Shown: piece by piece, positions 1 through 64,000 of the stretch
How the letters are laid out: each line of letters starts with the position of its first letter
Numbering within the stretch: the stretch's first letter is position 1
Origin: Dysidea avara
Lineage: Eukaryota; Porifera; Demospongiae; Dictyoceratida; Dysideidae
NCBI RefSeq assembly: GCF_963678975.1
Contig: NC_089274.1
Location: forward strand, 45,414,075-45,478,074
Direction of reading: 5' to 3'
Length of the DNA: 64,000 nt
The notes under the pieces: model-generated
Databases searched by the model: none
Told to the model about the DNA's origin: nothing
Seen by the model: the letters and a program-made list of their open reading frames with translations, nothing else
Made by a program: the position numbers and the translations under genes

Positions 1-1007
1 CCATCAATTTAGTATCACTGGATAGTAGCTATGTGCTTTATAGAACTGTTCTAGGTTATTCAACTTGAATGACTTGCTGAAACATTATTTAATTGTTAAA
101 TGATGAGTATACTGTATATTGGCTGAGGTTCAAGTCACCAATGTCTGGCTGGCTACATTTAAAATAGAAAAATTCTGCCAATATTAACTAGCTTAACCTT
201 CTCACAGGCACCTTATTTAAGTTTATATAACTGAGTTAATTGGTGAATGACTTGCCTGATAGTTGTGCGGGGTATTCAGAGCAATGGTATGGTGCTCGCA
301 ACCATGAAGAATAGTGTGCCCGTGTAGCTGGTTAATCCGGTTTTGGGTGCGTAGTTGTGAGCGTTGCTTGGCCACCACACTTGACTTGTTGACTCTTGCC
401 ATCCCAACCCACCCATAATATTAACTATTAATTTAATTTTCTTTTTGGATCCTGAAGAGGTTATGCCTATAGTTAGAACTCCTAACTTCACTCCCAGACA
501 CATGATAGTACAGGGTCCTGTACACCTGATTTTGTAGGGTTTGTAAAGTGGAAATCTTGGGGTTTACTTTAAAATGTTTGGTTGTAGGTCTCTGCAAAGC
601 CTTTAGATTTACTGCATCCATAATAGTAAAGAATGATACAATCAAGTTGAAGGTTAATACAAAAAACTCTGGGACCCTTTACATCTACCAAAACAACCAC
701 CCATCAGTTGACGGAGGTTGATTGCATATATTTGTGATAAAGTGAGCCAAATTAAATACATGTAAATAGACTCTTGAAAGTTTCAGTATTATCAAAACAC
801 TGCACATAAATGCATGTGCTGTTGTTATTGTTAAGGTGTGACAAAACTAACTGTATGATATGCAATTATATCATTGTATTCTTACAGAGTGAAAGCAATC
901 TCCACCTCCATTGTCACCTGTTCACATACATGGCAGCTACCCTACTGTCAGTAATTTCTATTAGACACCATCAAATACTTATCTGTGCTGAGCAGTACTA
1001 TCTGTAG
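1..1007. other. Intergenic, no gene seen
   Basis: AT-rich sequence with only short random open frames, none with splice-compatible neighbours or a recognisable domain. Nothing else supportable was seen. Confidence 0.6.
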
Positions 1008-1621
1008 CAGGGCCGGTGGAAGCTCTTAGCGGCTGGTCAGGCAACAAGCCAGGTTTTGATTCAGGGATTATGATCAGTGTGCGAAGCACGAGTGATTGTG
1101 CCGCGAAGCACTCTGGCATGCAAAGCATGCCCCTCTAGGGGGATCTGGGGCCATGCCGCCCCCCCCCCCAGGAAAATTTCGAATTTTTAGTGTTTGTAAA
1201 CCACATTCTGAAGCAATTTTAGCACTTTACAAGATTTTAAGATATTTCTTCATACATACACTGACTTTTGTAACTTCCCTAGTCTAATTTCGTTTATACA
1301 ATTGATCAGGTTTTTACAGGCTTTGCCTTCTTACCTGTACCCCTAATAACAATAATAACCTACCTTTCAGCAGAGCTGGAAGAACGTCCACCGCACTGGT
1401 CATCACGTGCTTCGATCATTAGACGCACGAATATAATAGAGGATAAACAAGTGGTAACGTGAAGTCGGTTGCACATCCTTTTAGGTTAGCCTAGGAATGG
1501 TTGGTGTTTGTCTAGAAACATATAAATTAGTGTATGTCATGACGACGTAACTACTATACGGAGCTACCTTATTAGTGTGTAGCTATATTAGCTTAGCTAG
1601 GCATGCGCTCCACCGGCCCTG
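1008..1621. mobile_element. 614-bp TIR element, CAGGGCCGG family
   Basis: The ends are perfect 13-bp terminal inverted repeats, CAGGGCCGGTGGA at the left and its complement at the right. The 5-bp target TGTAG is repeated directly outside both ends (1003-1007 and 1622-1626). The interior has no transposase frame, so this is a non-autonomous MITE. It holds a G/C-rich block near 1085-1170 with palindromic GCATGC words and a run of C, a type also seen in the 28.2 kb element. The TIR resembles hAT ends, but hAT normally makes 8-bp duplications, so the superfamily is left open. Confidence 0.85.
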
Positions 1622-1856
1622 TGTAGATAAGAACAATGATTTGTGTAAAAATAAAAGCCTCAAAGCCAATTTATGGTTGGCTTTCAGTCAGTAGGAAACG
1701 CAATTCGATTGTGGGATTGGCTGTCTTCATTATTGTCTGTGATGCTTTCTAACCGATCCTAGGCAAGGCAAGAAGCAGGGACACTTTACTTCAGTGCTTT
1801 CTAACATTTCATGACGAGGGAAGTCATATTTCTACAATATATCCTATACTTCAGCT

Positions 1857-2232
1857 TAGGGATGCCACGACATAGAAATTTTTATGTCACATGTCATAGA
1901 GGTTTATGTCACGACATGTCATATGTCACGACATAATTAAAGTTTCACAACTGAAGCTGTTACTTATGAAACTGCATAACTATTTTGATTCAAATGTGCA
2001 AAAATATCAACTTTAACATCAGCAATATTAACTATGACATCAATAACCAACATTGCTCATTCTTTTTTGTCAAATTTTGTCGAATTTGTTGCATCAAATT
2101 TGATCAAAATGAATGGAAAAGTGTGCATTATTAGGAGATTTTTATGTCATGACATAAAGAAGCCATGTCATATCATATCATGGAGCTTTATGTCACGACA
2201 TGTCATATGTCATGACTATCGTGGCATCCCTA
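1857..2232. mobile_element. hAT-type MITE, TAGGGATGCC ends
   Basis: TIRs begin TAGGGATGCCACGA. An exact 8-bp target duplication CTTCAGCT lies at 1849-1856 and 2233-2240, which is the hAT signature. The interior carries several copies of a near-palindromic TATGTCACGACATGTCATA-like motif on both sides of an AT-rich centre (1900-1935 and 2140-2215). No transposase frame is present. It landed about 65 bp upstream of the LINE ORF1 start. Confidence 0.9.
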
Positions 2233-2297
2233 CTTCAGCTGATTCTGCTGACCCGAGTGGGCACTATTTAGACTCTCTGAATTCAAACTGCAACTAA

Positions 2298-3330
2298 ATG
2301 TCTACAAAGAACGCTGCATCTCCAAGTAAGCAGAGAGGTGTTGACAGGAAAAGGCATGCTAATTTTACCCCACTCAATTCTAAGAAACAAAAGGACAAGA
2401 ACAAAGAAACTGTAACTGAACCAGAGGATATATGTGCTGTGTGTGACGAGCCAATTTTAGAATGGTCAGAAACTAGTGATGGACAGGAGGCTATATTTTG
2501 CGAAGGCCGTTGTAATGCCTGGATGCACCGTAAATGCAGTGGACTATCTTCAACCTTATTTGATATCCTTAGTAATGAATCGAAAGAACCTTACCGCTGT
2601 TGTCACTGCATTTTTACACATCAAAGAGATGAAATTAACATCCTAAAACAACTTGTTGAGTCTTTGACTGAAAAAATTTCTAGCTTGGAATCCAACAACT
2701 CTATCACGTCCAACTCAACTTCCAAAACTCCGAATTTAATAGAAGCTAACCACTCCATCACAACTTCTGAAACTCCAATAAGTAATCATAATCACCTTCG
2801 TACTCCTCTCTCCGGTCTTGTTAAACCTCCCAAGGCAAAATCTGATAAACGGTTTAATGTGGGTCATGTATGGAATTAAAGAATCCCAACCAAACAGTTC
2901 ACGAGCCACTAGACTAAAACATGACATGGAAGCCATGCAAAATGTGCTTACTAATATTGATCCTGCTCTCTCTAAGTCATCTATTAGGGATTTCCATCGA
3001 CTAGGAAAATACAATACCTCCAATCCAAAACCCAGACCTATATTAATTAAATTTCTTCACACTTTTGATGCAACATCTGTCTTATCTAAAAGATCCTCAG
3101 TACCAAGACCAATTCTAATCAAACCTGTCATGACCAGAGAAGAAAGAGCAATCGAAGCAGTCTATCTGAGAACAAGGTGGCAATTAGCTCAGAATGGCAC
3201 TGACAAGAATTTTGTCAAGCTAAGAGGAAACAACATTTATGTCAACATTTATGTCATCTTTGGCACAATTGAAAGGTCCAGCAGCACAGAATCATATGTA
3301 ATGACTCCTATTACTACCAATGATCATTAA
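2298..3330 (+). pseudogene. Non-LTR retrotransposon ORF1 (PHD finger), frameshifted
   Basis: The first frame, 2298-2879, encodes a basic N-terminus, a PHD-type zinc finger (first CxxC at about residues 46-49, CEGRC followed by WMHRKC, and a closing CCHC near residue 101), then a coiled coil starting near residue 110. At 2861-2863 an extra G throws the frame; the conserved continuation (VMYGIKES, then a basic RRM-like region around ATRLKHDMEAM) is read in the next frame to 3330. PHD plus coiled coil plus nucleic-acid-binding C-terminus fits ORF1 of CR1/L2-like LINEs. No endonuclease or reverse transcriptase follows, so this copy is dead and internally deleted. Confidence 0.75.
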
Positions 3331-3579
3331 GTTATTAACTTTGATGATAAGAGCAATTGTACATGTTACTTAACTTCTTTCTCAAGAATTTATCAGTTAC
3401 AACCACCCACCTTCAATCTAAACTCTCCTTAGCAACTGTACGTATGTATGTATGTATGTAAATAAATATGTAAATAAGTAACATAGGGTAATGTACAAGG
3501 CTGTTGGTGCAAGTTACCTTCAGGCCTTTGGTGTGTTTACACCATAAAGTTTTAAATAAATAAAAAAATAAATAAAATG
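3331..3579 (+). mobile_element. LINE 3' remnant with A-rich tail
   Basis: After ORF1 the sequence runs through a short CGTATGTATG microsatellite into a T/G-rich stretch and ends in reiterated AAATAAATAAA (3551-3576), as expected of a LINE 3' tail. ORF2 is missing, so an internal deletion joined ORF1 to the 3' end. The boundary is inferred. Confidence 0.45.
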
Positions 3580-3588
3580 CAAGAGGTG

Positions 3589-3832
3589 CAAAAACAGCTA
3601 AGCTGTAGAAAAATGGTACAGCCTTCAACATCCCAGGTGAAAAAAGTTGTAATATTAAAAGTGGCGGCCATGAAATGGCTGCAGTGATGTTATGATAATA
3701 AATTTAACAATGGCTCTGTGCATTATTAAAATGTATTATCGTTAACATCATCACAGCCATTTCTTGGCCACTAGCTACCTATTTGATTTCACAACTTTTT
3801 CACCCAGGATTTTTAGCTTGGCTGTTTTTGCA
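3589..3832. mobile_element. Foldback MITE, GGCTGTTTTGGATT family (copy 1)
   Basis: An imperfect inverted repeat. Left-arm blocks (AAAACAGCTAAGCTG, GGTGAAAAAAGT, GTGGCGGCCATGAAATGGCT) return in complement on the right in mirror order. The same blocks build the much cleaner palindrome at 15249-15563 and a third copy at 56397-56568. No coding frame. It sits directly behind the LINE tail. Confidence 0.75.
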
Positions 3833-6003
3833 TGGTTTTCACTTCTTTTTGTATTTTAATCCAAAGTCAACCATAAACTGGTTTTGAGGCTTGTTTTTAC
3901 ACAAATAATATTATGCTGGCAGATTTTGCTAAACTATTTCTCTATCATTCTTCTATGGTACGTACTATAGTGTGAGCTCCTTTACTAAAATCATCTTCTT
4001 GTTTGAACCTTGCATAGTTTCATGGTTAAGTTGTGACTGTGTATGCATGGCTTAATGCTTTTATGTCTACAAGTGGTTGTGTCACATAGGGTTGGGCAAT
4101 ATTTCAATATTATCGGCTGTATGCAACATTATGCAATACTGAGTACTGCAGCTTTTTTGAAAATACTGCAATACCGTTTGTGCAATATTATTGCATTTTC
4201 TACATAAATGATAAGAGAGAAATTGTGTTATTAGTGCTTTGCAGTGACTACAGGACTGACACAAACATTAGAGAGTTGTACCTAGAAGTACTGAAGGTTT
4301 GACAGCAACTTGTGTTGCCATTGCATATCAGAGTTGAATACTGTAGGTCCACAATAATGTCTTATTTACGATACATAGTATCTTATAGTGGACATGGTAA
4401 TACTTTCAATTATCACATGACCACCTCAGTGCAATAATCACAAGTAGAAAATACCAGTACTGCCTGCACAACTCTAGTTGTGTGTGATTGGAAGTATCCT
4501 CATGCCATGTTGAATAAATAGTGAATGTATTCTGTTTAGCTATTGCATGACCAAACCAACAAAATGCCAAGTACAACAACATTTGATTGCATTCAATTTG
4601 TATTGCCTGTGGCACCAAGTGTTTGCCATGCTTATCACTATGATGTTATTGGAGATGCTACTAGCTAAGTAAAACCTCAACCTCTATTTCGAATTATTAA
4701 AAGTTCAATTAAAATTTTGTGATCTTATTCACTGTTCTGCATGAACAATATGCTATGTGTTGAGCCATAAAACTTTATAATTTATTGTGATCAGATTATC
4801 CAACTATCTTATATTAAATATTGACCTTCATATGTATTCTTTCTACCTACACACAAAGAATGGTTCATTCTTAATGATGCAAGACAAATCACCTTGGACG
4901 ATTTGCTTATGTAATAGTGCATGAACTTTGTAGCAACATTAGCAGTATACTATCTGGTACTGTGCTATGCAGACTTTTTTCTTTGATGCTAAAGAGTATT
5001 TTCCTTTATAAAAGGTAATACACTTTGAGCTAACAGTATAAATTTTCTACTTATTAGTGGCTTTGAATCACTAGTCCCCCCATTTGTATGTGACAACTAA
5101 TCATGTCAAGACAACTACACATACGTACATATCTGCAACAAAAGTATTGTGTAAAACTGATATTTTAAATCATGGCGTATACAGACCTCCCTTCAGCACC
5201 TGTTTAACATAGATAGAGTCATTGGGAGATTGCAGTCCAAATGGCATCATGAATGGAATAACGCATGCATAGCAAACTTAGGAAATACACCATATATATT
5301 ACATGTACTTACTCATTAAATAGCCAAAGCATATACACAGCTTATGACTGAAATGTACAGCCACACAACTGTGTTGAGCATACATTTTGCAATAAATTTT
5401 TGGATCACAATATTGGGGCTATTCAGTACACATGTACACATGCATGTGACCAATTGTGATACACTATATAAAGAAATTGTTGTTAAACCTTATTACATGC
5501 AAGCACACAAGAACTTGTTGATAATATAACATCATTATTTCATGCTGGGGCTATACAAAATTGTCAATAAAATAAAGTACAATGTTATATATCAATGAAT
5601 TACTAGCTATGTGAGTAATTAGTTCTATTTATGGAGTATCTAAAGCTGTTAATGGAAATGTGTTCTGTGCTGGAAATGACAACATGGTTATCAATGGGTG
5701 TGCATTTAACTAACAATGTGTGGGCAAAAGTGTTGTGTAGTTTAACAAAATCCCTACAACTTTCTACTAAATCAATTTCAAAATTTATAAAATATTTAGT
5801 AACACGAGCTACAAGGGGATTTTAATTGTGGTTGGCTTGTGTTCATAAACATAAGGATTGATGTTAAGCAGTGCCAAAGTTATAAAAGGATTTGTGTGCA
5901 TGAATTACCTTATGGATGTATTTTATCACACTTTAAGAGGTTGAATTGATTCCTTCATCTTAAGAAAAGTTACCTGGTGCTCCTTGGGTGTGTGGCTTAC
6001 AGA
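3833..6003. other. Intergenic, no gene supported
   Basis: AT-rich. A stretch at 4085-4200 repeats GCAATA-like words and could be one end of a decayed hAT element, but no partner end is present. A 64-codon frame at 5631-5825 has no domain or convincing splice partners. Confidence 0.5.
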
Positions 6004-8770
6004 ATGTGTGGCCAAGTGGCTCATTTTACATTAGTCTGTAGCTTGCTGTGGACAACATGTGCTGGTTAGTTGTGATATTTGTTGATTCAATTTGTACTCC
6101 GAAAATGTGTATATACATGTACGTATGGGTGTAATATGTTCATATATTCATATACAGGTACTAATACATATGTGCTGCATGTAATTGCTGTTTAATTGAA
6201 TTACTTAATATTGCCATCATTTTAAGTGATAAATAAATATGCTACAGTTGTATATGTATTATGTACACGACAATTTTACTACAGTCTTTTCAATGTCATT
6301 TACAAATAAAAGTTATCAAGTGAAAGTGCTTGCAATAGAAGGCATCAGAGGGAAGGAATTACTTAAGGTTGAATTTAATGAAAGCAAGCGTCTTGTCAAG
6401 GATTTTGTTACCAAAGATTACAGCATCAACCATGCCTACACAAGCATGCCATACTTCACTATTGACAAAAGTGGAACTGTATACATCAAGGAGAGTTTGC
6501 CAAACAAAAACCGGCGGTACTCTTTCCAAGTAACAGCATTGTACACTGTACTATTGTACTCAGGAGAAACTCACACTGGATTTGCGCATGCTGATGTCAA
6601 TGTTCAGGGAATTGGTAACTTATAGTGGTGTAATTTTGCATAAAAGAAAAGTAGCTATTCCTATGATACCACCTAGTCTTTATTTTGAAGCCTTATTTAG
6701 CAAGTACCTTTTCTAATAAGCAAGTGTTATATAATTATTAGGAGATTCATGCATAGTAGTGATTATTCAACCAAAATTGAGGGCATTTTTCTGTGTGTTA
6801 TATTAGATAGTTTGCAATAATTCTCATTTAGTCCTTTATTTAGCTAACTCCTAACTAACTGTTAATATAGTAGAAGTAGTAAGATAATAAAATTTTAATA
6901 ATTTTCAAGCAGTATAACCTTATAAGTATTTTACTGTACACAGTGCAATTATCTTTAGTTGCAAAGACAATCTTATTGATGTGTACTCGACATTTTAATG
7001 CTTATTGAATTCATTATTTAGGGCCACTACATTTTGACAACTCAACTTACAGAATTACATTGCCAGTAGAGCAGGGGGTCAATGATTCAGTGTTTGATTT
7101 TGGTCAACACATTGTAATCAGTGCTGGTCATTACCATGACATCCACTATCAATTTCCTCAACTACACTACAGCTATTACTTTCACATAGACAACACCACT
7201 GGTAAACTGTTTATTAGCAGAGCTTTACCCCCAGCTAAGACATTTAGTATCTATATCAGTTTCAATTACAATGCAACTCTGATGAACGGTACAATAATAA
7301 AAGATGGCACTGGAGTATATGCTATTATCACAGCTGCTGGTAAGTTATCACTGTTTCAGTTTCCATAGCAATACATTCTATTATTAAACTTAGGTTGTAA
7401 ATATTCATTAGAAGCCAACACAGTTTGGAAGTCAAGTCCACCTTGTACTAATCAACATGTGTCATGTAGTAAAGTTACTAATACTTTTGGTAGTGGCCAC
7501 ATCACCAGGTTCTGCGGTGTTGATGGCAAATGGTCAGCACCAAATTACGCTCAATGCAAAGTAAGGGAACAACCAGGTACATTTGTCATAGCTTGGATAA
7601 ATTTCTTTGGTGAGCATGGCTTGCTAAACCTGTTGAAGAATATCACTAGAGATGTAAGTGTGTAATACAAACTACTTCATATTATACATAGTGTACAGCA
7701 GGCGAATATCCTGTATGAGTCATGAGCTTTTTTGCATACACAATCACAATCACTAGTGTATTTTGTTTTTATAGCTGTCAACTCTATTTCCTGTACATGG
7801 TATTACCAAAGTTACTGTAATCAGTGGTTCTTACTTGGAACCACCTCACCATGGTGATTATCGCTGCCATGCATTTACAGTTGGATTAAAACTAACAGTC
7901 AATCCATTAATATTGAATGGTACCTCTTCCAACAACATCTTGAAATTGGCAAATCATCAGCTTAATGTGCAACATATCATTGGTGTTATTCACACTTGTC
8001 CAATAGGAGACACTCGAGGAATTATAAGAATGTTTAATGTTACAAGTGAGTGTAACAGTCACATGTATGTATGTGTGTGTGTGCGTGCGTGTGTGTGTGT
8101 TAGTGTGCGTGTGCATGTACATGTGCATGTGTGTGTGTGTGTATGTGTGTGTGCAGTGCATGGTATGATATGTAAGCGTTTAAAGATAATAAACAACTCA
8201 AAGAATATACTCAAGAAATGTAACTATAGTAAAACATGGTATAATGTGACTGTTATTTGTACCACAGGTACCTGTGAGGACAAATGGACACAACATGATA
8301 ACGACGATGATGACAACTATGTTGTTCATCTGTGTAGTGGAGACAACTGCAACTGTACCAATTACAACTCTACTGCTAATGTAAAGTTCATAGTTGTTTG
8401 TTACGCTGATGCGTGGCCTACGTATTGTACTTTCAGACTGATTCCTGCAAAGAAGTGCTGGTGAAGAGAAAGAAATTTGAGCTGCACAGACAGAGCAATC
8501 AAGGTCCTGTGGTGCATTCTACAGTTTCAAAAACATTTTGTAAGTTCCATAAACTAAATGTTTGGTTTCTCATCCATCAGTGTTCAAAATGATGTTACCA
8601 ACGCAAGTAGGTGGACTTTTATTTTTAAATACGTAGGTAGCTAAACAATTAAAAGAAACAACTCACATGACTCAGCACTAAAGCTTGTACTTCCAGGTCC
8701 TAACTATAACTAATGATAATACTGTTTCATAGCTGCACCGTCATTTATACAGCAACACAGATGGGAATGA
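6004..8770 (+). CDS. Secreted cadherin-like repeat protein, 8 exons
   Basis: Spliced exons: 6004-6064, 6285-6614, 7022-7339, 7394-7653, 7775-8045, 8268-8380, 8437-8539, 8733-8770; 1494 nt, 497 residues, all phases matching. Exon 1 is a clean signal peptide (MCGQVAHFTLVCSLLWTTCA). Exons 2 and 3 each encode one cadherin-like unit, recognised by FTIDKSGTVYI and FHIDNTTGKLFIS followed by a hydrophobic beta-strand. Exon 4 is Cys-rich with TRFCGVDGKWSAPNYAQC, resembling the hormone-receptor (HRM) module of adhesion GPCRs. Exons 5-7 hold further cysteines, N-glycosylation sites and an Asp run (NDNDDDD). No transmembrane segment or GPCR core appears before the stop, so it is predicted secreted. The domain calls are by eye; its binding partner is unknown. 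A decayed, secreted adhesion-GPCR ectodomain is the main alternative. Confidence 0.65.
8063..8157 (+). repeat. (TG)n microsatellite inside intron 5
   Basis: A TG-dominated tract with interspersed TATG and CATG fills much of the 222-bp intron 8046-8267 of the cadherin-like gene and begins 18 nt after the donor. Confidence 0.85.
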
Positions 8771-9028
8771 CAAATTAATAGATGTGGTTGTAGTTTCATA
8801 CATTGTGCATGTACATATACACTGTATATGTCATAATAGCTACATGCAAACATGTGGGAATCTTGTATCCAATAGCCTGCTACACCTTATGATATATAGT
8901 AAGGTGTGCATGGGGTCTGTGTAAATGTATGCATATAATTATGAAAGTATACATATATGTAAGTGTTCTGATTATCATGCACCCACTCTTGATTTTCCAT
9001 ACCAATGAGCCAATGAATTGTGTTATAC
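8771..9028. other. 3' flank of the cadherin-like gene
   Basis: No open frame or clear AATAAA signal close to the stop was seen. The polyadenylation site is not identified. Confidence 0.4.
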
Positions 9029-9126
9029 ATACACTGTATAAAATGAAGTGTGTTTTGCACACAAAAATGGTGTCATGGGGCACATTTTTCAGTGTGAGCA
9101 AAACACACTTCATTTATACAGTGTAT
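9029..9126. mobile_element. 98-bp foldback element
   Basis: Arms ATACACTGTATAAAATGAAG...GTTTTG and the complement CAAAAC...CTTCATTTATACAGTGTAT pair over about 29 bp around a roughly 40-nt loop. This is a hairpin-type MITE with no coding potential. Confidence 0.75.
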
Positions 9127-10037
9127 AATGTACAGGGTATCATGTAGCACGTTGGCTGATAATGTATGACCAGTAAATGTCATTTTCATGGCTACTGCAT
9201 ACACCTGTAGCTGTCAGAGTGTCAACTAGTAATATACGTACCTGTTTGATAGTTTAATCACATAATTATATTTTTTGTTATTCGATGTATTGGGTATGCA
9301 AACCTTTGCTTGTGTGATTAAGTTTAGGATGTAATTCTTACAATGTTATTGTAATGAAGGACTGCTAATCATATCTGCAGCTATAAGTAGTACATTAATA
9401 TTATAGGTTACATATATACATGTGTATCAAATATTTGGTAAATGAATGGATAAGCAAAGCCAGCTATTTATATGCTGGTCACAACACACATTTATATGTC
9501 ACAGATGTAAAATGTTGAAAAAGTATTTTACAACTTTATTAACAGCCAGTCTGGAAGTAGAAAAAGCTCCATCCTATTAGTTATTATTCACACATTGATA
9601 TAATAATCATTCCTTAATAATATACTGTCATGTGAATAACATTTATAGTTGTTATATTCCAGTGCTGATAAGCCACCATGAGTGTTCATTGTCTCCTATC
9701 AGTTTGTTTCATTTTTTAACAAGACCAAAGCCATTTTCAGTTTTTAGGCACAAATATAGCTCCTAAGTTCATAGTACTGAGTGTGTTTATTAATCTGTAC
9801 ATTAACTTTCGATACTTCCATATGCCAAACAGAATACTGAGCTTTTAAGCTAGTTTCTATATTGGTTAACTATATAGAGATGCTTACAGTATCATCAGGC
9901 AAGCCTAAGCAATATCAGGAAACCCTTGCTGTGTAATATTGACTGATACGCTAAATAAATAGCTGTAAACTATGCATAATAGATCATAAAATAATATGCA
10001 AGTAATAAACTACCATGTTTATACTTGTTTGCAAGGT
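9127..10037. other. Intergenic, nothing seen
   Basis: AT-rich, no gene-like frame and no recognisable repeat end between the small foldback and the first satellite-bearing element. Confidence 0.5.
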
Positions 10038-10824
10038 ATCAAGACACACGGTAGTGTGTCGTGCGGCCCAAGAAGCCGGCGCGTAACACCCGTGAGTATA
10101 TTGACAGGAAGAAAGAAAACGCAATTTTCGCACCTCCGTAGCTCTGTGCTTCCTTGATGAAACAAGACGATTTTTGCTGTGGACATGCCCCCCAACTGCA
10201 GCACTCCACATTCCAAATTTGAGCGAAATCGCTTCGCGCGTTCCCGAGATATTCGACTTCAAAAATTGGCTCAGTTTCTTCGTTTTTTTTTTCTTCTTAT
10301 TTTTCTTTTTCTTGTCGCACACTTACAAAAACTGCTATAAAACTCGCACGCCATATCCGATTGCCTTGAAATTTGGCACACAGAAGGGGGATATAAAGGC
10401 GCATCTCTGTACCAACTTTGGCTGGAATACGACAAACAGGCAAAGAGTTATGAGCGATTATTCACGAAAAATAACACCAATATGTTGTCACGCCTACAGG
10501 GTAAACCGCGTATGGGAAGAAGCTGAAAATCGGTGGGTGAATAGGTTAACTATTGAACCTCAAACCTTTTGTGGTTTGAAAGAAATCGAGCTAAAAACCA
10601 GGAAGATACAACGAAAAAACCAACAGTGTGTAACAATTACGCAATCGAGATTAGTTAATAAAAAACGACTGCTTGCCACGCCTACCACTTGGGGTAATGC
10701 TTTGAAAATCGCTGTACAGATGGAGTTATCATCTTAGAAAGGCTCTTCAATGGTGTAGAAGAATCAGACTTAAAACCACGGAGTTATAACACGAAATCCA
10801 ACTTAGTGTAGCAAGTGCGAGATC

Positions 10825-10882
10825 GAGATACTCTAATAGAGCAGTCATCCTAATAGAGCAGTCATCCTAATAGAGCAGTCAC
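10825..10882 (+). repeat. CTCTAATAGAG motif cluster (copy 1)
   Basis: GATACTCTAATAGAGCAGTC followed by two further TCCTAATAGAGCAGTCA repeats at an 18-bp step. It bridges head and satellite and has equivalents at 17651-17710 and 25834-25899. Confidence 0.85.
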
Positions 10883-10885
10883 CTG

Positions 10886-13800
10886 AAGAGAATTCAAGAG
10901 ATCAGCTAGAAACAAGTAACCTGTATAGAGATCAGCTACAAACAAGTCACCCTGTAGAGAGATCAGCCACAAGCAATTCACCCTGTAGAGAGATCAGCTA
11001 CCTTGTAGGGAATTCATGCAACTATAGAAAGAGATAATTCAGCTAGAAGAAATCACCTTGTAGAGTTCAGCTACAAAGAAACCACAATGTAGAGAGTTCA
11101 GCTACAAAGAAACCACCATGTAGAGAATTCGTTTACAAACAAGTCACCCTATAGAAAGATCAGCTAGAAGAAGTTACCTCGTAGAGAGTTCAGTTACAAA
11201 GAAACCACCATGTAGAGAATTCATTTACAAACTAGTGACCCTGTAGAGACATCAGCTAGAAGAAGTTACCTTGTAAAGAGTTCAGCTACATAGAAACCAT
11301 TCTGTAAAGAGCTCAGCTGTAAGCAAACCACCTGTACAGAATTCAGCTACAAACAAATCACCCTGTGTTGATAGTTCAGCTACAAAGAAACCATCATGTA
11401 GAGAGTTCAGCTACAAACAAATCTCCCTGTAGAGAGATCAGCTAGAAGAAGTTACATTGTAGAGAGTTCAGCTTCAAACAAATCACCCTGTAGAAAGATC
11501 AGCTACAAACAAATCTCCATGTAGAGAGATTAGCTAGAAGAAGTTACCTTGTAGAGAGTTCAGCTACAAAGAAACCATCATGTAGAGAGTTCAGCTACAA
11601 AAAAATCTCCCTGTAGAGAGATCAGCTAGAAGAAGTTACCTTGTAGAGAGTTCAGCTTCAAACAAATCACCCTGTAGAAAGATCAGCTAGAAGAGGTCAC
11701 CTTGTAGAGAGTTCAGTTACAAAAAAAACCACCATGTAGAGAGCTCAGCTACAAACTAGTGACCTTGTAGAGACTTCAGCTAGAAGAAGTTACCTTGTAG
11801 ATAGTTCAGCTACAAAGAAACCATTCTTTAAAGAGCTCAGCTGCAAACAAATCACCTGTAAAGAATTCAGCTACAAATAAATCACCCTGTAGAAAGATGA
11901 GCTAGAAAAAGTTACCTTGTAGAGAGTTCAGTTACAAAGAAACCACCATGTAGAGAATTCAGCTACAAACTAGTGACCCTGTAAAGACATCAGCTAGAAG
12001 AAGTTACCTTGAGAGAATTCAGCTACAAAGAAACCATTATTTAAAGAGCTCAGCTGCAAACAAATCACCTATATAGAATTCAGCCACAAACAAATCACCC
12101 TGTAGAGAGATCAGCTAGAAGAAGTTACCTTGTAGAGAGTTCAGCTACAAAGAAACCACCATGTAGAGAGTTCAGCTGCAAAGAAATCACCCTGTAGAAA
12201 ATTCTGCCACAAACAAATTGCCCTGTAGAAAGATCAGTTAGAAGAAGTTACCTTTTAGAGAGTTCAGCTACAAAGAAACCATTCTGTAAAGAGCTCAGCT
12301 GCTAACAAATCACCTGTACAGAATTCAGCTAAGAGAGATCAGCTAGAAGAAATTACTTTGTAGAGAGTTCAGCTACAAAGAAACCACCATGTAGAGAGTT
12401 CAGCTGCAAAGAAATCACCCTGTAGAAAATACAGCCACAAACAAATTGCCCTGTAGAAAGATCAGTTAGATGAAGTTACCTTTTAGAGAGTTCAGCTACA
12501 AAGAAACCACCCTGTAGAGAGATCAGCTAGAAGAAGTTACCTTGTAGATCGTTCAGCTACAAACAAATCACCCTGTAGAGAGATCAGCTAGAAGAAGTTA
12601 CCTTGTAGAGAGTTCAGCTACAAAGAAACCACCATGTAGAGAGTTCAGCTGCAAAGAAATCACCCTGTAGAAAATTCTGCCACAAACAAATTGCCCTGTA
12701 GAAAGATCAGTTAGAAGAAGTTACCTTTTAGAGAGTTCAGCTACAAAGAAACCATTCTGTAAAGAGCTCAGCTGCAAACAAATCACCTGTACAGAATTCA
12801 GCTACAAACAAATCACCCTGTAGAGAGATCAGCTAGAAGAAATTACCTTGTAGAGAGTGAAGCTACAAACAAATCACCCTATTGAAAAATCAGCTAGAAG
12901 AAGTCACCTTGTAGAAAGTTCAGTTACAAAGAAACCATTCTGTAAAGAGCTCAGCTGCAAACAAATCACCCTGTAGAGAGATCAGCTAGAAGAAGTTAAC
13001 TTGTAGAGAGTTCAGCTACAAAGAAACCATCATTTAGAAAGTTCAGCTTCAAACAAATCACCTGTAGAGAGTTCAGCTACAAACAAATCTCCCTGTAGAG
13101 AGATCAGCTAGAAGAAGTTACCTTGTAGAGAGTGAAGCTACAAACAAATCACCCTATTGAAAAATCAGCTAGAAGAAGTCACCTTGTAGAAAGTTCAGTT
13201 ACAAAGAAACCACCATGTAGAGAGTTCAGCTACAAACTAGCCACCTTGTAGAGACATCAGCTAGAAAAGTTACCTTGTAGAGAGTTCAGCTACAAAGAAA
13301 CCATTCTGTAAAGAGCTCAGCTGCAAACAAATCACCTGTACAGAATTCAGCTACAAACAAATCACCCTGTAGAGAGATCAGCTAGAAGAAGTTAACTTGT
13401 AGAGAGTTCAGCTACAAACTAGCCACCTTGTAGAGACATCAGCTAGAAAAGTTACCTTGTAGAGAGTTCAGCTACAAAGAAACTATTCTGTAAAGAGCTC
13501 AGCTGCAAACAAATCACTTGTACAGAATTCAGCTACAAACAAATCACCCTGTAGAGAGATCAGCTAGAAGAAATTACTTTGTAGAGAGTTCAGCTACAAA
13601 GAAACTACCATGTAGAGAGTTTAGCTGCAAAGAAATCACCCTGTATAAAATTCTGCCACAAACAAATTGCCCTGTAGAAAGATCAGTTAGAAGAAGTTAC
13701 CTTTTAGAGAGTTCAGCTACAAAGAAACCATTCTGTAAAGAGCTCAGCTGCAAACAAATCACCTGTACAGAATTCAGCTACAAACAAATCACCCTATAGA

Positions 13801-14969
13801 GAGATCAGCTAGAAGAAATTACCTTGTAGATAGTTCAGCTACAAACAAATCACCTTGTAGAAAGATCAGTTAGAAGAAGTTACCTTGTAGAGAGTTCAGC
13901 TACAAAGAAACTATTCTGCAAAGAGCTCAGCTGCAAACAAATCACCTGTACAGAATTCAGCTACAAACAAATCACCCTGTAGAGAGATCAACTAGAAGAA
14001 ATTATTTTGTAGAGAGTTCAGCTACAAAGAAACCACCATGTAGAGAGTTCAGCTGCAAAGAAATCACCCTGTATAAAATTCTGCCACAAACAAATTGCCC
14101 TGTAGAAAAATCAGTTAGAAGAAGTTACCTTTTAGAGAGTTCAGCTACAAAGAAACCATTCTGTAAAGAGCTCAGCTGCAAACAAATCACCTGTACAGAA
14201 TTCAGCTACAAACAAATCACCCTGTAGAGAGATCAGCTAGAAGAAATTATCTTGTAGATAGTTCAGCTACAAACAAATCACCCTGTAGAAAGATCAGTTA
14301 GGAGAAGTTACTTTGTAGAGAGTTCAGCTACAAAGAAACTATTCTGTAAAGAGCTCAGCTGCAAACAAATCACCTGTACAGAATTCAGCTACAAACAAAT
14401 CACCCTGTAGAGAGATCAGCTAGAAGAAATTACATTGTAGATAGTTCAGCTACAAACAAATCACCCTCTAGAGAGATCAGCTAGAAGAAGTTACCTTGTA
14501 GATAGTTCAGCTACAAACAAATCTCCCTGTAGAGAGATCAGCTAGAAGAAATTACCTTGTAGAGAGTTCAGCTACAAGGAAACCAAGCTCAGCTGCAACC
14601 AAATCAGCTGTACAGAATTCAGCCGCAAACAAATCACCCTGTAGAGAGATCAGCTAGAAGAAATTACCTTGTAGATAGTTCAGCTACAAACAAATCACCC
14701 TGTAGAAAGATCAGTTAGAAGAAGTTACTTTGTAGAGAGTTCAGCTACAAAGAAACCATTTTGTAAAGAGCTCAGCTGCAAACAAATCACCTGTACAGAA
14801 TTCAGCTACGAACAAATCACCCTGTAGAGAGATCAGCTAGAAGAATTTACCTTGTAGATAGTTCAGCTACAAACAAATCTCCCTGTAGAGAGATCAGCTA
14901 GAAGAAATTACCTTGTAGAGAGTTCAGCTACAAAGAAACCATCATGTAGAGAGTTCAGCTGCAAAGATA
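10886..14969 (+). repeat. 30/31-bp satellite with 122-bp higher-order unit (array 1)
   Basis: Every unit starts TGTA and has TCAGCT near its middle. Four subtypes alternate: A (30 bp, ATCAGCTAGAAGAAGTTACC), B (31 bp, TTCAGCTACAAAGAAACC), C (30 bp, GAGCTCAGCTGCAAAC) and D (31 bp, GAATTCAGCTACAAACAAAT). A-B-C-D sums to 122 bp and recurs many times, for example around 12780-12840, 13680-13800 and 14100-14240. Units are not multiples of three, so frames inside are accidental. Confidence 0.9.
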
Positions 14970-15248
14970 TCACCACTGCCCAAATTTCAAGGCAATAGCT
15001 CTTTCCAATCTGAAGTTATCAATTGTCAAAGTTGACAAATTGGATGTGTATGGAAGGCCCCTTTTCGCAAATCCGGTCACATGTGTATTATATATATAAT
15101 TTGTACATTTACTGATAAAATATTTAAATTACATCTACTTCATCTTTTCTTCTTCCTGTAGTAAAGAAAAAAAACATAGGTTAAAAAAGTCCCAAAGCTG
15201 GCCTATGGGCCGGCTTTGGGGTATACAAATACAAAAAGAAATGAAATC

Positions 15249-15563
15249 TAATCCAAAACAGCCAAGCTGTAAAAAAAGTGTGCGGCCCTCAGAAAGGCTA
15301 TGGTGAAAAAAGATGTGAAATCCAAGGTGGCGGCCAAGAAATGGCTGTGATGGTAGGTTAATGGTAAAAATTTTAATAACGACAATTCAGGTGAATTTTT
15401 GTGCCGCTTCACAAAATTTACCTGAATTGTCATTATTGAAATTTTTACCATTAACCTACCATCACAGCCATTTCTTGGCCGCCACCTTGGATTTCACATC
15501 TTTTTTCACCATAGCCTTTCTGAGGGCCGCACACTTTTTTTACAGCTTGGCTGTTTTGGATTA
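15249..15563. mobile_element. Near-perfect palindromic MITE (copy 2 of its family)
   Basis: Arms 15249-15395 and 15418-15563 are near-exact reverse complements around a ~22-nt centre (TGTGCCGCTTCAC), starting AATCCAAAACAGCC and ending GGCTGTTTTGGATT. Because of the symmetry both strands carry the same 67-codon frame, which is not a gene. Flanking sequence (15181-15248) recurs before the copy at 56397. Confidence 0.9.
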
Positions 15564-16854
15564 GATATTCATATACAATTACAATAATTTGTAAGCAAAT
15601 TGGTCTCACTAAGGGTAGCTACATCCAACTACTGTATTAGTTGCCCACAGTGTTTCTATTACTAAATAGGTTGGCATTTTGGGATGCAATATACACTGAC
15701 AGGACTTCATAGTGGGTGGCATTTGTAAGGCACAAAATCTTACCACCACCATTTGCATGGTGATATCGTGTATCTGGTAATGGTTTATAGCATTTATGTA
15801 CACATGTACACAGAACACAAATATACTCACTAGTGTACACTTGTGCATGCATGCAGGCATATAGTCCAGGTAAACCTGATCTTATTTTATCTATTAAATG
15901 TGGTAACCTATATGTCACATATCAGAGTAACAGTGTATAGACTTGCTGTCACAATAAACCCTTGTATACTGCTGGTGTGGTTAAGCAAGGAGAATAAATA
16001 AAATGTTGATATCAAAATACTATGCTGCACAGTTACATACAGTAAGTAATAGCAGAAATAATAAAACATGGAGTGTGTCATGTGAAGAGTAATCCATGTG
16101 AAGGTGACAAACAAGTATTTAAGTTTACATGCCATTGAAATTGATTGGATATATTTTTCTTGTCACAGCAAACAAGGATGATAGTGAGGTAATCTCTGCC
16201 ATTAAACGACCATCACCTTGACTGCATGGCTCCAAGTTTCTCATACCTAATGTTTGTTTGACCTGGACAGAACTGAACTAATAAATGTTTGTTTTGTTTT
16301 GTGCTTTGTGATAAAGTTTATTACCATCTGTACTACTTGTGATGTATGACTTTATGTTAAAAACATTAATAAAACATTAATCAATATAGACATGGCTACT
16401 ATTAAAGTGTGTATATAAACTGGCTAGTGTCTATAATATGTGTATCTGTCTGCTGTACTGTGTACACTACACCACTGAGAACTACAATAATTCACAATAT
16501 TGGCATGTAACCAGCTCATATATAATTGTATAAGTGTAATACTAGCCTCTAACATATCATGTAGCTCCTTGTAATATAGTATATATATATTCATGTAACA
16601 TTTTGTATATATGTATCCATTGTTTAGAGATGAGAGTTCATGGGCTACACCCAATGACAACATGTAGCACTAAAGCCACGATAACTAGTTAAATTTAATA
16701 ATCTCTAGCCAAAATACACTTCAAGTATTAACAACATGACAAAGTCTTTCAAGAATGATATTATTAAATATTGGTCTAGATTAAATTGATCTGATGTGGT
16801 CTGATGGTACTCATGCAGGTCACGGTATAAGGGTGTGGAATGCATTACATGTTA
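15564..16854. other. Intergenic between satellite elements 1 and 2
   Basis: AT-rich, several short frames on the minus strand without domains or splice partners. No gene supported. Confidence 0.5.
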
Positions 16855-19800
16855 ATCAAGACACACGGTAGTGTGTCGTGCGGCCCAAGAAGCCGGCGCG
16901 TAACACCCGTGAGTATATTGACAGGAAGAAAGAAAACGCAATTTTCGCACCTCCGTAGCTCTGTGCTTCCTTGATGAAACAAGACGATTTTTGCTGTGGA
17001 TATGCCCCCCAACTGCAGCACTCCACATTCCAAATTTGAGCGAAATCGCTTCGCGCGTTTCCGAGATATGCGACTTCAAAAATTGGCTCAGTTTCTTCGT
17101 TTTTTTCTTCTTCTTATTTTTCTTTTTCTTGTCGCACACTTACAAAAACTGCTATAAAACTCGCACGCCATATCCGATTGCCTTAAAATTTGGCACACAG
17201 AAGGGGGATATAAAGGCGCATCTCGGTACCAACTTTGGCTGGAATACGACAAACAGACAAAGAGTTATGAGCGATTATTCACGAAAATTAACACCAATAT
17301 GTTGTCACGCCTACAGGATAAACCGCGTATGGAAAGAAGCTGAAAATCGGTGGGTGAATAGGTTAACTATTGAACCTCAAACCTTTTGTGGTTTGAAAGA
17401 AATCGAGCTAAAAACCAGGAAGATACAACGAAAAAACCAACAGTGTGTAACAATTACGCAATCGAGATTAGCTAATAAAAAACGACTGCTTGCCACGCCT
17501 ACCAGGTAAACCGCTTGGGGTAATGCTTTGAAAATCGCTGTACAGATGGAGTTATCATCTTAGAAAGGCTCTTCAATGGTGTAGAAGAATCAGACTTAAA
17601 ACCACGGAGTTATAACACGAAATCCAACTTAGTGTAGCAAGTGCGAGATCGAGATACTCTAATAGAGCAGTCATCCTAATAGAGCAGTCATCCTAATAGA
17701 GCAGTCACCCGAAGAGAATTCAAGAGATCAGCTAGAAACAAGTAACCTGTATAGAGATCAGCTACAAACAAGCCACCCTGTAGAGAGATCAGCCACAAAC
17801 AATTCACCCTGTAGAGAGATCAGCTAGAAGAAGTTACCTTGTAGGGAATTCATGCAACTATAGAAAGAGATAATTCAGCTAGAAGAAATCACCTTGTAGA
17901 GTTCAGCTACAAAGAAACCACAATGTAGAGAGTTCAGATACAAAGAAACCACCATGTATAGAATTCGTTTACAAACAAGTCACCCTATAGAAAGATCAGC
18001 TAGAAGAAGTTGCCTCGTAGAGAGTTCAATTACAAAGAAACCACCATGTAGAGAATTCATTTACAAACTAGTGACCATGTAGAGACATCAGCTAGAAGAA
18101 GTTACCTTGTAAAGAGTTCAGCTACATAGAAACCATTCTGTAAAGAGCTCAGCTGCAAACAAATCACCTGTACAGAATTCAGCTACAAACAAATCACCCT
18201 GTAGAGAGATCAGCTAGAAGAAGTTACCTTGTTGATAGTTCAGCTACAAAGAAACCATCATGTAGAGAGTTCAGCTACAAACAAATCTCCCTGTAGAGAG
18301 ATCAGCTAGAAGAAGTTACATTGTAGAGAGTTCAGCTTCAAACAAATCACCCTGTAGAAAGATCAGCTACAAACAAATCTCCATGTAGAGAGATTAGCTA
18401 GAAGTTACCTTGTAGAGAGTTCAGCTACAAAGAAACCATCATGTAGAGAGTTCAGCTACAAACAAATCTCCCTGTAGAGAGATCAGCTAGAAGAAGTTAC
18501 CTTGTAGAGAGTTCAGTTTCAAACAAATCACCCTGTAGAAAGATCAGCTAGAAGAGGTCACCTTGTAGAGAGTTCAGTTACAAAAAAAACCACCATGTAG
18601 AGAGCTCAGCTACAAACTAGTGACCTTGTAGAGACTTCAGCTAGAAGAAGTTACCTTGTAGATAGTTCAGCTACAAAGAAACCATTCTTTAAAGAGCTCA
18701 GCTGCAAACAAATCACCTGTAAAGAATTCAGCTACAAATAAATCACCCTGTAGAAAGATGAGCTAGAAAAAGTTACCTTGTAGAGAGTTCAGTTACAAAG
18801 AAACCACCATGTAGAGAATTCAGCTACAAACTAGTGACCCTGTAAAGACATCAGCTAGAAGAAGTTACCTTGAGAGAGTTCAGCTACAAAGAAACCATTA
18901 TTTAAAGAGCTCAGCTACAAACAAATCACCTATATAGAATTCAGCTACAAACAAATCACCATGTAGAGAGATCAGCTAGAAGAAGTTAACTTGTAGAGAG
19001 TTCAGCTACAAACAAATCACCCTGTATAGAGATCAGCTAGAAGAAGTCACCTTGTAGAGAGTTCAGCTACAAAGAAACCACCATGTAGAGAGTTCAGCTG
19101 CAAAGAAATCACCCTGTATAAAATTCTGCCACGAACAAATTGCCCTGTAGAAAGATCAGTTAGAAGAAGTTACCTTGTAGAGAGTTCAGCTACAAAGAAA
19201 CCATTCTGTAAAGAGCTCAGCTGCAAACAAATCACCTGTACAGAATTCAGCTACAAACAAATCACCCTGTAGAGAGATCAACTAGAAGAAATTACTTTGT
19301 AGAGAGTTCAGCTACAAAGAAACCACCATGTAGAGAGTTCAGCTGCAAACAAATCACCCTGTAGAAAATACAGCCACAAACAAATTGCCCTGTGGAAAGA
19401 TCAGTTAGATGAAGTTACCTTTTAGAGAGTTCAGCTACAAAGAAACCACCCTGTATAGAGATCAGCTAGAAGAAGTTACCTTGTAGAGAGTTCAGCTACA
19501 AAGAAACCACCATGTAGAGAGTTCAGCTGCAAAGAAATCACCCTGTAGAAAATTCTGCCACAAACAAATTGCCCTGTAGAAAGATCAGTTAGAAGAAGTT
19601 ACCTTTTAGAGAGTTCAGCTACAAAGAAACCATTCTGTAAAGAGCTCAGCTGCAAACAAATCACCTGTACAGAATTCAGCTACAAACAAATCACCCTGTA
19701 GAGAGATCAGCTAGAAGAAATTACCTTGTAGAGAGTGAAGCTACAAACAAATCACCCTATTGAAAAATCAGCTTGTAGAAGTCACCTTGTAGGAAGTTCA

Positions 19801-21383
19801 GTTACAAAGAAACCATTCTGTAAAGAGCTCAGCTGCAAACAAATCACCCTGTAGAGAGATCAGCTAGAAGAAGTTAACTTGTAGAGAGTTCAGCTACAAA
19901 GAAACCATCATTTAGAAAGTTCAGCTTCAAACAAATCACCTGTAGAGAGTTCAGCTACAAACAAATCTCCCTGTAGAGAGATCAGCTAGAAGAAGTTACC
20001 TTGTAGAGAGTTCAGCTACAAACAAATCACCCTATTGAAAAATCAGCTAGAAGAAGTTACCTTGTAGAGAGTTCAGCTACAAACAAATCACCCTATTGAA
20101 AAATCAGCTAGAAGAAGTCACCTTGTAGAAAGTTCAGTTACAAAGAAACCACCATGTAGAGAGTTCAGCTACAAACTAGCCACCTTGTAGAGACATCAGC
20201 TAGAAAAGTTACCTTGTAGAGAATTCAGCTACAAAGAAACCATTCTGTAAAGAGCTCAGCTGCAAACAAATCACCTGTACAGAATTCAGCTACAAACAAA
20301 TCACCCTGTAGAGAGATCAGCTAGAAGAAGTTAACTTGTAGAGAGTTCAGCTACAAAGAAACCATCATTTAGAAAGTTCAGCTTCAAACAAATCACCTGT
20401 AGAGAGTTCAGCTACAAACAAATCTCCCTGTTGAGAGATCAGCTAGAAGAAGTTACCTTGTAGAGAGTGAAGCTACAAACAAATCACCCTATTGAAAAAT
20501 CAGCTAGAAGAAGTCACCTTGTAGAAAGTTCAGTTACAAAGAAACCACCATGTAGAGAGTTCAGCTACAAACTAGCCACCTTGTAGAGACATCAGCTAGA
20601 AAAGTTACCTTGTAGAGAGTTCAGCTACAAAGAAACTATTCTGTAAAGAGCTCAGCTGCAAACAAATCACCTGTACAGAATTCAGCTACAAACAAATCAC
20701 CCTGTAGAGAGATCAGCTAGAAGAAATTACTTTGTAGAGAGTTCAGCTACAAAGAAACCACCATGTAGAGAGTTCAGCTGCAAAGAAATCACCCTGTATA
20801 AAATTCTGCCACAAACAAATTGCCCTGTAGAAAGATCAGTTAGAAGAAGTTACCTTTTAGAGAGTTCAGCTACAAAGAAACCATTCTGTAAAGAGCTCAG
20901 CTGCAAACAAATCACCTGTACAGAATTCAGCTACAAACAAATCACCCTGTAGAGAGATCAGCTAGAAGAAATTACCTTGTAGATAGTTCAGCTACAAACA
21001 AATCACCCTGTAGAAAGATCAGTTAGAAGAAGTTATTTTGTAGAGAGTTCAGCTACAAAGAAACCATTCTGTAAAGAGCTCAGCTGCAAACAAATCACCT
21101 GTACAGAATTCAGCTACAAACAAATCACCCTGTAGAGAGATCAGCTAGAAGAAATTACATTGTAGATAGTTCAGCTACAAACAAATCACCCTGTAGAAAG
21201 ATCAGTTAGAAGAAGTTACTTTGTAGAGAGTTCAGCTACAAAGAAACCATTTTGTAAAGAGCTCAGCTGCAAACAAATCACCTGTACAGAATTCAGCTAC
21301 AAACAAATTACCCTGTAGAGAGATCAGCTAGAAGAAGTTACCTTGTAGATAGTTCAGCTACAAACAAATCTCCCTGTAGAGAG
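16855..21383 (+). mobile_element. Satellite-bearing element, copy 2 (cut by gap)
   Basis: Nearly identical to copy 1 in head (16855-17650), motif bridge (17651-17710) and satellite (from ~17715). It ends in the N run at a point matching copy 1 near 14890, so only about 200 bp of its 3' end is missing. The closeness of head sequences indicates recent movement or duplication. Confidence 0.8.
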
Positions 21384-21583
21384 NNNNNNNNNNNNNNNNN
21401 NNNNNNNNNNNNNNNNNNNNNNNNNNNNNNNNNNNNNNNNNNNNNNNNNNNNNNNNNNNNNNNNNNNNNNNNNNNNNNNNNNNNNNNNNNNNNNNNNNNN
21501 NNNNNNNNNNNNNNNNNNNNNNNNNNNNNNNNNNNNNNNNNNNNNNNNNNNNNNNNNNNNNNNNNNNNNNNNNNNNNNNNNNN
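21384..21583. other. Assembly gap of 200 N
   Basis: Exactly 200 unknown bases between two oppositely oriented satellite arrays. The round number suggests a scaffolding placeholder, so the true distance is unknown. Confidence 0.95.
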
Positions 21584-24500
21584 GCTGAACTATCTACAAG
21601 GTAACTTCTTCTAGCTGATCTCTCTACAGGGTGATTTGTTCGTAGCTGAATTCTGTACAGGTGATTTGTTTGCAGCTGAGCTCTTTACAAAATGGTTTCT
21701 TTGTAGCTGAACTCTCTACAAAGTAACTTCTTCTAACTGATCTTTCTACAGGGTGATTTGTTTGTAGCTGAACTATCTACAAGGTAATTTCTTCTAGCTG
21801 ATCTCTCTACAGGGTGATTTGTTTGTAGTTGAATTCTTTACAGGTGATTTGTTTGCAACTGAGCTCTTTACAGAATGGTTTCTTTGTAGCTGAACTCTCT
21901 ACAAGGTAATTTCTTCTAGCTGATCTCTCTACAGGGAGATTTGTTTGTAGCTGAACTATCTACAAGGTAACTTCTTCTAGCTGATCTCTCTACAGGATGA
22001 TTTGTTCGTAGCTGAATTCTGTACAGGTGATTTGTTTGCAGCTGAGCTCTTTACAGAATGGTTTCTTTGTAGCTGAACTCTCTACAAGGTAACTTTTCTA
22101 GCTGATGTCTCTACAAGGTGATTTGTTTGTAGCTGAACTCTCTACATGGTGGTTTCTTTGTAACTGAACTTTCTACAAGGTGACTTCTTCTAGCTGATCT
22201 TTCAATAGGGTGATTTGTTTGTAGCTGCACTCTCTACAAGGTAACTTCTTCTAGCTGATCTCTCTACAGGGAGATTTGTTTGTAGCTGAACTATCTACAA
22301 GGTAATTTCTTCTAGCTGATCTCTCTACAGGGTGATTTGTTTGTAGCTGAATTCTGTACAGGTGATTTGTTTGCAGCTGAGCTCTTTACAGAATGGTTTC
22401 TTGGTAGCTGAACTCTCTACAAGGTAACTTTTCTAGCTGATGTCTCTACAAGGTGATTTGTTTGTAGCTGAACTCTCTACATGGTGGTTTCTTTGTAACT
22501 GAACTTTCTACAAGGTGACTTCTTCTAGCTGATCTTTCAATAGGGTGATTTGTTTGTAGCTGCACTCTCTACAAGGTAACTTCTTCTAGCTGATCTCTCT
22601 ACAGGGAGATTTGTTTGTAGCTGAACTATCTACAAGGTAATTTCTTCTAGCTGATCTCTCTACAGGGTGATTTGTTTGTAGCTGAATTCTGTACAGGTGA
22701 TTTGTTTGCAGCTGAGCTCTTTACAGAATGGTTTCTTTGTAGCTGAACTCTCTAAAAGGTAACTTTTCTAGCTGATGTCTCTACAAGGTGGCTAGTTTGT
22801 AGCTGAACTCTCTACATGGTGGTTTCTTTGTAACTGAATTTTCTACAAAGTGACTTCTTCTAGCTGATTTTTCAATAGGGTGATTTGTTTGTAGCTCCAC
22901 TCTCTACAAGGTAACTTCTTCTAGCTGATCTCTCAACAGGGAGATTTGTTTGTAGCTGAACTCTCTACAGGTGATTTGTTTGAAGCTGAACTTTCTAAAT
23001 GATGGTTTCTTTGTAGCTGAACTCTCTACAAGTTAACTTCTTCTAGCTGATCTCTCTACAGGGTGATTTGTTTGTAGCTGAATTCTGTACAGGTGATTTG
23101 TTTGCAGCTGAGCTCTTTACAGAATGGTTTCTTTGTAACTGAACTTTCTACAAGGTGACTTCTACAAGCTGATTTTTCAATAGGGTGATTTGTTTGTAGC
23201 TTCACTCTCTACAAGGTAATTTCTTCTAGCTGATCTCTCTACAGGGTGATTTGTTTGTAGCTGAATTCTGTACAGGTGATTTGTTTGCAGCTGAGCTCTT
23301 TACAGAATGGTTTCTTTGTAACTGAACTTTCTACAAGGTGACTTCTACAAGCTGATTTTTCAATAGGGTGATTTGTTTGTAGCTTCACTCTCTACAAGGT
23401 AATTTCTTCTAGCTGATCTCTCTACAGGGTGATTTGTTTGTAGCTGAATTCTGTACAGGTGATTTGTTTGCAGCTGAGCTCTTTACAGAATGGTTTCTTT
23501 GTAGCTGAACTCTCTAAAAGGTAACTTCTTCTAACTGATCTCTCTACACAGGGCAATTTGTTTGTGGCAGAATTTTCTACAGGGTGATTTCTTTGCAGCT
23601 GAACTCTCTACATGGTGGTTTCTTTGTAGCTGAACTCTCTACAAGGTAACTTCTTCTAGCTGATCTCTCTACAGGGTGATTTGTTTGTAGCTGAACGATC
23701 TACAAGGTAACTTCTAGCTGATCTCTCTACAGGGTGGTTTCTTTATAGCTGAACTCTCTAAAAGGTAACTTCATCTAACTGATCTTTCTACAGGGCAATT
23801 TGTTTGTGGCTGTATTTTCTACAGGGTGATTTGTTTGCAGCTGAACTCTCTACATGGTGGTTTCTTTGTAGCTGAACTCTCTACAAAGTAATTTCTTCTA
23901 GTTGATCTCTCTACAGGGTGATTTGTTTGTAGCTGAATTCTGTACAGGTGATTTGTTTGCAGCTGAGCTCTTTACAGAATGGTTTCTTTGTAGCTGAACT
24001 CTCTACAAGGTAACTTCTTCTAACTGATCTTTCTACAGGGAAATTTGTTCGTGGCAGAATTTTATACAGGGTGATTTCTTTGCAGCTGAACTCTCTACAT
24101 AGTGGTTTCTTTGTAGCTGAACTCTCTACAAGGTAACTTCTTCTAGCTGATCTCTATACAGGGTGATTTGTTTGTAGCTGAACTCTCTACAAGTTAACTT
24201 CTTCTAGCTGATCTCTCTACATGGTGATTTGTTTGTAGCTGAATTCTATATAGGTGATTTGTTTGCAGCTGAGCTCTTTAAATAATGGTTTCTTTGCAGC
24301 TGAACTCTCTCAAGGTAACTTCTTCTAGCTGATGTCTTTACAGGGTCACTAGTTTGTAGCTGAATTCTCTACATGGTGGTTTCTTTGTAACTGAACTCTC
24401 TACAAGGTAACTTTTTCTAGCTCATCTTTCTACAGGGTGATTTATTTGTAGCTGAATTCTTTACAGGTGATTTGTTTGCAGCTGAGCTCTTTAAAGAATG

Positions 24501-25159
24501 GTTTCTTTGTAGCTGAACTATCTACAAGGTAACTTCTTCTAGCTGAAGTCTCTACAAGGTCACTAATTTGTAGCTGAGCTCTCTACATGGTGGTTTTTTT
24601 GTAACTGAACTCTCTACAAGGTGACCTCTTCTAGCTGATCTTTCTACAGGGTGATTTGTTTGAAGCTGAACTCTCTACAAGGTAACTTCTTCTAGCTGAT
24701 CTCTCTACAGGGAGATTTGTTTGTAGCTGAACTCTCTACATGATGGTTTCTTTGTAGCTGAACTCTCTACAAGGTAACTTCTAGCTAATCTCTCTACAGG
24801 GAGATTTGTTTGTAGCTGATCTTTCTACAGGGTGATTTGTTTGAAGCTGAACTCTCTACAAGGTAACTTCTTCTAGCTGATCTCTCTACAGGGAGATTTG
24901 TTTGTAGCTGAACTCTCTACATGATGGTTTCTTTGTAGCTGAACTATCAACAAGGTAACTTCTTCTAGCTGATCTCTCTACAGGGTGATTTGTTTGTAGC
25001 TGAATTCTGTACAGGTGATTTGTTTGCAGCTGAGCTCTTTACAGAATGGTTTCTATGTAGCTGAACTCTTTACAAGGTAACTTCTTCTAGCTGATGTCTC
25101 TACATGGTCACTAGTTTGTAAATGAATTCTCTACATGGCAGTTTCTTTGTAACTGAACT

Positions 25160-25511
25160 CAGGGCCGCCCAGAGAAATTAAGGGGCCCAGGGCAAAGAGT
25201 TAAAGTGGGGCCCTTGACCCAAGTTGTAAGGTGAAGACCAAAAAAAAAAAAAAAAAAAGGTCACAACTTGCTGGTAATGACAATAACTACCCATCACCAA
25301 CCATATCTCCTTTTGTATAAGCTTGCTACACTGCTCCTCTGAAGAATACTGTGACTGCTCTATTAGAGTATTTAGATCTGACTGCTCTATTAGAGTATAT
25401 CGATCTTTTAAACAGGTATTCAGGGGGCCCTTCATGGGGCCTCCTGGGGCCCCTTTCAGGCTGGGGCCCGGGGCAAAATGCCCCAGTTGCCCCCCCCTGT
25501 GGGCGGCCCTG
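25160..25511. mobile_element. 352-bp hAT MITE inside the satellite
   Basis: TIRs CAGGGCCGCCCA and complement, flanked by the exact 8-bp duplication ACTGAACT (25152-25159 and 25512-25519) taken from a satellite unit. The interior has a GGGGCCC-rich rim, an A-run and two copies of the ACTGCTCTATTAGAGTAT motif (25351-25400). Part of the interior resembles 48925-49034. Non-autonomous. Confidence 0.92.
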
Positions 25512-26231
25512 ACTGAACTCTCTACGAGGTAACTTCTTCTAGCTGATCTTTCTATAGGGTGACTTGTTTGTAAACGAATTCTCTACATGGTGGTTTCTTT
25601 GTATCTGAACTCTCTACATTGTGGTTTCTTTGTAGCTGAACTCTACAAGGTGATTTCTTCTAGCTGAATTATCTCTTTCTATAGTTGCATGAATTCCCTA
25701 CAAGGTAACTTCTTCTAGCTGATCTCTCTACAGGGTGAATTGTTTGTGGCTGATCTCTCTACAGGGTGGCTTGTTTGTAGCTGATCTCTATACAGGTTAC
25801 TTGTTTCTAGCTGATCTCTTGAATTCTCTTCGGGTGACTGCTCTATTAGGATGACTGCTCTATTAGGATGACTGCTCTATTAGAGTATCTCGATCTCGCA
25901 CTTGCTACACTAAGTTGGATTTCGTGTTATAACTCCGTGGTTTTAAGTCTGATTCTTCTACACCATTGAAGAGCCTTTCTAAGATGATAACTCCATCTGT
26001 ACAGCGATTTTCAAAGCATTACCCCAAGCGGTTTACCTGGTAGGCGTGGCAAGCAGTCGTTTTTTATTAGCTAATCTCGATTGCGTAATTGTTACACACT
26101 GTTGGTTTTTTCGTTGTATCTTCCTGGTTTTTAGCTCGATTTCTTTCAAACCACAAAAGGTTTGAGGTTCAATAGTTAACCTATTCACCCACCGATTTTC
26201 AGCTTCTTCCCATACGCGGTTTACCCTGTAG

Positions 26232-27722
26232 GTAGGGTCCGCAATCCGAAAAATCAACTTCTACAAATCAATCCCCCTACCATTGTGGGATGTTCATTGT
26301 AGTATCCCATTGCTTGATCCACCATGAAACCGGAGGCATGATTGTTGTCTTCACAGAAATATCGTTTTCAGTATCTCGGAAGATGCAAAATTTATTTTTT
26401 AAATTTCGTGCTCCACTCAAAGGACCGGATGAAACTTGCTACTTAGCCAAATCGTATCCAGAGTTGTTGCAGTTGAAAAGTACGTACAGAAATAAGTAAA
26501 TGATGTGCTGGGTGCCCGGCACAGGGTTGTTTTCTTTGAAAAAACAGACAAAGAGATACGAAGTTTCGAATTCAAACTGCCCTACCACCCAGGGCAAGAG
26601 AAGCCAACTCTTCCTCATAGTGTTTCAATACGGTTGGGTGCATAGTCTGTCTATGCTGTTAGTTTGGAAAAGATCTGAGACTTCTCACCATCTGGGTGAC
26701 GAGCGTCAAAATTTTCTGCAGCATCTAAGAGTTGTGTCGCGCTTTCTAGCCATTTCCAGCGCTTCTGCAGCCACAACAATCATCAATTATAAACTAAAAC
26801 TATGGCAAAAGATGTACCTGAACGTTTGGTAGCAGCGGTTGTCAATTATTATTTCATCCACGGCTTCCACGCCTCGCTCTAAGCTATGCATCAAGGGAGG
26901 CAGCAAAATCGTCCAAATTTGACTTCACCCCTCACGCTCCACAGCAGCTTCAAGTTTTCAATAGATCACCCTACATCACCATTATGCTGCAAAACATCTA
27001 AAAACAAACCGGAAAAAGCATAAAATCTTTCATTTTTGATTCGAGCTGGGTGGAGCTCCTGGTGAGCTGCTGGTATACTGCATCATATGAAATCACAGAA
27101 ACTCCAACTACTACTACTACCAAACGTTTTGATCCATCATTTATCATCATTCTAAACAAAATTAAGTGACCAGTGTGGCATCAGAAGTACTGGAAAGCAC
27201 TTTGGTACCATTGAGAGAATCCCTTGAAATGACGCACGAAAATTTTGACGTTCTTCACCCAGATGGTGAGAAGTCTCAGATCCTTTCCAGACTAACAGCA
27301 TAGACAGACTATGCATCCAACCTTATCACATCACTATGAGGAAGAGTTGGCTTTTCTTGTCTTGGCTGGTAGGGCAGTTTGAATTCGAAAATTTGTGTTT
27401 TGTTTTCTGCTTTTTGAGAGAAAGCAACCCTGTGCCGGGAACCCAGTGAACCATTTGCTTATTACTGTGCGTACTTTTTAACTACATTAACTCTAGATAA
27501 AACCTAGCTAAGTAGCAAGTTCTATCCTGTTCTTTGTGTGGAGCACGAAATTTAAAAAATAATTTTTGCATCTCACGAAATACTAAAATCAATATTTCTG
27601 TGAAGACAACAATCGTGCCTCCGGCTTCATGGTGGATCTAGCAATGGGATACTACAATGAACAACCCACAATGGTAGGGGGATCGATTTGTAAAAGTTGA
27701 TTTTCCGGATTGCGGACCCTAC
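26232..27722. mobile_element. 1.49 kb foldback element with ~480-bp TIRs
   Basis: Ends GTAGGGTCCGCAATCCG and complement. The inverted arms run roughly 26232-26720 and 27235-27722 with scattered mismatches, around a ~510-bp centre. The target TGTAG is duplicated at 26227-26231 and 27723-27727; copies 1 and 2 of the host element show the uninterrupted site (CCTACAGG near 10493 and 17311). Open frames inside the left arm (to 110 codons) match no family I know. It is probably a non-autonomous element with long TIRs, MULE-like or Foldback-like; class uncertain. Confidence 0.85.
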
Positions 27723-28239
27723 TGTAGGCATGACAACATATTGGTGTTAATTTTCGTGAATAATCGCTCATAACTCTTTGCCTGTTTATCGTATTCCAGC
27801 CAAAGTTGGTACAGAGATGCGCCTTTATATCCCCCTTCTGTGTGCCAAATTTCAAGGCAATCGGATATGGCGTGCGAGTTTTATAGCAGTTTTTGTAAGT
27901 GTGCGACAAGAAAAAGAAAAATAAGAAGAAAAAAACGAAGAAACTGAGCCAATTTTTGAAGTCGCATATCTCGGAAACGCGCGAAGCGATTTCGCTCAAA
28001 TTTGGAATGTGGAGTGCTACAGTTGGGGGGCATGTACACAGCAAAAATCGTCTTGTTTTATCAAGGAAGCACAGAGCTACGGAGGTGCGAAAATTGCGTT
28101 TTCTTTCTTCCTGTCAATATACTCACGGGTGTTACGCGCCGGCTTCTTGGGCCGCACGACACACTACCGTGTGTCTTGATAACTGGTTATATGGCACTAT
28201 ACTAATATACATAGTAGCAGTCATGTTAATCAGTATTAA

Positions 28240-29081
28240 CAGGCCCGTAGCCAGGGGGGGTTCGGGGGGTTCGGAAGAACCGCCCTCTTGGGAAAAAGGT
28301 CCACAATTTCAGTAAAAAGGTCCACAATTTTAGCAAAAAGGTCCACATTTTTAGTATACAAGTCCAAATTTTCAGTAGCAAAAGTCCATTAGCTCCAGTT
28401 TAATAAACACCACTAATAAGAAGCTAAATTAAGTGCTCCGAGTAGCTGGCTCATTCAGTGCTTGTAATGCAATGCAAGATCGAGATACTCTAATAGAGCA
28501 GTCAACCACCCTAATAGAAAAATCACTCTAATAGAACGGTCACAATTATGTTTTCTTCTAAAATCTGTATGTAATTACTTAATTTATTTACAAAACCATG
28601 TTTGTTGCCTTAACTAGAACTTTCATAATATAAAAATTTTGGTGGGCAAGCCCCCCCATGCAGAGCCCATAAATAGCATCCATGCTTCAATGCACGATCC
28701 AACAGAGCGCTCAATCTTTCCCATTCTTATTCACTGTGACATTCCAATATACTATAGACACAGATGGTATAATTACAGTAGTATAGTAGAGATATTTCCC
28801 AGATGTCATCCAAATAGCTGGTCTTAAGCCTACCTAAAAATTGTTATTTTTATTGACTGAAATGCCACTAAATTCAACCTTTTAGTGTCTATTTTCAAGA
28901 AATTTCCTGGGGGGCATGCCCCCAGACCCCCCTAGTTTCAGCATGCTTCGCATGCTGGGTGTGCTTCACATGCTGGGTGTGCTTCACACACCATAATGTA
29001 ATCCATATAAAAAGGGCCTCAAAAAAGGTCCACTTTTCTTCTAAAAGAACCTACCCAGATAAAAGTCTTGCTACGGCCCTG
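28240..29081. mobile_element. 842-bp TIR element, CAGGGCCGTAGC family
   Basis: TIRs CAGGCCCGTAGC (left) and GCTACGGCCCTG (right) differ at one base. The 5-bp duplication ATTAA flanks it (28235-28239 and 29082-29086). The interior holds three AAAAAGGTCCACAATTTT-type repeats near the left end, a CTCTAATAGAG motif cluster (28478-28543) and GCATGCTTCGCATGCTGGGT repeats near 28945-28985. No transposase. It shares its 5-bp duplication length and G/C-rich rim with the element at 1008. Confidence 0.85.
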
Positions 29082-29382
29082 ATTAAGTGGTGTCTAAGAC
29101 ACTAAGTCATAAAAAATGAAGGGTATCACATGATCACAGGTATATAACAAAAATTTTGCTTGTGCAAGTGAGTATAGCTACATGCATTTTACTACGTATC
29201 AGATTTAGACATTAACAGCCATACATGCATAGAAAGCAAAGCATTTAACTTAACTGAACCAACAGCTTATAAATGAATTTGGTGTAAATAGCTTGGAAGA
29301 AAGAAAACCAGTAATCCAAACCTTACTCAATCTGTGCATTAGCTATGTGCATCTTACCACTGTGTACTGCTTAGGTTATGAC

Positions 29383-29498
29383 TTGAGGGTAGACCAGGTA
29401 TTTCCACTTCATGTCAATTGTACAGACAACACCCTTGTGTTATGTGTACGCTACATACAAGTAGCTTATTATATGAAACACTACGCTGCCATATAAAA
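29383..29498 (+). promoter_or_regulatory. Promoter of Reeler gene 1
   Basis: TTGAGGGTAGACCA (29383-29396) and CAGACAACACCCTT (29423-29436) are shared with the other two Reeler genes, followed by a TATA box ATATAAAA at 29491-29498, 55 bp before the ATG. Confidence 0.7.
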
Positions 29499-29545
29499 CC
29501 AGTTCTTATTATAGCATAGCATCCAGTTGTCACTTATAATCTACA

Positions 29546-31115
29546 ATGGTAAGTGTCTCTATAGTTGCAAATGTGAGCTCTCAATACTTTTTGTAGGCTA
29601 AGTACTTGGTACAATGCCTTGTTGTCAGTTTATTGTTAGTAACAACTGCCCATGGTCGACCAGAAGGAGCACCACCTGAAGCCTGTGCTCAGATTGCTCC
29701 AATGCATGCTGGAATTTCTCCATCTACTGATCCATTACCATACAGTGTAGATCTCAGTGATTTCACTGGAGATGAATATGTTCCTGGAGATACTTACCAA
29801 AGTAAGACATCTACAAATAATGTTCCTATACTTGTTGTGTTATTTGTCAGTGTTAGGTATATGTAGTTATTTACAAATAGTATTATACTGCCTCTTATCT
29901 ACTTTTGCGTAGTAACACTTTCAGGAGGTGCAGACAATCCTAATTTCAGAGGGTTTTTGATACAAGGAAGAGTAGCAGCTGATGGATCACCAACTGGCCA
30001 GTTTACTGGCTCAGCTGGTGTCTCACAACCACAATGTGATGGAGATGTAAGTCATGTCTGAAAGATATACCAGTTACTCTAATAACTGTATCTATAGACA
30101 GCTGTTACCCATGTGAACAACAATGAGAAGACTTCAGTCACAGTTATGTGGACTGCCCCAGCTGCTGGCACTGGTGCAGTTATCTTCAGGTACATAGAGC
30201 AGATAACATGTCAGTAAAGTGTATCAGCAGTCTATTTAGATTTGCATTTGTGGATATGTTTGTTCTATTCTGGGCTAATATGGAGACATCTGCAATACAA
30301 GAAGGTACTGAGATCAGTGCTGTAGCTATGTAGGGATCATTATGTAGTTTAATGTATACACAGCTGCACCACCTACTACTGAACCAACTACAGAGCCACC
30401 AACTGACCCTACAACAGAGCCACCAACTGACCCTACTACAGAGCCACCAACTGACCCTACTACAGAGCCACCAACTGATCCTGGTCCAACTCAACCACCA
30501 AACTGTGGAGACATAACTGGTGCGTACATATCTATATAATTTTATGGCAAGAGACCACAGAATAAATGTTCTTCACCATCTACACTAAACTGATATTCAT
30601 ATACAGCTTATTACATTAGTCTTTTAACATTAGGTCTGCCAGAATGTACTGAAAAGCTTTGTAGGCGTCGCAGTGGTTCATATGGATATAGGTTCCAAAG
30701 ATGTTATGTGTAAGTGATATGAGATTATGCTTATCTACAATTCAGAGATGGAATTATCTTTCCTTGTACATAGCGTCAAGGATTCTTGTGGAAACAGATG
30801 CCAGATATCAAACTGCTTAAAGTGCTACTATGAAAGAGTGCGAGTAAAGCAACCAACAAGACCTCGTTGTGAGCCATGTGGCAAGAGGTCAGACAGGCAG
30901 TGCTGGTACAAGTACTATCAGTGTCGTTACAAGTATTCTGGATACTCCGTGAGTCTTTTGATTGTGGTATATCAGTTGACCCTTAGCTAATATGAGATAA
31001 ATACTTTTTCTTAAACTATACACAACCAATATCTAAGTAAATCTGTTGTTTACAGAGGCACCAATACTCATACAAGAGAGTATTCAAGTGCACTACTCGT
31101 TTCAGATGCCACTAG
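29546..31115 (+). CDS. Reeler-domain secreted protein 1
   Basis: Nine exons: 29546-29548, 29597-29801, 29913-30046, 30098-30189, 30240-30304, 30364-30519, 30634-30709, 30774-30948, 31056-31115; 966 nt, 321 residues. Exon 1 is only the ATG. Exon 2 gives a signal peptide (about residues 1-21, core [14 protein letters not shown]). Residues ~22-166 are a Reeler domain: [16 protein letters not shown], then [26 protein letters not shown] and FVLFWAN. A short linker of TTEPPTDP repeats follows. The last ~110 residues hold 14 cysteines in a basic, Tyr-rich tail ([20 protein letters not shown]). Reeler domains occur in extracellular matrix and insect immune proteins; the tail is unfamiliar to me. No membrane anchor. 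Function unknown: matrix, adhesive or defence roles are possible. Confidence 0.88.
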
Positions 31116-31460
31116 AATTTTAAGAGTGCCAGGACTGTCAGTATGATGGATTGTGTGAAACTGTTTCTAAATAAGCATTACAAGTTGTGTAGTCACGTAT
31201 TTAGTTATTGTTATTGTAGTTGTAGCTCAAGCCACAAGTACATATATACGTCGTAGTTTCCAGTAACCCACTAATGCACAGTTGGATGATGCAAGTACAC
31301 ATACATCACAGCTTATGTATGTTTCCTAGCCAGCTGTTCAGTATAAATATTTCTATAGAATTGCTACCGGACCATTACTGAGTAATAAGCTAGACAATCC
31401 CAACCACATGCAAACAATGCATGACCTATGCTGAATTCTGTAGCTGTAAATGTAAGCAGC

Positions 31461-31537
31461 ATGAACAAGAGGACTGTACTAACACAGTAAGTACAAACAA
31501 GTACGTACTTAGTACAAAGTGTTCATGCATTGCAGAG
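31461..31537 (-). pseudogene. Relic of the last DOMON-b561 exon
   Basis: Read on the minus strand, TGCATGAACACTTTGTACTA and TTGTTTGTACTTACTGTGTT align with the intact last exon (within 41963-42201) of the DOMON-b561 gene. The frame is lost and the rest of the gene is absent. It sits ~350 bp behind Reeler gene 1, the same place relative to the Reeler gene as the intact exon behind Reeler gene 3. Confidence 0.65.
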
Positions 31538-32757
31538 GGGAATTAGGAGATTCAGCATACATGAGGGTTACTTCTTTACTAGTCTGTCACTACCATCCTA
31601 ACTTAGCTATAATATTAGTTATGCAAGCTTACATTCCTATAATGAGTTGTCTAAATAGTATCAACATGATGGTACTAATTTAGTGTATACAACACCAAGC
31701 CTAGAAACCTTCCAACTCACAGGAAAACTATAGTACTAAACATTGATAACCTTGTTATTAAGTGGAGATCTACCAGAATATAATATTGAATATTGCACAA
31801 TCACAGACTACCGAGCATTCATAAAATGCTGTAGGTCTAGAAACCATACCAATACCAACTTATAGTACAGTTCCTCTATTCAGGACACCCTCTACTTACT
31901 ATGTAAATAACTGCATTATATGGGCAGAGGCAGCTAATTTGAAGGCAGGGTTAAGCCTTACCACCTAGCAGTAGTACATATAATATGCAACACTCCAGTG
32001 GAACTAAATTTTAATAGCTGACAATAATAATTATTTAATGTGGTAATGCTTTCACTGTCCGCATAACAATTAAAAGCTCAATTAACAGTTTGCAAGTCTT
32101 GTCAGGCTTGCATCTACTACTACTAATAACCAAGACTAGAGTCTACACTTCTGACTACTGCACAGTAATTGAAATTAGCTATCCATTCATAAAATGTTGG
32201 AGTGATGCTATTCTGAACATCTGTTACTAATATAGTATCCAGCACAAGATTATTAGCATAGCTGACTACTCTACCGACATAATGTAGATCTTCATTGTCA
32301 AATACCTGCTACTAAAATAAGTTATGTGTGTCTGTGATCACCTACTGGGACATATTTTAAGGTTAATATATATAATTATATCAAAAGCTTTTATCAGCAT
32401 TCTATAAGTATCCAGTGATTTAAACTGATGAAGAAGCAGGATTAACCATAGTTGTGCTGCCAGGCAAAGGTGGTGTGTATTTTCAATTTGTTGACTCATT
32501 TGTCTACATGCTGGAAAAAATTGTAAGGAATCTAGGAATATCTCTGCAGAAAAGTTGGAAAATTTACCCTTCTCAGGTTGAATTTGGTAACAATCTGAAA
32601 GAAAAAAAAATTTAACAAGCATTGTGAGGCTCTGCATGATGATCATTTATAATCAGCTGCAGTTCTATAATGGTTCTTCTTTTGGATGAAAATCGGGAAA
32701 TTGAAGGGATGGTGTACTTTAAGGGTTTTATATGCAACCAGTTACTTGCTATCACTT

Positions 32758-32790
32758 CTGACTGTTTTATTAGAGTACATGACTGTTGTA
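32758..32790 (-). repeat. Isolated CTCTAATAGAG-type motif (diverged)
   Basis: CTGACTGTTTTATTAGAGTA with a second GACTG after it, one mismatch in the palindromic core. No recognisable transposon surrounds it. Confidence 0.6.
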
Positions 32791-33079
32791 TTCTGAGCAA
32801 CTATTTAACTATTTAGAATATCATTTAAATTTGTGATTATAATCATTACGTGTACAACTATACTCATTTTGAGATCTGTATATTAAAAATAAATAAATAC
32901 CTTAAACAATTAAAATAACAGCAAAGCAACCTTTAAACTTTAGTTTCAATGATCCTAATAATATGATCACTTTAACAACTAGTTTATATAGCTACTAACT
33001 CTGAAAAGCTAGCAAATGATATGCGGCAGCTTAATATTGCTACAGATCCCATAGTGGTTAGTCGATAAACTAATTTAAA

Positions 33080-33360
33080 AAAAATTAAAAATATGGGAAT
33101 AGTGTTGAAAAAAGAGTCAAACAAGCCAGCATGTTAAACACACACAGATATCTATTTGGACTTAATATGTATATGCAGCGACTAAAAAAAAACATAAATT
33201 ATGAGCAGGTACTGAGAATGTTTCTGTATTAATGTTTTAAGTCCAAATAGAGATTTATGTGTGTTTTACATGCTCAGTGACTTGTTTAACTATTGTTTCT
33301 TTTGTTTTTAGGCAATTTCTATGTTTTTAGGCAATTTCTATTTCCCATATTTAATTTTTA
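33080..33360. mobile_element. Foldback element, ~280 bp
   Basis: The left arm (AAATATGGGAATAG, GTCAAACAAG, TGTTAAACACACA, ATTTGGACTTAA) is mirrored on the right (TTAAGTCCAAAT, TGTGTGTTTTACATGC, CTTGTTTAACTATTG, CCCATATTT). A TGTTTTTAGGCAATTTCTA block is tandemly duplicated in the right arm. Diverged arms of the same family lie at about 34385-34440 and 34770-34825. Confidence 0.75.
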
Positions 33361-33591
33361 AAAGATCATTATACACTAATTTGTTTACATTTTATAAATC
33401 CATTTATGGATAGCTATAGTGTTGGTGGTGCTTGTTATATATTAAGTATGGGGTGCCAAAGTGGGCAAAAATTCAAATACTATACAAAGACACAGTAAGG
33501 CTGTCTGCAAAATATATAATTACTGTGCATATTCTCTCATTATTATGCCTTCTCATCTCTACTTTACTGATGGCTATAATGCTCTCAATTT

Positions 33592-34135
33592 ACACATGTT
33601 TCAAAGTTTTGCACATGTTGTTTTTCAATTTGAAGTTTTGTTAATGTTCTTTCTCAATAATTTGGAGTTGTGTAGCTACAGGTTGTCTCTCAGTCTGAGC
33701 TGTGTACATGTCATAGGGTTACTGTGAATGGAGAGACAACATGTACAAAACTTCAAAAATTGAGGGACAACATGTACAAAACTCCAAATCGACAGACAAC
33801 ATGTACAGAACTTCAAATTGAGGGACAACATGTACAAAACTCCAAATCGACAGACAACATGTACAAAACTTCAAATGGAGAGACAACATGTACAAAACTC
33901 CAAATCGACAGACAACATGTACAAAACTCCAAATCGACAGACAACATGTACAAAACTCCAAATCGACAGACAACATGTACAAAACTCCAAATCGACAGAC
34001 AACATGTACAAAAAACTCCAAATCGACAGAAAACTTCAAATTGAGAGACAACATGTACAAAACTTCAAATCAACAAAGAACATTTACAAAACTCCAAATC
34101 AAGAGACAACTAGTACAAAACTATAACTATATGCA
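33592..34135. repeat. 29-bp minisatellite with an orientation switch
   Basis: From 33726 to ~34135 a 29-bp unit (core GACAACATGTACAAAACT, CCAAATC joints) repeats about 14 times. Immediately before it, 33592-33700 contains diverged units in the opposite orientation (ACATGTTGTTTTTCAATTTG, CAATAATTTGGAGTTGTG). Three plus-strand frames and one minus frame run through the array; 29 is not a multiple of three, so they are artefacts. Confidence 0.85.
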
Positions 34136-34139
34136 AGAA

Positions 34140-36250
34140 AAACCATAAAATGTCAATGATATTCCATCTTACATGTTCATTTGGAAACTATATGCCACTG
34201 CTTGACTTATTGTGATCACTTACTTATCAGAACAGAATGAAGCCTTGATGTCCAATGATTGAAGCCTTGATTGATTTGATGTATACATGATTAGTTACTG
34301 TGTGGTATCAAGCTCCACCTTACCCATAATTGGATTTATAAAAAGAACAAACTCATGCTTCCATAAAAATAAATTTTACAAAAATATTGCTGAAATAAAC
34401 AAATATAGAAACAAGAGTCAGCATGTTAAACCTACAATGACTTCAAAGTGAAATTGTCACACTATGGTATATACAGTTATACATGTAGCTAGGAGAATGT
34501 GTTGTATAAATTAAGTGTTGCAAACACTTCTGTGTAAACTGAAGTATACCACATTTTACTTTAGACATGGCAAAGACAGCTACTGATGCGTATATATTAG
34601 CCACAAATATGGGATTATCTCTGTATACTCATCAACGTATCCAATATTATATGTCTCACCATCAGACAGGGTATGACTCATGTATGATAGAGATCTGCAG
34701 GTGTTAAAATTAAAAGTGTCAGGCTTTAAAGGGTTTGACATGCTCCATTTTAGTCCTAGAGCAGTTTAACAAGCTGATGTGTTTGACTCTTGTGTTTTCA
34801 ACAATCTCTATTTCTCATATTAACTATACGGTACTGCACAGTTCTCTGATATAGCGCTGTGGTGGTAGCAAGAGTTCTTATGAACTATTGATTGTAGCTC
34901 CCAAAATATCTCATAGCTCATTCTTGTATGCAGGGCGTAAACTAACAAATCATTTGACAATTTAATTGTAGTTTCGTTAATCCAGTTAATGATCCATTTG
35001 TAGCCAACTCTTATTGGCTTTCTTGATGAAGGTGAGGTCCATTATTACATGACATGTGTTGTAACTATACAGTGGATAATCAGATCTATTACCAGTAAAG
35101 AATAAAGATTAGACTACATTTATATAATTACTGGCATAGCTACAAACAATAGGTGTATATGTAAAATAATAAAATTTAAGTTAGCCTGGCCAATATGAGA
35201 ACTCATGGACAACATTATCTACGTACCATGTATGCAAGATATCACATTAGGTTACAATGCAAACTGCACTTCAACTAATAGCCTGTAGTATTGTTCACTC
35301 AATTCAACTTAATATACTAATTGAATAGTCAAAAAGTGGCTTCATATGAAATATGTTTCTAAAAGTAGCTTTACAAAGAAAACAGCGTTGGCTAAAGTTG
35401 GAAAGCCATCTGACTTTCAATCTATATACTTTACCAAGTACCCCCAGACTTATTTTCCTGTTTGTAAATGCAGTGTGTGTAGTATTATAATAACACTAAA
35501 ACTATTGCCAAAATTTTAGATATCTAACTGCAGTTAGCATACCAATTTCTCTAGAAAAGTTGATGTCAATGCGTACCTCAAAATATACGTAGCTACAACT
35601 CAAACTGGTGAACTTTGAGACATCATGAAAACTGACATGACTACAGCTTCTGGTTCCAAAGAATCTCAGTATATTCTATGTCCTGTTCAGCGCTCTCACA
35701 TCAACATTTGTGACACAATGATGTTGTAATGTTTATGCATTATCATATTGAATTAACTAGCTATACAAACTACACAAGTTCATGAATGTAGTAAACCTTT
35801 GTCTGCCAAATTACATGGTCTGTGACTTTTGTCACTTACAATATATGGAATCCAGGAGTTGGCATGAGAACGGGCTCTACACTTGATGTTCCATTTAGTT
35901 AGTTCATGTGTGGCCTGCTCTCACAGGTTACTTATTTAATTAAACTAAACCATCAACCCATCACCATTACACTACAGTGCAGGTCGAGTTGAGCTAGCTA
36001 AATGCATTGTGTCATTATATTGAATTGTTAATGTCATTCATTCATATCTATCATAAATGCAATATAATGCTGAATAGCTGCAGAAGACAAATTGTTTAGT
36101 AGTGTTGGCATAACATTTGCACTTGCTCATGCATGTAGCTACAAGTTAACTAAATTACCTAATTTAGTTACTAATCCTGCATGATAAATGATGTAACACA
36201 GCTAGGCTCATTACTGAATATCAATATATGATTGTGAAATTAATGATCTC
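34140..36250. other. Spacer before Reeler gene 2
   Basis: AT-rich with foldback remnants (34385-34440, 34770-34825). No coding exon was recognised. Confidence 0.5.
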
Positions 36251-36258
36251 ATTATGAA

Positions 36259-36371
36259 TTGAGGTTAGACCAATCATTTCCATTTGATATCAATTCACAG
36301 ACAACACCCTTGTTTTATTTGCATACTACACATAGCTTCTGATATGAAACTCTGATAATGTCCATATAAAA
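36259..36371 (+). promoter_or_regulatory. Promoter of Reeler gene 2
   Basis: TTGAGGTTAGACCA at 36259-36272, GACAACACCCTT at 36300-36311 and TATA box ATATAAAA at 36364-36371; ATG 53 bp after the TATA. Same order and nearly the same spacing as gene 1. Confidence 0.72.
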
Positions 36372-36416
36372 CAGCTGCCATTCTACAGTGGTTCAGTTCT
36401 TACATTAAAATTTACA

Positions 36417-38291
36417 ATGGTGGGTGCTGTCTTTATCAATCTGACATGTTGAGTTCAATTTTTTGTGTAGGGCATGTATATGGTGGACTGTTTTGCTGTT
36501 ATTTTGCTGCTGGTGACTACTGCCCATGGTCGACCAGAGGGAGCACCACCTGAAGCCTGTGCTCAGATTGCTCCAATGCATGCTGGAATTTCTCCATCTA
36601 CTGATCCATTACCATTCAGTGTGGACCTCAGTGATTTCACTGGGGGTGAATATGTTCCTGGAGATACTTACCAAAGTAAGAAACATTCACATCAGTATAA
36701 TTGTATTTACTATAGTACCAGGAAACTATAATGCTATTTCCATTAAAATATTATCTGTCTAATTCCTGCTACTAGTGTATAGCTAATACCTGTTTTTTCT
36801 ACAACAGTAACACTTTCGGGAGGTGCAGACAATCCTAATTTCAGAGGGTTTTTGATACAAGGAAGAGTAGCAGCTGATGGATCACCAACTGGCCAGTTCA
36901 CTGGCTCAGCTGGTGTCTCACAACCACAATGTGATGGAGATGTAAGTTATGTCTGAAAGATATACCAGTTACTCTAATAATTGTATCTATAGACAGCTGT
37001 TACCCATGTGAACAACAATGAGAAGACTTCAGTCACAGTTACGTGGACTGCCCCAGCTGCTGGCACTGGTGCAGTTATCTTCAGGTACATAGAGCAGATA
37101 ACACTTCAGTAAAGTGTATCAGCACTCTATTTAGATTTGCATTTGTGGATATGTTTGTTCTATTCTGGGCTAATATGGAGACATCTGCAATACAAGAAGG
37201 TACTGAGATCAATACTGTGGCTATATAGGGATCATTATGTAGTTTAATTTATACACAGCTGCACCACCTACTACTGAGCCAACTACTGAGCCAACAACAG
37301 AGCCTACTACTGAGCCAACCACAGAGCCAACTACTGAACCAACTACAGAGCCAACAACTGAGCCTACTACTGAGCCAACTACTGAACCAACTACTGAACC
37401 AACTACAGAACCAACAACAGAGCCAACTACAGAACCTACTACTGAGCCCACCACAGAGCCAACTACTGAACCAACTACAGACCCAACTACAGAGCCAACT
37501 ACTGAACCAACAACAGAGCCAACTACAGAGCCAACTACAGAGCCAACTACTGAGCCAACAACAGAGCCAACTACAGAGCCAACTACTGAGCCAACTACAG
37601 AGCCAACAACAGAGCCTACTACTGAACCAACAACAGAGCCAACTACAGAGCCACCTACTGATCCTACAACTGATACAACGCAACCACCTACACCATCGCC
37701 AGAGCCAACACCTGGTCCAACTCAACCACCAAGTTGTGAAGACATAACTGGTATGTGTATAATGTGTAGTAGGCGATTTAATGTATGGTATAATAATATC
37801 CATTATGTGTAGGTCTTCCTGAATGTAGTGAAGCGTTTTGTAGGCACCACAGTGGGTCATATGGGTATGGATACAGAAGATGCCATGTGTAAGTGATTGG
37901 GGATTGTACCTACCATCATCAAGGTGGAATTATTGGAGTTTCCATGTCTTGTAGTGTCAAGGATTCCTGCAGAAACAAGTGTCAAATATCAAAGTGTTCA
38001 TTATGTTACTATGAAAGAGTGCGAGTAATTCAACCAACAAGACCTCGTTGTGAGCCATGTGGCAAGAGGTCAGACAGGCAGTGTTGGTACAAGTACTATC
38101 AATGTCGTTACAATTATTATGGAACTTATGGACACTACGTGAGTATTTACTATTGTGGTGTACAGTTCAGCATTTATCCTGTTATTCTCTTGTCAAATTC
38201 TCTCTTTCTTTTACAGAGGCAGTATTACTATCAGAGTTCTTACTCTTACAAGACAGTGTTCAAGTGCTCTACTCGATATGGATGTCATTAA
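36417..38291 (+). CDS. Reeler-domain secreted protein 2 (long linker)
   Basis: Exons 36417-36419, 36471-36675, 36808-36941, 36993-37084, 37135-37199, 37259-37750, 37813-37888, 37955-38138, 38217-38291; 1326 nt, 441 residues. Exons 2-5 have exactly the lengths of gene 1 (205, 134, 92, 65) and encode an almost unchanged Reeler domain after a signal peptide ([13 protein letters not shown]). Exon 6 is expanded to 492 nt and encodes about 35 repeats of TTEP with few variants, a mucin-like, likely O-glycosylated acidic spacer. The tail keeps all 14 cysteines and gains NYYGTYGHY plus [10 protein letters not shown], making it very Tyr-rich. The antisense of exon 6 gives a long open frame that is only an artefact of the repeat. 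Confidence 0.9.
37259..37680 (+). repeat. Coding TTEP minisatellite
   Basis: 12-bp units ACTACTGAGCCA/ACAACAGAGCCA run in frame through exon 6 of Reeler gene 2. Third-position mixing among ACT/ACA and GAG/GAA, with the peptide held constant, points to selection on the protein. Confidence 0.9.
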
Positions 38292-39695
38292 ATTTATCTG
38301 TTATATGACTGATTGTGTGCAACTGTTTATATAATTGGCAATATAAATACATTGTAGTATCTATTGTACAGATTGTGCAAATGCTCAATGATAGATATAT
38401 AGTTTGTACAAGAGTGAACATCATCATATACATCTTAAATTCTATGAAAAATTGAACACATTCACAAAAAGGTTGATCCCATGATGATGATAATATTATA
38501 TGCATGTAACTTAGTGTGGAAAAACGTAATAAGCTCGACCTCTAGACCTTGAACCATGGTTTACTCTATCAAAATTTATAATGCATGTAGAGCTGTACTT
38601 GTTTGGGACAAAACTCATTGCTCGTATTACAACATTTTTTTACTGAGCTCTCAAGTAAGTGACAAACATTTAGCATAACCAAGAGTATAATAGGTAAGGT
38701 CACCATTAGTATACTAATTATCGCACTGCAACAACTATATAAATGAAAATGCACCAAACATTCCAGACATAGTAACCACATTGAGTATGTACAATACATT
38801 TATGCACTGAAAAGGTCTATAGCTACAACCAAAGGTTCGTGTATAGCTAATATAAATATATTACAAGCTCTTGCTACAAGTGACTCAAGTTGAAAGACTA
38901 CATGTGTACATCCTTTTACTCAGTATATATTATGGTTCATAAAGTAGCATGAATACTGTGCTATAGGCACGTGCCTGGAATGTAGTATCAGATATTGAAG
39001 GCAACATGCTTATTTTGGTAGCTATCAAACAGCCTTTATTGATGATGGGCATGTATGTACATGCGCTCTGTTTTCAGCTGCATGTCTGCAAGGTAGTAAT
39101 AATTATGCTATTTATTGTAATTATATTTGTCTTTATAAGGTGAAAAGCAAACATTTAAATTAATCAAAACTGAATTACAGTATTAATATATACAGGCACT
39201 TTGTGGTCTAATGCATGCATGACAGAGTTACAAAGCACATTACTCCAAACATGATTGATATCTACATGAACTTTGCATTTTCAGTTTATAAAATCAGAAA
39301 TCAAGACAAGAACTTAATGATAGAGTGTCCCATTGCCAATACAGCCTTACAAGTGGACTGAGTCAAGTACCTCAGCTGATGCTATCGATTGATAAGACTA
39401 ACCCTTAAATCTGATTGAGTCTTTCCTGAATAATTTATGTGACATGCACTCCCCCTTACTTTTTGATCAGCATGCATGGATACTTATCCACAAGCCACTT
39501 TATTTATGCATGCATGTATGATTATGTAGTGAGCACGTTAACCTGTCAATTTTTTTGCTTATCAACACTAGTACTATTGGCACAATATTTGCACCATTTC
39601 ATGCAATAATTACTAACATGCATGCATGATGAATGAATGATGTAACACACTCATGTATCATGTATATATCATGATGTTAAAGATCTTATTAGGAC
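38292..39695. other. Spacer between Reeler genes 2 and 3
   Basis: Contains a DOMON-b561 exon relic (38731-38795). Otherwise AT-rich without supported features. Confidence 0.5.
38731..38795 (-). pseudogene. Second relic of the last DOMON-b561 exon
   Basis: On the minus strand, GTGGTTACTATGTCTGGAAT followed by GTTTGGTGCATTTTCATTTA aligns with GTGTTTACCATGACCGGACT and GTTTGTTGCATTTTTATTTT of the intact last exon. Frame lost, no other exon found. It lies ~440 bp behind Reeler gene 2. Confidence 0.7.
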
Positions 39696-39776
39696 TTGAG
39701 GTTAGACCATTTTAAGTAAATCGCACTGACAACGCCCTTAGCTTTGTGGCTAACACCCTGCTGCACTCTATATAAA
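39696..39776 (+). promoter_or_regulatory. Promoter of Reeler gene 3
   Basis: TTGAGGTTAGACCA at 39696-39709, GACAACGCCCTT at 39728-39739 and TATATAAA at 39769-39776; ATG 64 bp after the TATA. The spacing between upstream block and TATA is ~30 bp shorter than in genes 1 and 2. Confidence 0.7.
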
Positions 39777-39832
39777 AGCAGATGCTACCATAACAGTAAG
39801 CTTCAGTTGCTACTGCAAAATCCCTAGCTACA

Positions 39833-41455
39833 ATGGTAAGTGCTTTCTGGCTATCAATATACCTCTGATTACTGTTTCTTGTAGGTCATGTATAAAGTGT
39901 GCTGCTTTGCTGTGATATTATCACTGGTGACAACTGCCCATGGTCGACCAGAAGGAGCCCCACCTGAAGCCTGTGCTCAGATTGCTCCAATGCATGCTGG
40001 AATTTCTCCATCTACTGATCCATTACCATACAGTGTAGATCTCAGTGATTTCACTGGGGGTGAATATGTTCCTGGAGATACTTACCAAAGTAAGACATCT
40101 ACAAATAATGTTTCTACTTGTTGTGTTATTTGTCAGTGTTAGCTATATGTAGTTATTTACAAATAGTATCATACTGCCTCTTATCTACTTTTGCATAGTA
40201 ACACTTTCAGGAGGTGCAGACAATCCTAATTTCAGAGGGTTTTTGATACAAGGAAGAGTAGCAGCTGATGGATCACCAACTGGTCAGTTCACTGGCTCAG
40301 CTGGTGTCTCACAACCACAATGTAATGGAGATGTAAGTCATGTCTGAAAGATATACCAGGTACTCTAATAACTGTATGTATCTATAGACAGCTGTTACCC
40401 ATGTGAACAACAATGAGAAGACTTCAGTCACTGTTACGTGGACTGCCCCAGCTGCTGGCACTGGTGCAGTTATCTTCAGGTACATAGAGTAGATAACACT
40501 TCAGTCAAATTTATTTGCACTATTATTTAGATTTGCATTTGTGGATATGTTTGTTCTATTCTGGGCTAATATGGAGACATCTGCAATACAAGAAGGTAGA
40601 CCAATGTAGCCATTAAAGATTATGTATATACAGTACATGTGTGTGGGTGCATAATTATTATGATAAAATTTATGTAGCAGCGCCACCTACTACAGATCCA
40701 CCTACCGATCCTACAACAGAGCCTACAACAGACCCTACGACAGAGCCACCTACTGACCCAACTACAGAGCCACCCACTGATCCTACTACAGAGCCACCTA
40801 CTGACCCTACAACTGATACAACACAACCACCTACACCATCATCAGAGCCAACAGCTGGTCCTACTCAGCCACCAAGCTGTGAAGACATAACTGGTATGTA
40901 TATATAGTTGTCAATTTGCAATACACCAACTAATTGTACAGTATACCATATAGTGTAGCTGCACCATAAAATCTGGTCCATGTTAATGTTGTAGGTCTGT
41001 CTGAATGCTCTGAAGAGTTTTGTAGGCGGTACAGTAGGTCATATGGATATGGGTACAGGAGATGTTATGTGTAAGTGACTACATACAATGTATACCTATC
41101 ATCAATACAGTGATGGAATTATTGGAGTTTCCACGTCTTGTAGTGTCAAGGATTCCTGCAGGAACAAGTGTCAAATATCAAAGTGTTCATTATGTTATTA
41201 TAAAAGAGTGCGAGTAAATCAACCAACAAGACCTCGTTGTGAGTCATGTGGCAAGACATCAGACAGGCAGTGCTGGTACAAGTACTATCAGTGTCGTTAC
41301 AATTATTATGGAACTTATGGACGCTATGTGAGTATTTATGTAGTTTTTCTTTTGTAACATTCACACAAATTGTTTCACAGAGGCAGTATTACTATCAGAA
41401 CTCTTACTCTTACAAAAGAGTGTTCAAGTGTGCTACACGATATGGATGTTACTAA
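39833..41455 (+). CDS. Reeler-domain secreted protein 3
   Basis: Exons 39833-39835, 39885-40089, 40199-40332, 40388-40479, 40531-40595, 40678-40893, 40995-41070, 41144-41327, 41381-41455; 1050 nt, 349 residues. Signal peptide with core CFAVILSLVTTAHG, Reeler domain nearly identical to genes 1 and 2 (CNGD replaces CDGD at the end of exon 3), a linker of TTDPPTDPTTEP repeats ending in [11 protein letters not shown], and the 14-cysteine tail ([36 protein letters not shown]). The acceptor of exon 6 is taken at TAG|CAG because that keeps the AAPPTT start seen in the other copies. It converges with the DOMON-b561 gene; the stop codons are ~510 bp apart. Confidence 0.9.
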
Positions 41456-41962
41456 AATTGAGACATGAGACTTCTAAACTGGTTGTAAACACAAATGTAA
41501 CTTTAAATAACTTTTACACGTTGTTTGCTTTATTTCACATAATATAATTATACATGTATAGTTCTAAGCATTATTCTAAAAATGAAGAGCAACCACCACT
41601 TTAAAGATTTCTTGTAGACTGAACGATTAAACAACCCTGGGTGGTATAACTATTTCTCTGAAGAGGTATATTGTAACCATGCTTTGGAAACTCTTCCAAA
41701 GTGGTGATTACTCAACCAGCATCTAGTGAAGACTCAGATTAAATTCTTGCTGCACTAGAGATATTTTAAATTTTATACTTTTGAGCCAGACCTGTTATGC
41801 AGGACCAATATCCTTGTCTTCATTACGAAGACTATATAAAGTTCCCAATTTGGGGGAGTTTAGTTATTTTACATCGGGTCATATTCTGATGACTTGGAAG
41901 TTGAAATGTTGAGTATAAATAAATTAATTAATTAAAAGTTAACACACTACAACGGTCAAACA

Positions 41963-53781
<11,819 letters not shown>

Positions 53782-53932
53782 TGAATACCAAGTCGAAAAT
53801 GCGAGACTCCCTTGAATGCCTTTCACTATCGACTTCTTTGTATTTACACCATAGACGTACCGCCCATGCCAGTAAAACAATTTGTAATTCACAAAATCAA
53901 ATTATTTAAAAACGCCACAAAATAAATTACAA

Positions 53933-54790
53933 TTATTTATTTGACCACACTGGTTGTCGCTTAGCTACGAAAGCTTCAATGCCTTCTTGTCCATCAACAA
54001 ATCCAAGATTGTGAACCATAGTTCCTTCAGCCAGTTGGTAGGCTTGATTCCTATTCATGTTGATCTGCTGATAAAAGCATGCCTTTCCCAGACCAATAAT
54101 TGCACTACTTGAATTGCATATCTTTGTCGCAATTTCCATCGTCTCTTCTTCAAGCTTGTCCTCTGGAACTACATGACTCACAAGTCCGTGGAGAAGTGCA
54201 TCTTGGGCTGATATTGGGTCTCCAGTGAACAGCATTTGTAGGGCCTTCTTTCTGGGTACAGCTCTGGATAGTGCCACGCCGGGTGTTGAACAAAATAGAC
54301 CAATTTTTACACCAGGGGTTGCAAATTGAGCTTTATCTGAAGCTACTGCTATGTCACAACTGGCTACAAGCTGGCAACCAGCAGCTGTAGCCAGTCCTCT
54401 GACTTGAGCAATAACTGGTATGGGTATGTCTTGAATTAGTTGCATTACCTCTGAGCACTTGTGAAATATCTGCTGGTGAAATTCTTTGCCATTTTCACTA
54501 AGTAGTTCCTTGAGATTGTGGCCAGAAGAAAACACCGGTCCTTCAGAATTAACAATAATTACTCTGGTGCCTTTCTTATTTGCAAGATCCGCGAATTCTT
54601 CTTTTAGCTGGGAAAGCATGTTGAACGACAAGGCATTCCTTTTCTTTGGATCATTCAATGTCAGATATGCTATTCCATCTTTAGGGAAGCTTCTTTTAAC
54701 CAGCTCAGTAGCTTCAGAGCTTGAAATTGAGGCTGAAAATCTGTGTCGTAGCAATACAGTACTCCTGACTTTTCTGATAAAGACGGCCAT
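53933..54790 (-). CDS. ECHDC3: Enoyl-CoA hydratase domain-containing protein 3, mitochondrial
   Basis: Single-exon frame of 285 residues, close to the ~300 of vertebrate ECHDC3. A basic, Ser-rich N-terminus (MAVFIRKVRSTVLLRHRFSA) looks like a mitochondrial presequence. The crotonase fold is clear: LTLNDPKKRNALSFNML near residue 43, the oxyanion-hole strand FSSGHNLKEL near 87, then QVRGLATAAGCQLVASCDIA near 128 and ATPGVKIGLFCSTPGV near 157. ECHDC3 is a crotonase-superfamily protein of unsettled substrate, linked in mammals to lipid handling and insulin response. The last codons AAT AAA TAA place a polyadenylation hexamer across the stop. It ends 151 bp before the DOMON-b561 start (same strand) and diverges from XRN2. 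Confidence 0.95.
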   Translation of the reverse strand: MAVFIRKVRSTVLLRHRFSASISSSEATELVKRSFPKDGIAYLTLNDPKKRNALSFNMLSQLKEEFADLANKKGTRVIIVNSEGPVFSSGHNLKELLSENGKEFHQQIFHKCSEVMQLIQDIPIPVIAQVRGLATAAGCQLVASCDIAVASDKAQFATPGVKIGLFCSTPGVALSRAVPRKKALQMLFTGDPISAQDALLHGLVSHVVPEDKLEEETMEIATKICNSSSAIIGLGKACFYQQINMNRNQAYQLAEGTMVHNLGFVDGQEGIEAFVAKRQPVWSNK

Positions 54791-54986
54791 TTCACCTTAA
54801 CTTAAGTCCTACGATATTTTACGGAATTTTGTTGATACTTACTGGTGCGCTATATTAAGAAACAGTGGTGTGGTGGACTCGTTGTGGAGGGCACTGCAGA
54901 AGATTAAGTATACTGTCTCTTATCTGAAAATGTATCACGTATAACTTCCCGAGTGAGTCGCATTATACGTTAGTTCAGCTGGGGTG
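54791..54986. promoter_or_regulatory. Divergent ECHDC3/XRN2 promoter region
   Basis: Only 196 bp separate the two start codons. No TATA box is obvious in either direction, as expected for housekeeping genes. Both 5' UTRs must fit here unless 5' exons are missed. Confidence 0.7.
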
Positions 54987-57900
54987 ATGGGAGTTCCCGC
55001 CTTTTTTCGTTGGCTATCCAAGAAGTACCCTTCAATTATAGTCCATTGCGTGGAGCAGAAGGTGATGGGTGTACTGCCATGATGTAAATATGAGTATGTG
55101 CTGTGTTTGTAGCGCAAACTAGTCGGTGGTGTAAAGATTCCAGTTGATGCCTCTCAGCCAAATCCCAATGATGTAGAATTTGACAATTTGTATTTGGACA
55201 TGAATGGAATTATCCACCCATGTAGTCATCCGGAAGACAAGGCAGCTCCAGAGAATGAGGAAGAAATGTTTATTGCCATTTTTGAATACATTGACAGGTA
55301 TGCACTCACATACAACACAAATATACACTGCTGCACTTGTGCATCTGTGCTATGCCATAACACTATCGTCAAAGTGTTGGATAAGGTAAATTTTAGGGAT
55401 GTGTCCGTAGTTGAGCCTTTTCCAGTTTAACTGTGTAAGTAATCTGTTCATGTATCAAATTGGCCAATAGTCACCATTTAATCAGTCAGTGATAGCATTC
55501 ATACTGAGGAGGTTAGACATGTTTTAAGTGCCACTAAAACAAATTACACATAATTTGATCTATTGAGGAGGGTAGCATGTCAATCTCAGTATAATGCAGT
55601 GAAGCATCACTGTTTTGTTTATAAAATACGGACATGACAAGTCTGGTGAAGCTATGTGCACCAAACTGTAATTTCATCCAGAACTCAAGCGATTTTTAGA
55701 AAACAAAATACATTGCCTTGAAGCTTGCGTGAAGTCAGATCTAAATATCTAACAAATCCCAGTGAACCCCATCATTGTATTGCGACTATTGAGGGTCACG
55801 GGAAATACCTAATACAACATCCAGTGGTTGTTGGTGTTCTTTGGAATACAATCATTGTGCTGTTTTGTTGTAGGATTTTTAACATAGTACGACCAAGGAA
55901 GCTTCTTTACATGGCCATTGATGGAGTAGCTCCAAGGGCCAAAATGAACCAGCAAAGGTCAAGACGTTTCCGTGCTGCAAAGGAAAGCCGAGACAAAAGA
56001 GAGGACATCAAAAAGATACGAACTGAATTGATAGAAAGAGGTAAATACACACTGTTCTTAAAAATCAAATGTTTCTCTTGCATCAATAGGTTGTCAGCTG
56101 CCACCTGAAAAATCTTCAAGTTCCCACTTTGATAGCAATTGCATTACACCAGTGAGTTAACCGTCATGTAATGTCATGTGATATGTAAATTCAAATACGT
56201 ATTTGAAGTTTGATGCAAATTTTTTGTCATTTTTGACAAATGATATCTCAATAGCTGTGATATTCAACAAACAATATTATGAAGTTACTAAATGATGCAA
56301 AAAATATGTTAAATGGTAATCTAGTTCTGCTTACCTGCAGAAAAAGATAAAAGCCAGCTTTGGTGCTTGCATATACAAATACAAAAAGAAATGATATCTA
56401 ATCCAAAACAGCCTAGCAATGAAAAAGGTTGCCACCTTTAATATCACATCTTTACCAATTTTTGAAAGGCTGCACCCCTTTTTTCACAGCTTGGCTGAAT
56501 CATTTCAGCCATTTCTTGGCTGTCACCTTTGATATCATCCCTTTTCACAGCTGGGCTGTTTGGATTAGATTTTCTTATTGCCACAAACCAGGAAAATAGA
56601 CCATCAAAACATTCATCAGTCATATACCGTATAGTCTAAATATTTTGAGGGGGGGGGGGAATTTTCAGTGATTTCGCAGTTTTGGGTGTTATCAGCGAAA
56701 TTTTACCCTTGAAATGTTTTGACCTCCATATAGCCTAATACATTTTGGGAGTGTTTGCTAATCCGCAGAAATTTTATTTTCAGCAACATTGCTTAACCTT
56801 GAAATATTTAGGCTATACGGTAATATGTGACCGAATTTTGGAAAACCGTCAATATACGCACATCAGTACTTTTGTAATAAAACGCACTTAAAAACTATGG
56901 GTAAAAAACGCAAGCTCCAGAAAAAAATTATGCAAGTTTTTATTGCCTCGCTGGTGGGCGAATTAAGCCACCAATGAATAAATCCTGGGTATCATTGTGT
57001 TCGCCTGTCCATGGGGAGTACAAAAATCTTTGTTTCATCTCCATACACGAAAAGATTCCAAAGTTACAGATGCTTGTTTACGTTGCGGTGACGAAAGAAT
57101 TTACCTAGGATTGTTTTTCAGTGAATTTGCCTTCCTTCTCGAACAAAGAAGCATGCCCGGGGAAACAACTATACCTTGGTGGATGCACAAATTCATGGCG
57201 AACACAATGAGCCAAGATTCAATTCCGTATGTCGTTGTATCAGTAAGTTATGATGGTTTATGTAAGCGCCTGTAGATTCTTTTCTCGATAGCTTCTGTAC
57301 ATATCAAATTATTTGCTCGTCCGGATGTCTAGTGCTGTATTTCCAACGCTGCTTAACTTAGGAAGCTGAAACTTGGCTAGTCCATTCCTCTGTCACTGTA
57401 GAAAACAAAGAACAAATAAAATGCATTTTGAAAATTGTGCGGATATCGACGGTTTTCTAAAATTAGGTCACATATGTTGATGAAATTTAAAACAATGAAT
57501 TCTTTTCTAATCAAAAGATGCCATCCAGAAGAGAGTTTGGTTGACACTACTGGGCTATAGCTAGTTCCATCGCAATTTAGTAGGGAACATATCCTTTTTT
57601 GTAGAGGCTTTTTTGTTTACACAAGCAAATTACTTCACAGTTTTTCGTATTTAATTTTCTTGCTGAAACATCTTGCTTTATAAATATTTTTTTTTTTAAA
57701 TCCAATCCACAAAGATGATGACTGTCTTTTTTTTTTACTACTGAATCCGGCGCATACTCAATTATTATTTAGTATATAGCTCCTTGAATTTCATTCCATA
57801 AAAAAAATCAATTTGTCACTATACTATATTTCAGGGAATGATATTATTTTTATTTTACATATATCTAGGGCACAGACTTTATGGCAAACTTGGCTGCTGC

Positions 57901-60900
57901 ATTACGATATTATGTGTATGATAAGATGAATACTGATCTTGCCTGGCAAGGGATTAAGGTGAGGTTACATCCTGTAACTTTTGTGACAATCTGTACATTC
58001 TGTAACTTCTGCGTAACAAAGAACACATGAATACAGTTAACTTTTGTGACAATGTATAAACAAGGCTCTGGTATTACTGAGGCACAAATGAGCATAATTG
58101 GAGACAATTTTAGAGCATTGCTCAAAAGCTTAATAGGCAATTTCAAAAGCACAGCTTGTGTAGATGCTGAAATCAGGGCACTTTGTATTACGGACAATTT
58201 TAACATGGTTTCACAGTGTATGGAGGGGTTCCTATGAAGTCTATGATTGTCACTACACTGTAGGTAATCTTGTCAGATGCTAATGTACCTGGAGAAGGAG
58301 AACACAAGATCATGGATTATATCAGACATCAACGAGCCAGTGAGGGACATGACCCAAATACTCATCACTGCCTGTATGGAGCTGATGGTATGCCAATATT
58401 GTATGGGAGCACACACACAAAATTTGGAATTTTCAACTAGAGTAGGGACTATAGAGTCCCTACTCTAGTTGAAAATTCCAAATTTTGTGTACTTGTTTGT
58501 TAACTTTTTTTTATAAATATTATGACTGGTGAACCCACGTATACCGCATCAAAAGAAAAAAATGGCACTGTGTGCCCCCAGCTATCAATTATCATCTGAA
58601 AAGTGAAGTATCGTTTACGCTTCATTGTCAGCTATGTTCAACCCGTTACACAATATTACAAATTAAGAACTGTTCGAAAAGCACTTCTACAATCAAAATA
58701 GCCACTATGAATAATACAGACGATTTCCGTTACAGAGGGAAGCGATCACGTGCTACCACCAAATTGACACTTTTCGCTGTCAACAAAGATGAATGGGACA
58801 AGAAGGAGGACAGTGGTAAATCCATGAAGAATGTATTGTATGTACTGCGGTATGCCAAAAGGCACCTCTCGGGCCGAAGCAACGTTGAACAGTGAAAAAA
58901 TCAAGGGATGATGGAAATTATGTTGATAGGTCTTCAGCTGGATTTGAACCTTATACTTTTTGGATAGGCTGCCAGCTCTGCCAATGAGCTGTCCTGACTT
59001 GCCCATGAAACAGTAACATACTTAAACTGTATAACAATTGTTTGTTGGCCATGTTGTGTGTTTCTCACCATAGCTGATTTGATAATGTTGGGTCTGGCGA
59101 CACATGAGCCTAACTTCACTATCATTCGTGAGGAATTCAAGCAGTCTAAACCCAGGCCATGTGAGATATGTAACCAAGAGGGCCACTCCATGGAAGACTG
59201 CACTGGAGCAGCTAGGGAGAAAAGTGGAGAGGTAAACCTTTATAGATCTACTTTTATCGTGTGTGTTTTCTGTTTTCTTATTTAAAAATTTTTTTTACAA
59301 ACGCACAACTTTAAACGACTCTGTATTGTCTAGTGGCAATGTAGCTTGTGCTGTTAACATACAGTTTGCTCACCTTGAGTCATTCTATCTGGAGGATCAG
59401 TAGACACAGCATTCAACCTGTATACTGGGAACTCCTCATAATTGGACTGCTAAGCTTTACTTGTAACGTCAAACTCAACTTTAAGTACTCTTTGACGTGA
59501 CTGAGGCTGGGCCATACCATATAAGGTCATATTAACTCCCCATCGCTACCTTAAGTTCACTCTGATTAACTGGTTAATCTACATTGAAAGCTCAGGAGGA
59601 CTTAGTGACTGTTCTATTAGAGTAATGGATCATTTGTGTTCTATTTAAAACCAGGGGTGTGTAAGAAATGAACACAGCATTATTTTTCTTTTGAAATTGC
59701 ATCTGGCTCAACAGTGTTTTATCTAATCTCTGTGAATAAAGTATGTATAAGTACACTTCAATATGTGATTATATTTTCAAGAAGGAGAAGAGAAGACTGG
59801 ACTGATATTGCTCAAATTTGGTGTGGTAGTTGCTGGGGGAACTTCCACTCTAAAAAGTGGCCCATTTTTGTTTAGTCATAGACATGTGTGAAAATTGCAT
59901 ATTTTGTTTGTTGTATAATTCTGCTATGCGCTATTGTGTGTCTTGATGTGAGCCAAAGTTTCTGATCTTATTAAGAAAGCAAGTGGTTATAACAAGTTGC
60001 TCCAACACATTTGGGGTTTTCAAGTTGTCCAGTGTATTATATTGATAGATACCTTATTGCATGGAGAGTACACAGCTCTCATCCCTTACTGTATGAATCT
60101 TTGTTTTTGTAGTTTGATGAATTTGCTGTGCCATTGTCTGCTGAAGAGAAGGAATTCATATTTGTGAGGCTCAATGTGTTAAGGGAGTACCTGGAGAGAG
60201 AGCTGAGGATTGATGGCTTGCCATTTCCATTTGATTTTGAGCGTGCAGTAGATGACTGGGTGTTTATGTGTTTCTTTGTGGGCAATGATTTTCTGCCCCA
60301 TTTGCCATCACTACAAATCAGGTAAGAGAAATCTCTTGTTTCACTGTATTCCATAGGGAGACCTGTTAAAAATTTACTTCTATTACACAGGGAAGGAGCC
60401 ATTGATCGACTAATCCGCTTATACAAGGAGGTTGTTCCTGAGACACATGGCTACCTGACACACAGTGGACAGGTTGATCTTCCTCGTGTGCAACTGATGT
60501 TGAACAGACTTGGTGAAGTGGAGGATGGCATTTTCAAAAAGAGGCGGGAAGATGACCTGGACTTCCGTCAGCGTCAGAAAAATAAACGTGCAAGACAAAA
60601 CAGTTACTCAGCACCAAGATGGGTACCACAAGGACAGTTTGCACCACGGGCCATTTCAGCAACACCATCTCCAGTTCATAACCCAAGACAAGAAGCATAT
60701 GAAATGAGGAGACAACGTTCGATGAATGAACCAGACGCTGCTGTGGATGCATCCAACAAAAATGCTGCCCAAGACTTACGGCATTTCTTGAAGAAAGATA
60801 AACAGTTGAACACTTCTACAAGCTCTATTCCAACTCCAGAGAAAAGTGACAATTCTCGAAAAAGAAGACGCAGTGAAATGGAAGAGGATGAAGATGCCAA

Positions 60901-62295
60901 CGATGACGTTAGGTAAAGTGACTGATTTCATATTTATAAATATAGTGGTCATATTTATAAATGCAACTCAGGTTGTGGGAGGATGGATTTAAGGAGAGAT
61001 ACTATTCAAACAAGTTTGGCATATCGGGTATTGACAAAGACCTTGTCAAAAGAGTGGTATGTGTTATCTACGCCTGTATAGTAGAGATATACTGATACAT
61101 TGTTTTCAGACCACTGCATATGCTCGTGGGCTCTGCTGGGTTCTGCGTTACTACTACCAGGTATGTACTTCAGTGATAGTTTAGTGTCATTTTGCGATGA
61201 CCTGCATTTATTATAAACCCTAGTGCTTATTAGTGTTATGTAAATGTAAAATAATTTAATTTCAGTGAATATTAACTTCGGGTGGCTGGTTGGTGGCACT
61301 TGATGACAAGCCATATAGGCCTCTGTTCAAATGAGGCTGAATATATATCAAAATTACTGTCTGTGCATGGAATCCGAACAATATTCATGCAGCATTTATT
61401 TTTATAGCTCTGTTGTGAATGAGACATTTTGTATGATTCTGTGTGACTGCATCTGTACACACAGCTAGAGTAGTCAGTGAAATCAGAAACTCATGAGCAC
61501 TGCAACACTGACAGGTGGAACTAAGCTTTACTGTTCCCCTGGTACTAGGAATTATTTGTTGATAAGATTGTAAAGTTGCAATTAAATTGACCAACACTTA
61601 CTAGCATCGTAGCTATCTGGGTAATGGTATTATAGTAAGCCCCACTGACTACACTGTATGCACAATCCCTTTCTGACTAGGCCATGTGTATATAGTCAGT
61701 CTTCCAGATAGCCAGTAATCAGCTTATTACATTTTTCATACTTCTGCTAGGGTTGCCCTTCATGGAATTGGTATTACCCTTTCCACTATGCTCCTTTTGC
61801 ATCGGATTTTTCTGGCATTGGGAAGCTTCGAAATGACTTCAGAGAGAAAACTGTACCGGTAAGTAGACACCACATATATTATTATTATAACCATAAAATG
61901 ACTGGACTATAAACTACAAATGCACAACACTTACATGTGCACGTTCACACACTATAAATGTTCAACAAGTAGACGACACCACATATATTATTATTATTAT
62001 TATTATTATTCTTATTGTAAATAAAGTACAAATGCTCACCTGTGTGCATGCACACACTATACATGTTTCTTGTGTCCAGTTCAACCCATTGGAGCAACTG
62101 ATGGCAGTGTTTCCAGCTGCTAGTGGCAATTTTCTTCCACCTAGTTGGAGAAATTTGATGGTTGACCCGGTAAGTGTCTTCTTGTCCATGACATATCACC
62201 TACACACATTGTACTCTGATAGGATTCTCCTATTATCGACTTTTACCCTGAAAATTTTCGGATTGATCTCAATGGAAAGAAATATGCTTGGCAAG
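54987..62295 (+). CDS. XRN2: 5'-3' exoribonuclease 2 (nuclear Rat1/XRN2), 14 exons visible
   Basis: Exons 54987-55061, 55113-55297, 55874-56040, 56090-56151, 57869-57958, 58264-58387, 59074-59231, 60113-60321, 60391-60912, 60972-61056, 61110-61160, 61751-61858, 62080-62169, 62223-62295: 1999 nt, 666 codons, every junction in phase. It begins [19 protein letters not shown]. Conserved XRN blocks follow: [52 protein letters not shown] (metal-binding acidic residues), a CCHC knuckle [26 protein letters not shown], and later [14 protein letters not shown]. It degrades 5'-monophosphate RNA in the nucleus and acts in transcription termination and rRNA processing. The knuckle and divergence from XRN1 support XRN2. 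The remaining ~280 residues lie beyond the window. Introns 4 and 6 hold MITEs and repeats. Confidence 0.96.
56397..56568. mobile_element. Foldback MITE, GGCTGTTTTGGATT family (copy 3)
   Basis: Starts CTAATCCAAAACAGCC and ends GGGCTGTTTGGATTAG with decayed inner arms (CAGCCATTTCTTGGCTGTCA). Upstream ATATACAAATACAAAAAGAA matches the flank of the 15.2 kb copy. In XRN2 intron 4. Confidence 0.75.
56626..56822. mobile_element. 197-bp MITE with TACCGTATAG ends
   Basis: TIRs TACCGTATAGTCTAAATATT and, from the other end, TACCGTATAGCCTAAATATT; TA at the edges. The interior has a G-run and TTTGGG-rich strands. In XRN2 intron 4. Confidence 0.82.
56824..57474. mobile_element. 651-bp TIR element, TATGTGACC ends
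   Basis: TIRs of ~40 bp (TATGTGACCGAATTTTGGAA on the left; TATGTGACCTAATTTTAGAA from the right, then AAACCGTC and CGCACA in both), TA at the outer edges. A 92-codon frame (56997-57275) inside has no recognised domain. It directly abuts the previous MITE. Confidence 0.85.
58412..58900. mobile_element. Repeat family F, copy 2, with perfect hairpin
   Basis: The foldback 58416-58487 has a ~33-bp perfect stem (AAAATTTGGAATTTTCAACT, AGAGTAGGGACT) and a 4-nt ATAG loop, starting ~28 nt after the XRN2 exon 6 donor. The body that follows aligns with copy 1 (CTGGTGAACCCACGTATACC, TATGCCAAAAGGCACCTCTC). The frame 58572-58895 is open here for 107 codons and contains CQLCSTRYT, but no known domain. Confidence 0.75.
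58929..59004 (-). repeat. tRNA-derived SINE head or tRNA relic
   Basis: On the minus strand an A-box-like CAGCTCATTGGCAGAGC and a B-box GGTTCAAATCC are spaced as in a tRNA gene. Stem pairing outside the D-arm is poor, so a functional tRNA is unlikely. It abuts repeat F copy 2; copy 1 of that repeat lacks this head. Confidence 0.6.
59605..59625 (-). repeat. CTCTAATAGAG-type motif (one change)
   Basis: GTGACTGTTCTATTAGAGTA in XRN2 intron 7, with no surrounding repeat recognised. Confidence 0.7.
61980..62014. repeat. (TTA)n microsatellite, XRN2 intron 12
   Basis: ATTATTATTATTATTATTAT run. The neighbouring CACCACATATATTATTATTA block also occurs about 115 bp earlier, suggesting a small tandem duplication. 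Confidence 0.8.
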
Positions 62296-62310
62296 GTAAA
62301 AGTATTATGT

Positions 62311-62315
62311 ATGTA

Positions 62316-62346
<31 letters not shown>

Positions 62347-62352
62347 GTGTAC
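62311..62352 (+). repeat. (TG)n tract just after XRN2 exon 14
   Basis: TGTGTGTGTGTGTGTGTGTG then GGGTGGGTGTGTGT, beginning about 15 nt after the donor at 62296. Confidence 0.85.
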
Positions 62353-62863
62353 CAGTTGTGTTGGAGTGTTGTTTCTAAGGTTGGGAGGTATTTAGGTATA
62401 AGTATAATAAAGGTATTTTTTAGATAACAATGTTGTTTTCAAATACCGAATTTAATGTAGTAATTAAATTTTTGGTGATTTAGTGGTGGCCATACATGAA
62501 GTCAAGCTCCACACAAATATGTTTATGCTGCAGACCAGCACAGACCTATGTGTGTTGAAGTATTCATCAGTGTTTTTTACTTTTAAAGTAGTGTTCCACC
62601 GATAGTCAGATCGGTATCGAATTGGAGCTGATTTTGGCATTGATCGGTATCGGTTATTTAGGTATTCCGATACCGAATAAGGCCAGGCAAAGTTGATAGC
62701 TCATTTCCTGTTTCAAGATTTTCGAAATATGATGTAGGCGGGAGGTCATTGTTCATTATTCATTATAAAACTTTAAGTAAAAATGGTAGTTATAATATAA
62801 AGAAACTAATGAAAGCTCAGTACGCACAACTATATTAACAGATAATAGTTTAGCTATTGTATT

Positions 62864-64000
62864 TTATTTACTTCTCTTCTTAACATGTTCTTTACTAATG
62901 CAATGTCCACACAATGGGTACACGTCTGGTGGTACTTCACTGGTAACATTGTCAGATGCACAGTAATAACATAATGGGGTCATATTCAGCAAAATAATAC
63001 AACCTTTCCACTGGGTCACATGATCTCGGATGCACACAGACTCTAAACCATCAGGAAATTCTATTAGTCTTTTTCTTCTGCCTTTGCAAAGATGGGCAAT
63101 CTTTTTCAGATGTTTTCTTTTGCATCACTACATCAAACGAAATATAATGGTCAGGGTTTGATAGGTCGATCATCAGATCAGGTAAAAAACGTAGTTGACT
63201 AACTTCATCCATTTTCATGGACACTGGCTTGCATATCTTGCAACCATCAACACTACACTTCTTTATGCAGAAGCTATAGTTCCTCACTTGGCAACAGTGA
63301 GTTAAAAATTCTTGTTGATCTTTCTTGTCTTTGATTGCTTTTTTTGTGGTGTCTTCATTGGTCAGAGTTTCATCTACCTGTTGCAAGATTTCCCACAATA
63401 AAATAATATCATGGGGTCATCACAACTTTCAAAGAATTGAAATTTCTTACAGTATCTTTAAGCGTTAAATGCTGCAAAATATCTGATAAAAGCTCAATTG
63501 GTTGTTTTACAGTTTTTCGCAGCTGGCCAATGTTATTTGTATTCTTTATGGCAGCCTCAAACTCTGCTGGACCCTCTTCTCTCTTTAGCCCCACCCACTG
63601 ACATCCAAGGTTAATAATAGATATAATGCACTCAACCGGGTTCCTCCAACTGTGGTGAGGGCAGGTTCTGCCAGCACAAATGAAGTTTAAATTTAAATTT
63701 AGAAACAATGCAATGAGAGCAAGCTGGACAGATACAAATGTTAAACGATGATCAGCACCTCCATCTGTATAAATAAATAAAGCTTTTTTGTTGCCTATAT
63801 TTGTGATAAGAATGGAGTACAATTCAGCGAGGTGCTGTAAAGGTGAAGATGGTTCATATACAGCATCCTGCAGACCAATGTGTATTTCACCATCATACCA
63901 GGATCCATCAATAGTAGCAGGAACATCAATTATTAATGCAACACTGGGAAGAATCAAGCTGAACTGTGATCTCCTACACAGAATTCTTTTTTGAAGAGAC
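62864..64000 (-). pseudogene. Repeat-family gene with IYTDGGADHR motif, frameshifted, 5' end outside window
   Basis: The frame is open from the right edge to 63451, followed by a 73-bp GT-AG intron (63450-63378) and continuation in frame from 63377. It encodes LFIYTDGGADHRLTFVSVQL, CPHHSWRNPVECIISIINLG and later CIKKCSVDGCKICKPVSM. The first frame stops at 63051, but a +1-shifted frame is open to 62864 and ends in a two-CxxC zinc-ribbon-like segment (CYYCASDN ... YPLCGHC), so the coding frame shifts between about 63070 and 63125. I recall similar proteins as high-copy uncharacterised genes in sponges and cnidarians, probably transposon-borne, with no proven function. It lies antisense, likely inside an XRN2 intron. 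A hAT-like end (TAGTGTTCCACCGATA, 62589) may bound the element. Confidence 0.6.

Follow-up and report, generated by a model that had tools for sequence, protein, structure and literature searches.

Reeler domains occur at the N-terminus of F-spondin and in insect, tick and shrimp Reeler proteins, and the F-spondin domain (reelin_N) has been reported to bind heparin (PMC3117680). Calcarin 16 (Cal16), one of 17 calcarins of the sponge Sycon ciliatum, is a Reeler protein from biomineral work and is described as having a signal peptide, a Reeler domain and a cysteine-rich region (PMC12419799). A Reeler protein has also been reported in the red coral skeletal proteome (PMC7853314). In spongin, halogenated di- and tri-tyrosines are reported from hydrolysates, and the authors of that work attribute spongin tyrosine mostly to oxidised phenylalanine of collagens and not to a tyrosine-rich protein (PMC11906918). 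We found no proposal of a dedicated tyrosine-rich protein partner for spongin in the portions of the literature examined.

Here we describe a cluster of Reeler genes within a 64,000-nucleotide stretch of the Dysidea avara genome (the window). The encoded proteins have the head of known Reeler proteins in common with them but differ in the C-terminal tail, which matches no family searched. A stalk or tail of this type was not found described for known Reeler proteins in the parts of the literature examined. The cluster proteins resemble Cal16 in their signal peptide, Reeler domain and cysteine-rich region; calcarins, however, carry 10–23 di-cysteines, whereas the cluster tail carries none (Cal16 being compared by description; PMC12419799). 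A galaxin/calcarin-type identity for the tail was therefore rejected, as regular di-cysteines are absent and no CC occurs in any of the three copies. The parallel with Cal16 is also loose because galaxin-like sequences are reported missing from two demosponges (PMC12419799).

Three tandem genes share one architecture

The window contains three tandem nine-exon genes (A, B and C; Table 1), rebuilt from sequence, with splicing inferred in the same way and signal peptides judged by eye. All 24 introns are GT-AG, the intron phases are identical in the three genes (0,1,0,2,1,1,2,0), and each reading frame runs uninterrupted from ATG to stop, with the ATG alone forming exon 1. The linker exon is symmetric (phase-1), and the first tail cysteine of gene A is encoded at the end of exon 6. 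Because each of the three copies repeats the exon order and intron phases, the tail exons can be assigned to these Reeler genes as far as sequence tells. The rebuilt genes thus agree with the initial annotation, which had described three tandem nine-exon genes encoding a signal peptide, a Reeler domain, a Thr/Pro/Glu stalk (TTEP) and a basic tail with 14 cysteines. Its description of a three-gene cluster holds for the intact genes in the window, but the cluster also includes a fourth, damaged copy, located 15 kb beyond the window (G000:C3:45398683-45400274), which has an in-frame stop in the linker and one splice donor reading AT instead of GT.

Table 1. Positions of the cluster genes, their parts and associated elements within the window
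Feature	Positions	Strand	Description
Gene A putative proximal promoter	29425-29498	+	GACAACACCCTT 29425-29436; TATA-like ATATAAAA 29491-29498
Gene A	29546-31115	+	nine exons, 321 aa
Gene A Reeler	29597-30304	+	exons 2-5
Gene A linker	30364-30519	+	exon 6
Gene A linker repeat	30378-30482	+	in-frame, 24-base unit, about 4 copies
Gene A tail	30634-31115	+	exons 7-9
Gene B putative proximal promoter	36300-36371	+	GACAACACCCTT 36300-36311; ATATAAAA 36364-36371
Gene B	36417-38291	+	nine exons, 441 aa
Gene B Reeler	36471-37199	+	exons 2-5
Gene B linker	37259-37750	+	exon 6, long TTEP linker
Gene B TTEP stalk minisatellite	37270-37658	+	in-frame, 12-base unit ACTACAGAGCCA, about 32 copies
Gene B tail	37813-38291	+	exons 7-9
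Gene C putative proximal promoter	39728-39777	+	GACAACGCCCTT 39728-39739; ATATAAAA 39770-39777
Gene C	39833-41455	+	nine exons, 349 aa
Gene C Reeler	39885-40595	+	exons 2-5
Gene C linker	40678-40893	+	exon 6
Gene C linker repeat	40686-40810	+	in-frame, 24-base unit, about 5 copies
Gene C tail	40995-41455	+	exons 7-9

The three heads exceed the curated 21-bit cut-off of the Pfam Reeler family (PF02014) by a wide margin: gene A at residues 31-156 (E 2.2e-25, 90.1 bits), gene B with its first 174 residues as query (E 6.3e-26, 91.9 bits) and gene C (E 1.3e-25, 90.8 bits). Three PDB sequences match the head, all of them Spondin-1. Melibiase_C matches inside the heads of B and C were sub-threshold (E 0.08 and 0.19) and were set aside. 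The heads of A, B and C are nearly identical, and the Reeler exons look as though they have been homogenised by gene conversion, whereas divergence of the tails took place under purifying selection. Secreted mucins have O-glycosylated Thr/Pro-rich stalks; in all three cluster genes the stalk is built of Thr/Pro/Glu repeats (TTEP/TTDP), which may be O-glycosylated.

The tail conserves its cysteines more strictly than its tyrosines

Counted from the residue preceding the first cysteine, the tails are 109–117 residues long and basic (pI 9.1–9.6). All 14 cysteines are conserved in A, B and C, at spacings of 8,4,13,6,3,4,2,14,2,7,6,27 and 5 that are identical across the tails except for one interval, which is eight shorter in A (19 instead of 27). 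Among 109 gapless tail columns, 33 vary and all 14 cysteine columns are invariant, an outcome with a chance of P 0.004 if changes fell at random. Tyrosine makes up 12–19% of the tail (22 residues in C, 19 in B and 13 in A), and 7 of the 19 gapless columns that contain it vary. The pairing of conserved cysteines with dense tyrosine that had been noted earlier thus stands in full for cysteine and in part for tyrosine. One 10-residue stretch of the tail is intact only in B, has one residue changed in C and is missing from A. Tail dN (0.07–0.15) is below dS (0.32–0.63) in all three pairs, at a dN/dS of about 0.2; the tail is therefore constrained as coding sequence, and there is overall no sign of diversifying selection. 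An internal duplication of the tail was rejected, its best self-match being equalled in 147 of 300 shuffles.

The initial annotation had called the tail a domain that it could not name and proposed a profile search with the tail alone, and our searches agree in matching it to no family in the libraries covered. In Pfam, the tails of B and C and the whole of A gave no match at E up to 1, and raising the limit to E 10 for the tails of all three genes, with HMMER filters on, gave none either. The tail of B had no NCBIfam match at E up to 1, and neither it nor a three-row tail profile matched PDB sequences at E up to 10. Two contig collections that hold few animals were also searched: none of 33 tail-pattern stretches in viral contigs was confirmed, and one of 16 in prokaryote genome contigs was, a match of 28 columns to a bacterial MAG (L001) that we judged to be chance.

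Dermatopontin (PF14704), a matrix protein rich in tyrosine and containing cysteines, was considered as an identity for the tail because it is Tyr-rich and disulfide-rich and has a DRQ-W-like run. This candidate was rejected, as no tail matches it in Pfam at E up to 10. A genome scan placed PF14704 at nine sites, none in the cluster. Against six DERM frames from the same genome, hhalign aligned four columns of the tail at a probability near 0, and hmmsearch with filters off returned negative scores.

Some other Reeler genes carry different downstream coding

A six-frame search of the 551 Mb genome found the tail at four loci, all in the cluster, besides eight weak matches. The one of these that was read (C10:22536959, E 0.05) was judged a chance match, its cysteines being mostly unaligned and no gene context being seen. 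Reeler matches, by comparison, occur at 36–40 places, many of them clustered. Neither TTEP stalk nor tail was present in 19 of 19 other Reeler regions, each read to roughly 5 kb on the 3' side, a span that farther exons could escape. The last head exon is followed by GT, directly or one codon on, in 12 of the 12 non-cluster regions having that exon; it was not found in seven further regions. Some other Reeler regions have ITI_HC_C or Ig/TSP1-type coding downstream. Other Reeler genes of this genome have the same head as the cluster, and some of them have different downstream coding. Judged from sequence, the cluster genes are a new domain combination in which a new C-terminal module is joined to a known Reeler head, for which the earlier term "undescribed system" is too strong.

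In this one genome, the animal haem peroxidase family (PF03098) has 44 matches, among them 15 frames that run from profile position 1 to 527–530 with no stop. Separately, in a COX1-like stretch (L051) of sponge-like appearance, conserved arginines fall at AGR codons under table 4, as would suit a non-bilaterian animal.

Possible roles of the cluster proteins

We tentatively propose, at somewhat less than an even chance, that the genes encode secreted two-ended linkers of extracellular matrix or skeleton. The initial annotation had suggested a cross-linkable matrix or adhesive module on a mucin-like stalk, in which cross-linking, adhesion and matrix location are predictions. In our proposal the N-terminal Reeler domain would hold one partner, for which a sulfated glycan is the likeliest candidate, and the Thr/Pro/Glu stalk, probably O-glycosylated, would space the two ends apart at a length that could be altered through the 12-base minisatellite. 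The cationic C-terminal tail, with up to seven disulfides, would bind a second, acidic partner, and haem peroxidases might couple its tyrosines and so lock the network. We infer secretion, glycan binding, O-glycosylation, disulfide pairing, tyrosine coupling and the tissue.

This proposal draws on the Reeler scores over cut-off in all three genes, the Spondin-1 matches and the heparin binding of F-spondin; on the 14 retained cysteines, basic pI, tyrosine content and dN/dS of the tail; on the repeat-built stalks and the many haem peroxidase frames; and on Reeler proteins in biomineral reports and the halogenated di- and tri-tyrosines of spongin. Against it stand the incomplete conservation of tyrosine (7 of 19 columns; 13 residues in A versus 22 in C), the broken fourth copy and the tracing of most spongin tyrosine to collagen phenylalanine. 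The Tyr-rich tail and the peroxidases of the genome would permit, and do no more than permit, dityrosine or halogenated tyrosine links.

A serious alternative, though a less likely one, is innate defence, in which the Reeler head would bind microbial surfaces, the cationic Cys-rich tail would kill, clump or coat, and the tandem copies would reflect an arms race. The strongly basic tail and the many clustered Reeler places agree with such a role, as do reports that exposing the sponge Aplysina to microbial signals left a Reeler gene among those differentially expressed (PMC6208332), that recombinant Reelers from shrimp inhibit the growth of Vibrio (PMC12113285) and that tick PIXR limits biofilm (PMC5543126). 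The nearly identical heads and the excess of dS over dN in three of three tail pairs argue against it. With about 110 residues and 12–19% Tyr, the tail is also unlike the usual small defensins. Should the role be defence, this genome still joins the same head to different C-terminal coding, including one module unnamed in the libraries searched.

Less probable still is a secreted mucus or surface coat, in which a glycosylated stalk would dominate, the tail would only disulfide-link chains in the manner of mucin C-terminal parts, and tyrosine would be incidental. The gene B stalk, which reaches 159 residues, and a tail with invariant cysteines and variable tyrosines would suit this role, but genes A and C have short stalks (47 and 67 residues) and Pfam found no vWD, cystine knot or any other domain in the tail. 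That the tail is a young, lineage-specific product of exon shuffling that has yet to gain a fixed role, with the work done by the Reeler head, would fit its four loci in one genome, its lack of confirmation in the animal-poor contig collections, the symmetric phase-1 linker exon and the one broken copy in four, but is very doubtful given the purifying constraint and the 14 of 14 cysteines kept between copies despite tail dS of up to 0.63.

Within the matrix-linker proposal, a more specific and improbable extension is that the tail would be a new disulfide-stapled tyrosine donor that arose in, or was captured by, one sponge lineage, with the many haem peroxidases of the animal welding Reeler-headed linkers into the organic skeleton and the tail supplying a non-collagen source of tyrosine for spongin-type halogenated dityrosine links. 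Were the tail a cross-linking module, matrix hardening in such animals could be approached at the level of genes.

Putative promoter elements

The putative proximal promoters (Table 1) draw on two observations. The region upstream of gene A was aligned with those of B, C and D, and GACAAC[AG]CCCTT has three + strand copies in the window, each ahead of a different gene.

A tandem cluster of Reeler genes with a cysteine-rich C-terminal tail

Gene reconstruction confirmed the initial annotation's cluster of three tandem nine-exon genes (A, B and C) combining a Reeler head (PF02014), a Thr/Pro/Glu stalk and a cysteine-rich tail; judged from the sequence, that observation is sound. The rebuilt genes run head to tail, share a common series of intron phases and have GT-AG boundaries at 24 of 24 introns. 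Each predicted protein begins with a putative signal peptide (assigned by eye), followed by the Reeler domain, the stalk, which occupies one exon, and the tail, which occupies the next three. Phase-1 introns lie on either side of the stalk exon, the classic setting for exon shuffling. The stalk of gene B is encoded by a 12-base minisatellite, and stalk length varies by repeat. Upstream of all three genes lie a GACAAC[AG]CCCTT element and a TATA-like ATATAAAA; the forward strand of the window has only three sites for the element, one before each gene.

Coordinates of the Reeler cluster and other features (window positions unless a contig is named)
Feature	Position	Strand	Remarks
Gene A	29546-31115	+	open frame of 321 residues
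Gene B	36417-38291	+	open frame of 441 residues
Gene C	39833-41455	+	open frame of 349 residues
Reeler exons 3-5 (A, B, C)	29913-30304, 36808-37199, 40199-40595	+	
Fourth copy	G000:C3:45398683-45400274 (L030:2184-3775)		15.4 kb upstream of window
Tandem array, 29-base unit AATCGACAGACAACATGTACAAAACTCCA	33727-34122		lies between genes A and B; about 10 copies in 33727-34034, with weaker ones further on
Three similar frames beginning QEERKRNFRTSVALCFLD	10105-10737, 16922-17509, 27652-28113	+, +, -	probably a dispersed repeat; first frame without Pfam match
PHD-finger match	2298-2879	+	Pfam search, under curated cut-off; perhaps retrotransposon-derived
Ordinary neighbours: enoyl-CoA hydratase, XRN exonuclease exons (XRN_N, XRN_M), cadherin-prodomain-like exon	53933-54796, 55722-56108, 60326-60916, 6233-6625	-, +, +, +	

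The tail is constrained and matches no named family

The tail carries 14 cysteines whose spacing is fixed except for one interval that is shorter by 8 in gene A. It is basic (pI 9.1-9.6), with tyrosine contents of 12%, 16% and 19% in genes A, B and C. Between gene pairs, tail dN is 0.07-0.15 versus a dS of 0.32-0.63, and none of the 14 cysteine columns varies, against 33 of 109 gapless columns overall (P 0.004 under random spread). Because dN falls below dS and the cysteine columns are all unvaried, the tail is, by these sequence measures, constrained beyond chance. Tyrosine is kept less strictly than cysteine, with variation in 7 of 19 tyrosine-containing gapless columns. The earlier description of a tail with 14 invariant cysteines and many tyrosines holds, with the tyrosines less constant than the cysteines.

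No family was found for the tail in Pfam (E up to 10) or, with the gene B tail, in NCBIfam (E up to 1), and neither that tail nor a three-row tail profile matched PDB sequences (E up to 10). The proposal that the tail is a nameless domain, rather than a well-known family, agrees with these searches. Profile and alignment comparisons within the genome ruled out dermatopontin (PF14704), and the absence of CC pairs ruled out a galaxin-like domain. The tail has no detectable internal repeat. In the viral and prokaryotic contig collections searched, viral contigs yielded no confirmed relative and genome contigs gave one chance-like match. The portions seen of the open-access literature on Reeler in sponges, matrix and cysteine-rich proteins describe no comparable tail.

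The tail is found at a single cluster of the genome

A six-frame search with the gene B tail (E up to 10) covered the window's own genome (G000; 550.8 Mb, 108 contigs; window at G000:C3:45414075-45478074). Twelve of its 20 matches lie within this single cluster, at four loci. The remaining eight have E values of 0.05 or worse, and the strongest of them (E 0.05) was read and judged to be chance. The fourth locus is a copy 96-97% identical to gene A, introns included. Since its linker contains an in-frame stop and the splice donor that follows its Reeler exons reads AT instead of GT, this copy is probably a recent pseudogene.

Reeler heads are far more widespread: a head search (E up to 1) gave at least 99 matches at the level of single exons. 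These correspond to 36, 38 or 40 places when joined within 5, 3 or 2.5 kb, the weakest of which may be chance. We read 20 Reeler regions with about 5 kb of 3' flank each. The 19 besides the fourth copy contain no tail (weak matches only, best E 0.62) and no Thr/Pro stalk, the one proline run being on the opposite strand of region L038. Far exons beyond the flank could escape this reading, yet the tail is covered there by the whole-genome search. A GT follows the last head exon, directly or one codon on, in 12 of the 12 regions with that exon (it was not found in the other seven of 19). Downstream of the head lie matches to ITI_HC_C (L031, L034), Ig (L044, L045) and TSP1 (one piece from L044), placed by genomic position and with a putative same-transcript link to the head. 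This varied C-terminal coding suggests repeated C-terminal swapping. The cluster had been put forward as a candidate for an undescribed system; its proteins are instead a variant of Reeler proteins with an inferred function, and the tail is, on sequence evidence, a constrained, unnamed module of one cluster.

Possible gene conversion across the Reeler heads

Reeler exons 3-5 have a silent-site dS of only 0.03-0.04 between genes, while the tails of the same pairs have diverged roughly seven- to twentyfold more (dS 0.32-0.63). Signal peptides, unlike these exons, have also diverged. In intron 2, gene A resembles C (96% identity) more than B (70%); in introns 4 and 5 it is closer to B (94% and 92%) than to C (80% and 66%). 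This patchwork fits conversion tracts over the head, so the near-identical heads alone are not evidence of strong selection.

A putative secreted linker

We propose that the proteins could act as secreted two-ended linkers. Sulfated glycans are candidate partners for the Reeler head; the reelin_N domain of F-spondin reportedly binds heparin (PMC3117680). The stalk would serve as a spacer whose length shifts through the 12-base minisatellite, and the tail would form a disulfide-closed cationic anchor.

Peroxidases might also couple tail tyrosines. A scan for animal haem peroxidase (PF03098) gave 44 matches, including 15 stop-free frames over profile positions 1 to 527-530, a count from G000 alone. 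The 15 frames lie on C1, C7, C10 and C13, clustered on C1 and C7, and their domain has no intron break. Halogenated dityrosines are described in spongin, but the same paper ascribes most spongin tyrosine to oxidised phenylalanine (PMC11906918), which weighs against coupling, as do the loosely kept tail tyrosines and a peroxidase number drawn from one genome.

A defence role is the main rival to the linker proposal, given Reeler data from sponge (PMC6208332), shrimp (PMC12113285) and tick (PMC5543126).

Other observations in the genome

Dermatopontin (PF14704) occurs at nine places on C11, C12 and C7, with clusters on C11 and C12. Twenty-one COX1 matches, one nearly complete, are spread over several large contigs (including G000:C8:25954946-25956247) and are probably nuclear copies of mitochondrial DNA. 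In one such COX1-like nuclear stretch (L051), which looks sponge-like, AGR codons translated with code table 4 supply conserved arginines, consistent with a non-bilaterian animal as the host.
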